From Methylomicrobium sp. (GTDB taxonomy: Bacteria > Pseudomonadota > Gammaproteobacteria > Methylococcales > Methylomonadaceae), in contig JAGXSU010000025.1 in assembly GCA_018333785.1 (NCBI GenBank), forward strand, positions 1 through 64,000: a stretch of DNA of 64,000 bases. Direction: 5' to 3'. The notes under the pieces were generated by a model. It saw only the letters and a list, made by a program, of their open reading frames with translations. It was not told the DNA's origin and made no database searches. Of the stretch, positions 1 through 64,000 are shown in pieces; within the stretch, counting starts at the first letter, position 1, and each line of letters opens with the position of its first letter. A program made the position numbers and the translations under genes.

Positions 1-281
1 TTTAAGTTTCTTTATGCCCTAAGCATAATAGCCTATAATTTTCGACTGTTAATTTTCCTACTTTTTGCCGCTCACTCTGTAGACTATGAATTCTCATTCT
101 TTTCAAACATACTTTGTCAGAATCAAAGTTACAAAACATGTTGCAATATAAACGTGTAATAAAAAGATTATTAGCGCTGAGCTTGTTAACAGTCATGATA
201 TTTTTTATCGTTTCTGCGGCTAAATTCGTCAAGGAAGAAACCAAATCTTCAAAGTATCAATCGGAATATCTCTCCAACATC
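1..281. repeat. Direct repeat, copy 1 (promoter and 5' end of PBP-like gene)
   Basis: This stretch is repeated without visible mismatch 325 bp downstream at 326-606; a 44-bp unrelated spacer (282-325) lies between the copies. The repeated unit holds the upstream region, including a TATAAT hexamer at 34-39, and the first codons of the penicillin-binding-protein-like gene. The left limit is unknown because the window begins inside the repeat. Confidence 0.95.
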
Positions 282-347
282 TTAATCTCAACGCTAAATA
301 AAATAGTGGTCTTTGATCGTGCGTCTTTAAGTTTCTTTATGCCCTAA
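138..347 (+). pseudogene. Truncated 5' copy of the PBP-like gene
   Basis: The frame beginning at ATG 138 (or TTG 114) encodes the same N-terminal membrane anchor as the full gene at 463-3528 for its first 48 or so residues. It then leaves the duplicated unit at 281 and ends at a stop at 345-347 after about 20 unrelated residues. All enzymatic domains are missing. It still has the duplicated upstream region, so a short membrane peptide could be expressed, but I see no reason to give it a function. The cause is the tandem duplication, or possibly an assembly error. Confidence 0.8.
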
Positions 348-606
348 GCATAATAGCCTATAATTTTCGACTGTTAATTTTCCTACTTTTTGCCGCTCAC
401 TCTGTAGACTATGAATTCTCATTCTTTTCAAACATACTTTGTCAGAATCAAAGTTACAAAACATGTTGCAATATAAACGTGTAATAAAAAGATTATTAGC
501 GCTGAGCTTGTTAACAGTCATGATATTTTTTATCGTTTCTGCGGCTAAATTCGTCAAGGAAGAAACCAAATCTTCAAAGTATCAATCGGAATATCTCTCC
601 AACATC
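326..606. repeat. Direct repeat, copy 2
   Basis: Second copy of the 281-bp unit at 1-281. This copy is continuous with the intact PBP-like gene, with its TATAAT at 359-364, so it is probably the functional promoter and 5' end. Confidence 0.95.
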
Positions 607-3528
607 ACCCAAAAGCTTGATTTTAAGTTGGAGCCCGGAGCTAATTCTAAAATCCGTTATCCTAAATACGGCCCATACGATCAAAGGCTCGGTTATACGT
701 TATTGCCTGATGCCATAGCAAAACTGGAAAAATCAGGTTACAGCGTAGTTGCACAGGCAAAATCTTCTGAAATGATGGATCAGTTGTTTGATTATGGTCT
801 CTATCCGATTTATCAGGAGAAAACCCAGACCGGCTTGCGGATTACTGATCAAAACGAAAATATCTTATTCAGTGCCAATTACCCCACGTATGGTTATCCG
901 ACTTTTGAATCCATACCGTCGCTTGTTCTACAAACGCTGTTATTCATAGAGAATCGCGAATTACTTGACGATACTCAGACCAACAAAAATCCTGCTGTTG
1001 AATGGGATCGGCTAGGTTTTGCGGGCGTTCAATTAATTGCCAAAAAACTGGGCTCGAATATTAATGTTCCGGGTGGTAGTACTTTGGCGACCCAACTGGA
1101 AAAATACAGGCATTCCCCTGAAGGAATCACAAGAACATTATCTGACAAGTTCATACAAATGGGCAGCGCATCGCTTAGAGCTTATCTGCTAGGCCCCGAT
1201 ACGCGTGAGATGCGGAAAATAATTGCTCATACCTATTTAAACTCGATGCCTCTGGCAGCAACGCCCAAGCTGGGGGAAATTCATGGTTTAGGGGATGGTT
1301 TGTCAGCTTGGTTTGGTGCCGATTTTAACGAAGTCAATACGCTATTAGCAGACCCATCCATAAACCAATCTACTGACATTACGCCAGCTCAGGCGCAAGC
1401 TTTCCGTCAAGTGTTAAGTTTACTGTTATCGCAAAGAAGACCCTCTTATTATCTGCTTGGGCCTGGATTTGAAGCATTACAGACATTGACTGACAGTTAC
1501 TTGCGGATAATGGCGACACAAGGTGTTATTTCGGCAGAGCTGCGCGATGCTGCCTTAAAAGCCCAAGTCGTTATTCCTCCTCGAGAAAACTCAGTTCCGG
1601 CCCGATTCATGGCGGAAAAGAAAACACAATCCGTGCTGCGCTCCCGATTAGCCAAAGCTATTGGGCTGAAATCAATTTACGAACTCGACCGGCTGGATTT
1701 AAGCGTTAAGACTACGATTGATTTCGAAACGCAAAAATCAGTTGCCAAAGCTTTGAGACGATTGAGTGAACCTGATGGCGCAAAAGCCGCCGGAGCTGTA
1801 GGTTTCAGGCTTTTATCCGAATCAAATGATCCCTCCCCTATAATTTATAGCTTGATGCTATTTGAACGCGGCGACAAAGGAAATCTTTTGCGGATTCAAA
1901 CCGATAACTATGACCAGCCTTTGGATATTAACGAAGGAATCAAATTGGACTTGGGTTCGACCTCAAAATTAAGGACGATGGTAAATTATTTAGAAATCAT
2001 CAGCTTGATTTATGGACAATTTAAAGACTTTTCAGCTGAGGAACTCGCCAAAGTACCGCTTCATCCGCGTGACTATTTAACGGCTTGGGTAATCAGCCAT
2101 CTCAAGGTTACTCCGGACATTGGTCTGGAAGCTTTATTGAATCTGGCTTTAGACAGGCGTTATTCGGCAAGTCCGGGAGAAAGCTTTTTTACCGGCGGAG
2201 GTTTGCACCGATTTAATAACTTTACGCGTGACGAGAATAACAAGATCATGTCGGTCCGTAATGCGCTTAAAGACTCAGTCAATTTAGTCTTTATCCGATT
2301 AATGCGGGATATTGTTTATCATCACCTTTATAAGCCGGGAGGAATGGCCCGGTGGATGGAAGATCCAAATGATTCCAGAAGACAAGAATATTTAGAGCAT
2401 TTTGCTGACCAGGAAGGTCAGGTTTATCTGCGGCGTTTTTATGGCCGATATAAAGGTAAAAGCGCACAAGAGGCACTTGAAATGCTGACTCGTAGAGTTA
2501 AGCCCAAAGCCTCCAGGTTGACCATGCTTTACCAAGCCATTTATCCGGACAGTGACATAGAAGCGTTGACCGCTTTTCTGAAAAGCCATTTGCCTGCATC
2601 TGCATTGGCAAATGAAAATATTGATAAGCTGAAAGAGAAATATTCACCCGCAACATTCAATCTGCAAGACCAAGGCTATATCACCAAAATACATCCGCTG
2701 GAACTTTGGCTGGTCAATTACATGGCTGGGCATCCCGAGGCTGACAGAGACGATGTAATCGAAGCCAGTGCAGAACAAAGGATAGATGTTTACCGCTGGT
2801 TGTTTAAGAGCACTCGAAAAAGCGCACAAAACCGGCGCATTATGACCCTTCTTGAAGCGAAAGCTTTCGAGGAAATACACCGAGATTGGCAGCGTGTAGG
2901 CTATCCATTTGGACGATTGACACCCTCTTATGCAACCTCTATCGGCGCTTCCGGTGATCGCCCAGCTGCTTTGGCAGAACTGATGGGGGTATTGCAAAAT
3001 AACGGCTTTAAACAACCGTTAATACGTTTTGAAACGCTTCATTTTGCTGAAGGCACCCCTTATGAAACGACGATGAATCGTCTGTCTGATCAGGGCCTTC
3101 GTGTTTTTGCTCCGGAAGTTGCCAAAGTCGCCAAAGATGCATTGCTGGGTGTAGTCGAAGGAGGAACTGCGACTCGGCTAAGAGGCGTTTACACTGATTC
3201 TCAGGGAGCACCGCTTGCTGTTGGCGGTAAAACAGGAACCGGCGATCATAGGCGGCAAGTAAGAGGCGAGCGAGGAGTATTGCTGGAATCACAATTCATT
3301 AGCCGCGCCGCGACATTTGCTTTTTTTATGGGTGATCGCTTCTTCGGTGTCATAACAGCCTATGTAGAGGGTCCTGAAGCTGAAAAATACCGCTTTACCA
3401 GTTCCTTGCCGGTACAAATCATCAAATCATTGGAACCGACGCTGGCCCCGCTTATCAGAAAACCATTCGGCATAGACAAATCAAATCAAGAAGTAAACCT
3501 TGTGACCACAGACAAAAACCATTCCTGA
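463..3528 (+). CDS. Class A penicillin-binding-protein-like transglycosylase/transpeptidase
   Basis: Predicted to polymerise and cross-link peptidoglycan in the periplasm while anchored by one N-terminal membrane segment (RLLALSLLTVMIFFIVSAA). About 1021 residues. A GT51-like region contains IENREL near residue 163, where the family usually has an ED pair, and GGSTLATQLEKYR. The transpeptidase part carries the SxxK motif STSK at 499-502, an SVN motif and KTG at about 923. The acidic EN variant and the unusual sequence around the transglycosylase motifs mark a divergent branch, so glycosyltransferase activity is less certain than transpeptidase-type acylation. ATG 463 was chosen; an in-frame TTG at 439 is the alternative, and neither has a strong ribosome site. 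A methyltransferase gene follows 11 bp downstream. Confidence 0.85.
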   Translation: MLQYKRVIKRLLALSLLTVMIFFIVSAAKFVKEETKSSKYQSEYLSNITQKLDFKLEPGANSKIRYPKYGPYDQRLGYTLLPDAIAKLEKSGYSVVAQAKSSEMMDQLFDYGLYPIYQEKTQTGLRITDQNENILFSANYPTYGYPTFESIPSLVLQTLLFIENRELLDDTQTNKNPAVEWDRLGFAGVQLIAKKLGSNINVPGGSTLATQLEKYRHSPEGITRTLSDKFIQMGSASLRAYLLGPDTREMRKIIAHTYLNSMPLAATPKLGEIHGLGDGLSAWFGADFNEVNTLLADPSINQSTDITPAQAQAFRQVLSLLLSQRRPSYYLLGPGFEALQTLTDSYLRIMATQGVISAELRDAALKAQVVIPPRENSVPARFMAEKKTQSVLRSRLAKAIGLKSIYELDRLDLSVKTTIDFETQKSVAKALRRLSEPDGAKAAGAVGFRLLSESNDPSPIIYSLMLFERGDKGNLLRIQTDNYDQPLDINEGIKLDLGSTSKLRTMVNYLEIISLIYGQFKDFSAEELAKVPLHPRDYLTAWVISHLKVTPDIGLEALLNLALDRRYSASPGESFFTGGGLHRFNNFTRDENNKIMSVRNALKDSVNLVFIRLMRDIVYHHLYKPGGMARWMEDPNDSRRQEYLEHFADQEGQVYLRRFYGRYKGKSAQEALEMLTRRVKPKASRLTMLYQAIYPDSDIEALTAFLKSHLPASALANENIDKLKEKYSPATFNLQDQGYITKIHPLELWLVNYMAGHPEADRDDVIEASAEQRIDVYRWLFKSTRKSAQNRRIMTLLEAKAFEEIHRDWQRVGYPFGRLTPSYATSIGASGDRPAALAELMGVLQNNGFKQPLIRFETLHFAEGTPYETTMNRLSDQGLRVFAPEVAKVAKDALLGVVEGGTATRLRGVYTDSQGAPLAVGGKTGTGDHRRQVRGERGVLLESQFISRAATFAFFMGDRFFGVITAYVEGPEAEKYRFTSSLPVQIIKSLEPTLAPLIRKPFGIDKSNQEVNLVTTDKNHS

Positions 3529-3539
3529 TATCCTCACCT

Positions 3540-4361
3540 ATGGTTAATTTGCCTTATTTTGATACATTGCTTAAATTGCTTGCACAAGATCGTCTTGTTG
3601 AAAAGCCGTTTGGCAAGCATGTGCATTGGGGCTTTTGGGATCAGCCCGAACAGGCAACATTGTCGACAGATGATTTCATTCAAGCCACAGAAAATCTGAC
3701 GTGTAAACTCTGTGCATTCGCTGAAATAAATGATGGAATGACTGTTTTAGATGTGGGTTGCGGTTTTGGAGGCACTCTTGCATATTTGCAAGAAACCTAC
3801 AGTAATCTGAAATTATACGGACTTAATTTGGATATTCGACAATTGTATCGAGCCAAGAATAATTTGCTGCAAATTCCTGACAGTCCCTATCTTCTTGTCA
3901 ACGGCAATGCTTGTTCCCTGCCCTTCCCTGATCAATCCATCAATTGTGTTTTAGCGGTTGAATGCATATTCCATTTCCCTGACAGAGCATTATTTTTTCA
4001 GGAGGTTTTCAGGGTTTTAAAACCGGGCGGAACGCTGGTGTTCTCAGATTTTGTGCCGAAACCGTGGCTGGCTCCATTAACTCAGATAAAATTACCCAGA
4101 CCGTTCGGGTTTCATTTTTATGGCCACTGTCAGTTTGATTTTACTGTTGAAAAATACCGGAACCTGGCGAAAGAAACAGGATTTTCTGAGAAAAATGAAC
4201 TCGATATTACCTTAAATACATTACCGACTTACCGTTTTCTGCGGCGTTTTGCCAGAGATGTAGGTTTTTATAACGTATCAGCAATAATGGAGACGACGAC
4301 CGCTGAACTGGTCAGTCGTTTGGGTTGGCTGGATTATTTGATATTAAGTTATCGAAAATAA
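3540..4361 (+). CDS. Class I SAM-dependent methyltransferase
   Basis: A 273-residue Rossmann-fold methyltransferase. Motif I is VLDVGCGFGGTLAYL at about residues 69-83, and the post-motif region EVFRVLKPGGTLVFSDF follows near residue 160, as in methyltransferase family 11/25 small-molecule and lipid enzymes. No membrane segment is seen, so it should be cytosolic. It begins 11 bp after the PBP-like gene and is probably cotranscribed with it. The substrate cannot be told from sequence. The C-terminal quarter has no recognisable motif. Confidence 0.85.
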   Translation: MVNLPYFDTLLKLLAQDRLVEKPFGKHVHWGFWDQPEQATLSTDDFIQATENLTCKLCAFAEINDGMTVLDVGCGFGGTLAYLQETYSNLKLYGLNLDIRQLYRAKNNLLQIPDSPYLLVNGNACSLPFPDQSINCVLAVECIFHFPDRALFFQEVFRVLKPGGTLVFSDFVPKPWLAPLTQIKLPRPFGFHFYGHCQFDFTVEKYRNLAKETGFSEKNELDITLNTLPTYRFLRRFARDVGFYNVSAIMETTTAELVSRLGWLDYLILSYRK

Positions 4362-4410
4362 TCACAAGAGATACTGTTTATTCATAAATTTAGACTGATG
4401 TTGACTCATT

Positions 4411-4587
4411 TTAGGTCCATTCTGTTTTAACGACTTTACAACGGACGCATTGATAAAGAGTACTTAGTTTTCCAAACTTGACATCAAACTTTTTTTCTTT
4501 AACGTTCTGCCATTTATGAAAGCCGTTCTTGCACATGATATTTTTTTTATCATGCGGCTTTTTTTTGAATTCAATTATTTCGGCCAT
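4411..4587 (-). CDS. Small zinc-ribbon-like protein
   Basis: A 58-residue basic protein with two cysteine/histidine clusters, CKNGFHKW and CVRCKVV, spaced like a small zinc ribbon; four potential ligands are visible. I do not recognise a named family and assign no function. The ATG at 4587 was preferred over an in-frame TTG at 4593. It is divergent from bcp, whose start lies 20 bp away, so the two promoters must overlap the neighbouring coding sequences or be very compact. Confidence 0.55.
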   Translation of the reverse strand: MAEIIEFKKKPHDKKNIMCKNGFHKWQNVKEKKFDVKFGKLSTLYQCVRCKVVKTEWT

Positions 4588-4607
4588 ACTCAAGGTAAAT
4601 CAAACAA

Positions 4608-5063
4608 ATGGAAGCATTGACAACCGGGCAAATCAGCCCTGATTTTTCGCTACAAGACGCTAATGGCGTCAACCATCAACTTGCTCAGTATAGAGGCAAA
4701 TGGGTTGTTCTTTATTTTTACCCCAAAGACAATACGCCTGGTTGCACTATCGAAGCCTGTCAATTCAGGGATCATGATCAAACGTTAAAAGCGTTGAACG
4801 CCGTTGTGCTGGGCGTAAGCACCGATTCAATCACCAGCCATGAAAAATTTATACAGCGTCAATCACTGTCTTTTACGTTGTTATCCGATTCAGATGGCAA
4901 AGTTAGCCAATCTTATGGTGCGCTGTTTAAACTCGGTCCGATTAAGTTCAGCAAGCGGCACACCTTTATTATCAATCCGGAAGGCGTGATTACCAGGATA
5001 TACAGGCAGGTCAAACCCGCCAAACACAGCGAAGAAGTCATTGAGGCAATAAAAAACTGCTGA
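4608..5063 (+). CDS. bcp: Thioredoxin-dependent peroxiredoxin Bcp (PrxQ)
   Basis: Reduces hydrogen peroxide and organic hydroperoxides in the cytosol using thioredoxin. The 151-residue length is typical for Bcp/PrxQ. The peroxidatic cysteine is C46 in PKDNTPGCTIEACQF, and C51 five residues later is the resolving cysteine of the atypical 2-Cys subclass. The gene is followed by a strong stem-loop at 5098-5130. It is divergent from the small zinc-ribbon gene and convergent with the TetR gene. Confidence 0.95.
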   Translation: MEALTTGQISPDFSLQDANGVNHQLAQYRGKWVVLYFYPKDNTPGCTIEACQFRDHDQTLKALNAVVLGVSTDSITSHEKFIQRQSLSFTLLSDSDGKVSQSYGALFKLGPIKFSKRHTFIINPEGVITRIYRQVKPAKHSEEVIEAIKNC

Positions 5064-5097
5064 TCGTGATTAATTTCGGTTCGTGGGAATAAACATG

Positions 5098-5130
5098 GGC
5101 AGGTGCCATAGCTATTCTACGTCACCTGCC
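5098..5130. terminator. Stem-loop terminator between bcp and tetR
   Basis: GGCAGGTG (5098-5105) pairs with CACCTGCC (5123-5130) around a 17-nt loop. On the + strand it is followed by ATCATCATTTTTT. It sits between convergent genes and could stop transcription from both sides, more convincingly from bcp. Confidence 0.7.
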
Positions 5131-5134
5131 ATCA

Positions 5135-5734
5135 TCATTTTTTATGAATCGCGTGCCAGGCAGCAAGCCAAGCCGGAGACTGATAGCTATCCACTGATTT
5201 AGTCAGATTTCCTGATACGGCCATGACTAATGTGTAATTGATAATTCCAAAAAATAAGGTGTAAACCACCATGGGATCCATGTTTTTGATCTCTTCAGCC
5301 TTGATGCCTGCTTGGATAATTTTTATTATTTTTATAAAAGGCGCTGTTTCTATCAAAGGCTTTTCGTCAGGTAAAAATTCAGAAAGCTTGATCACGAATA
5401 AAAATTCAATGATATCCGGCGCATCTTGTGCCAATCGAAATAATAACCCTACAACTTCCCTTAATTGTTCTGAAGGTTTTTTATTACATCGACGAATATC
5501 GTCGATAGAAATACTTAAACTGTCGATAATGTTTGCGTAAAGAGCGGCGGCTATCGTCTGTTTATTTTTAAAATGCTGGTAAACGCCACTGGTTGTTTTG
5601 ATACCCGCTTCTTTGGCAATATCCGTTAACGACGTATTAAAAAAACCTTTTTGGGCGAATAACCTTAAAGCAGCCAGGAGTATTTCATCCGGAGTGTCCA
5701 GCTTTTTATTATTATTTTCTATTTCTTGTTCCAT
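5135..5734 (-). CDS. TetR/AcrR-family transcriptional regulator
   Basis: A repressor-type regulator of 199 residues. The N-terminal helix-turn-helix covers roughly residues 15-60 (ILLAALRLFAQKGFFNTSLT through SGVYQHFKNKQTIAAALY), typical of TetR. The C-terminal ligand domain has no diagnostic motif. The frame stays open to 5818, but the ATG at 5734 is preferred because a perfect inverted repeat at 5789-5804, a likely operator, would otherwise lie inside the gene, and because TetR domains begin close to their start. No obvious target gene is adjacent. The ligand is unknown. Confidence 0.85.
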   Translation of the reverse strand: MEQEIENNNKKLDTPDEILLAALRLFAQKGFFNTSLTDIAKEAGIKTTSGVYQHFKNKQTIAAALYANIIDSLSISIDDIRRCNKKPSEQLREVVGLLFRLAQDAPDIIEFLFVIKLSEFLPDEKPLIETAPFIKIIKIIQAGIKAEEIKNMDPMVVYTLFFGIINYTLVMAVSGNLTKSVDSYQSPAWLAAWHAIHKK

Positions 5735-5788
5735 TTTCGCTTTTTGCAGCAAAATCAATGTGCTACTTATAATTAAATTGTTAGAAAA

Positions 5789-5804
5789 AACACTACTTAG
5801 TGTT
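5789..5804. promoter_or_regulatory. Palindromic candidate operator of the TetR gene
   Basis: AACACTA-CT-TAGTGTT has perfect 7-bp arms and a 2-bp centre. It lies 55 bp upstream of the preferred tetR start in an AT-rich region. Autoregulation by the TetR protein is the usual arrangement in this family; the link here is inferred from position and symmetry only. Confidence 0.55.
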
Positions 5805-5886
5805 GAAATCCAATTCACTGTCGAATGGGAATTTACAGCCTAAGTATGTCGCCAGATCAGTTAACCTATCTGTTTTTGTAATCGGT

Positions 5887-6456
5887 TTAAAGCGTATCAT
5901 TTTGAATGACATGCCAGGCGGCTTTCAAGTAATTGATCATCGACCATAATGTCAGAAAAGCCGCTAAATACAGTAAAAAATAACCGGATGTTTTAACCGG
6001 AAAGCCCGCTATATCATGGCTGTAGAGAAGAAATGAAATCGCGAGCATCTGTGCACTGGTTTTCCATTTGCCCAATTCAGAGACTTTAACTTTAGCTCTT
6101 TGACCCAATTCGGCCATCCATTCTCTCAACGAAGCGATGGTAATTTCACGGCCGATAATGATGGCCGCAGGAATAGCCAGATAAGGCGAACCATCCTGCT
6201 GAACGATCAGGACCAAAACAAAGGCAACCATCAATTTATCAGCAACCGGGTCTAAAAAAGCACCAAATCGTGTTTCCAGGCCCATTTTTCTGGCTAAATA
6301 ACCATCCAGCCAATCGGTAAAGCCAGCAACCACAAAAATAAGCGTGCTCGCCAGATTAGCGTGTTCCCAGGGTAAATAAAAAAACACAGCCAATAAAGGA
6401 ATCAAAAAGATTCTTAGCAAGGTTAAATGAGTTGGTAAGTTTAATTTAATTGCCAT
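5887..6456 (-). CDS. pgsA: CDP-diacylglycerol-glycerol-3-phosphate 3-phosphatidyltransferase
   Basis: Makes phosphatidylglycerol phosphate, the committed step of anionic phospholipid synthesis, in the inner membrane. The CDP-alcohol phosphatidyltransferase signature is complete: D51-G52-x2-A55-R56-x8-G65-x3-D69-x3-D73. Several hydrophobic segments give an integral membrane protein of 189 residues, the normal size. The start at 6456 was chosen over an in-frame 6513 because it places the first hydrophobic segment as in homologues. It overlaps the uvrC stop by 11 bp and is the last gene of the prfC-udg-uvrC-pgsA operon; uvrC-pgsA adjacency is common in proteobacteria. Confidence 0.95.
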   Translation of the reverse strand: MAIKLNLPTHLTLLRIFLIPLLAVFFYLPWEHANLASTLIFVVAGFTDWLDGYLARKMGLETRFGAFLDPVADKLMVAFVLVLIVQQDGSPYLAIPAAIIIGREITIASLREWMAELGQRAKVKVSELGKWKTSAQMLAISFLLYSHDIAGFPVKTSGYFLLYLAAFLTLWSMINYLKAAWHVIQNDTL

Positions 6457-8287
6457 CTTGTTGATGTAATTGATCGTAAATTTTTTGCGCCAAGTGTTTG
6501 CTGATGCCGTCAATACTGCTTAATGCATCAACACTGGCCCTTGTTATACCCTGCAATCCGCCAAATTGTTTTAGTAAGAGTTGACGCCTTTTGGGCCCTA
6601 GTCCTGAAATCTCCTCTAACAACGATTCTCTTTTGGCTTTCCCTCGTCGTTGCCTGTGTCCTGTAATTGCAAACCGATGCGCCTCGTCCCTGATATGCTG
6701 TATCAGTAATAAAGCTGACGAACCGGGAGAAAAGTCTATGGGTTGTTCCTGGTCGGTCAGAATTAATTTTTCCATCCCCGCCTTTCGATCGGGTCCCTTG
6801 GAAACGCCGACTATCATAACATTGTTTATCGCTAATTCAGCCAAAGCCTTTTTTGCCTCATTGACCTGCCCCCTACCCCCATCAATGAATAAAATATCCG
6901 GCGCTTCGTATTCGCCTTTTTTAATTCGTGCAAAGCGGCGCGATACGGCTTGATGAATGGCCGCGTAATCATCACCGCCTGTGATACCCTGAATATTGAA
7001 GCGGCGATAAGCGGATTTGACAGGCCCTTCCTGATCAAAGACAACACAAGAGGCGACTGTCTGGTCACCCTGCGTATGACTGATGTCAAAACATTCCAGA
7101 CGCTTGGGTATTTCACTGCAGCCCAGTTCTTCTTGCAGGCTGACATAGCGTCCATACAAACCTTGACGATTTGATAACTTGGCATTGAGTGCACTTTCGG
7201 CGTTGGTCATCGCCATTTGCAGCCATTTTAACCGTTCTCCGCGAACACTGGTACAGAGGCTGACCGGACGTTTTGCATGCTGTGTCAACACGTCCTGCAA
7301 CAGCTCAATTTCGTCAATGTCATGACTTAAAATTAATTCAGAAGGAATCGGTTTATCCAGGTAGTACTGCGCTATAAAAGCCTGCAGAATATTTTCAGAC
7401 GCGGCGTCATCGAATAGCTTGGGATAAAATAACTTGTTACCCAAATGTTGTCCGTTGCGTATAAAAAAAACCTGAACAGCAGCTATGCCGGCTCGAGTAG
7501 CACAAGCAACAATATCGACATCGCCTCGTTCGCCATGGACAAAATGCTTTTCAAGAATGCCCCGAATCCGGGAAATTTGATCCCGGTACGCCGCAGCCTG
7601 CTCAAAATCCAAAGACATGGCCGCTTTTTCCATTTTTTCGATCAAGCGGTTGATTAAAGTTTCACTTTTACCCTCTAGAAACAAAACGGTACCTTCTACA
7701 TCCAGTCCATAGTCTTCTCGATTGATTAATCCGACGCAAGGCGCTGTGCAGCGCTGAATTTGATGTTGCAGACAAGGACGCGAACGATTTTGATAATAAG
7801 AGTCTTCACACTGGCGCACCGGAAAAATTTTCTGAATTAATTTTAAGGTTTCCTTAACGGCTCCGGCGCTGGGATAAGGTCCGAAGTAGAGGCCCCGCAG
7901 CTTTTTTGCGCCTCGATGAAAAGTAACGCGTGGAAAATCATGAAGACTGGAAATATAGATGTAGGGATACGATTTGTCGTCTCTAAGACAAATGTTGTAC
8001 TTGGGCATATAGCGCTTGATGAGCTGACTTTCCAGTAACAGCGCTTCGCCTTCACTGTGGGTTACGGTGACTTCAATATCCGCAACATGGCTCACCATAG
8101 CCTGTTGTTTGGGAGACGCGGTTTGGCTTCTGAAATAGCTGGAAACCCGGTTTTTCAGATTTTTAGCCTTGCCAATGTAAAGCACTTCGCCTTTTTGATT
8201 GAGCATTTTATAAACGCCCGGGCGGGGGGTTAAGGTTTTCAGGAAGCCCTTAACGTCAAATTCATTAAAAGATGAGTCGCCTGTCAC
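6446..8287 (-). CDS. uvrC: Excinuclease ABC subunit C
   Basis: Makes both incisions in nucleotide excision repair with UvrB. Over 613 residues it shows the N-terminal GIY-YIG nuclease (PGVYKMLNQKGEVLYIGKAK, about residues 18-37), a UVR motif that binds UvrB (MSLDFEQAAAYRDQISRI), the RNase H-like 5' nuclease domain (LFIDGGRGQV) and C-terminal helix-hairpin-helix motifs (ISGLGPKRRQLLLKQFGG). The start is a GTG at 8287, two bases after the stop of the uracil-DNA glycosylase gene, indicating translational coupling. The length matches the family. Confidence 0.97.
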   Translation of the reverse strand: MTGDSSFNEFDVKGFLKTLTPRPGVYKMLNQKGEVLYIGKAKNLKNRVSSYFRSQTASPKQQAMVSHVADIEVTVTHSEGEALLLESQLIKRYMPKYNICLRDDKSYPYIYISSLHDFPRVTFHRGAKKLRGLYFGPYPSAGAVKETLKLIQKIFPVRQCEDSYYQNRSRPCLQHQIQRCTAPCVGLINREDYGLDVEGTVLFLEGKSETLINRLIEKMEKAAMSLDFEQAAAYRDQISRIRGILEKHFVHGERGDVDIVACATRAGIAAVQVFFIRNGQHLGNKLFYPKLFDDAASENILQAFIAQYYLDKPIPSELILSHDIDEIELLQDVLTQHAKRPVSLCTSVRGERLKWLQMAMTNAESALNAKLSNRQGLYGRYVSLQEELGCSEIPKRLECFDISHTQGDQTVASCVVFDQEGPVKSAYRRFNIQGITGGDDYAAIHQAVSRRFARIKKGEYEAPDILFIDGGRGQVNEAKKALAELAINNVMIVGVSKGPDRKAGMEKLILTDQEQPIDFSPGSSALLLIQHIRDEAHRFAITGHRQRRGKAKRESLLEEISGLGPKRRQLLLKQFGGLQGITRASVDALSSIDGISKHLAQKIYDQLHQQDGN

Positions 8288-8289
8288 CG

Positions 8290-8961
8290 TTACTTGGATA
8301 GTTGTGCAATAGTTTGAAAAACATCGGAAAACATGGCTTTTGTTAACCGTTTTGTCTGGACGTTATAACGGCTGCAATGATAAGAATCAATCAATAGGCG
8401 GCCTGCTGGCAACGTATGTACTTGATTATGCCCAAACCGGGCCGCACTCGCTTTTAATCCGTATGCTTTAAGCACTGCCTGATGAGCGATCTGCCCCAAG
8501 GCCAGAATAATCGCTCGTTCTGATAACTGCTTTAATTCAGCAGCAAGGAATTGATTGCAGCGGTTGATTTCCTCGACGGTTGGCTTATTTTGCGGAGGTA
8601 AACATTTGACGGCATTGGTTATTTTGCAATTTTTGAGCACTAATCCATCACCAAGATGAGTCGATACAGGCTGATTGCTGTAACCAAATTCATACAATGC
8701 TTCATAGAGCAAAATACCCGCATAATCTCCGGTAAATGGCCGCCCGGTAGCATTGGCCCCATGCATGCCGGGCGCCAAACCGACAATCAATAATCCGGGG
8801 TTGCTATCTCCGAAAGGCGCCACGGGTCTTGCGTGATAAGCCGGAAACTTGCATTTGACATCGATCAGGAATTGATCCAGCCGATTACAGCTTTTACAGT
8901 CAGGATCAAACAAGAGAATCGAATCCATGCAAGGTTCGCCAGAAGTGATATCAGAGTTCAC
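8290..8961 (-). CDS. Uracil-DNA glycosylase, family 4/5 type
   Basis: Removes uracil or deaminated bases from DNA. The family motif appears as [19 protein letters not shown] near residues 57-75, the arrangement seen in family 5 (UdgB-like) enzymes, where the GLAPG loop lacks the usual acidic catalytic residue. Cysteines CKSC near the N-terminus and a second pair further on ([13 protein letters not shown]) fit the iron-sulphur cluster of families 4 and 5. It overlaps prfC by 11 bp, and an internal ATG at 8928 is an alternative start. Position between prfC and uvrC places it in a DNA repair operon. Confidence 0.85.
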
Positions 8962-10531
8962 GCGTAGCGCTGAATTTAATATCAGGCCAGCGCTCTTCTG
9001 TCAGTTGCAAATTAACGCGACTGCTGGCCAGATAGACCAGGTAGCCTCCACCGTCTTCGGCTAAATTTTCGAAAGCTTTTTTCTTGAAGTCTTCCAATTT
9101 TGCCGGTTTATCTGAACTGATCCAGCGCACGGTGCTGATGGGGGAAGCATCATAAACACACTCGACATTGTATTCCGCTTTAAGCCGATAGGCCGTTACA
9201 TCAAACTGTAAAATTCCGACCGCGCCCAAGATCAAATCATTATTCTTGAGCGGTTTGAATAACTGGGTAGCGCCTTCTTCGGTGAGTTGTATCAAGCCTT
9301 TTTGTAAGGCTTTGGCTCTTAGGGGGTCTTTTAGAACTACGCGTCTGAATAACTCGGGAGCAAAATAAGGAATACCGCCGAATTTGAGTATTTCACCTTG
9401 CGAGAACGTATCGCCCACTTGAATGGTGCCGTGATTATGCAACCCGATAATATCGCCAGGATAAGCTTCTTCGACGTTTTTTCTGGTATCGGCCTGGAAA
9501 GTGATCGCATTGGCAACCTGCACCTGTTTGCCGGTTCTAACATGAAATATTTTCATGCCTTTATCAAATTTGCCCGAACAAATGCGCAGAAAGGCAACAC
9601 GGTCGCGGTGAGCGGGATCCATGTTAGCTTGCACTTTAAAAACAAAACCACTGAATTTGTTTTCTTCAGGTTTTACGATGCGCTGTTCAGACTGGCGCGG
9701 CCTCGGGGCCGGGGCAAATTCGGCAAAAGCGTCCAATAATTCCAGGATGCCGAAATTATTAATCGCGGAACCAAAAAATACCGGGGTGAGTCTTCCGTCC
9801 AGGTATTGTTCCAGATCGAATTCATGGCTGGCGCCTTTGACCAATTCGATCTCATCACGAAGCTCCTGGGCTTGATCATCCAGTAAAGCGTCCAATCTGG
9901 GGTCATCCAGACCTTTGATAACTTCAGCCTGAGCAATTTTTCCGCCATGCTGAGCGCTGAATAAATGAATTTCGTCCTTATAAAGATGATAGACGCCTTT
10001 AAATCGTTTACCCATGCCGATAGGCCAAGTCATAGGGGCGCATTTAATGTTGAGTACGCTTTCCACCTCATCCATCAACTCTATGGGTTCCCGCCCTTCT
10101 CTATCGAGTTTGTTGATAAATGTCAAAATGGGAGTGGTTCTAAGACGGCAAACTTCCATCAATTTGATGGTCCGGTCTTCAACGCCTTTGGCGACGTCTA
10201 TCACCATCAACGCAGAATCCACAGCGGTGAGTGTCCGGTAGGTGTCTTCAGAAAAGTCCTCGTGCCCGGGGGTATCCAGAAGATTCAGAATACAGTTTTT
10301 ATGCTCGAACTGCATGACCGATGTAGTCACAGAAATGCCCCGTTCCTTTTCCATCTCCATCCAATCGGAGGTCGCATGACGTGCTGCTTTTCGGCCTTTG
10401 ACCGATCCGGCTAGCTGAATAGCACCCCCGAACAACAACAGTTTTTCCGTAATCGTCGTTTTACCCGCATCAGGGTGAGATATAATTGCAAACGCCCGCC
10501 GCCGCTCAAGTTCTGAAAGTGTTTCTGACAT
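8951..10531 (-). CDS. prfC: Peptide chain release factor 3
   Basis: A translational GTPase that recycles RF1 and RF2 from the ribosome. The 526-residue protein shows the G1 motif [15 protein letters not shown] at about 18-32, switch and G3 sequence [12 protein letters not shown], and G4 NKLD, all typical of RF3, followed by domain II and the RF3 C-terminal region. It is the first gene of the operon prfC-udg-uvrC-pgsA. The 100-bp gap to the divergent lipoprotein gene must contain the promoter. Confidence 0.97.
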
Positions 10532-10631
10532 GTTTCAATAAAAAGACTACAAAAAAGCTGGCAATTATAACTTATTATCAATTACCGTATAGAATCAATG
10601 TAATGCGTTATTTACAGAGGAGAGCCCCATC

Positions 10632-11273
10632 ATGCGATTAAACATTCTGACTACCCTTGCTTTTTTGGTCCTTGCAGGATGTTCCTCTCTTTATTACAGC
10701 GGACTTGAACAAATAGGCATCCCCAAACGTGAGGTAATGGTTCACCGGGTAGAAAAAGCGCGCGACACCCAACAGGAAACCAAAGAACAATTCAAATCAG
10801 CTTTAGCTCAATTTACCGCCATAACTCAATTTAAAGGCGGTGACCTGCAAGGCACCTATGAAAAACTGAATGCCGAATACGAAGCCAGTGCCGACAAAGC
10901 CAAAGAAGTTAACAAACGGATCAGTGAGATTGAAGACGTTTCAGGTGCTTTGTTTACAGAATGGGAACAAGAAATCACTCAATACAGCAGTCCATCGCTT
11001 AAAGCGAGCAGCCAGAAAAAATTGACCGTAACAAAGGCGCATTACCAACAATTGATTTCAGCCATGAAAAATGCAGAGTCAAAAATTCAACCGGTATTGA
11101 TTGTATTTAAAGATCAGGTGATGTTTTTAAAACACAACCTGAATGCTCAGGCCATAGGCTCATTAAAAGGCGAATTAGGCAACATTAAATCGGATGTTTC
11201 ATCTCTGGTCCTGTCTATGGAGAAATCAATTAATGAGGCCAACGCCTTCATCAAAACCATGGACGCTAAATGA
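10632..11273 (+). CDS. DUF2959 lipoprotein
   Basis: A 213-residue protein with a lipoprotein signal peptide (MRLNILTTLAFLVLAGCSS; lipobox LAGC, cysteine at 17) and a long mainly helical, coiled-coil-like body. The sequence beginning YYSGLEQIGIPKREV fits the DUF2959 family, whose function is unknown to me. It should be anchored in the outer or inner membrane facing the periplasm. A strong Shine-Dalgarno sequence, AGAGGAG, precedes the ATG. It is divergent from prfC and convergent with the HerA-like gene. Confidence 0.85.
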   Translation: MRLNILTTLAFLVLAGCSSLYYSGLEQIGIPKREVMVHRVEKARDTQQETKEQFKSALAQFTAITQFKGGDLQGTYEKLNAEYEASADKAKEVNKRISEIEDVSGALFTEWEQEITQYSSPSLKASSQKKLTVTKAHYQQLISAMKNAESKIQPVLIVFKDQVMFLKHNLNAQAIGSLKGELGNIKSDVSSLVLSMEKSINEANAFIKTMDAK

Positions 11274-11312
11274 TTGGTTTTTCAGTCCTGCTCGCTTTTT
11301 ATACGGAACACT

Positions 11313-12980
11313 TCACTTTCGGGTTTGTGTCCGCCAAAAGTTAACAATTTGATCAACATCCAAATCATCAGGACCTTCTCTCCATCCGGTGTAGTAGTCA
11401 ACATCATTACTTTTTGGTTCGGGGTTGGGCCGATAGATCTGGACGCGTGTGGGAATAGGCGCCGCTTCACCTAAAACCAGCGCCTCGCCTCTTCCTAAAG
11501 AAGTCAGAATGTCGGTTAAATCACCTTCAGCTTCAGGAACCAAGCCGCGAATATACGCTTGGTCATCAGGGTTTGTCGTTCTTAAACAAATAAAAGTACT
11601 GCATTGAGAAAGCATGGTCTCCGACAGCTCGGTAGGCCGCTGGCTGATGACACCGATCGAGACACCGTATTTACGGCCTTCTTTGGCAATCCTTTCCATC
11701 ATTTTTTTGGTGCCATCAAACTGACCGCCTTTTTCCCTCGGAATATAAGCATGTGCTTCCTCGCATATCAGCGTGATAGGAAAATCGCGGCGCTTAGGGT
11801 TCCAATAGTTAAACTCATAAGCTAATCGTCCCACCTGAGCTGAAACAGCAGGCCTGACATCGGTAGGAACTGAGCTTAGATCAACAACGGTAATATTCGC
11901 TTTGTTTTTTCCTAAACCAATGAACTGTCTTAGCAGATCAGGCATGGCGCCTGAATGATTGCATTTTTTGGGCTTAAGCAGAAAATCATAACGAACATCG
12001 TTAAAACGGCTTTGCATACGCACCAGAAACTCATCAAACTGGCCGAACAAGGCGCCTTTGGTTTTACCAAAATCTTTTCGTTCTTCATTGGCGTTTTTAA
12101 ACTGCATATACAGTTCAGCCAGGGAAAAATAGATGGGGGTATCGATTGAAGCTGCGTTAAGCCCAATTTCTTTAGCTTCCTTTCGCTTGAGTTGCTGCAG
12201 AATTTCACGCATGAAAGCCATTTGCAACGATGCGCCTTTATCTTCCCGGTCAATAAATAAATCGATAAGTTCGGCATAAGTCATCATCCAGTAAGGCATT
12301 TCCATTTCCATCGCATCGACGTAATTCACCATTTCTTTGGGAAATGCTGACTGAACCTGACCTGCCTCATCTTTCCAGCAATATTCACCGTGCAGATCCA
12401 GCATGATCAGATGGGCCTTGGGCATGGCTCTGATGGTATGTTGAATCAAACTGGTTACGGTCCATGATTTTCCGGAACCGGACTGGCCAATGATCGCAAA
12501 ATGGCGGCCGAATAAAGCCCTTGGGTCCAGGCTTAAATGGTAGTCCTTGTGATTAGCTAATTGGCCGATATAGAATTCATAAGACCTGAACTTGGAAAAG
12601 ATGGCATTGATCTCTTTAAGGCCAACGGCATAGACTTTAGCGCCGGGAGTGGGATAATGCCTTACCCCTCGAATAAAGGTGCTGTCGTTCTGGATTTCCC
12701 CGACGGGAATCAGTGAAATATAACGGTCTGTATGCCGGACTCCGCCGCTGCTGTCAAAGCGGTCCTCTTCCCACATTTTATAAACAAGAGCAAGAACACT
12801 GATGTCTAACTGGCGAATGACGACATAAGAGCCTATATTTCCTGCCAATATACTTTCACCGTCAATGGTGATCAGAGGAATATCGGTTGAGTGATGCTCG
12901 GCCAGTCTGGCCTCCATGCCATCGCCTCGCACTTCGGATAAATAACCTATCAGAACACTGCTTGAGTCATGTTCGGACAT
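11313..12980 (-). CDS. HerA-like ATPase (DUF87)
   Basis: A 555-residue hexameric-type ATPase related to the HerA/FtsK translocases. It has an N-terminal HAS-barrel-like region (SSVLIGYLSEVRGDGMEARL), Walker A IIGQSGSGKSWTVTSL near residue 175, Walker B LICEEAHAYIPRE, and a GVISQRPTEL sensor region. ATG 12980 is preceded by AAAGGTA, so it was preferred over an in-frame start at 13049. No NurA nuclease gene is beside it, so involvement in end resection cannot be claimed. A predicted nucleic acid motor of unknown process. Confidence 0.85.
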   Translation of the reverse strand: MSEHDSSSVLIGYLSEVRGDGMEARLAEHHSTDIPLITIDGESILAGNIGSYVVIRQLDISVLALVYKMWEEDRFDSSGGVRHTDRYISLIPVGEIQNDSTFIRGVRHYPTPGAKVYAVGLKEINAIFSKFRSYEFYIGQLANHKDYHLSLDPRALFGRHFAIIGQSGSGKSWTVTSLIQHTIRAMPKAHLIMLDLHGEYCWKDEAGQVQSAFPKEMVNYVDAMEMEMPYWMMTYAELIDLFIDREDKGASLQMAFMREILQQLKRKEAKEIGLNAASIDTPIYFSLAELYMQFKNANEERKDFGKTKGALFGQFDEFLVRMQSRFNDVRYDFLLKPKKCNHSGAMPDLLRQFIGLGKNKANITVVDLSSVPTDVRPAVSAQVGRLAYEFNYWNPKRRDFPITLICEEAHAYIPREKGGQFDGTKKMMERIAKEGRKYGVSIGVISQRPTELSETMLSQCSTFICLRTTNPDDQAYIRGLVPEAEGDLTDILTSLGRGEALVLGEAAPIPTRVQIYRPNPEPKSNDVDYYTGWREGPDDLDVDQIVNFWRTQTRK

Positions 12981-13018
12981 TTGAGTACCTTTATAAAAAA
13001 ACGTATTTTTTAGCATTA

Positions 13019-13092
13019 GTTGGGTTGGATGCTTTTTGCCACCCAACAATTAACGCCATGGCCTTGAAATGTTGGGTTGGCTACCGCCAACC
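13019..13092. repeat. Paired inverted repeats upstream of the HerA-like gene
   Basis: Two hairpins lie in tandem. GTTGGGTTGG (13019-13028) can pair with CCACCCAAC (13039-13047) with one bulged base, and GGTTGGC (13075-13081) pairs exactly with GCCAACC (13086-13092) around TACC. The shared GTTGGGTTGG core suggests a REP-like dispersed element. From 13093 to 13347 I see no gene and no further structure. Confidence 0.5.
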
Positions 13093-13347
13093 GCAACCGA
13101 CAGGGTGCATTTCCTTTGTTTTGTTGCACCGCTAAATAGGTACAAAAAAACATAGCTCAAGCTTAGTCGAGTTTGGTAAATTGCAAAGGTAACAGTCGTA
13201 GCAAGGGAGGCATTGGAGAGCTATTAATAAAAATCAGCTTTATTGAATTTTGATTTTTTACTCGGCGAAAGTCATGCTCAAGTTCGACATTAGTTACTTC
13301 GGGGCTTTAGTGGATAATTGATAGTGCGTAAAAATCAGTTAAACCCA

Positions 13348-13575
13348 TCAGGTTTTTTCTATCCACTCGTAAATTTCTGTCAACGCAGGGTCGCACTTGC
13401 AGCAACTGGTACCGCACGAAGTTTCCAAAGGTATTTTTTTAATTTTACCTTTACTGATCCATTTACCCAGCATCCCCCGAATCGCGTCAGCATCCATATG
13501 AAAATGGTTGATCAAGTCGATAAGCGCTACCTTGCGCTGGACTTTAATGTAGTCTCTAAGATCTGACAGTATCAC
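13348..13575 (-). CDS. feoC: FeoC-like iron transport regulator
   Basis: A 75-residue protein with an N-terminal winged-helix (ILSDLRDYIKVQRKVALIDL onward) and a cysteine-rich motif, CGTSCCKC, that in FeoC binds an iron-sulphur cluster. FeoC is thought to regulate or stabilise FeoB. The start is a GTG at 13575 preceded by CTGGAGG at good spacing, within the last codons of feoB (20-bp overlap). Last gene of feoABC. The gene is short, but synteny makes the assignment firm. Confidence 0.85.
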   Translation of the reverse strand: MILSDLRDYIKVQRKVALIDLINHFHMDADAIRGMLGKWISKGKIKKIPLETSCGTSCCKCDPALTEIYEWIEKT

Positions 13576-15901
13576 GGTTAACCTCCAGAGCACTGGTTTG
13601 ATCGCTTTTTCTGCCATAAAGCCATAGCCCAAACAGAACGCAGCAAAACAGTGTGATTAAACCAAGAATCCAACTGAGTGAATAAGAGGGATTGCGGCTG
13701 AAAATTGCGATTTGATAAAAAACAGTGGCGCTCAGATAGGCAAGCCCGGTAGTCCAGAAGACCACAAATAACGTCCAGCCCAGATCGGTCTCCCGGTATA
13801 TGGCGGCGGTTGCAGCAACGCAGGGAGCATAAAGCAATATGAACAATAAATAGGCAAAAGCGCCCGCTTTTCCATCGAAACTCGCTCGCATCGCTGTAAA
13901 TGTTCTGGTATCGACTTCCTGCTCTGCAGATGCGTTCTCTATATCGCTAACATCGCCGATATTCAAGCCTAAAGGGTCTAATACGTTATCAGTCACATCT
14001 TTTAAATTAGTAGGAATTGTTAATAAAGCTTCAGTCAGCGCCTCTCCAAGATCAAAACCAACCTCGCTTTCTGTGTCTGCGTTTCCAGCGCCCATCTGGC
14101 TGTATAAAGCATCCAGTGTTCCGACAACCGCTTCTTTGGCCAGAATTCCGGTAAAAATTCCGACAGTGGCGGGCCAGTTTTCGTTGCTTATCCCCATAGG
14201 ATGAAAAGCAGGTGTCAGCGCTTTACCAATCTCGCTTAATACCGATTTGTCCGTGTTCTCTTTGCCAAAACTGCCGTCAATCCCCAGCGCATTGAGAAAG
14301 TTAAGTACCAGCACCATGGGGACAATGACTTTTCCTGCATTAACGATAAATGCTTTTAATCTATCCCAGGTTCTTAAAAGAACACCACGTAAAGTGGGCA
14401 TGTGGTAGGCGGGAAGTTCCATGATGAAAGGCGTTGAAGAGCCTTTAAAGAGGGTGTGACGCATAATTAAACCGGTCAGCACAGCGACTGTAATGCCAAA
14501 CAGATACAGGCCAAAAACCAGGTTTTGTCCCCCTACCGGAAAAAATGCCGCAGCAAAAAGCGCATAAACAGGAAGTCTTGCGCCGCATGACATAAAAGGA
14601 TTCATTAAATTGGTCAATATACGGTCGCGCTGACTATCCAAAGTGCGTGTAGCCATGATGGCCGGTACATTACAACCAAATCCCACAATCATCGGCACGA
14701 ATGACTTTCCCGGTAATCCAATAAACCGCATGAATCGGTCGACAACAAAAGCCGCTCTCGACATATAGCCGGAATCTTCCAGTGCCGATAAAAAAAGAAA
14801 TAAAAATCCGACAATCGGGATAAAAGTCGTTACAACCTGGACGCCGCCCCCTACGCCATTGGCAAGTAAAACGATGAGCCATTCAGGCCAGTTCATGCTG
14901 TTTAACACGGCCGTCAGCCCATCAACTAGAAATGCGCCGGATAATTGATCAAAAAAATCAACAAATGCACTACCTATGTTAATGGTAAACATAAACATAG
15001 CGTACATAACCAACAGAAAGATGGGTATGCCCAGAAAGCGATTAAGCACTACCCTATCGATTACATCGGTTGTATGCCGATTGATTTGGTTTTTTCGTGT
15101 AACACAAAGTTGCGTGATTGTATTGACAAATCCATAACGGGCATCTGCCGCTAAAATATCAATTTCATCATCGGTCTCGCTTTCAACGTGTCTTTGCAGT
15201 TCGATAACGTGTTGTGTCAGATTATTTCCGGCAATTGCTTTGGCTAAAGTGTCATCTTCCAAAAGCCGAATTGCCAGCCATCTCAAATCACAACCTGCCT
15301 GAGAAGCGGCATCACTTAATCGGATGGAAATTTTACTGATGGCTTGTTCTAGAGCCGGTGCGTACTCAATTAGGACGAAAGGTATTGGTTTGGCTGAGGC
15401 TGAACGGATAATTTCTTGCTTTAACTGCAAAAGCCCCTGACCCTGCGCCGCACTAATTGGCACCACAGGGCAGCCGATTTGCTCAGAAAGGGTATCGATA
15501 TCTATCGTTAGACCACGCTCTTTAAGAGCGTCCATCATGTTGAGCACCAAAATCATCGGTACTTTCATCTCAATCAATTGAGAGGTTAAATAAAGATTTC
15601 TTTCAATGTTTGAAGCATCAACAATATTGATAATTAAATCAGCTTCATGAGAGGCTACAAAATCTCTGGCCACTTTTTCATCCAGAGCGACCTGATCGTC
15701 AGCGGCTTCTAATGAATAGGTTCCAGGCAAATCGACTAATTCAATTTGTTTGTTATCAAAAAAGAACTCGCCGGTTTTTTTCTCTACAGTAACGCCGGGC
15801 CAATTGCCTACATGCTGCCTAGCGCCTGTTAAAGCATTGAACAGTGTCGTCTTACCGCAATTTGGATTGCCGACTACGCCAACTACAAAATCAGCTTTCA
15901 T
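13556..15901 (-). CDS. feoB: Ferrous iron transporter B
   Basis: Imports Fe(II) across the inner membrane, driven or gated by its N-terminal G domain. Over 781 residues it has G1 GNPNCGKTTLFNAL at about residues 10-23, G3 DLPGTYSL, G4 NMMD and then a large multi-spanning membrane region with the Gate motifs (GFGCNVPAIMATRT; GILAKEAVVGTLDALY). Its start shares one base with the feoA stop (TAATG), so translation is coupled. The length is close to that of E. coli FeoB. Confidence 0.97.
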   Translation of the reverse strand: MKADFVVGVVGNPNCGKTTLFNALTGARQHVGNWPGVTVEKKTGEFFFDNKQIELVDLPGTYSLEAADDQVALDEKVARDFVASHEADLIINIVDASNIERNLYLTSQLIEMKVPMILVLNMMDALKERGLTIDIDTLSEQIGCPVVPISAAQGQGLLQLKQEIIRSASAKPIPFVLIEYAPALEQAISKISIRLSDAASQAGCDLRWLAIRLLEDDTLAKAIAGNNLTQHVIELQRHVESETDDEIDILAADARYGFVNTITQLCVTRKNQINRHTTDVIDRVVLNRFLGIPIFLLVMYAMFMFTINIGSAFVDFFDQLSGAFLVDGLTAVLNSMNWPEWLIVLLANGVGGGVQVVTTFIPIVGFLFLFLSALEDSGYMSRAAFVVDRFMRFIGLPGKSFVPMIVGFGCNVPAIMATRTLDSQRDRILTNLMNPFMSCGARLPVYALFAAAFFPVGGQNLVFGLYLFGITVAVLTGLIMRHTLFKGSSTPFIMELPAYHMPTLRGVLLRTWDRLKAFIVNAGKVIVPMVLVLNFLNALGIDGSFGKENTDKSVLSEIGKALTPAFHPMGISNENWPATVGIFTGILAKEAVVGTLDALYSQMGAGNADTESEVGFDLGEALTEALLTIPTNLKDVTDNVLDPLGLNIGDVSDIENASAEQEVDTRTFTAMRASFDGKAGAFAYLLFILLYAPCVAATAAIYRETDLGWTLFVVFWTTGLAYLSATVFYQIAIFSRNPSYSLSWILGLITLFCCVLFGLWLYGRKSDQTSALEVNRDTVRS

Positions 15902-16134
15902 TAGAGTTTCTCGATAAATAAAACCGAAGCTTCGTCTCTACGCAAGGTAAGAGAGAAGCCGCGTAATTTAATTTCAATAGGATCACCCATCGGAGCAAAC
16001 CGCGTCACACTGAATTCTGTTCCGGGTGTAAGGCCCATAGCCAACAATTTTTTCCGGTAGGCTTTTGAAGTTTTATCAAATCCAACGACACGGCCTGAAT
16101 CACCTGTTGTTAGGTTCTTCAAACTTAAAGTCAT
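15901..16134 (-). CDS. feoA: Ferrous iron transport protein A
   Basis: A 77-residue SH3-like cytosolic protein required for FeoB function. The sequence RKKLLAMGLTPGTEFSVTRF followed by PIEIKLRGFSLTLRRDEA is typical of FeoA. It is the first gene of feoABC, directly behind a probable Fur site at 16173-16199, which suggests iron repression of the operon. Confidence 0.95.
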   Translation of the reverse strand: MTLSLKNLTTGDSGRVVGFDKTSKAYRKKLLAMGLTPGTEFSVTRFAPMGDPIEIKLRGFSLTLRRDEASVLFIEKL

Positions 16135-16172
16135 ATTGATCTACTCCGTGTAAGTACTCACATGTTACAAAA

Positions 16173-16199
16173 AATTATTATTAATAATAATTCTCATTT
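16173..16199. promoter_or_regulatory. Probable Fur box upstream of feoABC
   Basis: Read on the minus strand, the site is AAATGAGAATTATTATTAAT continuing as AATAATT, which matches the repeated GATAAT-type hexamers of the Fur consensus and lies about 40 bp upstream of feoA. The context (ferrous iron importer) supports the call. The strand-symmetric AT-rich core may overlap the -10 region. Confidence 0.7.
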
Positions 16200-16289
16200 G
16201 ATAGCAATATAACATACATGCAAATGCTGTCAAATTTAACCTGTTTGAGATTCTTTTAATGGGGGATGAGAGAGTTGAGCCTGATAAGT

Positions 16290-16529
16290 TTACTTGTCGG
16301 AAAACTTATTCAGTTTGGAGTTTTGAGATTTTAATTTGAATATTTCGTTTGCAGCGACCAAGTATCCAATAAGAATGCCGGCAAACAACTCTATGGTGAG
16401 AGCTACAACGAGAGGAAGAGAGATGCTAAAGAAAAATAAATTGATCTCTACCCATTGAAAATTAAGTATCGAAAAAATCAACGCAACAGAAAAAATTAAT
16501 ATAAAAACAATGGCGACTATTAGTTTCAT
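16290..16529 (-). CDS. LapA-domain inner membrane protein (DUF1049)
   Basis: A 79-residue protein with two hydrophobic segments (about residues 3-25 and 40-60) around the characteristic NFQWVEINLFFFSISLPL linker, then a short charged cytosolic tail. This matches the LapA/YciS family involved in lipopolysaccharide assembly with LapB. In E. coli lapA is followed by lapB, but here no lapB lies downstream. It follows ihfB by 33 bp in the same direction, an order seen in other gammaproteobacteria (ihfB-lapA). Confidence 0.85.
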   Translation of the reverse strand: MKLIVAIVFILIFSVALIFSILNFQWVEINLFFFSISLPLVVALTIELFAGILIGYLVAANEIFKLKSQNSKLNKFSDK

Positions 16530-16562
16530 TTAATTTATTACTGTACCGCGCTGATTTAATGA

Positions 16563-16868
16563 TTAATCGACAATATTGCATTTTTCCCGCGATTCATCAA
16601 CACGATCGCGAAGTTCCTTCCCTGGTTTAAAATGGGGAACATATTTCTTTGGCAAGGCGACAGAATCACCCGTTTTGGGGTTTCTTCCCATTCTTGCGTC
16701 ACGCTCATGCAAGGAAAAGCTGCCAAATCCCCGAATTTCAATTCTTTCGTTTGAGGCCAGTGAAAGACTCATTTGTTCAATTATACACTTGACTGCCAAT
16801 TCAACGTCTTTGAGAGCCAAATGAGGTTGTTGTTTGGCAAGCGCTTCAATTAGTTCCGATTTTGTCAC
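16563..16868 (-). CDS. ihfB: Integration host factor beta subunit
   Basis: DNA-bending nucleoid protein, partner of IhfA. A GTG at 16868 is preceded by AGGA, which gives a 101-residue protein beginning (M)[16 protein letters not shown], matching IhfB; an open frame continues to 16898 but would add a non-homologous extension. The DNA-binding arm signature [20 protein letters not shown] is present. It lies downstream of rpsA, the conserved rpsA-ihfB order, but a terminator at 16900-16922 separates them, so ihfB may depend on read-through or its own promoter. Confidence 0.95.
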
Positions 16869-16899
16869 ATTCTGTCCTGCGAAGATGAATAAAATCAAA

Positions 16900-16922
16900 G
16901 GGTGTGCAATAGCTGCACACCC
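16900..16922 (-). terminator. Rho-independent terminator after rpsA
   Basis: On the minus strand GGGTGTGCA pairs exactly with TGCACACCC (9-bp arms, 5-nt loop) and is followed by TTTGATTTTATT. It lies 15 bp beyond the rpsA stop and 32 bp before the ihfB start. Confidence 0.85.
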
Positions 16923-16937
16923 GTATCCTTATTGCGA

Positions 16938-18599
16938 TTATTTTTCCATTTGTTTAAAAATATCACCCAATGTCGGCGTGCCTGCCGCTTGCTGGGTGTA
17001 ATCTTTAATTGCCTCGGATTCTTCGTCCTGATCTTTGGCTTTTATGGAAAGTGAAATAGTTTTGCTTTTCTTATCGATGCCGATAAATTTAGCTTCTATT
17101 TTTTCACCTTCTTTCAGGAATGTACGCGCATCTTCAACTCTGTCGCGTTGAATTTCTGATGCTCTCAAGTAGCCTTCAACATTGTCGGCCAGCATGATTA
17201 CCGCGCCTTTAGCATCAACTTCTTTGATAGTACCCAATACCAAGCTGCCTTTCTCGTTAGAGGCCAGGAAGTTTTGGAAAGGGTCTTGCTCTAATTGCTT
17301 GATGCCTAAAGAAATGCGTTCGCGCTCTGCATCGACAGCCAAGATAACAGTCTCTACATCATCACCTTTTTTGTAATCGCGAGCTGCAGCTTCAGTATCA
17401 TCTGTCCATGAAATATCAGACATATGAACCAAACCATCGATGCCGCCATCCAGTCCAATGAAAATACCGAAGTCAGTGATTGACTTGATTTTTCCAGTGA
17501 TTTTGTCGCCTTTGTTATGAGTTGCAGCAAATTCATCCCATGGATTGGTTTTGCATTGCTTCATACCAAGAGAGATGCGACGACGCTCTTCATCGATTTC
17601 AAGGACCATCACTTCGACTTCATCGCCTAACTGCACAACCTTGGAAGGATTGACGTTCTTGTTGGTCCAATCCATTTCTGAAACGTGAACCAGACCTTCT
17701 ACGCCCTCTTCGATTTCGATAAAGCAACCGTAATCAGTCAAGTTATTAACTTTTCCGAATACACGGGTACCGGCAGGATATCTGCGTGCGATGTTTTGCC
17801 ATGGATCTTCACCCATTTGCTTCATGCCTAAAGAAACCCGGTTTTTTTCTTTATCAAACTTCAGGACTCTAACTTGAATTTCTTGACCAATTTCTACGCA
17901 TTCAGACGGATGACGAACACGACGCCAAGCCATATCGGTAATGTGTAACAAGCCATCAATGCCGCCCAAATCAATAAATGCACCGTAGTCAGTCAGGTTT
18001 TTAACAACGCCGGTAACAATTGCGCCTTCGCTCAGCGTTTTAAGCAATTCTTCTCTTTCTGCGCTGTACTCTTTCTCAACGACTGCACGGCGAGACAAGA
18101 CGACGTTATTGCGTTTTTGATCAATCTTTATGACCTTGAATTCCAAGTCACGATTTTCAAGGAATGTAGTGTCACGAATAGGTCGAACATCAACCAAAGA
18201 ACCCGGAAGAAACGCCCGCAATGCGCCGACTGATACTGTAAAGCCGCCACGCACTTTTCCGGTGATACGGCCCGTAATGGTCTTATCATCTGAAAATGCA
18301 GATTCCAACTCACCCCAGGCTTTGTTTTTCTTAGCTTTGTCACGAGAAAGAAGAGTAGAACCTAAACCGTCTTCAAACAAATCGAGGGCGACTTCAATTA
18401 CATCGCCTACTTCAACTTCCAAATCACCATCGGCATTCAAGAACTGCCATTTTGGAATGATACCCTCAGATTTGGCTTGAGTGCTGACAATAACGAATTC
18501 ATTTTCGATATCGACTACGGTACCCATTAACATAGCACCAGGACGCATTTCGGTCTTGGCTAAACTTTCTTCAAATAAATCAGCAAAGCTTTCGCTCAT
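16938..18599 (-). CDS. rpsA: 30S ribosomal protein S1
   Basis: Binds mRNA on the small ribosomal subunit and is essential for most initiation. The 553-residue protein has six S1 (OB-fold) repeats; the later ones are recognisable from repeated cores such as [20 protein letters not shown] and [23 protein letters not shown] 18599 ([12 protein letters not shown]) is preceded by GGGAAAGA and preferred to an in-frame start at 18614. Downstream of cmk by about 100 bp, the usual cmk-rpsA-ihfB order. Confidence 0.97.
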
Positions 18600-18696
18600 T
18601 ATCTTCTTTCCCAAGCTTGTTTTATCTTTACAAGCTTATATTTTTTATCAAAGTTAAGAAAAACCGCCTATATTTAGCGGCAACCATTTTTATTAC

Positions 18697-19353
18697 TCAA
18701 GGGATAAGTGCAAGCACTTCAGCGATAACTGATTCAATGCTCATACTTGAAGAGTCGATCAAGACAGCATCCTCTGCTATTATCAACGGCGCTGATGCGC
18801 GTTCGCGATCCCTACGATCACGCTCTTCTATCTCACAAGTAATCTGCGCAAGGTTAGCATCAATTCCTTTCTCTTTCAACTGTTTATAGCGCCTTAATGC
18901 TCTTTCATCGGCACTTGCCGTTAAAAAAACCTTAGTTGTTGCTTCCGGAAAAACAACAGTCCCCATATCTCTGCCATCAGCAACCAATCCGGGCAATACC
19001 TTAAAATCTCTTTGTTTTTGAAGTAAAACCCGTCTAACTTCAGGCCATGCAGCAACGATGGAAGCTGATTTAGCGGTCGATTCAAGTGACAACAACTGTG
19101 TAATATTCTCACCGTTCAAAAAGACAGTTAATTCATCGCCACAATCAAAAGCCAGCACCATTTTCTCAGCAACAGCTGCCACCGAGGATTCATTGTTGAT
19201 ATCGATTCCTGCAACCGAAGCGGCTATTGCCAAGGACCGGTATATAGAGCCACTGTCAAGATAATTCCAATTCAACTTTCTGGCCACGGCACGGCTTACC
19301 GTGCCTTTTCCCGCCCCACTTGGACCGTCTATTGTTAACACCGGAACTGTCAT
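18697..19353 (-). CDS. cmk: Cytidylate kinase
   Basis: Phosphorylates CMP and dCMP with ATP in pyrimidine salvage and supply. The P-loop GPSGAGKGT spans residues 10-18, and the CMP-binding and lid sequences (LDSGSIYRSLA, VADGRDMGTVVFPEA, RDRRDRERASAPL) are all present. 218 residues, normal size. The start codon overlaps the aroA stop as ATGA, so it is translationally coupled to aroA. Confidence 0.97.
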   Translation of the reverse strand: MTVPVLTIDGPSGAGKGTVSRAVARKLNWNYLDSGSIYRSLAIAASVAGIDINNESSVAAVAEKMVLAFDCGDELTVFLNGENITQLLSLESTAKSASIVAAWPEVRRVLLQKQRDFKVLPGLVADGRDMGTVVFPEATTKVFLTASADERALRRYKQLKEKGIDANLAQITCEIEERDRRDRERASAPLIIAEDAVLIDSSSMSIESVIAEVLALIP

Positions 19354-20672
19354 GACGCTTGCTCGCTGATCAGTTTAAGGCCCAGCTTGGTTGCTATGCT
19401 GACAAACTCAGGAAAGGAGGTGTTTACATTCTCACAATCCTCAATCACGATTGGCCCGCTCGCTTTAAGTCCTGCAATGGAAAATGCCATCGCGATTCTA
19501 TGATCCCCATGAGAAATCACCGTGCCCGCGCCTATGGTTCCACCCTGGATAATCATGCCGTCGGCGGTCGGTTCAGCATCGATGCCGAGAATTTGTAAAC
19601 CATCCGCCATAACTTGAATACGATCAGATTCTTTGACTCTTAGTTCTTCTGCACCGGATAAACGTGTTTGCCCTTGTGCGCAAGCGGCGGCAACAAATAA
19701 AACAGGAAACTCATCAATTGCAAGAGGAACCAATTCCTCGGGTATATCAATGCCGGTTAAAGGGCTTGAAACCACATGCAGATCAGCTACCGGCTCTCCG
19801 CCAACGATACGTTCATTGAGAACCTCAATCTTGGCTCCCATCAATCTGAGTATATCAATAACACCTGTTCGAGTTGGATTGATGCCGACATGACGCAGGA
19901 TAATATCCGAATCAGAAGCGATTGAAGCACCCACCAAGAAAAAAGCAGCGGAAGATATATCACTGGGCACGTCGATATCATTGGCAGTCAATGATCCTTT
20001 TGCACTGATTGAAACTTTAGAACCGTGTTTTTCGACCGGATATGAAAAACCGCTTAGCATCCGTTCAGTATGATCGCGTGTTGGCGCGGGCTCGGTAACC
20101 GAGGTTATCCCCTCCGCGTACATACCGGCCAATAGCAGGCATGACTTGACCTGGGCGCTTGCCATGGGCATTTGGTAATCAATACCTTTGAGTTTGCCCG
20201 CCTGGCCTTTTATCTTGAGCGGTGCCGTCCCTTTTTCCGTTGTTTCAATCTCGGCGCCCATTTCAGCCAAAGGCTCCGTAACCCGTTTCATGGGTCTTCC
20301 TGAAAGCGATTTATCACCGGTTAATTCGGAATCAAATGCCTGTCCTGCCAGCAAACCCGACAGCAAGCGCATTGAAGTACCCGAATTGCCCAGATACAAA
20401 GGCTTTTGAGGTGCGGTTAGGCCGTGTTTACCTACACCCCAGATAGTCAGCTCGCCGTCTTTCGGTCCTTCAATTCTGACGCCCATGTCACGGAATGCCT
20501 GCAAGGTAGCTAAAGCATCTTCAGCCTGAAGAAATCCTTTAACGTGAGTTATGCCTTCAGCCAGTGACCCCAGCATGATGGATCGATGAGATATTGACTT
20601 GTCTCCGGGAACTCTTGCACTACCATTAAGACTTCCACCGGGCTGAACTATAAAAGTAACTGTTTTAGACAT
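19350..20672 (-). CDS. aroA: 3-phosphoshikimate 1-carboxyvinyltransferase (EPSP synthase)
   Basis: Joins shikimate-3-phosphate and phosphoenolpyruvate in the shikimate pathway. 440 residues with the diagnostic PGDKSISHRSIMLGSLAEG near the N-terminus, GNSGTSMRLLSGLLAGQ, and the second-half motif RVKESDRI. The ATG at 20672 lies one base after the tyrA stop. An in-frame extension to 20756 is inside tyrA and was not used. In Pseudomonas tyrA and aroA are fused; here they are separate but abutting. Confidence 0.97.
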   Translation of the reverse strand: MSKTVTFIVQPGGSLNGSARVPGDKSISHRSIMLGSLAEGITHVKGFLQAEDALATLQAFRDMGVRIEGPKDGELTIWGVGKHGLTAPQKPLYLGNSGTSMRLLSGLLAGQAFDSELTGDKSLSGRPMKRVTEPLAEMGAEIETTEKGTAPLKIKGQAGKLKGIDYQMPMASAQVKSCLLLAGMYAEGITSVTEPAPTRDHTERMLSGFSYPVEKHGSKVSISAKGSLTANDIDVPSDISSAAFFLVGASIASDSDIILRHVGINPTRTGVIDILRLMGAKIEVLNERIVGGEPVADLHVVSSPLTGIDIPEELVPLAIDEFPVLFVAAACAQGQTRLSGAEELRVKESDRIQVMADGLQILGIDAEPTADGMIIQGGTIGAGTVISHGDHRIAMAFSIAGLKASGPIVIEDCENVNTSFPEFVSIATKLGLKLISEQAS

Positions 20673-20673
20673 A

Positions 20674-21552
20674 TTAATTATTATTAAACTGATCAAGAAA
20701 GCGTTGCCTGGCGTGCCTGGCATACGTGAAGGTTTCAAGAAGTTGCTGACTGTCATTGGTGTCTAACGCCAGCGCCAAAGAATTAAGCTCGTGTTTCAAT
20801 TGCTCAATTAAAGGCAGCAACTGGTTTTTATTGGCGAGACTGATGTCCAGCCACATAGTCGGGTCGCTGGAAGCGATACGCGTAAAATCTTTAAACCCAC
20901 CCGAAGCAAATTTAAAAATTTCGACTTGCTCATCCTTGCGCCCCAGCATGTGAACCAGAGCAAAAGCAAGCAGATGAGGAAGATGGCTGGTTGCAGCAAG
21001 CACAGCATCATGGTGTTCAACATCCATGACGGATATCATCGCCCCAAGTTTCTCCCAGAATACCTGGACTTTAGCCAACGAATCAGGATGAGTATCTGCT
21101 CCAGGAGTTATGATTAAGCGCTTATTTTTAAACAAATCGGGCAAAGAAGCTTTTACACCGCTTTGCTCGGCGCCCGCGATTGGATGAGCCGGGACAAAAT
21201 TGACCGGAACATGACCAAATATTTCAACTGCGGCAGCAACGACATTTGCTTTTGTGCTACCTACATCGGTATAGACGGCAGATTCTGACCAAACGGGTTT
21301 CAGCATTGAAAGTACCGATTTGATACTGCCGACCGGTGTTGCAATCACGACAAGGTCCACCTGCTCAACGGCTGATTGAATATCAAAAGAATATCGATCT
21401 ATTACTTTGAGCTGCAAACCCTGTTCAAGGTTTTCCTTGTCATCAATACGGCCAAATCCGACGATATCCGAACATAGGCCTTGTTCTCTGGCGGCTCTTG
21501 CGATGGACCCACCAATGAGCCCGACGCCGATAATGCAAATCCGGTTAAACAT
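20674..21552 (-). CDS. tyrA: Prephenate dehydrogenase
   Basis: Oxidatively decarboxylates prephenate to 4-hydroxyphenylpyruvate for tyrosine. 292 residues with an N-terminal dinucleotide-binding fold, GxGxxG at 9-14 (IIGVGLIGGSIARA), and the prephenate-site sequence FVPAHPIAGAEQSG. No chorismate mutase or ACT domain is attached. The start overlaps the end of hisC by 8 bp, in the operon pheA-hisC-tyrA-aroA. Confidence 0.95.
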   Translation of the reverse strand: MFNRICIIGVGLIGGSIARAAREQGLCSDIVGFGRIDDKENLEQGLQLKVIDRYSFDIQSAVEQVDLVVIATPVGSIKSVLSMLKPVWSESAVYTDVGSTKANVVAAAVEIFGHVPVNFVPAHPIAGAEQSGVKASLPDLFKNKRLIITPGADTHPDSLAKVQVFWEKLGAMISVMDVEHHDAVLAATSHLPHLLAFALVHMLGRKDEQVEIFKFASGGFKDFTRIASSDPTMWLDISLANKNQLLPLIEQLKHELNSLALALDTNDSQQLLETFTYARHARQRFLDQFNNN

Positions 21553-22654
21553 GCGCCAAAATAGACGCTAGGGCATCGAGAAAAATATGATTCTCAGTCT
21601 GAGTACCAATGCTGATTCTCAGATGATTGGGCATTTCGTAATTGGCTACCGGCCTGACAATCACTCCTTTGTGTAATAAAGCCTGATAGATCGCTTCGCC
21701 CGATTGCTGTAAATCAACCGATACAAAATTACCTGCCGAAGGGATCCAGTCCAGCTTCAGCTTCCGAAAACCATCAAGCAATTGCGCCATGCCCTGGTGG
21801 TTATTCAACACGGTTTTCTGTAGATGTTCGTGATCATTAAGGGCTGCTTCGGCGGCCGCAAGTGCCAGCATGTTATTATTGAAAGGCTGGCGCACGCGAT
21901 TTAATAAATCCGCTATCACCGCACTGGAGCATCCATAGCCTATCCGCAAACCCGCCAATCCATAAGCCTTGGAAAAAGTCCGAGTAACGATGAGGTTGGG
22001 GTGGCGATCAAGCCATTCAAATGAATTCGCCTGATCTTCAGTTGCTATGAATTCAAAGTAAGCTTCATCAAGCACACAGATGACTGTTTTAGGCAAATCG
22101 CTGATAAACGATTCCAACTCATTGCCGGCCAAAAGAGTGCCCGTTGGATTGTTGGGGTTGGCAATAAAGACGACCCGGGTTCTGTCAGAGATCGCTTGGC
22201 GTATTGCATCCAGGTCATAACCGTATTGTTTTGCAGGGACTATGACAGCCTTGGCTCCTACCGCTTGAGTTACGATGGGATAGACTGCAAAGGCATGCTG
22301 TGAAAATACCACTTCATGCTCAGGCGAGACAAAGGTTCGGGCAATCAATTCGAGCAATTCATTTGAGCCATTACCCAATGTGATTTGTCTGGCGTCGATA
22401 TTAAACTTTGATGACAAGGCCTGTTTTAAATTGAATCCGTTACCATCCGGATAAAGCGCCAAGTCTTTCAGTGTTCCCTGAATTGCAGCGATTGCAAGAG
22501 GACTGGGTCCTAACGGGTTTTCATTGGAGGCGAGTTTAATGATATTGGTCAGACCCAATTCACGTTCAAGCTCTTCAATGGGTTTTCCGGCTTTATAGGG
22601 AATCAGCTGTTGAACACCGGGTAACGCTAATTGATAAATAGGATCGCAATTCAT
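21545..22654 (-). CDS. hisC: Histidinol-phosphate aminotransferase
   Basis: PLP-dependent class I/II aminotransferase of 369 residues. The PLP lysine is in TRTFSKAYGLAGLRIGYG, and the substrate-contact region ASNENPLGPSP near residue 40 is typical of HisC. Placement between pheA and tyrA, away from other his genes, is the known second-hisC location in gammaproteobacteria. It may therefore serve aromatic transamination as well as histidine synthesis; that is inference from context. Confidence 0.93.
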   Translation of the reverse strand: MNCDPIYQLALPGVQQLIPYKAGKPIEELERELGLTNIIKLASNENPLGPSPLAIAAIQGTLKDLALYPDGNGFNLKQALSSKFNIDARQITLGNGSNELLELIARTFVSPEHEVVFSQHAFAVYPIVTQAVGAKAVIVPAKQYGYDLDAIRQAISDRTRVVFIANPNNPTGTLLAGNELESFISDLPKTVICVLDEAYFEFIATEDQANSFEWLDRHPNLIVTRTFSKAYGLAGLRIGYGCSSAVIADLLNRVRQPFNNNMLALAAAEAALNDHEHLQKTVLNNHQGMAQLLDGFRKLKLDWIPSAGNFVSVDLQQSGEAIYQALLHKGVIVRPVANYEMPNHLRISIGTQTENHIFLDALASILAHV

Positions 22655-22706
22655 TTTGGATGGGGTTAATTTCGGGGATTTGAATTAAAAAAGGAAGAAG
22701 GCTGCT

Positions 22707-23792
22707 TTAAATGACCGCTTTAGGGTAAGAGCCTAGCAACTTAATCATACTGACGCGGTGTTTCAACGTATCCAGCGCCTTGGTCACTTTATCATCTTCC
22801 GCATGCCCATCAATATCGATGAAGAAAACGTAATCCCACAAGCCCTGTCGAGAAGGCCTTGATTCGATATGCAGCATGCCTATGTCGTATTCAGCAAAGG
22901 GCTCTAGAACCCGGTAAAGCGCCCCGGGCTGATTGCCGGTAGAAATGAGTAATGATGTTTTATCATTACCGGTTGATTGCGAGGTTTGGTGACCAATGAT
23001 AATAAACCGGGTCGTATTGTTTGACTCGTCCTCAATGTTTTGTTTGATAATATTCAAACTGTAGCGCTCGGCTGCCGCCATACTGGCAATGGCGGCTTTG
23101 GACTTATCATTGGCAACCAGTTGAGCAGCCTCACCATTACTGTTCACCGCAGTCAGCTTGGCGCCCGGAATATTGTCATCCAGCCACTGACGGCATTGGG
23201 CCAATGATTGTTGATGCGCCATGACTTCTGTGATGCCGTTTACGTCTTGACTCAGGCCAATCAAATTTTGATGCACTCTGAGCTCCACTTCACCGCAAAT
23301 ATGGACAGCTGAATTAATGAAGCGGTCAAGCGTGTGGTTGACAATTCCTTCTGTTGAATTTTCAACGGGTACCACACCAAATTGGCAGTGTTCATTCTCA
23401 ACCAGGTTGAAAATTTCACCGATGGTTGAAGTGGCTAAAGTATTGACTGCATGACCGAAATGCTTGATTGCGGCTTGCTGGGTAAACGTGCCTTCAGGCC
23501 CCAGATAGGCAACATCGAGGGGTTTTTCCAGCGCCAAACACGAAGACATGATTTCGCGAAAAAAACGAACCATTGTCGTGTCGCTTAACGGACCGGTATT
23601 TAATTCTTTGACACGGCGTAAAACCAGGGCTTCCCGGTCAGGCCTATAAAAACAGCCGTCCTCCCCTTGGGCAATTTTGGTTTTAGCCACTTCAATTGCA
23701 CATTGGGCCCGTTGATTGATCAAGCTTAATATTTGCTCATCAAGCGCATCAATTTGGGCTCTTAATTCTGAAAGGGGAGTAACGGCATTCAT
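22707..23792 (-). CDS. pheA: Bifunctional chorismate mutase/prephenate dehydratase (P-protein)
   Basis: Converts chorismate to prephenate and then to phenylpyruvate, the first dedicated steps to phenylalanine. 361 residues: an AroQ-type mutase over about 1-90 (LRAQIDALDEQILSLINQRA), the dehydratase from about 95 (VAYLGPEGTFTQQAAIKHFG; VPVENSTEGIV), and a C-terminal ACT domain with the phenylalanine feedback motif ESRPSRQGLWDYVFFID. It lies 8 bp after serC, in the same operon. Confidence 0.97.
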   Translation of the reverse strand: MNAVTPLSELRAQIDALDEQILSLINQRAQCAIEVAKTKIAQGEDGCFYRPDREALVLRRVKELNTGPLSDTTMVRFFREIMSSCLALEKPLDVAYLGPEGTFTQQAAIKHFGHAVNTLATSTIGEIFNLVENEHCQFGVVPVENSTEGIVNHTLDRFINSAVHICGEVELRVHQNLIGLSQDVNGITEVMAHQQSLAQCRQWLDDNIPGAKLTAVNSNGEAAQLVANDKSKAAIASMAAAERYSLNIIKQNIEDESNNTTRFIIIGHQTSQSTGNDKTSLLISTGNQPGALYRVLEPFAEYDIGMLHIESRPSRQGLWDYVFFIDIDGHAEDDKVTKALDTLKHRVSMIKLLGSYPKAVI

Positions 23793-23800
23793 GGTTTTAA

Positions 23801-24883
23801 TCAGCCATATGTCTTTTCAAAGGTTTTCATAAAGTCGATCAACGCATCTACACCTTCATCGGGCATGGCATTGTAAATACTGGCTCGCATGCCGCCAACA
23901 GAACGGTGACCTTTCAATTCGGCCAAACCTTCAGCTTCAGCTTCAGCCAGGAATGTCTTGTCAAGATCCGGATTGCTCAAAATAAAAGGCACGTTCATTC
24001 GTGAACGAAATGCCGGATCCACGGGGTTGCTAAACAAACTTGACTGATCGATTGCCTGATAAAGCCGTGCCGATTTAGCAATGTTTTTAGATTCTACAGC
24101 GGCTATTCCACCTAATGACTTTAACCACTTCAAGACCAAACCAACCAAGTACCAGTTGTAGCTTGCCGGGGTATTCAACATGGATTTGTCTTTATCCTGC
24201 ACCGCATAATTAAATACGTCGGGCAACTTTTTGTCGACAGTGCCGATTAAGTCGTCTCTAACAATAACGACAGTCACACCGGCAGGACCCATATTTTTTT
24301 GAGTTCCCGCATAGATCAAGCCAAATTGGCTGACATCAACCGGACGCGAAAGAATATTGGACGACATATCCGAAATCAGAGGTAATCCTTTGCTGTCGGG
24401 TATAAAAGGAAACTCCACGCCATGAATGGTTTCATTGGAGGTGTAATGCAGATAAGCCGCATCCGTATCGATAGCCCAGCCGGAAGGATCCGGAATGGTT
24501 TTGAAACCGCTTTGTTCCGAGGTGGCCGACACGATGACATCGCAAAAACGGCCCGCATCTTTTATAGCCTTGGTAGACCAGGCTCCGGTATTGATGTAAC
24601 AGGCTTTGGTATTGCCACGCAATATATTCATGGGTATGAACGAAAACTGCCCGGTAGCTCCACCCTGCATAAACAATACTTTATAATTGTCAGGGATGCC
24701 CATCAGTTCTCTTAAGTCGGCTTCCAATTCCGCTGCAATCGCAGAAAAATGCTTGCCGCGATGGCTCATTTCCATGACGGACATGCCGGTTCCCTGCCAA
24801 TCGAGCATATCTTCCTGAGCTTGCTTTAAGACAGCTTCAGGAAGAATTGAGGGACCTGCACTAAAGTTATAAATTCTCTTCAT
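23801..24883 (-). CDS. serC: Phosphoserine aminotransferase
   Basis: PLP enzyme making 3-phosphoserine for serine and, in parallel, a step of pyridoxal phosphate synthesis. 360 residues. The N-terminal [19 protein letters not shown] and the PLP lysine in [18 protein letters not shown] are diagnostic. The C-terminal [12 protein letters not shown] is also typical. The start overlaps the gyrA coding end by 17 bp, conserved gyrA-serC synteny. Confidence 0.97.
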
Positions 24884-27455
24884 TTTCTTCTTCTCCGGTA
24901 TTAAATTCGTCTTCTAGGGTTTCATCCTCGGCCAGTCCTTCTATACGATCCACACCCACTACTTTTTCATTTTTATCAAGACGAATAACCGTAACACCTT
25001 GTGTATTTCTTCCGACAACTGAAATTTCATCAACCCGGGTTCTTACCAGAGTTCCCGCGTCCGTAATCAGCATGATTTCATCCTGGTCCGAAACCAAAAC
25101 AGCACCCACAACATCGCCATTGCGTTCAGACGTCTGGATGGCAATAAGCCCCTGACCGCCGCGTTTATGACAGGTAAATTCTTCAATTCGAGTCCGCTTG
25201 CCATAGCCGTTCTCGCAAATATTAAGCACTGTTCCTTCAGCTGCAACAATCAAAGAGATGACTTTTTGTCCCTCTTGCAAACGAATACCTCTGACACCCG
25301 ACGCCGTTCTGCCCATTGAGCGCACATCCGTCTCATTGAAACAGACCGCCTTGCCGGTGCTGCTGAAAAGCAATACGTTTTGCTTGCCATCGGTTACTGC
25401 CACGCCGACCAAGCGATCACCCTCGTGTAAATCAATGGCGATTTTACCGTTGGCACGTTGACGCTCGAATTCATTTAATGGCGTCTTCTTGACGGTTCCT
25501 GCCGATGTCGCCATAAAAATGAATTTATCGGCACTGAATTCACGGATCGGCAAAATGGCATTGATAGTTTCGCCCGCTTCCAAAGGTAATAAATTGACAA
25601 ACGGCTTGCCTCGAGAAGCGCGACTGGCCACGGGAAGATTGTAGACTTTAAGCCAATAGACCTTGCCAAGAGATGAGAAACACAAAATGGTGTCATGGGT
25701 ATTGGCCACGATGAGCTTGTCAATAAAGTCCTTTTCCTTGGTTGCCGTCGCCGATTTGCCTCGGCCACCCCGTCTCTGCGCTTTGTAGTCGGTCAATGGC
25801 TGAGACTTGACATAACCCTCATGAGACATCGTTACGACGACATCTTCTTCGGTAATGAGATCTTCATCGCTCAGGTCAAGATGGTCCTGCAGAATTTCTG
25901 TTCTTCGCGCATCGGCATATTCATCCTTGATGGCGACCAGTTCTTCCCTGATCACTTCCATCAGCCTGATATCGCTGTTCAAAATGGCCAGATACTCATC
26001 AATCAACTTCAATAATTCCTTATATTCATTGACTATTTTCTCCTGCTCCAGCCCGGTCAGACGGTGCAGGCGCAAATCGAGAATCGCTTGGGCTTGGGCT
26101 TCAGACAGCCGGTAATAGCCATCGGACAAGCCAAATTCAACAGGCAAATCTTCGGGTCTTGAACGGTCGGCATCGGCCCTATCCAATAAGGCAATAACGA
26201 GACCGGCTTGCCAGGTTCTGGATAATAAACCGGCTTTTGCTTCTGCAGGATTATTAGAGCTTTTGATCAGCTCGATCATTTCATCGATATTAGCAAGCGC
26301 GATGGCAAGCCCTTCAAGCGTATGGGCTCTTTCCCTTGCTTTACGAAGATTAAAAATCGTTCTGCGGGTAACAATTTCGCGGCGGTGATCGATGAAGGCA
26401 ACCAGAATTTCTCTGAGACTCATGCAGTGGGGCCGGCCGTCAAACAATGCAACCATGTTGATGCCAAACACCGTTTGCATTTGAGTTTGTTTGTACAGAT
26501 TATTCAAGACGACTTCAGCAACTTCTCCGCGCCTAAGTTCCACTACCATGCGCATGCCGTCTTTATCTGACTCATCTCTCAATGCAGAGATACCTTCCAA
26601 CTTGCCTTCCTTGACCATTTCAGCAATTTTTTCGAGCAATTTCGCTTTGTTGACCTGGTAAGGCAGTTCTGAAGTGATGATTGCCTGGCGTCCGCCGTCG
26701 CCGATATCTTCAAAATGGCAGCGCGCGCGCAAATAGACTTTGCCTCGCCCTGTCATATAAGCGCTTCTTATTCCGGCAGCGCCATTAATAAACGCTGCAG
26801 TAGGAAAATCCGGCCCCGGAATATAGTGCATTAACTCGGTAATCGTAATGTCAGGCTGGTCGATTAAAGCCAAACAGGCACTGACCACCTCGCCCAGGTT
26901 ATGGGGAGGAATGTTGGTCGCCATGCCCACTGCGATACCGGCCGAGCCATTTATCAGTAATGTGGGAACCCGTGTGGGTAAAACCTGAGGTTCGGATTCG
27001 GATTCGTCATAGTTGGGAATAAAGTTGACCGTCTCTTTATCCAGATCGGCCAGTAATTCGTGGGCAATTTTAGACATGCGTACTTCCGTGTAACGCATGG
27101 CCGCCGGCGAGTCACCATCCACCGAACCGAAATTGCCTTGCCCGTCGACCAACATATAACGCATTGAAAAAGGTTGCGCCATACGAACTATCGTATCGTA
27201 GACAGCCGTATCGCCATGAGGATGGTATTTACCTATAACGTCACCGACCACACGAGCCGACTTTTTATACGGTTTGTTCCACTCATTTCCGAGAACGCTC
27301 ATGGCATAAAGCACACGGCGATGCACTGGTTTAAGTCCATCTCTGACGTCCGGCAAGGCTCGACCCACGATTACACTCATCGCGTAGTCGAGGTAGGACT
27401 GCTTCATCTCGTCTTCAAGATTGACAGGAATTATTTCTTTGGCAAAGTCTGACAT
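24867..27455 (-). CDS. gyrA: DNA gyrase subunit A
   Basis: Breakage-reunion subunit of gyrase. 862 residues with the QRDR region ([20 protein letters not shown], with S83-equivalent replaced by threonine-free HGDTAVY sequence) and the catalytic tyrosine in [12 protein letters not shown]. The C-terminal beta-pinwheel includes the GyrA box QRRGGRGKS. No intein or interruption. The residue before AVY is threonine, not serine, at the quinolone-relevant site, common in many wild-type species. The 155 bp upstream must hold the promoter; no strong -35/-10 pair is convincing. Confidence 0.97.
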
Positions 27456-27610
27456 GATTCCGTTTTATTTATAATAAATGCCTGACAAACTGAAGTTTGC
27501 AAACATAGTTTCCATATTGTTAATAATTAAATGCATAGAAATGCAATTTTGCTTATTACAAACACTTAAAAAGCGCGCATTGTATCAAATTGTCTTTGCT
27601 GAGTCGAAGC

Positions 27611-27845
27611 TTACCTATTCAATTCAGCGGCAGGGGGTCCGATGATAAAGTCTAACCGTTCATGAAAGTCCTGCATTCGCCCCGTAAAATGAAAGTAATA
27701 GGTGTTAAGGAGAGAGCGGTCACTCGCCCGACAGGACGCCGTGAATACGTCCATGTAGGCTTGACGGCGGCTCCCTGCCGCCGACACCAGTCGATCGAGC
27801 AACCGCTCCCTCTTCGGTTCGTGTACATTCACGGTAACTGTAATA
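27611..27845. repeat. Probable dispersed intergenic repeat with GC-rich hairpin
   Basis: A GC-rich stretch between gyrA and the dienelactone hydrolase gene. It holds the hairpin CGGCGGC-TCCCT-GCCGCCG, and its composition differs from the AT-rich flanks. Both strands have open frames of 60-85 codons, but neither has a ribosome site or a recognisable product, so a noncoding repeat element is more likely. A genome-wide copy search would confirm it. Confidence 0.45.
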
Positions 27846-27855
27846 AAAAGGCGGA

Positions 27856-28572
27856 TTAACAAAAAACTTCGTTTAGAAAGGCCAGTAAGCTTTGCCAGGA
27901 ACGTTTGTCGGCAATCTTGTTATAGACCGTGCCAAAGCCAGGATCATTGGCAACGGGATTGGTAAAAGCATGCATGGTATGACCGTAGGTATGAATTTGC
28001 CAATCTGCGCCGGATTCGGTCAATTCCGTCTCCAAAGCAAGAACATGATCAACCGGTACCATAGGGTCGTCATTACCGTGTAAAACCAACACTTTGGCAG
28101 TGATCTTTTTTGTTGGTAAGGGCGAAGGAATCAACAAACCATGAAAACTAACCACACCGGCGATGTCTGCACCACTTCTCGCCAAATCCAACGCACATAA
28201 TCCACCAAAACAAAAGCCAATGGCGGCAATGCGTTTTTCATCAGCCCAAGGCAATAACTTTACGGCACTCAAAGCCGCTAAAATTCGCTTTTGCAGTAAA
28301 GCCCGATCTTCCATAAAAGGCTGCATCAATTTTGCATTTTCTTCGGGTCCGGAACCTCTTTCGCCCTTACCGTACATGTCGACTGCAAATCCCACATAGC
28401 CTAATTCAGCCAATTTTCTGGCTTTTTCGGCGACAAACTCATCACGCCCGCCCCATGCGTGACAAATCAACACAACCGGCCGCTGCCCTTTCAATGCGTC
28501 ATCAACTGCAAAATAGGCTTCTAAAAGAATGTCATCATCAAGGTAACCTAAAGTGTTAGAAACGATAGCCAT
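27856..28572 (-). CDS. Dienelactone hydrolase family protein
   Basis: An alpha/beta hydrolase of 238 residues. The catalytic triad is visible: nucleophile cysteine in GFCFGGLCALD, aspartate in HGNDDPMVPVDH and histidine in YGHTMHAFTNP. The cysteine nucleophile, in place of serine, marks the dienelactone hydrolase family. Cytosolic. Physiological substrate unknown; family members hydrolyse dienelactones and other small esters. It is transcribed away from gyrA's upstream region in the same direction as the two following genes. Confidence 0.88.
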   Translation of the reverse strand: MAIVSNTLGYLDDDILLEAYFAVDDALKGQRPVVLICHAWGGRDEFVAEKARKLAELGYVGFAVDMYGKGERGSGPEENAKLMQPFMEDRALLQKRILAALSAVKLLPWADEKRIAAIGFCFGGLCALDLARSGADIAGVVSFHGLLIPSPLPTKKITAKVLVLHGNDDPMVPVDHVLALETELTESGADWQIHTYGHTMHAFTNPVANDPGFGTVYNKIADKRSWQSLLAFLNEVFC

Positions 28573-28581
28573 ATCAATTCC

Positions 28582-28962
28582 TCAGGGCGTAATAAAATCG
28601 TAGGTCACCACTTTTTTGACCAAAGGCTGTAACTTTTCGTGCAGAATTTGCTTATGTTTCGGGTGCGCCAAATAGGCATCCAATGCCTGCTTGTCTTTTA
28701 AGGTGACCGTCACTGCAACGTCGAAACTATCATCGGCTATAGGTCTTCCGCTAGGAGCAACAACGCCGGTATGCCGGGCGATGATGCCGGGCAGATCATT
28801 CAAGCGTTTGCTTTCCTCTATATAATGCGCTCTGTTGTCTTCATTGCCGGGTTCTTTTAACCAGACAATCACGACATGCGTTATAGGCTTGGAAATTTCG
28901 GCTAACGAAATTTCAGAATGGAACACAACAACTGCTAAAAAAAACCACTTAATCAAGTTCAT
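28582..28962 (-). CDS. Exported Dabb (stress-responsive A/B barrel) domain protein
   Basis: A 126-residue protein with an N-terminal signal peptide (NLIKWFFLAVVVFHSEISLA, cleavage probably after ALA-type LA) followed by one Dabb domain: THVVIVWLKEPG at its start and AVTVTLKDKQALDAYLAHPK later. Probably periplasmic. The domain occurs in plant stress proteins and bacterial cyclases or monooxygenase-like proteins, so no specific activity is assigned. The start overlaps the stop of the phosphatase gene by 4 bp. Confidence 0.75.
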   Translation of the reverse strand: MNLIKWFFLAVVVFHSEISLAEISKPITHVVIVWLKEPGNEDNRAHYIEESKRLNDLPGIIARHTGVVAPSGRPIADDSFDVAVTVTLKDKQALDAYLAHPKHKQILHEKLQPLVKKVVTYDFITP

Positions 28963-29444
28963 TTATCCTCCAATTGAGTTCTAATCGAATTCAGAAAGCC
29001 AAGCGAGGCCTCTTCAACCAAATCGAGCACTTTCTCAAAACCAAATCGGCCTCCATAGTAAGGATCAGGCACTTCCTTGACATTTAAATGCGGCGCAAAA
29101 TCCAAAAAATAATGAATTTTAGATTTGTGATGCTCAGGACAAGCCCCTTTTAAAAGGGAGTAATTATCGCTATCCATAGCCAAAATGTAGTCAAACCTGT
29201 CAAAGTCGGACAGCACGACTTTTCTGGCTCTGAGGTGATGTAACTCGATGCCTCGCTCTTTTGCAGATTTTTGTGATCTGAGATCGGGCTCTTCTCCCTC
29301 GTGATACGCATGCGTTCCAGCTGAATCTATTTCAAAAACATGACTCAAATTTTCATCTTTAACGAGTTTTGTAAAGACCCCCTCAGCCGTAGGTGACCGA
29401 CAAATGTTGCCCATGCAGACGAAGAGAATCTTAATTTTATTCAT
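28959..29444 (-). CDS. Low-molecular-weight protein tyrosine phosphatase
   Basis: Cytosolic phosphatase of 161 residues. The P-loop C10-x5-R16 (CMGNICRS) begins nine residues from the preferred start, as in the family, and the catalytic aspartate is in EVPDPYYGG. An in-frame open extension to 29492 would push the P-loop away from the N-terminus and was not used. Unlike the Wzb type, there is no exopolysaccharide locus beside it. It is the last clearly chromosomal gene before the mobile region. Confidence 0.92.
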   Translation of the reverse strand: MNKIKILFVCMGNICRSPTAEGVFTKLVKDENLSHVFEIDSAGTHAYHEGEEPDLRSQKSAKERGIELHHLRARKVVLSDFDRFDYILAMDSDNYSLLKGACPEHHKSKIHYFLDFAPHLNVKEVPDPYYGGRFGFEKVLDLVEEASLGFLNSIRTQLEDK

Positions 29445-29855
29445 ATAAATCAACAATTTAACTATATACTTCACCCGAAAAATACACCACAAAATAGCCT
29501 ATTGCGGCCCTATAAAAAACAATATGTTACGCAGTTATTTTGGGGCGGAAAATCGGTTCCTTCTTCTATTATAAGAGAAGACTAATCCATTCAAAACAAA
29601 CTTTGTTACAGCTCGCTCAAATGTATTAATCCACACTCATATCTTCGGGCATATTATCGATATAGTTGCTTTGTCTATTCGCTGGCGAGACTGTCCGGAT
29701 TGCAGACCAGAGCATCAATCTATCTCGCCAATAACATCCGATACTTCGAATTTGAGTTGTTGCGTGCCTCCGGCCTAGCCGCGAAAAGTGCCAGTTTTCC
29801 CAGTAGGAACTGCACGAAGTGCCACGCCACAGTCTTAGCGGCGGATTCTGTCCAC
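29445..29855. other. Noncoding stretch at the chromosome/mobile-region junction
   Basis: About 410 bp without a convincing gene. Open frames on both strands here (29700-29906 plus, 29626-29961 minus) encode low-complexity-free but unrecognised sequence and lack ribosome sites. The imperfect inverted repeat CTTCTTCTATTATAAGAGAAG-like sequence occurs near 29561-29581. The boundary of the mobile element probably lies in this stretch, but no direct repeat or tRNA gene marks it. Confidence 0.4.
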
Positions 29856-30470
29856 TTAATAGTTTGGATAATTTGCAATTGCCAAGCATATAAAAACGCT
29901 GATTAGCACGGCAATGGTTGGAATGATTGGCAGCGGTACCGGAATTGGACAAATGAGCCACAATACAATCATGCAGCTTAGCGCCAGTAGCATATGCGCA
30001 GAAGTGTTATAAATCGGAGGGACTGGAGAACTAAAGGTTTCGAATTTCAATCGACGCTCAAATACGCCGGCGACAAAGCCCATGGCAATCGGCACCCCCA
30101 ACCAAATTCCCCACTTTGATAATATGACCATACGCAAAGCGAGGCTATAAGCCTGAAGTTTTACCGATGCAGCCCAATCACCAGGAATATCTGCGATCGC
30201 TTCTCCGATACGATCGCCACTGTTCCTGAATTTATCAGAATCATCATGCCGATCTCTGAATTCATTAGCAAAAGCAGTGACAGCGGTTAGGTTTCTCTTA
30301 TATAAATCAATCAGCTCTTGATTTATTGTTTCTTTGTTACCCAAAATGTTAATCGCCGCATTGTAATCAGCCCTGATGTACTCGGATATTGTTTTAGGGC
30401 TCAGTAATGCCGGTAACGCCAATGGGGTGAAAAACATGATCATGAGCCATATCAGGAAGTGTTTCCCCAT
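29856..30470 (-). CDS. DUF4400 integrating-conjugative-element membrane protein
   Basis: A 204-residue protein with an N-terminal signal-anchor and further hydrophobic segments (LGVPIAMGFVAGVF; MLLALSCMIVLWLICPIPV). The motif FVAGVFERRLKFETFSSP followed by YNTSAHMLLAL fits the DUF4400 family, which lies beside traD in SXT/R391- and PFGI-type elements. Inner membrane; exact role in transfer is unknown. It is the last gene of the traI-traD operon, 5 bp from its upstream neighbour. Confidence 0.8.
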   Translation of the reverse strand: MGKHFLIWLMIMFFTPLALPALLSPKTISEYIRADYNAAINILGNKETINQELIDLYKRNLTAVTAFANEFRDRHDDSDKFRNSGDRIGEAIADIPGDWAASVKLQAYSLALRMVILSKWGIWLGVPIAMGFVAGVFERRLKFETFSSPVPPIYNTSAHMLLALSCMIVLWLICPIPVPLPIIPTIAVLISVFICLAIANYPNY

Positions 30471-30475
30471 CGGTT

Positions 30476-31036
30476 TTATTCCAGCAAGCCTGCCAATTTC
30501 AGCTCATTCATCGTAAACACCCTCGATGCACAGAGCAATTGACTCTGAGCGCTCCTAAAGGCATTGTGCGGCTGATTAACCCATGTCAATTCTTCGCTGG
30601 TTGTCGATTTCACGATTTCATCCAAGTATCCCTCAATGCTTGGATCGTAAATTGTCCACAGGCCACTACGTTTGATCATGAGCGTCAAACCAAGGCACTG
30701 AACCAATTCGGCCGAAACTCGGGTGATAAATGCTTTTTGTTCAGTCAGGTCGTTGTTATCTCTTGAGATAGATTTTTCAGCCTCCGCAAAGCCAGCGTCG
30801 AGACAATTAACCAACAAACTTTCACCGCCTTTCCTATGGTCTGGCCAATACAATGTCAACAATGAGGTTAATCGCTGGGAAGCTTCCCGAAGATTAGGCC
30901 ATCTCGCAAATAATTCCTGAGAGCTGGGATAGCGCTTCGTTGCCCTGCAGGCCTTCTTCATTTCAATCGAAGCGGATTCAAGCGGATGTGGTAAAGGTTT
31001 TTTCAAAAAAATTATTTCGGCTGACTGATCATGCAT
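30476..31036 (-). CDS. Hypothetical protein in transfer operon
   Basis: A 186-residue soluble protein that I do not recognise. The ATG at 31036 has AGGA upstream; the frame stays open to 31162 but that region is inside traD. Mainly helical, with the motif SSQELFARWPNLREASQRL and no signal peptide or membrane segment. It overlaps the end of traD by position only within the preceding open frame and sits between traD and the DUF4400 gene, so a role in transfer or coupling is plausible but unproven. Confidence 0.65.
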   Translation of the reverse strand: MHDQSAEIIFLKKPLPHPLESASIEMKKACRATKRYPSSQELFARWPNLREASQRLTSLLTLYWPDHRKGGESLLVNCLDAGFAEAEKSISRDNNDLTEQKAFITRVSAELVQCLGLTLMIKRSGLWTIYDPSIEGYLDEIVKSTTSEELTWVNQPHNAFRSAQSQLLCASRVFTMNELKLAGLLE

Positions 31037-31046
31037 GTTTTTAATC

Positions 31047-32867
31047 CTAATGGGTAATGATGGGCAGTCGTCCCTTGATGACCCTGCCGCCGGCGATTGA
31101 TGCGATGTAGTGAAAGTTGGGCAGATGCCCGAGAAGATGTTGCGGGAATAAGTCATGCTCACCGAAGCTCAATGATTGGCCACTGTTTCCAGAATAATTG
31201 ATGATGTTTTCGGCCGAATTAACCGCGCTTGACATATTTTGTTGCACGGTTTTGATATAGGTTTGTCCAAATGTTTCCACAACAAATTGTTGGGTGTCGC
31301 CATCCTTGATCCGGAGCGTGATAAGGTTATTGCAGTTGCCGACGACCTGTCTTGCTCTTGCCTCGTCTCCCAGCCTGGCAACAATATCAGGTAACGTTTG
31401 TGTCGCCATGACAACCTGAAACCCTGCGCCACGGCCTTTATTAAGTATTTGGATGAAAGGCAAATTGACGACTTCGGCCGCCTCATCGACAAACATGGAG
31501 ATTCGTCCTGGCTTTTTCCCGCTGTTGTAGATCATCCCGGCCACGGATGCGAAGTCAGCCAAAACTATCGAGCCAATTGCTGAAGAAACAATGGAATCCG
31601 ATAAGGAATCTAGCCCTACGTATAAAACATGCTTGCCGGAAATGATCGTTGATGTATCAAATATCTGTCGGGAATCGCGGGTGTCATCTTCATTTGGTGA
31701 CAAAAGTTCGCCCAGGTCTCCAGATGTCAACATGTTTAGCACGGGGATAAGAGAGGCAATCATCTTCGAAAAATGAAGCCGATTGTGTTCGACAAGCGAC
31801 AACAATCCATCGATCCCTTCAGAACCATTGGGCCCGTTACTCATCGTTGCGCGGTACCATTCAATCGTGGCCAGCCAATCTGAATTTGTAATTGTCTCCA
31901 TTTTTTTCGCTTTGCCGGCCCTGGCCTTGGTAAAGAATGGTTCCGCGCTTTCTTCTTTCCAGTTAGGCTCAACGCGATTCGCATGTGCCTCGATCGCTTG
32001 TACCAATAGCGATTCTGCCCCACCTTCGATGTAATATCGCAGCCGTTTGATTGATGGGCGTTTGCCAGTTTCAAGAAGACCTTGTGCAACCAGATTTAGC
32101 GCCCTGAAAGCAAACGCAGTAAATGCATCCGACCCCCCGGTCTGAGATGGAAGTAATGAGGCTATCCTGGACGCAATTTCGGTTGTGCGAGTGAAGTTCC
32201 GCATTGGATCTAAACGGATTGAAGATTTAGGGAATGCCGGATGAAAGAACAAAAATGAATCATCTCGTCCTGCTCTTGCGCATTCGAGTTCCATGCGATC
32301 GCGCAATTCTTTGTCGCCCTTTGGATCGATCATAATCACTGTATCGCCCCGGTGAATGGCTTGGGTAACCATTACTTCGTAGGCTCTCGTTTTTCCTGCA
32401 CCCGTGGTGCCAAACATGATGGTGTGCCCTTCAAGCGATTTTAGCGGTATCAAAACGTCTTTTTCTTTTCCTACGTTCAAACCATGAATCCAAGGACTCC
32501 CAGGACTCTCTTGGTCGTGGTTTATTTTTGCTCCGGACAACATGTAATCAACTGCCCGTTGTGTATGAATAGGCATCCAGTCGAATCCCCAGCCAAACCA
32601 CATTTTTTCTGGCTTGCCCAATTCCAGAAGTTTTCCGACATCCATATATGTCAGCATTTCGCCAACTTTTCCACGTCCAACTAAACCATGACCCTTGATA
32701 GCAGACTGGGCAGCCATGAACCCAAAACACAGCCAAGGAATCATCATTGAGTTTCCACCAGGCAATACAATGTATCCGGCAAATGACGTTGCGGTAGCCA
32801 CAAACCAAGCAGCGGCGATATACAATTCGTAGGGTTTGCGTATATAGGGATCGTAGTTATTTGCCAT
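31047..32867 (-). CDS. traD: Conjugative coupling protein TraD (SXT/TOL type)
   Basis: Hexameric VirD4-type ATPase that links the relaxosome to a type IV secretion channel at the inner membrane. 606 residues: two N-terminal hydrophobic segments (about 13-35 and 40-60), Walker A FGTTGAGKTRAYE, IDPKGDKELRDR, and Walker B MFVDEAAEVVNLPF followed by a QxL-type sensor (ATQTLPD). It overlaps the relaxase stop by 11 bp. The relaxase-coupling protein-DUF4400 order matches MobH-class elements. Confidence 0.92.
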   Translation of the reverse strand: MANNYDPYIRKPYELYIAAAWFVATATSFAGYIVLPGGNSMMIPWLCFGFMAAQSAIKGHGLVGRGKVGEMLTYMDVGKLLELGKPEKMWFGWGFDWMPIHTQRAVDYMLSGAKINHDQESPGSPWIHGLNVGKEKDVLIPLKSLEGHTIMFGTTGAGKTRAYEVMVTQAIHRGDTVIMIDPKGDKELRDRMELECARAGRDDSFLFFHPAFPKSSIRLDPMRNFTRTTEIASRIASLLPSQTGGSDAFTAFAFRALNLVAQGLLETGKRPSIKRLRYYIEGGAESLLVQAIEAHANRVEPNWKEESAEPFFTKARAGKAKKMETITNSDWLATIEWYRATMSNGPNGSEGIDGLLSLVEHNRLHFSKMIASLIPVLNMLTSGDLGELLSPNEDDTRDSRQIFDTSTIISGKHVLYVGLDSLSDSIVSSAIGSIVLADFASVAGMIYNSGKKPGRISMFVDEAAEVVNLPFIQILNKGRGAGFQVVMATQTLPDIVARLGDEARARQVVGNCNNLITLRIKDGDTQQFVVETFGQTYIKTVQQNMSSAVNSAENIINYSGNSGQSLSFGEHDLFPQHLLGHLPNFHYIASIAGGRVIKGRLPIITH

Positions 32868-35055
32868 TCACTAAGTCCGCCTTTACCAGAAAATAACGCG
32901 ATTGAGGTTTACCAGAACTATCAAGGCCCGTTTCATAACCATCGATCATTTCAAGCAAACCAGATGCTTTCAGCACAGATACACAGTCTTTCAGATCTAT
33001 TTTTGTATCCTTCAATCCTATTGATTTAATTTTTGTTATCCTGCCTGGCTGTGGCTCAAGATATTCAGCAGGTAGTTTTTTTAGTCTATTTAAAATTAAA
33101 CCGGCTCTTCCTGATCCATCATCGCTTTTTGCGTTCTCTTTCTCTTTTGCCTTTTTACCCAACAAGCTATCTAACTTGGGCGAATTTGTTTTTACTGCTT
33201 CCTGTTCTTTAGGATTTGACTTGATTTTTTTAGGCGCATTTTTTGATGATCCAATTAGAGAACCTAAGAGATCTTCAGTGCCGTTATCGTCTGTAGTGAT
33301 TTTCTCATTGCCGTCCTGAATCGTTACTTGATTCTTTTCCGGTATTTCTGCCTTCTTGTCACTCTCAAAAGTAAGTTCACCATATTCGAATTCTTTTGCG
33401 GGTAGATAGTCGGCCGCATAATCATCGTCATAATTGTTAATTGCCAAGGTATCGGAATGGTTTTTATTATCAGAACTGAATTCATTATTTCTTTTATTAT
33501 TTGAATTCTTCTTGGTTTTGTTTTTTGTTTGAGTTATTTCAGGTTTTTGAAATAAGATGCTCGTATCGATTAACTCATCATGAGTTGGCAAGTCAGTCTG
33601 CACACTACCATCTGCATTGATATCGGTATTTTGGGGTTCGTCATTTTCATCGGTGGCTTCTTGGTTGGGATCTGTTTTTCTCTCTTGCGTATCCTCGATT
33701 TTTTTCGAATGAGTTTCGTCGAACTGATCCTTCGATGTATGTTTAGGGACTTCACTATCAATATTTGATTGGTCTTGTAATTCAATTCGATCTTCCGAAT
33801 CTTCGTTGTCATCAACTTTGATCCGAAGATTTCCATCGATCGGTTTATGTTGAGTTTTTACAAACAGAATTTCATATCGGGCTAATTTAAGTGCTTCTAG
33901 ATGATTTTTCTCTTTGCTCTCTGCTGCAGGAACTTCAATATCAAACAGGTATCCGCCAAGTCTACTTTTCTCAATGATTCCGGCATCCAGGAGAATATCA
34001 GCCAGAATTTCTTGAGTGCTGGGAATAAATGGGCATTCCGCGGACTTTAATTGAACTTGCATATCGTTTGCTGCCAATGGCCAAACCAGAAACACCCCGT
34101 CCTGACCGTGCCAAATACGGCCATTCTCATCATTAGGCACCCAACGTTTTTTCTGAACCAAATGCCGCATGGCATCGATCAACCAGGGTTCCAGATGCAT
34201 GCCAGCTAATGGTTTTCCATAACGATCCGCATAGCTCCATTCATCTCGCTCCATGATTTTGTACTTCACCGTGTCAACGATGTTAGCTAGGGGATTGCTA
34301 TGGTCTTTTTGGTCTTGCAATGCTGCATAAAGCGTTTTGTAAATCGCCTTTTCACCGGTGGCAAAAATATCCGTTTGTTCCTTCTGAATGGATTTTCCTG
34401 CCATGATATAAACCGTTGACCGATCTTCCTTATCGCTCCATCGGATGTGATAGCGTTTCAATTCATTTCTTTGAAGCCATTCATAAAGTGATTCAGCACC
34501 TGGTCGCCATTCAATACCCTTATCCTCGGCATACACCGATATTTTGGATATGGCGGTAATTGCCTCGCTAAATAAGCCTGTCAGGAAAGCAGCGTGAGTC
34601 CAAAGCGACTCTTCGTCTTTTCTGATTTCAGGCGTTGCTCGTGTTAATATTCTTCGTTCTGCATACCTGATTGAAAACAGAGAGACTTCCAGGCAGAAAG
34701 AAAATAATCCACCCAACAACTTGAAATGATTTTTCTCGGAGGCAGGCAGCAAGTGCGTCATTTCAGCAAGATGCCTTATTGGGGACATGATCTTTTTTTC
34801 TACTTCGTCCTTGTTATGTGCTCCAGCCAATCCCCTTGCCAAAATGATTTGCTTGATCATTTCCTTGTTCTTTTCGATCAGCAAATCAGTGGGAATCACG
34901 GGTATACCTGTCGGAAAGCCTGGCAATCGCTGCGAATACTCATCAAAGACATCTAGACTCATTGACTGGGCATTTACAACATCTTTTTTCTCAAGATTTA
35001 ACTTGCTACGTGGGGGCTTTTTTTTCGTAAAAATCGCAGCAATTTTTTTTATCAT
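32857..35055 (-). CDS. MobH-family relaxase (TraI_2 domain)
   Basis: Predicted DNA-nicking relaxase of 732 residues. The TraI_2 region covers about 35-330 (PGFPTGIPVIPTDLL; LLPASEKNHFKLLGGLFSFC), followed by a long acidic, lysine- and asparagine-rich linker (about 430-650) and a C-terminal winged-helix-like region (RAGLILNRLKKLPAEYL). MobH relaxases use an HD-like metal site; here the usual histidine in the helix after GGL appears replaced (GGLFSFCLEV). It follows the PH-domain gene by 3 bp and precedes traD. Confidence 0.85.
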   Translation of the reverse strand: MIKKIAAIFTKKKPPRSKLNLEKKDVVNAQSMSLDVFDEYSQRLPGFPTGIPVIPTDLLIEKNKEMIKQIILARGLAGAHNKDEVEKKIMSPIRHLAEMTHLLPASEKNHFKLLGGLFSFCLEVSLFSIRYAERRILTRATPEIRKDEESLWTHAAFLTGLFSEAITAISKISVYAEDKGIEWRPGAESLYEWLQRNELKRYHIRWSDKEDRSTVYIMAGKSIQKEQTDIFATGEKAIYKTLYAALQDQKDHSNPLANIVDTVKYKIMERDEWSYADRYGKPLAGMHLEPWLIDAMRHLVQKKRWVPNDENGRIWHGQDGVFLVWPLAANDMQVQLKSAECPFIPSTQEILADILLDAGIIEKSRLGGYLFDIEVPAAESKEKNHLEALKLARYEILFVKTQHKPIDGNLRIKVDDNEDSEDRIELQDQSNIDSEVPKHTSKDQFDETHSKKIEDTQERKTDPNQEATDENDEPQNTDINADGSVQTDLPTHDELIDTSILFQKPEITQTKNKTKKNSNNKRNNEFSSDNKNHSDTLAINNYDDDYAADYLPAKEFEYGELTFESDKKAEIPEKNQVTIQDGNEKITTDDNGTEDLLGSLIGSSKNAPKKIKSNPKEQEAVKTNSPKLDSLLGKKAKEKENAKSDDGSGRAGLILNRLKKLPAEYLEPQPGRITKIKSIGLKDTKIDLKDCVSVLKASGLLEMIDGYETGLDSSGKPQSRYFLVKADLVNGK

Positions 35056-35058
35056 TAT

Positions 35059-35760
35059 TTATCCATGAAACTTGATGTAATTGTCGATGAGATTCTGAAT
35101 ATTTCGACGCATCGATATGGGATCGATGGTGTTTCTGAACTCTATGTCTACTGTTCCATTTGTGCCGGCCGAATCCAAATGAATGGTGCCAATTCCCATC
35201 AATCTGTCTAATACGCCTTGTTGAACACCGATTGTTTTTATATCGCCAAATCGTATTTGCACTTGCGACTGCGCAATAATCCCTTTTTTAAGGATGATGC
35301 CATCATCGTCAATATACAGTTTTTCGGCAAAGTAACTGTAAATAAACCTCAGTCCATAAATGATCAGCAATACACCGCCCAATCCAAGTAAATCGCCAAC
35401 GACTTTTAAATTAAGCCAATCGGGTATCGTTTCGATGCCCAAGCAATAAAATACCCAACCCATAACCCTGTATGGGTTCAAAATTAGCAAGACTCCTAAA
35501 ATTATTTCAAAATAATTTGTTACAAATCCCCGCCAAGCTTGGCGAAACTCACGCGCTTTGAACTCATTTTCTGTTTTGCCTTTATTATTTGATTTTTTGG
35601 TGCTTGATTGAATCCGATTTGCCGTAAAGCCTAAATGGTTATCGGGCATTACGGTGTATTCATCGCCCGTTTCTCGTGACAACAATGCGCACATATCCAT
35701 CGCATCATCGAAACTTGCAAATGAATTCAGCCTTAAATTCATCGAATTTTTTTTTGACAT
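35059..35760 (-). CDS. PH-domain (bPH2/YdbS-like) membrane protein
   Basis: A 233-residue protein with two central hydrophobic segments (FEIILGVLLILNPYRVMGWV; GDLLGLGGVLLIIYGLRFI) followed by a bacterial PH domain (DDDGIILKKGIIAQSQVQIR and FGDIKTIGVQQG). ATG 35760 is preceded by CAGGAGA, so it was preferred over an in-frame 35808 that overlaps the preceding stop. It lies between two transfer genes. A membrane scaffolding role in the transfer complex is inferred. Confidence 0.75.
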   Translation of the reverse strand: MSKKNSMNLRLNSFASFDDAMDMCALLSRETGDEYTVMPDNHLGFTANRIQSSTKKSNNKGKTENEFKAREFRQAWRGFVTNYFEIILGVLLILNPYRVMGWVFYCLGIETIPDWLNLKVVGDLLGLGGVLLIIYGLRFIYSYFAEKLYIDDDGIILKKGIIAQSQVQIRFGDIKTIGVQQGVLDRLMGIGTIHLDSAGTNGTVDIEFRNTIDPISMRRNIQNLIDNYIKFHG

Positions 35761-35804
35761 TCTGGTTCTCCTGAGTGCTTGGTTCTCATTTAATTGCTCT
35801 GTAT

Positions 35805-37154
35805 TCAATTGGTTTGGTTTTGAACGCGTGAATTCGCAACCCTGACCATCGTAAAACGTGATCGCGTCTCGCCCTTATTGCTCATTTGTGCCCCAATGAC
35901 TTGAAATGGCTTGATGTATTGCATGTATTTAGATTCCACCTTCATTTTTCTTACTAAGTTGTCCCAATACATTTGATCGACGCCTAAGACGATCTTTGTG
36001 GCAACGTTTGAAAAAAAGTCTTCAGAAAAATGTGTAGGGGATTGGCTTGCGCAAATGAGTCCAAGGCCAAATTTGCGTCCTTCCTTTGCGATTGTGTTCA
36101 AGATGTTGTTCTGATCTTCACGGAAGAATAAATGGGCTTCATCAATAATCATGATGTCCCTCAACAACCCTTCTTCCTCTCGACGTACAGGACCTCTTTC
36201 GAGAGCGGATGTGAAGATTTCTTGTAGCCTGAATTCGACAAACATGCGTTTTTCATCTTCGCGCAAAGCTGTGATGTCGTAATGCCAGACCGGGTTTGAT
36301 GGATCAAACGGTGGCTGTTGATTCTTGAATATGCCGCTTGCTTTGAGGTTGTCGAATCGCTCAACAACCGATTTCAACACTTCCTTTGATTCATATTTGA
36401 TGAAGTCTTCCAGTTCCTTACCGGTTTCCAGGTTCTCTATATAGTCTTTATAGGACTTGATCGCTTTTTGGCGCAGATCCATCGCTTTCTCTAGCAAATC
36501 GCCATCGGGCTTTGCGCCAGGCGCTGAAAGCTGCTTGTTTATTTTGTACAACTTCGTTGTGATCTTGTTTAGTTCTTCCAGAGCTCTTCCTGCTTGTGTG
36601 TCACTTCCAATAATGAGCTGTTTGAGTTTTACAAATGCATATCGGCAAGCATCATCCATGGTTGGGTATCGCTTTGGGTATTTACGATCAATTCCATCAT
36701 GCAAAACCCAAGACTTGTAATTGTCAGCATAGAATCCGTTGGCTGCGTATAGATCGCTAATCAAATGCCTCATGACAGCTTCTTGCCTTGAACCGATGGG
36801 GCGGCATCCGTTGATCGTTGCAATAAAGTCTTGCACACGCTTTCTCACACCACCGAAATGACGGTCCTGGCTTACTACAAATGGATTTAGCCCGTACTCT
36901 GTGGATTCCGAGAACCTGACGGACGATGTTCCGCTTAGATCAATATCACCATGCACGTCCATGATATGAATTCGTGGCGCAGGTGAAAAACGATGCATTT
37001 GTTGAATCATGCGTCTCAAAAATGTGGTTTTCCCCATGCCTGTTTTCCCCATAACCAGCATATGGGCATTCACTAGGCAATCGAAATCGCAAAACACCGG
37101 GGACACTTGATTTTTTGACAAGAGATAATCATCTTGCCCGAGCTCTATCTTCAT
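35805..37154 (-). CDS. HerA/VirB4-like ATPase of the transfer operon
   Basis: A 449-residue DUF87-type ATPase: Walker A VMGKTGMGKTTFLRRM near residue 35, a middle helical insertion, and Walker B IMIIDEAHLFFRED with the following FGLGLICASQSPTHF motif. Genes of this type lie beside relaxase genes in several mobile elements. It is the first gene of the operon that continues with the PH-domain protein, relaxase and TraD. A 21-bp inverted repeat at 37160-37180 lies just upstream of the ATG. Confidence 0.8.
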   Translation of the reverse strand: MKIELGQDDYLLSKNQVSPVFCDFDCLVNAHMLVMGKTGMGKTTFLRRMIQQMHRFSPAPRIHIMDVHGDIDLSGTSSVRFSESTEYGLNPFVVSQDRHFGGVRKRVQDFIATINGCRPIGSRQEAVMRHLISDLYAANGFYADNYKSWVLHDGIDRKYPKRYPTMDDACRYAFVKLKQLIIGSDTQAGRALEELNKITTKLYKINKQLSAPGAKPDGDLLEKAMDLRQKAIKSYKDYIENLETGKELEDFIKYESKEVLKSVVERFDNLKASGIFKNQQPPFDPSNPVWHYDITALREDEKRMFVEFRLQEIFTSALERGPVRREEEGLLRDIMIIDEAHLFFREDQNNILNTIAKEGRKFGLGLICASQSPTHFSEDFFSNVATKIVLGVDQMYWDNLVRKMKVESKYMQYIKPFQVIGAQMSNKGETRSRFTMVRVANSRVQNQTN

Positions 37155-37159
37155 ATGGT

Positions 37160-37180
37160 CAACATCAAGAAATGATGTTG
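37160..37180. promoter_or_regulatory. Inverted repeat before the HerA-like transfer gene
   Basis: CAACATCA (37160-37167) and TGATGTTG (37173-37180) form perfect 8-bp arms around AGAAA. On the minus strand the palindrome ends 5 nt upstream of the start codon and so covers the ribosome-binding region. It may be an operator or a translation-blocking hairpin for the transfer operon. Confidence 0.6.
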
Positions 37181-37230
37181 CTATTCTAAAAATCCGTTTT
37201 TGATTGCATCGCGGTAAAAGGTGCGGTTTT

Positions 37231-38316
37231 TCAGTCTCTTTTGCTTGACCCGATAATGCCTAGCCCACAATCAAGCACCTTACCCACCTCAACGTCTCTA
37301 AAATGTTTGTAGTCGTAAAATCGTCGATTTACGTCCTCATTAATCAACAATCGAGTGCAATCACTGAGGTTTGCCTGACCAGTTAATTTGGTCATCCTTT
37401 GCTTGAATTCATTTAGACGATCATCTCCGTATGCGTTTGCCACATAGGGATGAAGCGGATTTAGATAAAACTTCGCATTCACTTTTTCTTGCTTGAGCCA
37501 TTGAACCAGTTCCTTTAATTCGCTAAAGCGGTTTTCGATCCAGGGCGGTGCATTTAATGGTTTGGCATTGATTGGAAATTGTTTACGAATAAATTCATCG
37601 TGATCTTTTTTGATTTCGCGGTCATAACGGTCGAGGTAATATCGTCCCGTTCCATCGATGTCATACCTTACCGATGGTTCACCGCGTAAAACAGTGACCA
37701 ATCGGCTAAATCCGTCTGACAGACTTGATGCGAATAAATAATCAAACAACACCCTCTGTTTACTGCTTTCATCGGCTAGCGGGTGTAGTTGGTATGAAGG
37801 GCCATACGACTTGATGTCCGTAAAGGCAATTGGCTCCAAACCATAGACAATGTTGTTTATTAGTACACCTTCACGCTTCAAGCCTTTCAGCGTAGCCAAG
37901 ATTTCATCGGGTTTTGCTGCCAGAAACGCAAGATTGTAAAAGTGTGTCCCAGGCAAACGTGATTCTATTAAAGAGGGTTCAATCATGCCCATGATTGACG
38001 ATCCCACAATAAATGCGTTCGGTAATTCTCCTTTTGGTTTTTGGTGATCGAGTGGCGATTCGTTAATTACCGAAACAATATTTTCAGCAGCCAGGGGGGA
38101 TCTTTCCCTGGCTTCCTTTACTAGATGCTCGACCTTTAAGTAGCGTTCGTTTGTTGTCGACGATGTATATCGAGCCCCAATCGAGTGCTTGCCACTGAAT
38201 ATCTGGTACGGGTTAACCACTACATTCCATGTGGGTAACGCCCATGCAACAGCTCCGGTAAAAAACAAGCTGGCTTTCCAAAATGAATCAAAACTGCCAA
38301 TAGATAAAGCTTTCAT
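37231..38316 (-). CDS. SGNH-like partner of the AlgI-type O-acyltransferase
   Basis: A 361-residue protein with an N-terminal membrane anchor (FWKASLFFTGAVAWALPTW) and a periplasmic domain. The serine motif lies in FIVGSSIMGMIEP and a D-x-x-H element in YDYKHFRDVEV, arranged as in SGNH/DltD- and AlgX/AlgJ-like proteins that transfer acetyl groups to exported polymers. The gene overlaps the MBOAT gene by 29 bp, so the two form one functional pair. The acceptor polymer is not evident. Confidence 0.75.
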   Translation of the reverse strand: MKALSIGSFDSFWKASLFFTGAVAWALPTWNVVVNPYQIFSGKHSIGARYTSSTTNERYLKVEHLVKEARERSPLAAENIVSVINESPLDHQKPKGELPNAFIVGSSIMGMIEPSLIESRLPGTHFYNLAFLAAKPDEILATLKGLKREGVLINNIVYGLEPIAFTDIKSYGPSYQLHPLADESSKQRVLFDYLFASSLSDGFSRLVTVLRGEPSVRYDIDGTGRYYLDRYDREIKKDHDEFIRKQFPINAKPLNAPPWIENRFSELKELVQWLKQEKVNAKFYLNPLHPYVANAYGDDRLNEFKQRMTKLTGQANLSDCTRLLINEDVNRRFYDYKHFRDVEVGKVLDCGLGIIGSSKRD

Positions 38317-39694
38317 GTGAACCTGACATCCAAATGCTGGTGAAAAATAAAGCTGATAAATAACCCGCTGTTTTTAACGAAGGTTGGAGCGATTGAACCT
38401 CTTTCTGTGCGTTCACATATGTCATGCATACGGATAGCAGAATTCCGATTTGAATGAACTCCAAGCCCGAAATTAGACTGGTTTGTGCGCAGCTATTACA
38501 AAGACCGGAAAGCATGCTTGGGATTGCGACACCATTGACGCCTACCATCCCTTTCCAGATTGAAATGGCATGAGCAACCGATTCGGCTCTAAACACAACC
38601 CAAGCCACCGTCACCGACAAAAACGTTAAAACGATTGCGGTGGTATCGGGCAGCCCGAATCTAGTTCGCCCCCAGATTCTGTGCATACCAATGAACAAAC
38701 CATGCAAAAGCCCCCACAAAACAAACGTCCATGCGGCGCCGTGCCAAAACCCACCAATGATCATTGTCAACCCTGCTGCCATAACCCCTTTAACAAATCC
38801 ATTCCTATTTCCGCCAAGCGGGATATACACGTAGTCACGTAGAAATCTTGATAATGTCATGTGCCACCGCTTCCAGAAGTCGGCAATGCTTTTCGCTTGG
38901 TAAGGAGAATTGAAATTTTGAGGCAGGATGATTCCGAACATTAGGCCTATCCCTATGGCCATATCGGAGTAGCCGGAGAAATCAAAGTAAATTTGCAATC
39001 CATATCCCAAAGATGCCGTCCACGACTCAAAGAACTGTAATGCCGTGTCAGTTGCAAATAACGGGTCTACTTTTTCGGCGATCCTGTCGGCAATGATGCT
39101 TTTTTTGAAAAGTCCAACTACGAACAAAAACAACCCTTGGGAAAACATCCGTGGATCAAATGCAATCCGCTCTTTGAGTTGCGGCATAACATCCGAGTAA
39201 TGAAGGATTGGCCCGGCTATAAGGTGAGGGTAAAAAGAAATGGAGAAGGCAAACCGTCTCAGGTTGAAGTCTGAGACATAGCCTTTGTAACAGTCGACTA
39301 AGTAAGCGATAACCTGAAATGTGAAAAATGAAATCCCTAGCGGCAAGACCAACTTCAACGGTTCGGCGCCAGATCCAGTCAAGTCACTCCAATTTTCAAT
39401 GAAGAAGTCTGCGTATTTGAAATATCCCAGCAAACCAATGTTATAGACCAAGCCGATGGTCAATAAGGGCTTCGATTTTGTTCTGGAAATTTGCATTCCA
39501 AGAAAAAAATTGCCAATGGCATTGCCAATCAATAACGGGACGTATCGCGTATCCCACCAACCGTAGAAATACACGGAACAAATAATGACCAGTAATTGCG
39601 CGTCATTTTCACGCTCAAGCTTTTGGAGCCCCCACCATGTTGCTATGGAAAAGGGAAGGAAGAAATAGATGAATTCTGGCGAGTTGAATAGCAT
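38288..39694 (-). CDS. AlgI-like MBOAT membrane O-acyltransferase
   Basis: A polytopic 468-residue inner-membrane acyltransferase. The N-terminus MLFNSPEFIYFFLPFSIATW and the conserved FWKRWHMTLSRFLRDYVYIP and GFWHGAAWTFVLWGLLHG (catalytic histidine in the second) match AlgI/DltB MBOAT proteins. It passes acyl groups from the cytosol to a periplasmic partner, here the downstream SGNH-like protein. CAGGAG precedes the ATG. It is cargo inside the mobile region, and a palindromic operator lies about 100 bp upstream. Confidence 0.9.
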   Translation of the reverse strand: MLFNSPEFIYFFLPFSIATWWGLQKLERENDAQLLVIICSVYFYGWWDTRYVPLLIGNAIGNFFLGMQISRTKSKPLLTIGLVYNIGLLGYFKYADFFIENWSDLTGSGAEPLKLVLPLGISFFTFQVIAYLVDCYKGYVSDFNLRRFAFSISFYPHLIAGPILHYSDVMPQLKERIAFDPRMFSQGLFLFVVGLFKKSIIADRIAEKVDPLFATDTALQFFESWTASLGYGLQIYFDFSGYSDMAIGIGLMFGIILPQNFNSPYQAKSIADFWKRWHMTLSRFLRDYVYIPLGGNRNGFVKGVMAAGLTMIIGGFWHGAAWTFVLWGLLHGLFIGMHRIWGRTRFGLPDTTAIVLTFLSVTVAWVVFRAESVAHAISIWKGMVGVNGVAIPSMLSGLCNSCAQTSLISGLEFIQIGILLSVCMTYVNAQKEVQSLQPSLKTAGYLSALFFTSIWMSGSHESFIYWQF

Positions 39695-39790
39695 GGTCGC
39701 TCCTGATTACCGGAACAACCATGCTATCCTTTGTAGAAAAATCCATCCGTGTAAAAGAGTGCTTAAAAACGTCTCTTTTGGTTGGTGGCC

Positions 39791-39807
39791 TGTCCCATTT
39801 TGGGACA
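39791..39807. promoter_or_regulatory. Palindromic operator, copy 1 (upstream of AlgI-like gene)
   Basis: TGTCCCA-TTT-TGGGACA, perfect, extendable to 9-bp arms with flanking CC and GG. Near-identical sites occur at 43549, 44491 and 44589 beside parB and parA. It also follows the stop of the lipoprotein gene by 10 bp, but no T-run follows, so it is a poor terminator. Confidence 0.65.
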
Positions 39808-39817
39808 GGCTAGAATT

Positions 39818-40438
39818 TCACACTCTATCTGGTCGGCGAGCGCGTAAAAACCTTTCTTTTTTGGTTCTTTCTTTGATCAAAATAACGCTGATAGCACTCA
39901 ACGAGCGATGCAATTTTTTATTATCCCAATTTTCTTGTATCAAGCCACTAACAGCTTTATGAGCCATTTCAAGCTCTCTATAACTCATTAAATACGGGCT
40001 CACTGGCAACAATCTGGGCTCATAGACCCTTTGAACTGATTTGTCTTTCAGGCGGGCCAGTTGTTCATTCAGACGATTTGCTCTCTCTACTTCTTGCTCA
40101 GGACTTAAGTATTTCGGATAGTAGGTTTCTCGAATGCGTTCAGTAACCAAATACCATGCACCCTCGTCGAAGTACTCTTGTTTATCCAGATAGGTAACTT
40201 TTCTGTTCTTTCTAAACCTTTTATTGGCTATCTTTTGATGGTTTTCATCAAGCGCCTGCAATTGCTCGCATTCGTTCCGCAAAAGCTCATGGCTCTTATC
40301 TTTATTGAAATCCGAGCTGTTCCCTCGCTTATCGACACATTCCTCGATAGACAAATATTCCAGGAAATCACGATCCCGGTTGATGTTGGTGCATGCCGAA
40401 ATCAGTATTGCCTGTATAAGTACCAAAGCCAGTTTCAT
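39818..40438 (-). CDS. Putative lipoprotein
   Basis: A 206-residue protein with a lipoprotein signal (KLALVLIQAILISACTN; lipobox ISAC). The body is charged and helical, without a family I recognise. ATG 40438 is preceded by AAGGGTAAA, so an in-frame start at 40471 inside the neighbouring gene was not used. It pairs with the next lipoprotein gene, which ends 1 bp upstream; both are rich in paired cysteines. Possible entry-exclusion or envelope cargo; unproven. Confidence 0.65.
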   Translation of the reverse strand: MKLALVLIQAILISACTNINRDRDFLEYLSIEECVDKRGNSSDFNKDKSHELLRNECEQLQALDENHQKIANKRFRKNRKVTYLDKQEYFDEGAWYLVTERIRETYYPKYLSPEQEVERANRLNEQLARLKDKSVQRVYEPRLLPVSPYLMSYRELEMAHKAVSGLIQENWDNKKLHRSLSAISVILIKERTKKERFLRARRPDRV

Positions 40439-40439
40439 T

Positions 40440-41024
40440 TTACCCTTGGCGTTGCTTAAGCTCGCGTCCAATTACCGATTCCAGCTCTCGGTAACGCCAT
40501 GAACTACAGAGTGTTTTATGCCCAATCGTCGAATTAGCGGCCATTAGCCCATAGAGATCAATCAGGTTTGTGTTGGAAATTTCGTTTAATCGGTTTGGCA
40601 AAATCTTCACTTTGTCGTTACGTGCCTTGATTGATTTTTGCGCATTTATTTCCGCATCTAGTCTCGTTTGGTATTTATTGTCCAGATCTTTCGATATCCG
40701 CATTTCTGGATAATTCTCATCAATGTAAAGCCCTTTTACAAATTCCCAGCAAAGTGAATTTTCCTCTAATGGGTCTTTCGAGGCATGTCTTCTGTGCTCG
40801 GAATTCCCATCAATGTTTGATTCAGAAAATTTTTGAACCATTACTATCCGGCGACATTCGTGATGGGCTTGCAAATATCCTTGTTCTCCACTGATTTTAG
40901 TTTCTGTCATTCGCTTCATTGCGCATGCATCCAGCTCTGCATTTTTTTCCAGGGCGAATCGTTGAGCTTGAGTGCATCCAGACATCCAGCCCGTCATCAT
41001 CATTAAAACAACCAATCTAACCAT
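40440..41024 (-). CDS. Putative lipoprotein
   Basis: A 194-residue protein with lipoprotein signal RLVVLMMMTGWMSGCTQ (lipobox MSGC). GGGAAAGG lies upstream of the ATG. The remaining sequence is charged and helical, with several cysteines (for example DACAMKR, HHECRR, NSLCWEF) that might form disulphides in the periplasm. No family recognised. It is upstream of and abutting a second lipoprotein gene; together they form a two-gene operon between the transfer operon and the partition genes. Confidence 0.65.
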   Translation of the reverse strand: MVRLVVLMMMTGWMSGCTQAQRFALEKNAELDACAMKRMTETKISGEQGYLQAHHECRRIVMVQKFSESNIDGNSEHRRHASKDPLEENSLCWEFVKGLYIDENYPEMRISKDLDNKYQTRLDAEINAQKSIKARNDKVKILPNRLNEISNTNLIDLYGLMAANSTIGHKTLCSSWRYRELESVIGRELKQRQG

Positions 41025-41801
41025 AACCTTTCCCGAACCCTTCTCGGCCGTTTAATTATCGAATTTACCTTGACCAAGCATCTCACACCTTTAAAACAAT
41101 GCAAGGACAGCTAGACGACTTATTTCTAAGCTTTAGTACGCTACGCCCAACGCCGAATTAACCTGAAATAATGAAAAATTTATTCAGCATTTCACTGAAA
41201 AAACTCATTTATTCACATGATTGGTGATGATTACCCTAATTATCATCACTAAGCATGAAAACCCGGCAATTCAATTTCAATGAGGTATTTTGCAGGCTAT
41301 TAGATGCACCGCATGTCGCTAAGAGCCTAATCTAAAAGGATTATTGTGCCTCCGTAGGTAAGCCCTGAGAGCGATGCACAATCAAACGTCGGCTGAGTAG
41401 TCCCAGAAAGTCGAAGGGCTAGGCAGTTTTCCAATCAGGGAAACTGCAGAACTTCCCGAGCGGGTATTGAGTCATCTGAGCGCGAGAAACGTCGACTTCT
41501 ACCGGCATAGACAGCAAGGGTCGCCGGAGGCAATCTTCTTGTCGGCGGAGGCGCGATCGATGGCCAAGGATGGTCGGAGGACATTGCCGCCGGAAGCAGG
41601 TACTCGCCGAATCTTGAAAAGAGCGCCTAAAACTGGCTTGTGTTCTCGCTAAGTTTTGGATACTCTTATTGATAAGGTAATCTAACCGAACCTGCCGCCG
41701 GGTTAAACAGTTATTGCAATTCCTGCAATTCACTTGTCGACCTCAATCATGGTTGATGCGTAATCGGTGGACATCGACCGAAATTTGATTGGAGGTTTTT
41801 C
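41025..41801. other. Long intergenic region with palindromes
   Basis: About 777 bp between divergent genes without a convincing gene. It contains GTGATGAT (41224-41231) paired with ATCATCAC (41242-41249), and GCAGTTTTCC (41423-41432) nearly paired with GGGAAACTGC (41438-41447). A GC-rich part (41500-41620) has recurring GTCGGCGGAGG/GTCGCCGGAGG motifs. A 104-codon open frame on the minus strand (41419-41733) lacks a ribosome site and homology that I recognise. Replication origin, recombination site or an RNA are possible; none is shown. Confidence 0.4.
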
Positions 41802-42542
41802 ATGGCTTCAATTCCGCTTTCGGAAATTTCTTTGAGTTCCATAAAGAAATCGTTACGGACGCAATACCCTGATGTTCGATCATCACATTTAAGTGAAGCA
41901 CTTGCTGCTTCATTACGTCGTCGCACACATGCATCGCTGCTGGCTGAATTGCCCAGTTTTGCCGTTGATCCTCCAATTGAACTGCTTGACGACACTCTGT
42001 TCGATCAACGCCTTCAAGAGCTTGGTTATCCGGCTGACCCAGAATTCAGTTTCGAATATCTAGAAAAAACGCAAGTGATCAGAACTGCCGATATGTCTGC
42101 TTGGGACATCGAGTATAAGAGTGCACGCGAAATGGCTTGGCGCAATCTAATGGTGCTAACGATCAACGCAGGAATAGAACTGAAATTATTTTCCTTGCGT
42201 CCTAATGACAATCGCTGGCTAGGGGCTGACAAGAAGGAATCCTATCTGTATGACTTTTTGTTACCGAATGGCTTGCCAGCTAAAGGCTGCGTGAGTGATG
42301 CCGGTTGGGGTGAATTATCCATACACGCCGCTGTTAACCCTAAAGAAGAATGGGTTCGGGCGGCCAATGCAGGGTTTCATGCGGGTGATGCTTTCGCCGC
42401 TAGTTGGCTGGAGCGTAAGAACGGTGCATGGCTTCAATCTTCTACTTCTATGTTCAATTGCAAAATGGCGATTTTACATACACTCGCTGAACAAATAGCA
42501 GTGCCTCTGGGATACGGTGATAGAGGCAGGGTTATCATGTAG
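41802..42542 (+). CDS. Hypothetical protein with glyoxalase-related-type N-terminus
   Basis: A 246-residue protein of unknown function, preceded by GGAGG at good spacing. Its N-terminal sequence SSHLSEALAASLRRRTHASL resembles that of the Sel1-type gene at 55391-56536 (HIYELLATAFGYNSFAVL): H-x-x-E-x-L-A followed by a conserved AL pair. Such short N-terminal helices precede many hypothetical proteins of mobile elements. The rest holds WDIEYKSAREMAWRNL and no catalytic motif I recognise. It is convergent with parB and separated from it by two stem-loops. Confidence 0.65.
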   Translation: MASIPLSEISLSSIKKSLRTQYPDVRSSHLSEALAASLRRRTHASLLAELPSFAVDPPIELLDDTLFDQRLQELGYPADPEFSFEYLEKTQVIRTADMSAWDIEYKSAREMAWRNLMVLTINAGIELKLFSLRPNDNRWLGADKKESYLYDFLLPNGLPAKGCVSDAGWGELSIHAAVNPKEEWVRAANAGFHAGDAFAASWLERKNGAWLQSSTSMFNCKMAILHTLAEQIAVPLGYGDRGRVIM

Positions 42543-42547
42543 CCATC

Positions 42548-42586
42548 AACCCTGACAGGAGCAGGGTTCCCCCGATTCGTCGGGGG
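42548..42586. terminator. Double stem-loop between convergent genes
   Basis: AACCCTG (42548-42554) pairs with CAGGGTT (42562-42568), and immediately after it CCCCCGA (42569-42575) pairs with TCGGGGG (42580-42586) around a TTCG loop. The position between the + strand gene ending at 42542 and parB ending at 42593 suggests a bidirectional terminator. No clear T-run follows. Confidence 0.6.
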
Positions 42587-42592
42587 ATCATG

Positions 42593-43531
42593 TCAATGTT
42601 TAAGCAGTTCACTGACAAATTCATGAAGCGACTTTTCCTGATCGCTACTCAGTGCGGCGCATGACAATGTCAGCGTGATCTTTTTCCCATTGTTTTTCAA
42701 CTTGCCAACTGCCTTACCTTTGGGGTCAAGAAATAACATTGGCTCAAGATTGAGTTGATTTGCGTTTGATGATTTTGACTTTTGATCATGTGATTCTGAT
42801 GTTACCATTTTTTCGATCTCGGAAGCGACTCTAATCTGAGTCAATTCGCCAGCTTCAATGAGATCAATCGCTTTAAGTGTCGCTTCACGATATTTCAGGT
42901 TTTCACCTGGTTCATTCGCAAAGAGTCTTTTGAGTTCCTCGGCCGCGGTTCGGTTGAGTAAAAAGGGTTTACTATCCAATATCGATCTCAACCAACCCGG
43001 CAGCTCCATAAACGCCAGATAACGATACAGTTCGCTGCGCGTTTTTTTCAGATAACGCGCTAACTCAGTTCGGCTGCCGAAATTTTCTTTAACACCATGA
43101 ATAGCAAGGGCCACTTCGTAATCGCTCAACCCTTCCCGATCAAGGTTCTCAGCCACTGCTATCAGTCGCATTTGCATATCGTCCGCGCATTTCACTATTG
43201 CGCTGATATGTGATTTTTTTAGAAGTTGATGCGCACGCCAACGCCTTTCGCCAGCGATAATTTGAAATCTGCTTTCATGCTTTCTTACAACGATGGGCTC
43301 AATCAATCCATGTGCATCTATGGATTCGGCAAGTTGCTCTATCTTTGTCAGATCGAACTCTCTTCTAGGTTGCCACGGATTGGGATTGATCAATTCCATT
43401 GCTACAGGCTGACTTTCCCCTTCGCTACTGGTTAAAGAAAAAATCGGATCAGAAGACATGTGCTGATCGAGATTGTTCTTTGATAAAGACTTCAATTTAT
43501 CAAGAGGAGAAGGTTTTCTGGTTTCGTTCAT
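42593..43531 (-). CDS. parB: ParB/KorB-like partition and DNA-binding protein
   Basis: Centromere-binding protein of a type I partition system, acting with ParA. 312 residues. The ParB/Spo0J N-terminal domain has NPWQPRREFDLTKIEQLAES and IIAGERRWRAHQLL; a helix-turn-helix follows (GSRTELARYLKKTRSELYRYL). The C-terminus probably dimerises. AAGGA lies upstream of the ATG. A palindrome TGTCTCA-TTT-TGGGACA sits 18 bp upstream of the start. Confidence 0.9.
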   Translation of the reverse strand: MNETRKPSPLDKLKSLSKNNLDQHMSSDPIFSLTSSEGESQPVAMELINPNPWQPRREFDLTKIEQLAESIDAHGLIEPIVVRKHESRFQIIAGERRWRAHQLLKKSHISAIVKCADDMQMRLIAVAENLDREGLSDYEVALAIHGVKENFGSRTELARYLKKTRSELYRYLAFMELPGWLRSILDSKPFLLNRTAAEELKRLFANEPGENLKYREATLKAIDLIEAGELTQIRVASEIEKMVTSESHDQKSKSSNANQLNLEPMLFLDPKGKAVGKLKNNGKKITLTLSCAALSSDQEKSLHEFVSELLKH

Positions 43532-43548
43532 TTTTAGCGATCCTTGGT

Positions 43549-43565
43549 TGTCTCATTTTGGGACA
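43549..43565. promoter_or_regulatory. Palindromic operator, copy 2 (upstream of parB)
   Basis: TGTCTCA-TTT-TGGGACA, one mismatch in the arms compared with the perfect site at 39791. It lies between parA and parB and directly before the parB ribosome site. Candidate ParB/KorB-like or other element repressor site. Confidence 0.65.
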
Positions 43566-43582
43566 GGGGAGAATATCAATTT

Positions 43583-43597
43583 GCCCCATCATGGGGC
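43583..43597. repeat. Palindrome between parA and parB
   Basis: GCCCCAT-C-ATGGGGC, perfect 7-bp arms with a single central base, between the parA stop and the parB operator. Possibly a second DNA-binding site of the partition locus; no other copy noticed. Confidence 0.5.
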
Positions 43598-43606
43598 GCA
43601 TCAGAT

Positions 43607-44446
43607 TTAGTTGATAGAGGCTTCTTGATTGCCTTGCGCAAGCCCCAACTTGTCGATCAGGTAGCGCGCTAATTCTTCAAAATCTTTGGCTACTTTCCCG
43701 TCTTTTTCCATTTTTCGTATTGGCATTCGTGCGATAGAGGCTTCGCCGACCTTGGCCCCTGCATGGATCACCATCGGCAATATGTTGCCGATTTTTTCCT
43801 GTACCGTTTCAAAAATGGCCTTGCAAGCTCGTCTTCGCTCGTCGTGTCTTGAAATCAACACACCGATATTGATCAATTCAGGATTGATGCTTTCTTTGAT
43901 CCGATTGATATACGCTGTAAGGTCAGCTACCCCATACAAAGGGTACTGACTGCTCGTTTCAATTGGCACTATGTAGTGGGTTGATGCGGCCAATGCATTG
44001 CCAGTCAGTAATCTGAGTGACGGTGGGGTGTCGATGATGATGACATCATACGCCTCGCGTAACATCCCTATACGCCGACGCATTTCCTCATATGGTCTGG
44101 GTGAATAATTTCTCAATGACTCTTCGACCGATTGATCCAATTCGAGAGATCCTGGAATCAGATGTACATTTTCAAATCCTGGGTTTGCTTCGATTTGAAT
44201 TGATTCCATAATTTCTTCAAGACTGCCACGAAACAATACGCTTGAGTTTTTATTTAATGTGGATGGGTGTGCGACACATACATGGGTACTCGCATTCGCT
44301 TGTGGATCAACGTCGATCAGAAGTACATTGAATCCTTGTGCGCCAAGTTCGGCCGCTAAATTAACGGCTAGTGTTGTTTTGGCTGAACCGCCTTTTTGAA
44401 TGGCTACGGTGATAACCGGCGCTAATCTTGTGTTTTTCTCATTCAT
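43607..44446 (-). CDS. parA: ParA-family partition ATPase
   Basis: Walker-type ATPase for segregation of the element. 279 residues from ATG 44446; the deviant Walker A KGGSAKT is at 18-24, followed by VLLIDVDPQANAST and a Walker B region VIIIDTPPSLRLLTGNAL. An open frame extends to a GTG at 44506, but that GTG lies inside the palindromic operator, so the internal ATG with upstream GAGAAA is more likely. Forms a parAB operon. Confidence 0.92.
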   Translation of the reverse strand: MNEKNTRLAPVITVAIQKGGSAKTTLAVNLAAELGAQGFNVLLIDVDPQANASTHVCVAHPSTLNKNSSVLFRGSLEEIMESIQIEANPGFENVHLIPGSLELDQSVEESLRNYSPRPYEEMRRRIGMLREAYDVIIIDTPPSLRLLTGNALAASTHYIVPIETSSQYPLYGVADLTAYINRIKESINPELINIGVLISRHDERRRACKAIFETVQEKIGNILPMVIHAGAKVGEASIARMPIRKMEKDGKVAKDFEELARYLIDKLGLAQGNQEASIN

Positions 44447-44490
44447 TATTTTTTTCTCGTTCAGTAAATTGAGTGATTTATTTGCATGTG

Positions 44491-44507
44491 TCTCATTTTG
44501 GGACACA
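44491..44507. promoter_or_regulatory. Palindromic operator, copy 3 (upstream of parA)
   Basis: TGTCTCA-TTT-TGGGACA, flanked by G and C that extend the symmetry by one pair. 45 bp upstream of the preferred parA start. Identical to copy 2. Confidence 0.65.
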
Positions 44508-44588
44508 GCGATTTCTGCGAATCACAATTCATTTTCCGCTTCTTCCAAATAATGCAACTCCTGAATAAAATCTTTTACAGGGAAAATA

Positions 44589-44605
44589 TGTCTCATTGTG
44601 GGACG
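44589..44605. promoter_or_regulatory. Palindromic operator, copy 4 (between parA and integrase)
   Basis: TGTCTCA-TTG-TGGGACG; the last base departs from the consensus. It lies 143 bp upstream of parA and 18 bp beyond the stop of the integrase gene, so it could be a distal parA site or a parS-type site. Confidence 0.55.
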
Positions 44606-44622
44606 GTTCTTTTGGATTGCCA

Positions 44623-46317
44623 CTACGAGGCCTTATCTTTATCGCTCATTCCGAGCATGGCTTTATAACGCTCATCCCGATCGGTATGGACATAAATGGA
44701 CGTTGTAGCGATGTTGCTGTGACCAAGGTTGTCTCTGACGATCGCCAACGGAACGCCGTTAGCGACTGCATGACTGCCGTGAGTATGCCGAAGCCAGTGG
44801 GTGCTGGCTCGCCTTAATTTTTCTGCCGCCAAAGGATCTGTATTGGCCACATGAGTTGCTGTTTCTTCGAAAAACCTTTTGAGTTTTTGATAAAGACCTG
44901 ACGCGCTTAATGGTGATCGATTTTCCCCTCTTAGCTTCCCAATAATGGGTGTGTCTTCCAATACATAGCCAACTGGACCAAGCTTTCTATCCCTCAGATG
45001 CGCATTGATTCCCTCCATGAGAACGGGTGACAAGGGCACCTCTCTGTATTTATTGCCTTTGCCGATGACATCAAGCCACCATTGATCGCCGTCGAAGTTA
45101 GATACTTGCTTCAGGTCGCCAATCCGTGCTTTCACAATTTCGTGAAGCCGAAGTCCCGTTTGGTAGGCAAACTTTAGAATGAACGTCGTGCGGCGGTAAT
45201 CATTTCGTTGCGATTCTGTTAACGCTGAATTGTTTGCCTGATGCTCTGCATATAAATTGATCTGTTCCCACAACACAGGAGACAGCACGCGATCTGTGCC
45301 GTTGGTTCTTCGTCCATATCCTTGTGTGCTCAGCCCGGAAAAGGGATTGCTGTCCAAATAACGTTGGCCAACTAGCCATTCGCAAAGGCCGCTTAAAATC
45401 ACTTCGGCCTGCCGAATGCTTGAGGGTTTGAGAACCCCTTTGAGTGGCCGCCATTCCTGTGACCATCTTGGAGCGGGTCTGCCAATCCACCGATCAGTGG
45501 GCTGGGGGTCGGCAAGGAACCGTCTGTATTCAGCGCAATCAGGCGTTATAATGGAAGAAAGTGCTTTCCCTTTTTCAAGGATCGCCCACAATAGAAATCT
45601 TTCGGCTTCTTTTCGATACGCGCGGTGTGTGGATGTATCTTCATCCCATAGGGATAACCACGCCATAATTGACTCGTAATCGTTTCGAGCATCAATTCTG
45701 CATCGCTCTACTGGGGCCCGGTTGCTCCCAATTTCACCTGTTAAATGAGCTGGTGGTGTGAAACGCTCCAAGGGGGCTATGCGGTTGCTCACAACAGCCA
45801 CATCAAGACATGTCGCCTTTTTAGACGAAAGATCCAACGTCATGCCTAAATCAATCTCTGACGCCGCAAAAAAATCGTGTACTGCGTCCGCGGATTGCTT
45901 ACCTAAATTGGGTACCTTTTTCCACCAACTGCCACCGTGCTGGTTGATGAACTCAGCTAGTTCGGCAAGGGTTTTTATTTTTTTGATGTTAGCTAATCGA
46001 GCTGAAATTTGCTGAGGAAGCCAGCGGTTGTAATGATCATCAGATTGAGGACTTGGATCAGGTTTCGATTTGAGCATATCAATGGATTTGAGTGCTCGAT
46101 TCGTCCAGTCCTGGCTGTATTCTCTTTCGTTGACCCATAACTTAGAATCTGCAACCAAATCAAGTTGTTGTGCTTTTCTGGCAAGTTTTTCGCGCAGTTG
46201 TTTGACTGCACGCATTACCTCATTTCGATCCGCATCGTCGAGATACAGTTCTCCCATAACATCCCATGAGACGCCTTGAATCCAGCTGCGTATCAAAGCC
46301 ATTTCTCGCGGATTCAA
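44623..46317 (-). CDS. Tyrosine recombinase with DUF3701 N-terminus
   Basis: A 564-residue integrase/resolvase. The N-terminal region includes GGSWWKKVPNLGKQSADAV, matching the DUF3701 domain found in plasmid-borne recombinases. The catalytic domain is complete: arginine in QTGLRLHEIVKARI, lysine in VIGKGNKYREVPL, HxxR in HWLRHTHGSHAVANG, histidine in LGHSNIATTSIYVH and the tyrosine in the same motif. The start is a TTG that overlaps the stop of the kfrA-like gene (TTGA); an ATG at 46302 is the alternative. Probably resolves multimers or integrates the element. Confidence 0.9.
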   Translation of the reverse strand: MNPREMALIRSWIQGVSWDVMGELYLDDADRNEVMRAVKQLREKLARKAQQLDLVADSKLWVNEREYSQDWTNRALKSIDMLKSKPDPSPQSDDHYNRWLPQQISARLANIKKIKTLAELAEFINQHGGSWWKKVPNLGKQSADAVHDFFAASEIDLGMTLDLSSKKATCLDVAVVSNRIAPLERFTPPAHLTGEIGSNRAPVERCRIDARNDYESIMAWLSLWDEDTSTHRAYRKEAERFLLWAILEKGKALSSIITPDCAEYRRFLADPQPTDRWIGRPAPRWSQEWRPLKGVLKPSSIRQAEVILSGLCEWLVGQRYLDSNPFSGLSTQGYGRRTNGTDRVLSPVLWEQINLYAEHQANNSALTESQRNDYRRTTFILKFAYQTGLRLHEIVKARIGDLKQVSNFDGDQWWLDVIGKGNKYREVPLSPVLMEGINAHLRDRKLGPVGYVLEDTPIIGKLRGENRSPLSASGLYQKLKRFFEETATHVANTDPLAAEKLRRASTHWLRHTHGSHAVANGVPLAIVRDNLGHSNIATTSIYVHTDRDERYKAMLGMSDKDKAS

Positions 46318-47243
46318 AGCGTAACCTTTTCACTTGAAGGTTTTTCGGATGGACGACGCTGTTTTTTTACCAACGCTTGCAACTTGGATGTTTTGTCTTT
46401 TTCCATACTTAAAGCTTTTTCCATGTCTACCACGTTGCCACGCAACTGATCAATTTGATCTTCCAGCTTACCCTGGCGTTCTAACTGATCGCCAACTTGG
46501 TTCATGACTTGTGTCAATCTTGCACGTAACGATTCCTGATCGAGTTTTGCTGTTTCCAACGAACGATTCAGATTGGCAATGATTCTGGCTTGCTCATTCC
46601 TGGCAGCATCTTTTTCCTCCTCGATCCGTTTCAAATGCCAGAGATGATCTCTCTCCGATTTTTCTGTCCATTCTTTAGCTTGTGCTTTGTGAGCTTTTCG
46701 CGATTCCTCTAATGCTCCTTCACTCCTTGAAAGATTTTCTCTAGTAACGCCAAGTTCCGATTCGGCTTCTTTCAAACTAAATGCTGTCTTGTTTAATTTT
46801 TCCGAGATTTCTTTATTCAAAGTAATTTGAGATGAAATCTCCTGGCTCAATTTTTCATTCTCATTTTTCCACTCATCTGTTTTTGCCTTGATTTCTTGTT
46901 CAAGGAAGTCGATGCGAGATTTCCACTCTAATTCTTTGACGGTTAACTCCCGATTCCTTTCCTCATACTCTTTTTTGGCCTCGCCAAGTGCTAACTTCCA
47001 TAATGATTCGGAGGCATCGACAATAACCGCCGGCATATTGGGATGCTCCAATTTTTTGCGATGCCTTTCGACAAAATGGAGAGTCCAATCATTCATGGCC
47101 CTCTTGATCACAGCAGGGCTATTCACATGAATGCGATCTCGGATGGCATCAATAGTCGGGAAACGTCCTTCTTCCAGGAAGACCGTATTGCAACATTCAT
47201 AGGCCAATGAGTAGGTGTCAGATCGCTTTTCCATACTGATCAC
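46314..47243 (-). CDS. KfrA-like DNA-binding coiled-coil protein
   Basis: 309 residues. The N-terminus (TYSLAYECCNTVFLEEGRFP; TIDAIRDRIHVNSPAVIKRA) fits the KfrA_N DNA-binding domain, and residues 80-300 form a very long coiled coil. KfrA-type proteins are plasmid segregation accessory factors and autorepressors. The start is a GTG overlapping the helicase stop by 4 bp, or an ATG at 47234. Part of a helicase-kfrA-integrase operon with 4-bp overlaps. Confidence 0.8.
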   Translation of the reverse strand: MISMEKRSDTYSLAYECCNTVFLEEGRFPTIDAIRDRIHVNSPAVIKRAMNDWTLHFVERHRKKLEHPNMPAVIVDASESLWKLALGEAKKEYEERNRELTVKELEWKSRIDFLEQEIKAKTDEWKNENEKLSQEISSQITLNKEISEKLNKTAFSLKEAESELGVTRENLSRSEGALEESRKAHKAQAKEWTEKSERDHLWHLKRIEEEKDAARNEQARIIANLNRSLETAKLDQESLRARLTQVMNQVGDQLERQGKLEDQIDQLRGNVVDMEKALSMEKDKTSKLQALVKKQRRPSEKPSSEKVTL

Positions 47244-48760
47244 CGTCCCATGTACATAGCCAAATCAAAATTTAATTGAAGGATTTTCTGCGCTCTTGTT
47301 GCTGCGACATACAGTATGTTCAGATCCTCTTCAATAGGTCGTAATAATTCGTATCTTTCCGGTTCGCTAATTTTCGATAAATCCGGTATTTCGCAAAGCT
47401 CAATAAAGTCATCGTCTAGCTGTATATTTGCCCATTCCAGGCCTTTCGCTTTGTGCGCTGTTGACATGACAATGGCGGCATATTCCATGGACACAGCGGC
47501 GCCTACTTTCCGTTCGATTTTGTCGATGATGTCCGGGATGCTATCTCCGTATTCTTCAGTTATCCGGCAACGCGGCTTTATCTCCGCATCTTCAACTTCT
47601 TCCGCATAAAGCTTCAGTTCTGCAGAATCATTAAAGGAGCGAATAAACGGGTCCCTAATCAAATTGAATTGACGCTTCCATAAATAGTAGATGTCCAGGA
47701 TCTGATCAAAGCGATATCCTTCACTTCCTCCCACATGCCACCAGCTGCTGCCACTATTAATAGCGCGTGCAGTTTGCGAGAAGACGCCGGCATTTGATCG
47801 ACTGATAATCGTTTTTGGCTCGCTTTCATTTATTTTTCCGAGTCTGTCATCACCTGATAAACCTTGGACTCTGATTGATTCTCCTTTCATAGCCAGGATC
47901 TTGTTGGCAACATGTGCAATGTTTTTGCCGAACCGGAAAGAACCCGTCAGATATCGATCGACGCCGCCTTGCTTAATCGCAAATCCAAGTGCATTACGAG
48001 CGCCCCGCCACCCATAGATAGCTTGGTGTGAGTCGCCAACGAATACCTTTTGCGCCGTTTGCTTGAATATGATCGACATGCTGACCGGGTTCATGTCTTG
48101 GCTTTCATCGACCAATAAATAGTCATATTCAGAAAGAACGGGGTCTGATAACTGAAAGAGTTTCAGATAGCCATCGTGCAACATCCCAACATCACGATCA
48201 TTTACATCGATCATTTTTGACCATAGTCTTTTGGCCTGGATCATGATCAATTGCTTGGTGGCGTTATCATCGATGCTGACGATCTCATTAAACACTTTGC
48301 TCAAGCGACTGTAATTCTCGTGTACGTGTTTCGCTTGGATTTCCCTGTCTGGGCTGTAGAGATACTTAATCAGAGTGTCGAATACCACGCTGGCAATAAC
48401 CATGTCATCGTTATGACTTCCGTTGTAACCTATCTCTCGATCCAGTTCCTCTCGAAGCCGTAATGCTTTCTCTACTTCGTGGGGTTTTAGCCCTCTAATC
48501 AATTTGTGTTTGTAACGTATCCCGGTATGACGGTAGGCCAGAGAATGAGATGTCATAGGCTTAACCCGAGTGCCTTTGAACTTTTGCTCGGCTTCGATTT
48601 GCACCGATTTATTGAGAACCAGGTAAAGCATTCTTTTGTGCCTTCTGGTTTTGGCAAATTCAACAAGAGTGGAAGTCTTACCGGCTCCCGCAAAAGCTCT
48701 TACGACCAGAATAGGGGATTCTGTTTCAACGATGGTTTTTTGTTCTTGCGTCAACTGCAT
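47240..48760 (-). CDS. UvrD/Rep-type superfamily 1 helicase
   Basis: A 506-residue ATP-dependent DNA helicase. Motif I is VVRAFAGAGKTSTLVEFA at about 20-37, motif II YLLVDESQDMNPV, motif III GDSHQAIYGWRGA, and the C-terminal motifs V/VI STAHKAKGLEWANI and LYVAATRAQKIL. It resembles F-box-helicase-like short SF1 proteins more than full-length UvrD. First gene of the helicase-kfrA-integrase operon. Likely plasmid replication, repair or transfer. Confidence 0.88.
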   Translation of the reverse strand: MQLTQEQKTIVETESPILVVRAFAGAGKTSTLVEFAKTRRHKRMLYLVLNKSVQIEAEQKFKGTRVKPMTSHSLAYRHTGIRYKHKLIRGLKPHEVEKALRLREELDREIGYNGSHNDDMVIASVVFDTLIKYLYSPDREIQAKHVHENYSRLSKVFNEIVSIDDNATKQLIMIQAKRLWSKMIDVNDRDVGMLHDGYLKLFQLSDPVLSEYDYLLVDESQDMNPVSMSIIFKQTAQKVFVGDSHQAIYGWRGARNALGFAIKQGGVDRYLTGSFRFGKNIAHVANKILAMKGESIRVQGLSGDDRLGKINESEPKTIISRSNAGVFSQTARAINSGSSWWHVGGSEGYRFDQILDIYYLWKRQFNLIRDPFIRSFNDSAELKLYAEEVEDAEIKPRCRITEEYGDSIPDIIDKIERKVGAAVSMEYAAIVMSTAHKAKGLEWANIQLDDDFIELCEIPDLSKISEPERYELLRPIEEDLNILYVAATRAQKILQLNFDLAMYMGR

Positions 48761-48830
48761 GATTTCCTCATTTAAAAATACTTTTCCAAGAAAATCTCAT
48801 GCTTTAAACAAAACGCAAGTTGCTTTTTCA

Positions 48831-49181
48831 TTAAAGTCCACCGCCAGCGATCCCAAATAATAGTTGGCTGCCTTTTCCTTTCTTTAGCTCATTATTTTGT
48901 TTCACGTTCTCCTTTCTTACTTCGTCTCTCTCTGCCGCGCTTGGTAAATTTACCGATAATGATTCCGCTCGAATGTTTTCCGGTTTATCAACAACATTAT
49001 TATCTTCAGGCTTTTTTTCGGTATGCGAACTATTGGCAAATGTTTTTTCGCTGAGCAATCCTTGTGTAGCTAATTCTCGAAGAAAGGTCGCTCTACGTCT
49101 GCTTGGTTTATTGACTAAATATCGATAAAGATCAGAATCGGCGCTTTTATCGATTACAATCTTGACTGTGATTTTTTCCAT
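48831..49181 (-). CDS. ParR-like adaptor of the actin-type partition system
   Basis: A 116-residue basic protein. Its N-terminus (EKITVKIVIDKSADSDLYRY; PSRRRATFLRELATQG) has the strand followed by two helices expected of a ribbon-helix-helix DNA-binding domain, as in ParR; the C-terminal half is polar and disordered. The assignment rests on its place 2 bp after the ParM gene and on this fold pattern. No direct sequence signature proves it. Confidence 0.6.
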   Translation of the reverse strand: MEKITVKIVIDKSADSDLYRYLVNKPSRRRATFLRELATQGLLSEKTFANSSHTEKKPEDNNVVDKPENIRAESLSVNLPSAAERDEVRKENVKQNNELKKGKGSQLLFGIAGGGL

Positions 49182-49183
49182 GA

Positions 49184-50182
49184 TTACGCCCCAATACTAG
49201 CTGCACGCTGTTTGCCGGCCAAATAGAAACCTTTGACGTTCGAATATATACTGCTATCAGGTACAATAATCTCTCTACCAAGAACCTTTTCAAAAATCCC
49301 TTGATAGCATTTTGCACCGCCGCCAACTAATAAAATCACATCGATGTCATCTAATGACCCAACGCTTCTAACGACCGATTGAATTGCTGTTGTGATGTGA
49401 TCTTCCATTTTTGGAATCAAATGTGAGAAGTCATATTCAACACCTTGGATTCTGGTTTTGAATCCCTTTTGAATTCCGGCATCTACCATGCCAATATTTG
49501 AAAATGAATCTTTCCGATCAACTGCTATAAGCTGTGTTAGTTTCTCCAGTATTAGGGACATTCCACCTGGTGTGCTGCTGCTTCGCTCTTCATTCATTTT
49601 CAAACCACGGCAAGTTAACCAGTCCAATGTGTAATAGCCCACATCAAGCGTCAGCGACATAATTTCGTCGAGATTTCTATCGTCGTTATTATTCATAAAG
49701 AAATCGATAAACCCACCGACAGGCTGAGGTATTACCCAAACGTCTTTTACCGTTACGCTTTTTCCGTTTTGATATTTATGGTTTCCCATTAATAACTCAC
49801 GCATTCTTGCTTTGTCTTGTGCATAGTTATTGACGGGTAATCCAGATACCAGTAAATCAATATTTTCCTCGTTCATATAAGCCAACGCCCCTCTATACAG
49901 GGCAAGATATTGCGGCGTATCGATATAATTAGTTTGCAGGTGTGCAATTCGGTCGTCTCTGGCCGATAACGTGTCAATACTATCTTTACCTACCATGTAA
50001 ATACTTTCCCCACTTTCGACTTCGATTAAATCCCTTTTTGTCATTACGCTCGCGCCCCGATCGATACCGGTATGAGCCTTTGCTATAGAAGGAAAATGGC
50101 TACACAGCATCTCTTCGTTATCTGTCTCACCGTGGCAAATCTTCACGTTGCCATAACCCACATCGACCGCCTTAACCTTCAT
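49184..50182 (-). CDS. parM: ParM/StbA-like actin-type partition ATPase
   Basis: Filament-forming ATPase of a type II partition system. 332 residues. Phosphate 1 VDVGYGNVKI begins at residue 6, phosphate 2 LTLDVGYYTLDWL and the adenosine motif ILLVGGGAKCYQGIF are all visible. Followed by a ParR-like gene and preceded by a degenerate repeat array at 50224-50456. ParM homologues also occur in PRTRC cassettes (protein D), and a ThiF-type PRTRC gene lies at 61937-62686, so that alternative origin exists. Confidence 0.88.
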   Translation of the reverse strand: MKVKAVDVGYGNVKICHGETDNEEMLCSHFPSIAKAHTGIDRGASVMTKRDLIEVESGESIYMVGKDSIDTLSARDDRIAHLQTNYIDTPQYLALYRGALAYMNEENIDLLVSGLPVNNYAQDKARMRELLMGNHKYQNGKSVTVKDVWVIPQPVGGFIDFFMNNNDDRNLDEIMSLTLDVGYYTLDWLTCRGLKMNEERSSSTPGGMSLILEKLTQLIAVDRKDSFSNIGMVDAGIQKGFKTRIQGVEYDFSHLIPKMEDHITTAIQSVVRSVGSLDDIDVILLVGGGAKCYQGIFEKVLGREIIVPDSSIYSNVKGFYLAGKQRAASIGA

Positions 50183-50223
50183 TTTGTATACCTCTGTTGA
50201 TTTCTACTGTTCATTAATCGCAT

Positions 50224-50456
50224 TTAAGTGACTTGATGGCCTTTCGAATGCCGATGGGTACCATTAGGTCCCTTTAGGTGCTATAGCCTGCACGGTCTCC
50301 AGGTGCTTTCAGGTTGATTGGCAGGCCTTTACGTCTCGCCAAGTGCCTTTTGGTGCTCTCGCGGTCCGTGTGATTCGTAAGTCAAAAAGTCCTTGACGCC
50401 CCCTTGATGAACTCAAAAGCCTACCAAGTCATTTGAAAGCCCTTCAAGTCACTTGA
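50224..50456. repeat. Degenerate repeat array, candidate parC centromere
   Basis: Upstream of parM, where parC lies in R1-type systems. Elements include TTAAGTGACTTGA (50224-50236), TTAGGTCCCTTTAGGTGC (50264-50281), CCAGGTGCTTTCAGG (50299-50313), CCAAGTGCCTTTTGGTGC (50339-50356), AAAAGTCCTTGA (50385-50396), CCAAGTCATTTGA (50424-50436) and the palindrome TCAAGTCACTTGA (50444-50456). The last two are spaced 20 bp. Consensus is loose, so this is a candidate only. Confidence 0.55.
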
Positions 50457-51480
50457 GAGAACTTTGCCAGAAGCAGAGGCGCTGCATCGGATCGAAAGAG
50501 ATCGAAAAAGAGCGTCTTTTGATTTTGGATAGTGAGGGGCGTTGACAATGGATTGAATGCCAGTGCAGAATGAAGATTCGTTGATGGGTTTACTGCAACA
50601 GGACGCACTAACCCGACAAGAACTGCGACGATCGCAGTATAAAAAGCTTCGAGATCACCCGGACAGCTACGGCGGCAAGGAAGTCACCGGGACTACGGTT
50701 TCAGCACAGGCTGAGCTAACTCTCCATTTTCTGGGAAACTAATCCAGAAAATCATCGCACCCAAGTTGTGCCCTTTGTCCGCCGCTGGGCGGTCAATCAT
50801 CCGGCAAAAATGCCTTTTTCTGTAATACAGGACCCGCAAATGATCGATCCGTAAGACGGCGATTTCACGGGCATTTCCCTCTGGTTCCGGGTTGACGAGA
50901 TCAAGACGTACTCGCAGACGTAACCACTAAAACCATCTAAAGCCGGTCAAAATTTTTTTTACCCCCGGTCTTTTTTTTAAAACATAGACACTTTAGTCTT
51001 AGTCAAAACCGCGCCTGAGTTTCTTTCAAGAACAATGGCTTATACACTCCAACACTTCCAATTCTCAATAGGAAAAGTTGGGGTTGCTTTCAAAATTCAC
51101 GTTGAAATCGTTCAGAACCAGGCAGCGCCTGTCCATAGAAAGTGTATGGCCAGCCCGAATGACACCCACCTGCTAGGCGTTTTTTCATCAAATATTTCGC
51201 CACGCGCGGCGGAGAAGAAGTAGCGCATTGACGTTCGTTTTTTCTACACCCTGCTGGGAGGCCAGTCCCAAGCACCTTATGCTCACCGTCGAGAGAAGTG
51301 TGTCCGTAGAAAAAGAGGCGTTGGGGATTCCTGTTGGAATTCCCACTGGAGCCGGTTATGCCTGCTCTCGACATTAAAGATATTTAGGACGACCCGGCTC
51401 CACCCCAGAGCGGCCAATGGCTGTTCCGGCGTGGGGCTGAATAACAACAATTTGATGTATTGATTTTCCAAGAGGATTCC
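50457..51480. other. Palindrome-rich noncoding region upstream of recombinase trio
   Basis: About 1 kb with no convincing gene. ATTTTCTGG (50726-50734) pairs perfectly with CCAGAAAAT (50744-50752). CCAACACTTCC (51049-51059) nearly pairs with GGAAAAGTTGG (51071-51081). GGGATTCC followed by GGAATTCCC occurs near 51327-51346. Poly-T tracts lie at about 50952-50990. Candidate recombination (attP) or origin sequence for the recombinases that follow. An open frame at 50557-50742 lacks ribosome-site support. Confidence 0.4.
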
Positions 51481-51612
51481 ATGACCGAACATCTGACACC
51501 GTATAGTCTAAAAGACGCTCTTAATTCTCGTTGCCTTTGTAGTAAATGGAGGAACAGCAAAAGGCAGATCATGGCGTCTTTTGTTGATGAACATGGCCTT
51601 GTGAAGCCATAA
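51481..51612 (+). CDS. Small ORF leading the recombinase operon
   Basis: A 43-codon frame (MTEHLTPYSLKDALNSRCLC onward, ending HGLVKP) that starts with ATG 6 bp after AGAGGA and stops 1 bp before the ATG of the degenerate recombinase. The close stop-start junction suggests coupled translation. Two adjacent cysteines and a basic middle; no family recognised. Confidence 0.5.
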   Translation: MTEHLTPYSLKDALNSRCLCSKWRNSKRQIMASFVDEHGLVKP

Positions 51613-51613
51613 C

Positions 51614-52561
51614 ATGGACAAAACACTTCTGCGTCATAAAACCCGCCTTCATTCGCTGTTCAAGAACGGCGAAACTGAAATCACGCGTGGCTGTTCAGAA
51701 GATACCAAAGCACAAAAACGGCTTATTAACCAATGGCTGAATTTTTGTACTTGGTCGATAACCAAGGACGGTAACCAGCTCGAAGATATCAAGTTAGTAA
51801 CGCGCGAACATATTATCCGTTACGGACAATATCTGAAATCTGAATTCGACAACGGAAGATTTGCGAGTACCTCCAGTGCAGTGAGTTACATATCGGGCAT
51901 AAATAACGTGATGAAATTGATTCACGATGATTGGAAAAAGGTAAGCCCTATTCAAGATTGCGGTTTGGAGCCTTTTTCTCATATTCCGAACAATAAACCG
52001 GAATTAGACAAAAATGGTTTGCCGGATATTGAAAGCTTGGCAGGCCATTTACTCGATCTCCAAATTTCACTTGGCGTCGTTATTCGAGAAGCCCTGAGCC
52101 TGGATTTAAAAGAAGCGCTTATTGAGGGACGTTCGACAGGATTTGTAACGATAAACAACTTTCAAAATGGTTTAAGGAGAAAAGTTCCTTGTCGCTCATC
52201 TGCCATTAAAGCCATTGGAAAAGGAATTACCGCACGGCGATTACAAAAACTATTGCCGAAAAAATGGGAGTTTGATGATTTTTTAGCGGCTCATAACAAG
52301 CTTGCATCAAGAAAAGGCTATTCCACCAATACCGCCCGAGGCATTTACGTTCGCGACCGGTACCAGGAATTGACCGGTGTGGAACCGCCGATTATTTCTG
52401 GCCTCAACCAAGCTGAACACTGGAAAAAACTCGCTCAGTATTCCAATAAGACATTATCGGAAGCCAAAGGCCTCGACAAAAACATTCGTCATGTCATTGC
52501 CAGAGAAATCGGTGTGCTTGGTATTGAATTTCTCAAAGATTATCTGGATAAAAAACCATGA
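51614..52561 (+). CDS. Degenerate tyrosine recombinase (Integrase_1-type paralogue)
   Basis: A 315-residue paralogue of the next gene, with the same core-binding and catalytic-domain layout (RHKTRLHSLFKN; VSYISGINNVMKLIHDDWKK; LDLQISLGVVIREALSLD). Aligned to the intact protein, the first catalytic arginine is replaced (LGVVIREAL vs LGLRFKES), the histidine of the HxxR box is replaced (NTARGIYVRDRY vs HPERHAFAQKRY), and the last histidine is lost (EIGVLGIEFLKDYL vs ELGHSRVEISNAYL), while the second arginine and terminal tyrosine remain. Probably a non-catalytic DNA-binding subunit. Ends in an ATGA overlap with the active gene. Confidence 0.8.
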   Translation: MDKTLLRHKTRLHSLFKNGETEITRGCSEDTKAQKRLINQWLNFCTWSITKDGNQLEDIKLVTREHIIRYGQYLKSEFDNGRFASTSSAVSYISGINNVMKLIHDDWKKVSPIQDCGLEPFSHIPNNKPELDKNGLPDIESLAGHLLDLQISLGVVIREALSLDLKEALIEGRSTGFVTINNFQNGLRRKVPCRSSAIKAIGKGITARRLQKLLPKKWEFDDFLAAHNKLASRKGYSTNTARGIYVRDRYQELTGVEPPIISGLNQAEHWKKLAQYSNKTLSEAKGLDKNIRHVIAREIGVLGIEFLKDYLDKKP

Positions 52562-53496
52562 GCCGAGACTATGAAATTGGCAGCCGGGACATGTTTACCG
52601 CTGGGAAAATGCTATTGAAAAACCGCTCACCCAACGGCTTTAAAACCAAGGCGGATTACAGTGACCGTTGGCGGTTATTCTGCATGTACGCCGAAGAAAA
52701 TGGGGTTAAAAGAATGGTGGATGTCACGCCGGCATTCGTGATTAGCTATGGCCAGCATCTGCAAAAGCAATTGGAAGCCGGCCTGTATTCCAGCGCATCT
52801 GCGCCAAAGAATTACCTGTCGGCCGTGAATTGCGTCATGCGCCTAGCAACCGGAGGACAATGGAAAACGGTTCGCCCAAGCAAAGATTGTGGCATCGAAC
52901 GCAGAAAATACATTCCCAAGGAATCCAAGGCACTGCCTGAAACCAGGCATCACGAGGTACAGCAAGCGATCGATGACCGACTGTCCCGGATCATGGATCT
53001 GCAACGCACATTGGGTTTGCGTTTCAAAGAAAGCTGCCTTTTCGATGCTAAAACCGCTTTGAAACAACTCGATAAATTTGGCTTCATCACTATTCAGACT
53101 GGTACCAAGGGAGGAAGGCCAAGGCGCTTGCCCAGCGACGACGAAATGCGCAAAGTGATCCAGGTGGCCGCAGAAATCCAAAGCGGAAAATCAATGATTC
53201 CCAAGGAAATGACCTACATCAAATTCCGCCAGGAATGCTACCAGCAGGCAAAGGCGAATGAAATTTCCTTCCATCCGGAACGCCATGCCTTCGCGCAAAA
53301 GCGTTACCGCGAGTTGGTCAATGCGCCGTGTCCACTTGAGGCTGGATGGGAGCACAAAGGCCGGATAGAAAAACTGGCCGAATACCTGTCAACTTCCGTA
53401 GAAGAAGCCAAGGACATTGACCGCAGAGCACGCCTCAAAATCTCAATGGAATTAGGTCATTCTCGCGTGGAGATCAGCAATGCGTACCTGGGCTAA
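52558..53496 (+). CDS. Tyrosine recombinase (Phage_int_SAM_2/Integrase_1 type)
   Basis: A 312-residue site-specific recombinase. N-terminal core-binding domain (KADYSDRWRLFCMYAEEN; APKNYLSAVNCVMRLATGG) and catalytic domain with arginine in RTLGLRFKESCLFD, lysine in TGTKGGRPRRLP, H-x-x-R HPERHAFAQKRYREL, histidine in ELGHSRVEISNAYLG and tyrosine in the same motif. Overlaps the upstream paralogue by 4 bp and the downstream gene by 17 bp, so three proteins should be made together. Confidence 0.9.
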   Translation: MSRDYEIGSRDMFTAGKMLLKNRSPNGFKTKADYSDRWRLFCMYAEENGVKRMVDVTPAFVISYGQHLQKQLEAGLYSSASAPKNYLSAVNCVMRLATGGQWKTVRPSKDCGIERRKYIPKESKALPETRHHEVQQAIDDRLSRIMDLQRTLGLRFKESCLFDAKTALKQLDKFGFITIQTGTKGGRPRRLPSDDEMRKVIQVAAEIQSGKSMIPKEMTYIKFRQECYQQAKANEISFHPERHAFAQKRYRELVNAPCPLEAGWEHKGRIEKLAEYLSTSVEEAKDIDRRARLKISMELGHSRVEISNAYLG

Positions 53497-54022
53497 GAAA
53501 CTCGAATCCTACACCCATGACTACGTGCGCCGGGGTGGAAAACAAAACCGCCGCAAGCAGGTATCCTTGATCGTGAATTTCCTGGAATTTACCGACGCCC
53601 AGGAAGGATTGACCTCGCTGCACCGCTTGGGCAAACGGCATGTCATCAACTTCTGGAAAACTCATCGAGATATGCCGGAGAAATCGGCTTACGATTACTG
53701 GTTAGGGTTGTGTCAGCTCTGGAGTTGGCTTGGTAAACCAGAGAAACCTCCACGGCCGCATAAGATGGACGCATATTCTGATGATCCGGAAGCTAATGAA
53801 GATCAACCTAATGTTGTTTTATGCTTTACCGAATTTTCCGCTGCCATCAAGACAGCCCGTGAGACGAAAGGTATGCCGATCCTCAAGCTTGCAAACTTGT
53901 CGGGTTGCGATTCCACGATCCTCAATGAAATCGAAGCCGGTCAATATGGCGCTGCCACCATTTCAGACATCCAGAATCTATTGAAGATTTTAAGCGTCAA
54001 TCTGACCCTGGCAAGGACATAA
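53480..54022 (+). CDS. Core-binding-like domain fused to XRE helix-turn-helix
   Basis: A 180-residue protein. The first half (WAKKLESYTHDYVRRGGKQN through LGLCQLWSWLG) resembles the SAM-like core-binding domain of the two preceding recombinases. The second half contains an XRE-type helix-turn-helix (ARETKGMPILKLANLSGCDS; TILNEIEAGQYGAATISDIQ). No catalytic recombinase motif is present. It likely acts as an accessory DNA-binding or directionality factor; this is inference. TGGAG precedes the start. Confidence 0.7.
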   Translation: MRTWAKKLESYTHDYVRRGGKQNRRKQVSLIVNFLEFTDAQEGLTSLHRLGKRHVINFWKTHRDMPEKSAYDYWLGLCQLWSWLGKPEKPPRPHKMDAYSDDPEANEDQPNVVLCFTEFSAAIKTARETKGMPILKLANLSGCDSTILNEIEAGQYGAATISDIQNLLKILSVNLTLART

Positions 54023-54048
54023 GCTTCTGAAGACTTAGCGCCGTGCCT

Positions 54049-54092
54049 TTTCGTTTATTTCATTTGTTTCGTTTATTTCGTTTGTGTATAAT
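54049..54092 (+). promoter_or_regulatory. Promoter with tandem 18-bp repeats
   Basis: Two head-to-tail copies of TTTCGTTTATTTCRTTTG (54049-54066 and 54067-54084, one mismatch). They overlap a -35-like TTGTTT at 54064-54069 and end next to TATAAT at 54087-54092 (17-bp spacing). Drives the toxin-antitoxin pair. The repeats are good candidates for repressor binding. Confidence 0.65.
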
Positions 54093-54237
54093 GTGCCTGT
54101 GACTTTTTTACAAACGAACTATTGAAATTTAAGCTAATTGCCAATCACTAAAATCATACACAACGAAAAGAAACTGAAAAAATTACGACATCTAACTAAA
54201 TACTGATAAGCACAAACTGACAATACTAGAGAAAACA

Positions 54238-54696
54238 ATGAACACTAAAGAAAGTCCAGGTCTTCCAACGGAAGCCGAGGTTTCGTTAGCAAAGGAAAGC
54301 AGCCGGTTGCTCTCCTTGTACTTGAGCACCAAAGAAGAATCACAATCGATCAGAGTCATTGATCAAGCAGGTGAACATGAAGCGGTCAGAATTCCCACCG
54401 CCGCATTTCGCTTGTTGATCGATGTGTTGTCCGAAATGGCTCAAGGTAATGCAGTCAGTATGATTCCTGTGCATGCGGAACTCACAACACAAGAGGCGGC
54501 TGACATGCTCAATATTTCCCGTCCGCATCTGATCAAATTGCTCGACAGCGGCGTGATTCCTTTTCACAAAGTAGGCACCCATCGTCGTGTGCGTTATCTC
54601 CATTTGGTAGATTACAAAGCGAAGGTCGATTCGGAACGATTAGCAGCGTTGGAAGAACTGTCAGCCCAGGCACAAGAACTAAATATGGGCTATTAA
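54238..54696 (+). CDS. Excisionase-type HTH antitoxin
   Basis: A 152-residue protein with an excisionase-like helix-turn-helix in the C-terminal half (ELTTQEAADMLNISRPHLIK; GVIPFHKVGTHRRVRYLHL). This type of protein lies directly before PIN toxins in many type II toxin-antitoxin pairs. The long N-terminal region (about 80 residues) may neutralise the toxin. Four bases separate it from the toxin gene; the promoter with tandem repeats lies about 145 bp upstream, probably for autoregulation. Confidence 0.8.
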   Translation: MNTKESPGLPTEAEVSLAKESSRLLSLYLSTKEESQSIRVIDQAGEHEAVRIPTAAFRLLIDVLSEMAQGNAVSMIPVHAELTTQEAADMLNISRPHLIKLLDSGVIPFHKVGTHRRVRYLHLVDYKAKVDSERLAALEELSAQAQELNMGY

Positions 54697-54699
54697 TTA

Positions 54700-55269
54700 A
54701 TGACAAGCTTTTCCGTAGTCTACGACGCATGTGTGTTGTATCCGGCACCCTTGCGCGATTTACTGATGCACCTTTCTCTGACCGATCTATACCGAGCAAA
54801 ATGGACGGCGGAAATCCACGAAGAATGGATACGAAACGTCTTGACCGTTCGTCAGGATTTGACACGCGAGCAACTTGAACGAACACGAAAACTGATGGAT
54901 ACCAGTGCCCGTGATTGTCTGGTAACCGGCTACGAATTTCTGATCCCAACTCTGACCTTGCCAGACCAAAATGATCGGCATGTGCTCGCTGCTGCAATAC
55001 GCAGTCAGTCGAGTGTTATTTTAACTTTCAACCTGAAGGATTTTCCGGAAACGGAACTCGAAAAATACGATGTTGAGGCGCAACATCCGGATGAATTCAT
55101 TTCAGATCTGATCGACTTGAATGCGGCTAGGGTATTGGCGGCTATTGCCAAACACAGACAATCCCTAAAACACCCACCAAAAACGAGCAAAGAATATTTG
55201 GATACCCTGTTGCAACAAGGGCTGCCCGAAACTGTTAGCCAGTTACGGCAATGGGAATTATCTTTTTAA
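54700..55269 (+). CDS. PIN-domain RNase toxin
   Basis: A 189-residue protein with the PIN-fold acid residues: VVYDACVLYPAPLRDLLM (D9) at the N-terminus and TLPDQNDRHVLAAAI in the middle, and a NLKDFP-type motif later. This matches PIN_3-family toxins paired with HTH antitoxins. Predicted to cleave RNA when the antitoxin is lost. The long C-terminal extension (about residues 150-189) is typical of this subgroup. Confidence 0.85.
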   Translation: MTSFSVVYDACVLYPAPLRDLLMHLSLTDLYRAKWTAEIHEEWIRNVLTVRQDLTREQLERTRKLMDTSARDCLVTGYEFLIPTLTLPDQNDRHVLAAAIRSQSSVILTFNLKDFPETELEKYDVEAQHPDEFISDLIDLNAARVLAAIAKHRQSLKHPPKTSKEYLDTLLQQGLPETVSQLRQWELSF

Positions 55270-55345
55270 GCTCCAGCAAATGCTCCACAAAGTCAGCAGA
55301 GATTTTTCAGGATGAGTAGCTATTAAATCAAAGATTTCATTTACA

Positions 55346-55368
55346 CACGGGCGGCATTGCCACCCGTG
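55346..55368. terminator. Stem-loop terminator after the toxin gene
   Basis: CACGGG (55346-55351) pairs with CCCGTG (55363-55368), with GGC-ATT-GCC at the centre and one unpaired base on each side, followed by CTTTAATAA. It lies between convergent genes and could act bidirectionally. Confidence 0.65.
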
Positions 55369-55390
55369 CTTTAATAAATGAACGTTTCAA

Positions 55391-56536
55391 TTATTGAATC
55401 GCTTCGAATAATTCCTGAGCTTTTTTACGAGCTTTAACATCGTCTTCTTGACCAAGGGATTCAAGCCTGACTCCCTCTCTGCCATCAACATACATTGGGC
55501 CACCGACATCATCGTCGTAATCCGATCCATCTTCATGAATAGCATAAAAATTATCTTTAGTCAGATCGGTACCTAACAACTCTGCGAGATAAATCCATGT
55601 CCAACAACGCTGCAAGTTACCCTGGTCAAATTCTTCGATGAGTCTTAGCATTGCTTCCGTTTCACCATTTTCAGCCGCAACGGTTAACCAGGAATGGACA
55701 TCCTGATAACGATCTAATTTTTCGGCTATTTCTGCTACTTTTAGCGGATCATGATCAAGCCCACTTCTGGATTGTTCAAAAAATGTGGGATCATCGAAAA
55801 AATCTGCCAAATCAATCAAAGCAAGCTCATTTCCTAAGCGTCCCGCCTCACGGAGATGGTGCTCGTACTTTTGATCCTTCGCAACGGTGAATGCATACTG
55901 TTCAGCCCATTCTTTCTCCACTCCTGTTAATACACGGCCACTTTTTTCTTGGTTATACCAATAATCAAACCCTGGTGACCGTTCGTCTGCGTCTACGGGG
56001 GAGTGGATCAAAGCTAAAGCATAATGGGCACTGGCGTTCCCTCTTGTAGCAGCATCTTCAAGGGTTTTCAGTAATTCTTGTGAAATCAAGTCTTGAGGTT
56101 CGTCATGGAATGGAGGCCAATCCTTGTCGACCCATTGCTCCAGATTTTCGTCTTCACTTTCGTCAATATCTTCTTCCTGCCAATCAGAATAACCTCGATA
56201 TGATAATTGCTGCCTTAGCTTCAATATCAAATCGGAAAGCAACAAAATATTGATCCGCTTTTGTTCTATTAAAATTGGAAATTGAGTGGCAATGAAATCG
56301 GCCACGGCAGTTGGGTATCCAAGATCCAAGCAACGCTTATGTAGAGACTTCGATTGCTGGATACAAGAATGTACTTGATCCCCTGGTAACAAAATAGATT
56401 GAGAATTCAGCACCGCAAAGGAGTTATAGCCAAATGCGGTAGCTAAAAGTTCGTAGATATGAGTCCTTTTGAAAGGGGCGGCAATATGAGTCTGGCAATA
56501 TTGATGTGTATCGAAGACAAATGTTTTGATAGTCAT
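55391..56536 (-). CDS. Sel1-like repeat protein with glyoxalase-related-type N-terminus
   Basis: A 381-residue soluble protein. The N-terminus contains THIYELLATAFGYNSFAVL, the same pattern as in the gene at 41802-42542. The middle and C-terminus contain Sel1/TPR-like alpha-helical repeats (ATRGNASAHYALALIHSPVD; AAENGETEAMLRLIEEF). ATG 56536 has GAGGA upstream; an in-frame start at 56578 was not used. Protein-protein interaction scaffold; function unknown. Convergent with the toxin gene. Confidence 0.75.
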   Translation of the reverse strand: MTIKTFVFDTHQYCQTHIAAPFKRTHIYELLATAFGYNSFAVLNSQSILLPGDQVHSCIQQSKSLHKRCLDLGYPTAVADFIATQFPILIEQKRINILLLSDLILKLRQQLSYRGYSDWQEEDIDESEDENLEQWVDKDWPPFHDEPQDLISQELLKTLEDAATRGNASAHYALALIHSPVDADERSPGFDYWYNQEKSGRVLTGVEKEWAEQYAFTVAKDQKYEHHLREAGRLGNELALIDLADFFDDPTFFEQSRSGLDHDPLKVAEIAEKLDRYQDVHSWLTVAAENGETEAMLRLIEEFDQGNLQRCWTWIYLAELLGTDLTKDNFYAIHEDGSDYDDDVGGPMYVDGREGVRLESLGQEDDVKARKKAQELFEAIQ

Positions 56537-56985
56537 AAATAATTTCCTCAACACTTCATCGTTCTGGGATGAATGCACACGTTTAACGTCCCAACGACGA
56601 AGCCGTTTAAGAAAATTGAATCAATGACAATTTTAGATAAACCTTTTTTTACTCGTGTGCAAGTAAGGCGGGCGCCAGAGATTATTCTAGTCGTTTGATT
56701 AAAGCCCGTCAAAAAAATGAAAGGCAAATTCCGCGCTAAGGAGCAATTTTCATGAAACCAACGCCCTTGTAACGAAAGACGCTCAAAAATCACGCCTTTC
56801 GTTGTGACCTCACATGTTGTTTTTCATTAGGATCATCCATTTCAAGGGAGGCCGAATAATTCACGCATAAGCAACAAGTCATCATCTATCCAGAATACAG
56901 TGCGGATGGTCTTGGATCAGCCTGGGCTGCATGGGAGCTTTTTGGCGATGGGGCTTATTACAGGCCCTATCGGTATAATGATCCG
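56537..56985. other. Leader region with mini-ORF and hairpin
   Basis: About 450 bp. On the + strand AAGGAG precedes a six-codon ORF (ATG 56752, MKPTPL, stop 56770-56772), followed directly by AACGAAAG (56771-56778) paired with CTTTCGTT (56796-56803). A second strong ribosome site AAGGGAGG at 56844-56851 has no in-frame ATG after it. The frame of the following gene is open from 56860. Confidence 0.45.
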
Positions 56986-57744
56986 ATGCCAAACTTCGAG
57001 TCCGGAGCGGAAGTCTTTGTGCTTGGCTGTGGAATTTCTTTAGGAATTCTCTACAAAGCCGCGATCAACGCAGAACGAATCGTGGTTATCGAAAGCCAGT
57101 CACATTATGAAGAGAAGTATTTGGATCAGCTCAATGCTCAGCTGGTACCACACAACCTTACCTTCATAATTGATAGATCTCGAAGCGCTTGTGTCATGGC
57201 ATGGGAGTTTTTCAACCACACCAAGACGCCGCTTTTATTGGAGATGATCCAGGATCACAATCAAGGAAGATTTTCAATCGAGACATCCAGCGATGTTATT
57301 GCCGCGCTGAACAATCGTCTCCCTATGGATCTCATGGAATTTGGGGGTATTTCTCTTGGCGAATTAAGATCGGAAGGGAAGGCGCTGAATGAGCAAACTC
57401 GAAGAATTGCCGCCAGATTAATGAAAGCGCGTCATTCGGCTTGTCTTGGCGATGTCGTTGGGATGGCCATCAATGCGCCGCCGGCATTCGCTAACGATCT
57501 TGGCCTGATGCTATCCATGGAAAGGGGAAGTTTTGGAATGACGTATCACTTCAATGGCGAGCGTAATGCTTGGCTCTGTTCGCTTCGGTCTGATGGTTCT
57601 GTCAATGTGGGGTTATTAGCTGAGCGGTTTGGTGGCGGCGGAAATGATCGTGCAGCCGGATTTTCGGTGCAGAGTGGCGAGTGTGATTTTCTTTTTCCTG
57701 CGTCAAAAGGGGCAAAACAGCAAAAAACACAACATGTAGTATAG
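56986..57744 (+). CDS. DHH-family-like protein with lost metal motifs
   Basis: 252 residues from the first ATG, but the frame is open and coding-like from 56860, giving an N-terminus with IIYPEYSADGLGSAWAAWEL, the motif I region of DHH phosphoesterases. No ATG, GTG or TTG lies between; ACG at 56863 follows a strong Shine-Dalgarno, so either a rare start is used or the original start was lost. Motif II aspartate is replaced (VLGCGIS), and the DHH motif III is replaced by IESQSH. IIDRSRSACVMAWEFF and the C-terminal FGGGGNDRAAGFSV remain. Likely catalytically dead. Confidence 0.65.
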   Translation: MPNFESGAEVFVLGCGISLGILYKAAINAERIVVIESQSHYEEKYLDQLNAQLVPHNLTFIIDRSRSACVMAWEFFNHTKTPLLLEMIQDHNQGRFSIETSSDVIAALNNRLPMDLMEFGGISLGELRSEGKALNEQTRRIAARLMKARHSACLGDVVGMAINAPPAFANDLGLMLSMERGSFGMTYHFNGERNAWLCSLRSDGSVNVGLLAERFGGGGNDRAAGFSVQSGECDFLFPASKGAKQQKTQHVV

Positions 57745-58056
57745 TGAGACTGACTTCTGCGCTATTTGTCGGGGGTCTTTCCCGCGCGTACCCGGGTTGG
57801 TGTATTCAAAATAGCACCCGAAGGCATTCGGTTGATCTATTACAAAATACTGGACGCCGGTAACGCTAAGATCAATATAACACGGTCGTGAAGAATCTAA
57901 GCAATGGTGATGGCAGCAAAGCTAGATGCAGCCCCATGGCGACCAATCGTATTAGTCAATATTTATTCCATAGATAAATCTCAATATGCGAAATAAATTT
58001 CATTTTAGTGAAACAAAAGTCGATTTTACTGAAACAAAATTATATAATTCGCAACT
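57745..58056. other. Intergenic region with control elements of the AAA/protease pair
   Basis: About 310 bp. The left part shows no gene. The right part holds two direct repeats of ATTTTASTGAAACAAAA at 58002-58018 and 58023-58039 (21-bp period) and TATAAT at 58043-58048. The first repeat lies within TTTCATTTTAGTGAAA, which is also an imperfect inverted repeat. Confidence 0.6.
58002..58048 (+). promoter_or_regulatory. Direct-repeat operator and -10 of AAA-ATPase gene
   Basis: Two 17-bp repeats spaced 21 bp, two helical turns apart on the same DNA face, end 3 bp before TATAAT (58043-58048). The ATG follows the -10 by 8 bp and no Shine-Dalgarno lies between, so the mRNA may be leaderless. No good -35 is visible, which fits either activator dependence or repeats replacing it. 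Confidence 0.5.
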
Positions 58057-59214
58057 ATGGATAATCTCTCCGAAGTTCTAAAAATTCTAGAAGGTGCCCT
58101 GCAGCATAACGTGCGCAAGGCTGCCGATTACGCCGCGTTGCTCGCTGATAAACTGGAAGAAAAAGGCGAGGTGAAACAGGCTTCCATGATCCGGCAGAAA
58201 CTTGCTCGCGTGCCCCAGGAATTATTCTCTCCAGCCAGCATGAGCCACAGCCTTCCAGTGGATTCGGAAAGCCAGCTTCACACAGTAGACGAAGAGCGTC
58301 CTAACATTACAGATATCGAGCTGGCTTTGCCGGGAAATGTTAGGATCAGACTAAATGAGTTTGTCGGATCAGTTCGTGCTGTCGAACAACTAGCTGCCGC
58401 CGGCCTGCGTCAACCAGCCAGGCTCTTTCTATACGGCCCCCCAGGATGCGGCAAAACACAGGCTGCCCGACTGATCGCCGCTGAATTAAATTTGCCACTT
58501 CTTACTGTGCGTTGCGACACTTTAGTCTCATCGCTTCTCGGGCAGACCAGTCGAAATCTACGCCGAGTGTTTGAGCATGCCGAAAACCGTCCCTGCATAT
58601 TATTTCTTGATGAATTCGATGCGCTTGCAAAATCGCGTAGCAATGAACGAGAGATCGGCGAGTTACAACGAGTAGTCATTGCCCTTCTGCAGAATATTGA
58701 TGCGCTGTCACCCGAAACACTCCTGATTGCTGCTACTAATCATGACGAGTTATTGGATCGTGCAGTTTGGCGACGCTTTGCATGGCATATTTCTATGGGG
58801 TACCCAGATTCAGAACTGCGTGCGCAAATTTGGTCGATGAAGCTAGGGAATCGAGCGCCCGTGGAACCGTCTGCTGCTTTGTTAGCGGAGCTTTCTGAAG
58901 GACTTTCCGGCGCCACTATCGAGCATGTGGCACATGACGCTATCCGCTCTACTATTCTTCGTGGCGAATCACGAATAGATGAAGTTGATCTGCTGCGGCG
59001 CCTTGGACTCACCATTGCGATGACTCGCGGCCTGCGCCTTGACTCAAAAGAACGAGAAATTGCGTTTCTAAGAGAGTGGGCGCCGCGTCAGCTAGCCCTG
59101 CGAAAACTCGCAAATTATTATGACGTCTCGGTAAGACAAATCTCTAATGCCGCCAAAGGGGAAATTAATGACCTCAAGTATCGAAAATCCGATTCTGCTC
59201 GTTCAGCCACGTAA
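58057..59214 (+). CDS. AAA+ ATPase paired with subtilisin-like protease
   Basis: A 385-residue AAA+ ATPase: N-terminal about 100-residue helical region, Walker A YGPPGCGKTQAARL at about 126-134, Walker B CILFLDEFDAL with the DE at 185-186, and arginine-finger region AVWRRFAWHISM, then a helical lid. Similar ATPases regularly precede S8 serine proteases. It shares 47 bp with the protease gene and should form a complex with it. Role inferred: ATP-dependent unfolding or sensing that controls proteolysis. Confidence 0.85.
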   Translation: MDNLSEVLKILEGALQHNVRKAADYAALLADKLEEKGEVKQASMIRQKLARVPQELFSPASMSHSLPVDSESQLHTVDEERPNITDIELALPGNVRIRLNEFVGSVRAVEQLAAAGLRQPARLFLYGPPGCGKTQAARLIAAELNLPLLTVRCDTLVSSLLGQTSRNLRRVFEHAENRPCILFLDEFDALAKSRSNEREIGELQRVVIALLQNIDALSPETLLIAATNHDELLDRAVWRRFAWHISMGYPDSELRAQIWSMKLGNRAPVEPSAALLAELSEGLSGATIEHVAHDAIRSTILRGESRIDEVDLLRRLGLTIAMTRGLRLDSKEREIAFLREWAPRQLALRKLANYYDVSVRQISNAAKGEINDLKYRKSDSARSAT

Positions 59215-61459
59215 ACAAGATCTAAAGCAGCGCATCATTGAGGGTTTTGGCGAACCCAAGGAAATCGTCGAAGTCACGCCTACCTTCCGGAATGCATTGG
59301 TTTCACGCATTGTAAGAGCAGCACAAGAACTACAACGTAGCTTTACAGATTATCCAACCATCCCAGCGGTAGTTGCTCTCCGGTTGCATGTTGAGGCAAT
59401 GGCAAAATCACACCGGCCAATGTTACTGTTGGAGCGCGTTGGGATGCTACCTATTGGTACACGGCAATTCGGTGAATTATTACTTCCTGCGACGACCGGC
59501 AGCCTAAAGCACTTATCCGAGATCGTGGAAAATAATGATTCAAAGGCAATTCGAGCAAATCTATCAGCCATTGCCGAAATTTTCCCGTGGAGCATCAACG
59601 ATGTCCTAGGTTGGAATGAGCTTGACGAAAAAGACGCAAGCGCGTTGAACCTCGCAGCATGGATCGAAGCAGATAAACCAATACTAATTGAACGTTTCAT
59701 TAGTGATGAAAAAACGACAGATAGTGCTCTTGCAACAGTCGTTAACTTAAAGTTGCAGCAAATTAATGCAAAGATTGGCACAACGATACCGAAGACATTA
59801 GGTGAAACTTCGGTTTTTATCCGCATATCCTCACTTGATGATGCAATGCTACTTGCCGCATGTCCAGCAGTGAGAAGGATTGCTCCCGTGGACGAATTTT
59901 CTCCGATCGAAGTCCGACCACAGATGTTTGCTCTGCTTGGTGATGCCCCAGCAGATTTGTTACCACCGCCGGAGCCTGATCTTCCAGTAGTTGCAATTGT
60001 GGATAGTGGTATCCAAAAAAACGATACTATCCTTAAATCATGGATTGCAGCGAGGGAAACTTTCGTATTGCCACCGGATACTGATCATCTTCACGGCACC
60101 TTCGTTGCTGGATTGGTGACCGGTGCGAGAGTGCTAAATAATGATGATTCTCTGTTTCCCGTGGCAAGATCAAAAGTGCTTGATGTAGCTACCCTCTCTA
60201 CCGGTCTGACGACCGCCGATGAACTTCTTCTCAACATAGAGACCGCAATTAAAGGCAATCCGGATGTTAAAGTTTGGAATTGTTCTTTTGGCTCCAAGGT
60301 ACCAGGACATGCTGAATTGTTCGGTCAGTTTGCCCAAGATTTAGATATATTGTCCGATAAGCACAGCGTGTTATTTGTCATTTCCTCCGGTAATTATGAG
60401 ACATTACCTCTGCGAAACTGGCCTCCTAGCGCCGATCTCGGCGGTATGGACAGAATCAGCCAACCTGCAGAAGCCTTGCGTGCAATTACAGTTGGTTCAG
60501 TAGCCCATAAACCCTCCTTGGTACAACCAAATGATCCTTCGCCATTTTCCCGGAGAGGACCAGGCGCTGCAAGAACGCCGAAACCAGATGTTGTACATCA
60601 CGGAGGTAATTGCTCTAGCAATGGTGAATTCTTTGGCTCCGGTATTCGCTCATTCCTTCCTGGTGGAAAACTCGGAGAGTCGATCGGCACAAGTTTCTCT
60701 ACACCTTTAGTATCGACTCTTGCTGCTAATGTATGGCAGACGCTTGACAGACGTGGTCACTCAGCTAACCCGGAGATCGTCAAGGCGCTGATGATCCACG
60801 CGGCAGCGCTGACATCCCCTTTGCGTAAAACCGATGAGCGAGATTACTATGGCTTCGGTATCCCGAATTCTGTGCTTGATGTTTTATTTTGCGCACCCGA
60901 TACTTTCACCTTAATGTTCGACGCTGAACTTTACGACGGAATTTATTGGGAAAAAACGCCATTCCCTGTTCCTGCCTGTCTCCATTCAAGCGGCACTCAT
61001 CTTAGGGCGGAAATTTTAATGACCTTAGTGTATTCCCCGCCTTTAGATGGTAAGCATGGCGCCGAATATGTTCGAGCTAATGTCGATGCTTCATTCGGTA
61101 ATTACGATCCAGACGACGACGGTGAACTGCATCATCACGGGTTAGTACCACTTGATGCGCCTCGGCGAGAAGACTTATACGAGAAAGCTATGGTTGATCA
61201 CGGTTTTAAGTGGTCTCCTGTAAAGGTCTATCACGGTCGATTTCCTCGCGGTAAGGCCGGAAGAAATTTCCGTTTGAAGCTTGAGCTACTACGGCGTGCT
61301 GGTGAGCCGTCGCGACGGGAGCCGCAACGCGCTACTGTTATCCTCAGTTTTAGGGCGCTTGAAAAGGGGCAGCCGGTATATGCCGATGGCCTTCGTGCTT
61401 TGCGTGCTGCGAACTGGGTGTCGAACGCGTTAGCAAACCACGAAGTTATCCGACTTTGA
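59168..61459 (+). CDS. S8 subtilisin-like serine protease
   Basis: 763 residues, no signal peptide, so probably cytosolic. Catalytic triad complete: D279 in VAIVDSGIQ, H309 in DHLHGTFVAGL and S509 in IGTSFSTPLVSTL. About 270 residues of unknown domain precede the protease and about 200 follow it. ATG 59168 has AAGGGG upstream; an open in-frame start at 59147 lies inside the ATPase gene. The pairing with an AAA+ ATPase suggests a regulated intracellular protease, possibly a defence or toxin-like system; not shown. Confidence 0.88.
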   Translation: MTSSIENPILLVQPRKQDLKQRIIEGFGEPKEIVEVTPTFRNALVSRIVRAAQELQRSFTDYPTIPAVVALRLHVEAMAKSHRPMLLLERVGMLPIGTRQFGELLLPATTGSLKHLSEIVENNDSKAIRANLSAIAEIFPWSINDVLGWNELDEKDASALNLAAWIEADKPILIERFISDEKTTDSALATVVNLKLQQINAKIGTTIPKTLGETSVFIRISSLDDAMLLAACPAVRRIAPVDEFSPIEVRPQMFALLGDAPADLLPPPEPDLPVVAIVDSGIQKNDTILKSWIAARETFVLPPDTDHLHGTFVAGLVTGARVLNNDDSLFPVARSKVLDVATLSTGLTTADELLLNIETAIKGNPDVKVWNCSFGSKVPGHAELFGQFAQDLDILSDKHSVLFVISSGNYETLPLRNWPPSADLGGMDRISQPAEALRAITVGSVAHKPSLVQPNDPSPFSRRGPGAARTPKPDVVHHGGNCSSNGEFFGSGIRSFLPGGKLGESIGTSFSTPLVSTLAANVWQTLDRRGHSANPEIVKALMIHAAALTSPLRKTDERDYYGFGIPNSVLDVLFCAPDTFTLMFDAELYDGIYWEKTPFPVPACLHSSGTHLRAEILMTLVYSPPLDGKHGAEYVRANVDASFGNYDPDDDGELHHHGLVPLDAPRREDLYEKAMVDHGFKWSPVKVYHGRFPRGKAGRNFRLKLELLRRAGEPSRREPQRATVILSFRALEKGQPVYADGLRALRAANWVSNALANHEVIRL

Positions 61460-61636
61460 TATCTATGCATCCAAAAGGCTGAATTGAGCATATGCAGCGC
61501 GCCCTTCACTGTGATAATAGGCACATATTAGTCCTGGCTGAGTACGGACGATTTAATATGTTATTTACCATCAGCAGGGGCTTGCAAATACGAATAGATC
61601 TCAGTTTGCTGAAAATATCCATATCTATCTTGTTCG

Positions 61637-61927
61637 TTGGTCGAATTTTGCTACCCTGTAGCCGATGACGCCGATTACAGTGATGAATCAGAAATTCATC
61701 AAAGAAATGGATTTTTTGGTGTTAGCGACAGACCAGCCCCAGTGTCACAAAACCAAAGAAACAAAAACCAACAAGATTATTTTAATGGCTACACACCAGA
61801 TTCCATTGCGAATTTTCTAATCCTCCTGCAGCCACAGCTAGGCAATCAACAACCCGTTTTGATCGACGAAGATTTTATCTACGAAAATGCCAGCGACGAA
61901 TACATGCTTTATGGAATTCAGGAATGA
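61637..61927 (+). CDS. Weakly supported hypothetical ORF
   Basis: A 96-codon frame opening with TTG and without a ribosome site. The acidic sequence (YPVADDADYSDESEIH; DEDFIYENASDEYMLYGI) shows no family I know. It is convergent with the ThiF gene and may be a remnant. Reported because it fills the space between the protease and ThiF genes. Confidence 0.3.
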   Translation: MVEFCYPVADDADYSDESEIHQRNGFFGVSDRPAPVSQNQRNKNQQDYFNGYTPDSIANFLILLQPQLGNQQPVLIDEDFIYENASDEYMLYGIQE

Positions 61928-61936
61928 CCAATATTT

Positions 61937-62686
61937 TTAGAGAATATTGATCGGTGTTTGGGCGCCTTTTCGGATATCCACAAAAGCCCCTTGATGATTT
62001 AATCCGCCATGCCGCAATAACGACCAGATCAACTGCATAGCCACGTTTGCGATTGCACGGTTGATAGGCAAATCCTGATTGGACAAGGCTACTTCCATGC
62101 TGCATGACGGGGTATTGTTATCCACCATGCCATCCAGCTCGGGGTAGAAATCAAACACTGAAGGCAGCTTGATTGGATTCTCGTTGGCATGCCCAAGCCT
62201 TCCTAAAATGACTTGACCCGTGCTCTCGCCGTTACCGGTATCCAGCCATAGGCATCTTGAATACAGATTATTTTGGCACTTTGCCAAGTCAGCTCGGAAT
62301 TGCGCCACATCAACACAGGTAATCAATAAATCGCAGTTCATGCCGCTGCAATCTTCATTGATATCTAACATGCGTGGCATGGCCACCCAATCACGGCCAT
62401 ACAGATAATTGATCCTTTGGATTGTAATGGTTGCCTTGTTCTGGCCTAAATCGGCGGGGTAAAAGGCTTGACGGCCTATATTGGGTCTTTCAACCACGTC
62501 TCCGTCCCATGCCGTCACATGCAGGCCAGGATGACCAAGTTCTCGGATAGCGTAATCAATTCTGGCCAGACTGGCTAAGACCTCAGAGCCGGTGCCACCG
62601 ACACCGATTAAACAGATTTTGACGGGCTTACGAAGCCAATGGTCTGGAGTGCAGAATTTGAAGGACTTGATGGAACTGGTTGTCAT
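61937..62686 (-). CDS. PRTRC-type ThiF family protein
   Basis: A 249-residue E1/ThiF-like nucleotide-binding protein: CLIGVGGTGSEVLASLARI (Rossmann motif near residue 27), WDGDVVERPNIGRQ, and the adenylation-type DLLITCVDVAQFR. It matches the ThiF protein of the PRTRC (ParB-related, ThiF-related cassette) plasmid gene set. None of the other PRTRC genes is visible next to it, unless the ParM gene derives from that set. Probably activates a ubiquitin-like or peptide substrate; unknown. Confidence 0.8.
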   Translation of the reverse strand: MTTSSIKSFKFCTPDHWLRKPVKICLIGVGGTGSEVLASLARIDYAIRELGHPGLHVTAWDGDVVERPNIGRQAFYPADLGQNKATITIQRINYLYGRDWVAMPRMLDINEDCSGMNCDLLITCVDVAQFRADLAKCQNNLYSRCLWLDTGNGESTGQVILGRLGHANENPIKLPSVFDFYPELDGMVDNNTPSCSMEVALSNQDLPINRAIANVAMQLIWSLLRHGGLNHQGAFVDIRKGAQTPINIL

Positions 62687-62941
62687 GGATTACCGATTAA
62701 AAGATCGTTTAGTTACCAATCTTTTAACACCGTCGATTGATCATGCAAGCCAACTTTACCAGTCGATTAAAATAGGGTTTGGACGCAGGTTGACAGGAGC
62801 TAATCCGTCGACTTATGTAAGATTGACGCCGATTAGCGGCTATCGGCCCGTTACGGTCGATCACTCCGTCTGATTGAACGCTGGCAATTTTGTTTTGACC
62901 GGGTCACCGCTTCCTCCCACTTACCAGAACAGATTAAACAG

Positions 62942-64000
62942 TCAGAATGCGTCACTGACACGTTTAAACAGCTTATCAAAAATCGCAAGCTCTTCTGGCT
63001 TAAGTGACTCACTCGTCAGCATTGGTAAAGCCGCTTGAGCAACACGGTAATGATTAAAGCCACCATCTTTAAGCAAAGTAATTCCATTTTGTTTTAGCCA
63101 TTTATTAATGCGTTCAACAATTCTCGGGTGATCACCAAGTTCTTCAACTGTAAGTGTTTTGCCTTTTAATTCCTTAGCATAAGACGCATTAAAGGCATCA
63201 ATATAAAGTTCTGAAGGGAGTAAATCCTCGATATCCGCTTCATTCGCGGACTCATCCAGGAACATCGAGAAATCTAGCACTCGTTTCCTCTCTATCAATC
63301 GTTGTCGAATCAAATCTTCAAGTTTCTGATGAGGTGTACTTGCTCGATCATGTAGAACAGCAATTTTAAGTTTGTTTGCTCCAAGTAAGGCCACAAATGT
63401 TGCAAGCTTATCTAATCCGCCTACAGGTACTAAGATGGCGTCATTAAGCCCCTGCTTACCATTTGCTTCCAATACTGAACCCATGTGCTGCAACAAAATC
63501 AAATCGGCGGGACCTTCGACTAAAAGATTCTTTTTAGCTATAAACAGATTTTGTGCAATCGAATAACCGAGAGCAGCTTGTAACGGGAAAACACTTTCGT
63601 CTGATGAACCAGCCAACTCGCGGGTAATCTTTGTTCCCTCTTTGACTCGATCCTCAACCACACGAACATCTTCAAGATAAGCACTATCGACCATAAAAGG
63701 AGAATGCGTCGTGTAAATTATCTGATGTTGCTCGGATAACTCTCGAATGTAGGCAAGAAAGTCGGCTTGAGCTAATGCGTGCAGGTTCAAACCTGGTTCA
63801 TCCAGTAACAGTATCAGGTCATTATTTGTATTCACTCGGGATTTAACAGCATCAAACCAAACCAGAAAGCTAAAAAACCAGATAAATCCCTTGCTTCGTT
63901 GATCAAAGGGTACAGTCACGCCATGCCGTCTGTTTTTGATGCGTATGTATAGATTTACCCCGTTGTTGTATGGTGGAGCATCCTTTGAATCAGCTTTAAG
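62942..64000 (-). CDS. OLD-family-like ATPase/TOPRIM protein, partial at right edge
   Basis: The C-terminal part of a gene that runs off the window: coding sequence is open and plausible up to 64000 (VPFDQRSKGFIWFF ABC-signature region, preceded by YIRIKNRRHGV). Visible parts are Walker B LILLLDEPGLNLHALAQ, the switch IIYTTHSPF, and a TOPRIM-like domain with LLVEGPADLILLQ and IAVLHDRAS. A GTG at 63919 is not the true start. OLD-like proteins are often anti-phage or retron-linked nucleases; here a defence role is inference. Confidence 0.8.
   Translation of the reverse strand, partial: LKADSKDAPPYNNGVNLYIRIKNRRHGVTVPFDQRSKGFIWFFSFLVWFDAVKSRVNTNNDLILLLDEPGLNLHALAQADFLAYIRELSEQHQIIYTTHSPFMVDSAYLEDVRVVEDRVKEGTKITRELAGSSDESVFPLQAALGYSIAQNLFIAKKNLLVEGPADLILLQHMGSVLEANGKQGLNDAILVPVGGLDKLATFVALLGANKLKIAVLHDRASTPHQKLEDLIRQRLIERKRVLDFSMFLDESANEADIEDLLPSELYIDAFNASYAKELKGKTLTVEELGDHPRIVERINKWLKQNGITLLKDGGFNHYRVAQAALPMLTSESLKPEELAIFDKLFKRVSDAF

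Follow-up and report, generated by a model that had tools for sequence, protein, structure and literature searches.

Palindromes around the parAB genes of a Methylomicrobium integrative element are probable ParB sites of a mostly 17-bp class

Near-identical palindromes recur upstream of parA, upstream of parB, behind an integrase gene and upstream of an AlgI-like gene in a 64,000-nucleotide stretch of DNA from Methylomicrobium sp., a methane-oxidising bacterium (contig JAGXSU010000025.1, positions 1 to 64,000; hereinafter, the window), which raises the question of what reads them and whether they tie the partition genes to cargo. The original prediction was either a single regulator resembling ParB or KorB or a group of centromere sites of the parS kind, and both halves of that proposal fit the results described below: the sites track ParB and covary with its recognition helix. 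Judging from sequence comparison, the palindromes are very probably the specific sites (parS) of the clamp-type ParB of this element, within a plasmid and ICE family of sites that are mostly 17-bp odd palindromes of the form TGT-N4-N-N4-ACA. The relevant features are as follows.

38288 to 39694, minus strand: AlgI/DltB-like MBOAT gene, the cargo behind site 39791 (TIGR04091 match below its cut-off)
39791 to 39807, no strand: candidate ParB site TGTCCCATTTTGGGACA, perfect arms
42593 to 43531, minus strand: parB, 312 aa, with ParB_N and a GERR motif; recognition helix 165-176 (T164-R165-S166)
43549 to 43565, no strand: candidate ParB site TGTCTCATTTTGGGACA, one arm mismatch
43582 to 43598, no strand: diverged fifth candidate ParB site TGCCCCATCATGGGGCG, inner arms still pairing
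43607 to 44446, minus strand: parA, short Walker ATPase, AAA_31 match starting near the N terminus
44489 to 44505, no strand: candidate ParB site TGTCTCATTTTGGGACA, one arm mismatch
44529 to 44557, minus strand: putative parA promoter between sites 44489 and 44589 (TTGCAT, 17 bp, weak -10)
44589 to 44605, no strand: candidate ParB site TGTCTCATTGTGGGACG, weaker form
44623 to 46317, minus strand: tyrosine recombinase (Phage_integrase and DUF3701)
46314 to 47243, minus strand: KfrA-like DNA-binding protein (KfrA_N), an unsupported rival binder

Direct reading and motif matching confirm 17-bp palindromes with a TTT or TTG centre at 39791, 43549, 44489 and 44589; all four had been predicted, with the coordinate 44491, off by two, in place of the correct start, 44489. 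Site 39791 lies 96 bp upstream of the AlgI-like ATG (39694), site 44489 lies 42 bp upstream of the likely parA ATG (44446), and site 43549 lies 17 bp upstream of the parB ATG, in the parA-parB gap that also holds the fifth palindrome, at 43582, which was missed originally and aligns with CGTCCCATTCTGGGACG of a relative. Site 44589 sits between parA and the integrase stop, at a spacing from 44489 of exactly 100 bp that is conserved in the five aligned relatives.

Five matches with at most three mismatches occur in the window (one of which is 39791 read in reverse), compared to a mean of 0.49, and none of 100 shuffled windows reached five. Genome-wide (5.01 Mb in 201 contigs), the only exact copies of TGTCYCANNNTGGGACA are those at 39791, 43549, 44489 and C199:16027; matches with up to two mismatches number 20, compared to 12 for the reversed control, so these weak matches mean little. 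Thus, the many random genomic copies against which the original prediction was set do not appear in the genome-wide counts. Among 237 family genomes, the exact motif is present in four, the same four that encode the window's own ParB or a ParB 82-83% identical to it. A chance origin of the palindromes was rejected on the basis of the shuffles, the genome-wide count and this distribution.

As the ParB diverges, so do the sites. Two genomes with ParBs that are 74% (G100) and 73% (G066) identical to that of the window carry a variant of their own, TGTTCCATNATGGAACA, at the par locus, in which three aligned site positions have switched together relative to the window; allowing at most one mismatch, there are three such sites in each, and none were found elsewhere in either genome (75% complete in the case of G066). 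A paralogous ParB encoded on another contig of the window's genome (C43) is flanked on both sides by TGTCGCA-type sites. The palindrome class also accompanies parAB in plasmids with other annotated neighbours, for example, pChV1 (parA, parB, rep) and pNP7-5, and relatives of the pChV1 ParB are present in 278 plasmid records (E<=1e-35). Centromere-like arrays were detected behind parB in two other loci, with 14 copies, 10 of which have perfect arms, in L087 and five copies in G027.

A perfect TGT...ACA palindrome of 17 bp is located within 2 kb of parB in 40 of the 61 related loci, compared to two loci for 16 bp and none for 18 bp, with one-defect sites forming a background of six (16 bp) and ten (18 bp) loci. 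Recurring 17-bp palindromes were found near parB in 33 of these 61 clade loci against 0.6 expected, and recurring 16-bp and 18-bp palindromes in four and five, respectively, against 0.0 expected; in 108 outgroup loci, the numbers were 1 versus 1.0 expected for 17 bp and 13 versus 1.2 for 16 bp. The prevalence of the 17-bp class is incomplete: eight of the 61 clade loci showed no 17-bp site even with one defect allowed, and some family members have 16-bp sites (perfect ones in two of the 61 loci, and 16-bp sites in five of 12 previously unseen plasmids).

The covariation between ParB residues and site bases was analyzed in 52 loci (61 clade loci minus the eight without a 17-bp site with at most one defect and minus L086), which were thinned at 80% identity to 44 representatives. 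ParB residue 166 accounts for 94% of the entropy at site base 4 (z 15; 9.4 for the next column), with the residue-base pairs E-A in 24/24, S-C in 9/9, K-G in 2/2, Q-C in 2/2, V-T in 1/1, A-C in 1/1 and T-C in 4/5 cases. Base 5 is best predicted by residue 164 (z 9.9), barely ahead of residue 168 (z 9.0). Residues 164 and 166 lie on either side of Arg165, an invariant residue of the recognition helix. For nine of the 52 loci, the half-site was assigned manually from imperfect arms; this may affect base 5 but not base 4, which is identical between the two arms in each of the nine. Relatedness means that the ParBs are not independent data: the three independent tree contrasts for E166/A4 agree, with a median p of 0.25, and are too few to reach significance. 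In the window itself, the par sites are imperfect palindromes, with T at base 5 in one arm where C is predicted.

The rule, fixed in advance, was applied to 12 plasmids with unseen sites, hand-picked for diversity from 50 among the matches listed. Base 4 was correct in nine of the 10 callable plasmids, plus one half-match (L272 has one matching arm), and base 5 in six of the six callable; the call for L277 rests on one imperfect 16-bp site and that for L274 on sites with CGT...ACG ends, whereas L271 (Asn166) and L278 (no recognisable motif) were uncallable. Both the association of the sites with ParB and the residue-base covariation are thus established computationally.

The gene content is that of a type I ParABS system, with an AAA_31 match (1e-39) in ParA beside a ParB_N match (2e-26) in ParB, and the covariation and association point to cognate sites near parAB. 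The AAA_31 match starts near the ParA N terminus, leaving little room for an N-terminal operator-binding domain. G94 E95 R96 R97 and E128 N129 R132 are invariant in 24 ParB sequences; the GERR and EN..R motifs are, presumably, CTP-binding motifs. The element also encodes TraD (TIGR03743, 643.6 against a cut-off of 366) and a MobH relaxase (NF041494, 236.6 against a cut-off of 200), the gene combination of SXT/MobH-type integrative conjugative elements.

Under the parS interpretation, a ParB dimer would place one recognition helix on each arm, with invariant Arg165 reading the outer TGT, residue 166 reading base 4 and residue 164 helping to read base 5. By analogy with the ParB family, ParB would load as a CTP clamp at the par-locus sites and form a partition complex that is moved by ParA, whereby the element would be retained while in a circular or plasmid-like state. 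In addition, the two sites that bracket the conserved box before parA suggest autoregulation, whereby ParB could repress its own operon. The TTGCAT of the putative promoter between them is invariant in six aligned sequences; the consensus scan for a sigma-70-like promoter at parA passed no candidate and left this putative promoter unscored.

The sites outside the par locus are a separate matter. The proposed tie between the partition genes and cargo is supported in part only. The AlgI-upstream site is real, and two other genomes have counterparts of it; however, it sits at the border of a variable cargo cassette, and the more distant G100 and G066 have no own-type site outside the par locus, so that the AlgI site is unsupported as a family-wide feature, and control of the cargo from this site is possible only. 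Further sites in G029 and G001 are located upstream of AlgI and, at a distance of about 80-100 kb within the same element, inside a gene. The GHKL-like gene contains a perfect palindrome in all four copies from genomes with the window-type ParB, and its peptide at the site is PVPEWD or PVPKWD, compared to PV-x-DW in most homologues. A separate contig of G001, C2, carries the same GHKL-like gene site.

That the AlgI-upstream and GHKL-like gene sites are functionless chance or hitch-hiking copies, with the par-locus sites alone being important, has a little less than an even chance of being correct. Each relative differs by a base change in the AlgI-side site, the four site-bearing GHKL-like copies are the closest homologues and so may share one chance origin, and synonymous conservation at the GHKL-like site is unexceptional (29 of 398 windows are equally conserved); strong codon selection there was tested and found not significant. 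Against this explanation, none of the 27 other GHKL-like homologues examined has the perfect palindrome (3-6 arm mismatches), in contrast to the four of four, one of which (G001 C1) is a broken copy.

Conceivably, although this appears unlikely, ParB is mainly a KorB-like global repressor of the element, acting on the parAB operon and the AlgI cargo, with partition being secondary. The sites bracketing the parA promoter region and those upstream of AlgI and in the distant gene of G029 and G001 are compatible with such a role, and according to PMC11790492, KorB of RK2 is the model ParB-family clamp that silences at a distance. However, the cassette that includes the AlgI site is variable, G100 and G066 have par-locus sites only, and a scan of 16 window proteins, although not KorA-specific, named no KorA-like partner. 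About as doubtful is the reading in which ParB is an element-wide clamp regulator and cargo and a coding sequence have acquired parS sites. If so, the AlgI cassette would bring a parS at its edge, and the departure of the GHKL-like peptide from most homologues would serve to encode a perfect site in the DNA. Remote regions of the ICE would then be covered by spreading ParB, silenced or segregated together, and the same ParB could tether or displace contig C2 of G001.

It is highly improbable that the sites are operators of another protein of the element, unbound by ParB, such as the KfrA-like protein or the tyrosine recombinase (as core sites). Both genes adjoin the site cluster, and site 44589 is directly behind the integrase, but the palindrome class follows parAB in pChV1 and pNP7-5, where the annotated neighbours differ (hypothetical proteins aside), and there is covariation between the variable bases and residues 164 and 166 of ParB; accordingly, both candidate binders, including the KfrA-like one named in the originally proposed check, were rejected. 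Transcription terminators or RNA hairpins can be practically dismissed, given that, although 44589-44605 was listed as terminator-like, the region has two such sites against 1.5 expected, the remaining palindromes were unlisted in the scan, and the site class covaries with protein sequence, beyond mere pairing.

The parS reading implies a mechanism of a known kind, ParABS. Within the open-access papers searched, the mostly 17-bp class, the two-residue code and the extra sites in cargo and a gene look new: the papers matching at least three of ParB, parS and the half-sites TTGCGACA, TGTCGCAA, TTGGGACA and TTGCTACA as printed included none on partition, a search that other spellings would escape. 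A 17-bp class might have been described before, the earlier Bsr-family paper being known through PMC5450999 alone. The parS read by each ParB partly determines which plasmids and integrated elements can coexist in one cell, and here two ParB residues predict two variable site bases across methanotroph, Burkholderiales, Acinetobacter, Moraxella and other elements. Such a code would assist in the prediction of incompatibility and cross-talk from sequence. In addition, the site family offers a natural series for studying changes in the specificity of a DNA reader and the tolerance of a dimer for sites lengthened or shortened by one base.

Among known systems, chromosomal ParB-parS (Spo0J/ParB, TGTTTCACGTGAAACA) shares with that of the window the ParB_N fold, the GERR motif and the outer TGT...ACA; the Arg that starts the window recognition helix appears to align with R173 of Caulobacter, a specificity residue according to PMC7383237. 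However, the chromosomal sites span 16 bp around a central CG, in contrast to 17 bp, a non-symmetric centre and variable bases 4-8 in the window class. The Bsr systems of Burkholderiales, as presented in PMC5450999, are likewise ParABS of plasmids and secondary replicons with replicon-specific palindromic parS, but these are 16 bp with a central CG, unlike the 17-bp window sites with a TTT or TTG centre. The ParB of pBC, the only Bsr ParB compared, scores 57 bits against the family profile, compared to at least 270 for clade members; site length and this distance led us to reject Bsr membership. KorB of RK2/IncP is also a clamp of the ParB family, the sites of which occur both at its own operon and in other places on the element (PMC11790492), and the modelled fold of the window ParB matches that of KorB (8qa8/8qa9, E 6.6e-11), but KorB is distant in sequence (69.7 bits) and its operator differs from the window sites. 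The parABS of IncC/SGI1, in which the parAB promoter carries parS, other copies are dispersed across the element and integrative elements are involved, has a conserved core TTTCACATGTGAAA in a 22-bp inverted repeat, unlike the window sites (PMC10954446). The best fold match of the modelled window ParB is Noc-NBS (7nfu, E 5.6e-14), and TIGR04285 (Noc) is its best-scoring NCBIfam model, at 128.4 bits against a cut-off of 315; unlike Noc, the window ParB has a plasmid-type parA partner.

Four 17-bp palindromes had been proposed to tie the partition genes to neighboring cargo, and all four are present in the window above chance expectation; their coordinates in the original prediction are correct for all but one, which starts at 44489 rather than 44491, two bases off. 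A fifth, diverged palindrome at 43582-43598 was spotted because relatives carry a site at that place. Genome-wide, the exact motif is found only in this cluster and at a single site on contig C199. The relevant features are:

38288-39694, minus strand, AlgI/DltB-like gene
39791, palindrome (AlgI-side site)
42593-43531, minus strand, parB (312 aa)
43549 and 43582, palindromes
43607-44446, minus strand, parA
44489 and 44589, palindromes
46314-47243, minus strand, gene for a KfrA-like protein

The window consists of chromosomal genes followed, from about 29.6 kb, by an integrated element whose genes include those for an SXT-type TraD, a MobH relaxase and a tyrosine recombinase. The region 29,860-47,324 is collinear with the relative G029, alongside the same chromosomal flank, and C199 lines up collinearly with the distal portion of this element in G029 and another relative, G001. 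An actin-like (ALP_N/MreB-like) ParM-type gene (49184-50182) lies beside parAB, so that one element contains two partition-type systems. A second, large ParB-like protein (766 aa frame; C25:73494-73919) is encoded about 31 kb from parB, at the same distance in G001. At 58057-61459, an AAA ATPase gene is followed by a gene that, by eye, resembles one for a subtilisin-type protease, possibly an accessory or defense pair.

To define the site class, we gathered 169 distinct ParBs. The 61 that reached 270 bits or more on the family profile form the clade, the rest scoring at most 178. In the 2 kb around each parB, we counted recurring palindromes having 7-bp arms, with expectations derived from shuffles. 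Palindromes with a 3-bp center (17 bp) are present at 33 of the 61 clade loci versus 0.6 expected, and those with 2-bp and 4-bp centers at four and five loci, respectively (0.0 expected); the counts for 1- and 5-bp centers (33 and 34) largely represent the same sites under other arm limits. Among the 108 outgroup loci, 17-bp palindromes occur at one (1.0 expected) and 16-bp palindromes, the known form of chromosomal parS, at 13 (1.2 expected). Perfect TGT...ACA sites of 17, 16 and 18 bp are found at 40, 2 and 0 clade loci, and with at most one defect at 53, 6 and 10, the latter two counts indicating that one-defect sites are partly background. Of these 53 loci, 45 carry a site behind parB, 27 one upstream of parA, 5 one at the parA-parB junction and 3 one inside parB. 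Centromere-like arrays are seen in Paraburkholderia tropica (L087, 5856-7314), with 14 TGTGTCGANTCGACACA-type palindromes behind parB, spaced by 53-149 bp and 10 with perfect arms, and in G027, with five copies within 334 bp and none found elsewhere. Several family members (L270-L273, L213, L083) have 16-bp instead of 17-bp sites, that is, the spacer length switches inside the family.

The sites follow the ParB across genomes. TGTCYCAYTNTGGGACA is present in 4 of the 237 family genomes, namely, that of the window and G001, G029 and G135, whose ParBs are 83%, 83% and 82% identical to the window's; the reversed control pattern occurs once in each of two other genomes. The next closest ParBs (G100, 74%; G066, 73%, a 75% complete genome) are accompanied by three copies each of TGTTCCATNATGGAACA, confined to the par locus and aligning with the window's sites. 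The genome of the window also encodes a plasmid-like ParB (C43:4133-6103), 37% identical, with its own related but different palindromes of the TGTCGCA type, TGTCGCAAGTTGCGACA and TGTCGCAAGTTGAGACA. This association implies one specificity per element, changing along with its ParB. In G011, TGTTCCAAGTTGGGACA is found three times (C1:3514213, 3519402, 3524591) at steps of exactly 5,189 bases, probably a repeated unit.

Comparison of all ParB columns in 44 proteins, thinned at 80% identity, links base 4 of the half-site to residue 166 (94% of entropy, z 15; runner-up column 9.4) and base 5 to residue 164 (72%, z 9.9; runner-up residue 168, 9.0). Arg165, located between these two, is invariant in the ParB alignments A1 and A5. 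In the predicted structure, which has a mean pLDDT of 82.8, it is the first residue of the recognition helix; it aligns with the SRS of Caulobacter ParB, where we read R173 as its counterpart, and one study (PMC7383237) describes R173 as a specificity residue. On a tree made without residues 153-177, there are 8 base-4 and 10 residue-166 changes; two separate sister pairs couple Glu166 with A and Gln166 with C at base 4, and the pairing of Lys166 with G is seen in two separate lineages. With three formal independent contrasts (mean agreement 3.0), there are too few for significance. The window itself is partly off the code, with T at base 5 in one arm of its par sites. If the code is true, the C43 palindromes should not cross-react with the window's ParB.

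The rule was fixed in writing before 12 plasmids were retrieved. Base 4 was predicted correctly in 9 of the 10 callable plasmids and half right in the remaining one (L272), and base 5 in all 6 callable ones; for a Moraxella ParB with Lys166, the predicted TGTG was found. Five of the 12 (L270-L273, L277) have 16-bp sites, against a strict 17-bp rule, indicating that the spacer evolves too. In P. aeruginosa pF051 (L278:453-1138), TGTCCCAGTCTGGGACA and related palindromes lie near a ParB that lacks the usual R-x-x-x-Y recognition-helix motif.

The AlgI-side site, 96 bp before the AlgI-like gene, has counterparts in G001 and G029, with one base change in each; in G001, it is 29.6 kb from the parB-side site. 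Between this site and 39854 (39811-39857), similarity to G001 and G135 is lost, returning only at 39854-39857, which places the site on the border of a variable cassette. At this shared edge, G001 carries an insertion of about 16 kb. The C199 site is in frame inside a gene that by eye is GHKL-like. The palindrome is perfect in all four gene copies from genomes with this ParB, including the one in G001 C1, which is itself a broken copy of the gene; the 27 other homologs, among 31 loci examined from 60 matches in 38 genomes, have 3-6 arm mismatches. The four copies are also the closest homologs, and codon conservation at the site is not exceptional.

The window's ParB carries GERR and EN..R motifs, which we take to be those of CTP-dependent clamps, and its modeled fold resembles Noc, ParB and KorB. 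Most likely, ParB would load at the palindromes, and ParA would act on the ParB-site complex, holding the element while it is free. An operator-binding ParA is unlikely because the protein is short and its ATPase match starts close to the N terminus. A conserved TTGCAT box lies between two sites spaced by 100 bp, from which the natural inference is that ParB may autoregulate its operon; a promoter scan at parA scored nothing.

The window's order of ParM-like, KfrA-like, integrase, ParA and ParB genes matches that annotated on the Methylobacter sp. YRD-M1 plasmid (PRTRC protein D, DNA-binding protein, recombinase, ParA, ParB). The mechanism is of an already known kind; the site class, the recognition code and the scattered extra sites make it a new version, as far as literature searches reach.
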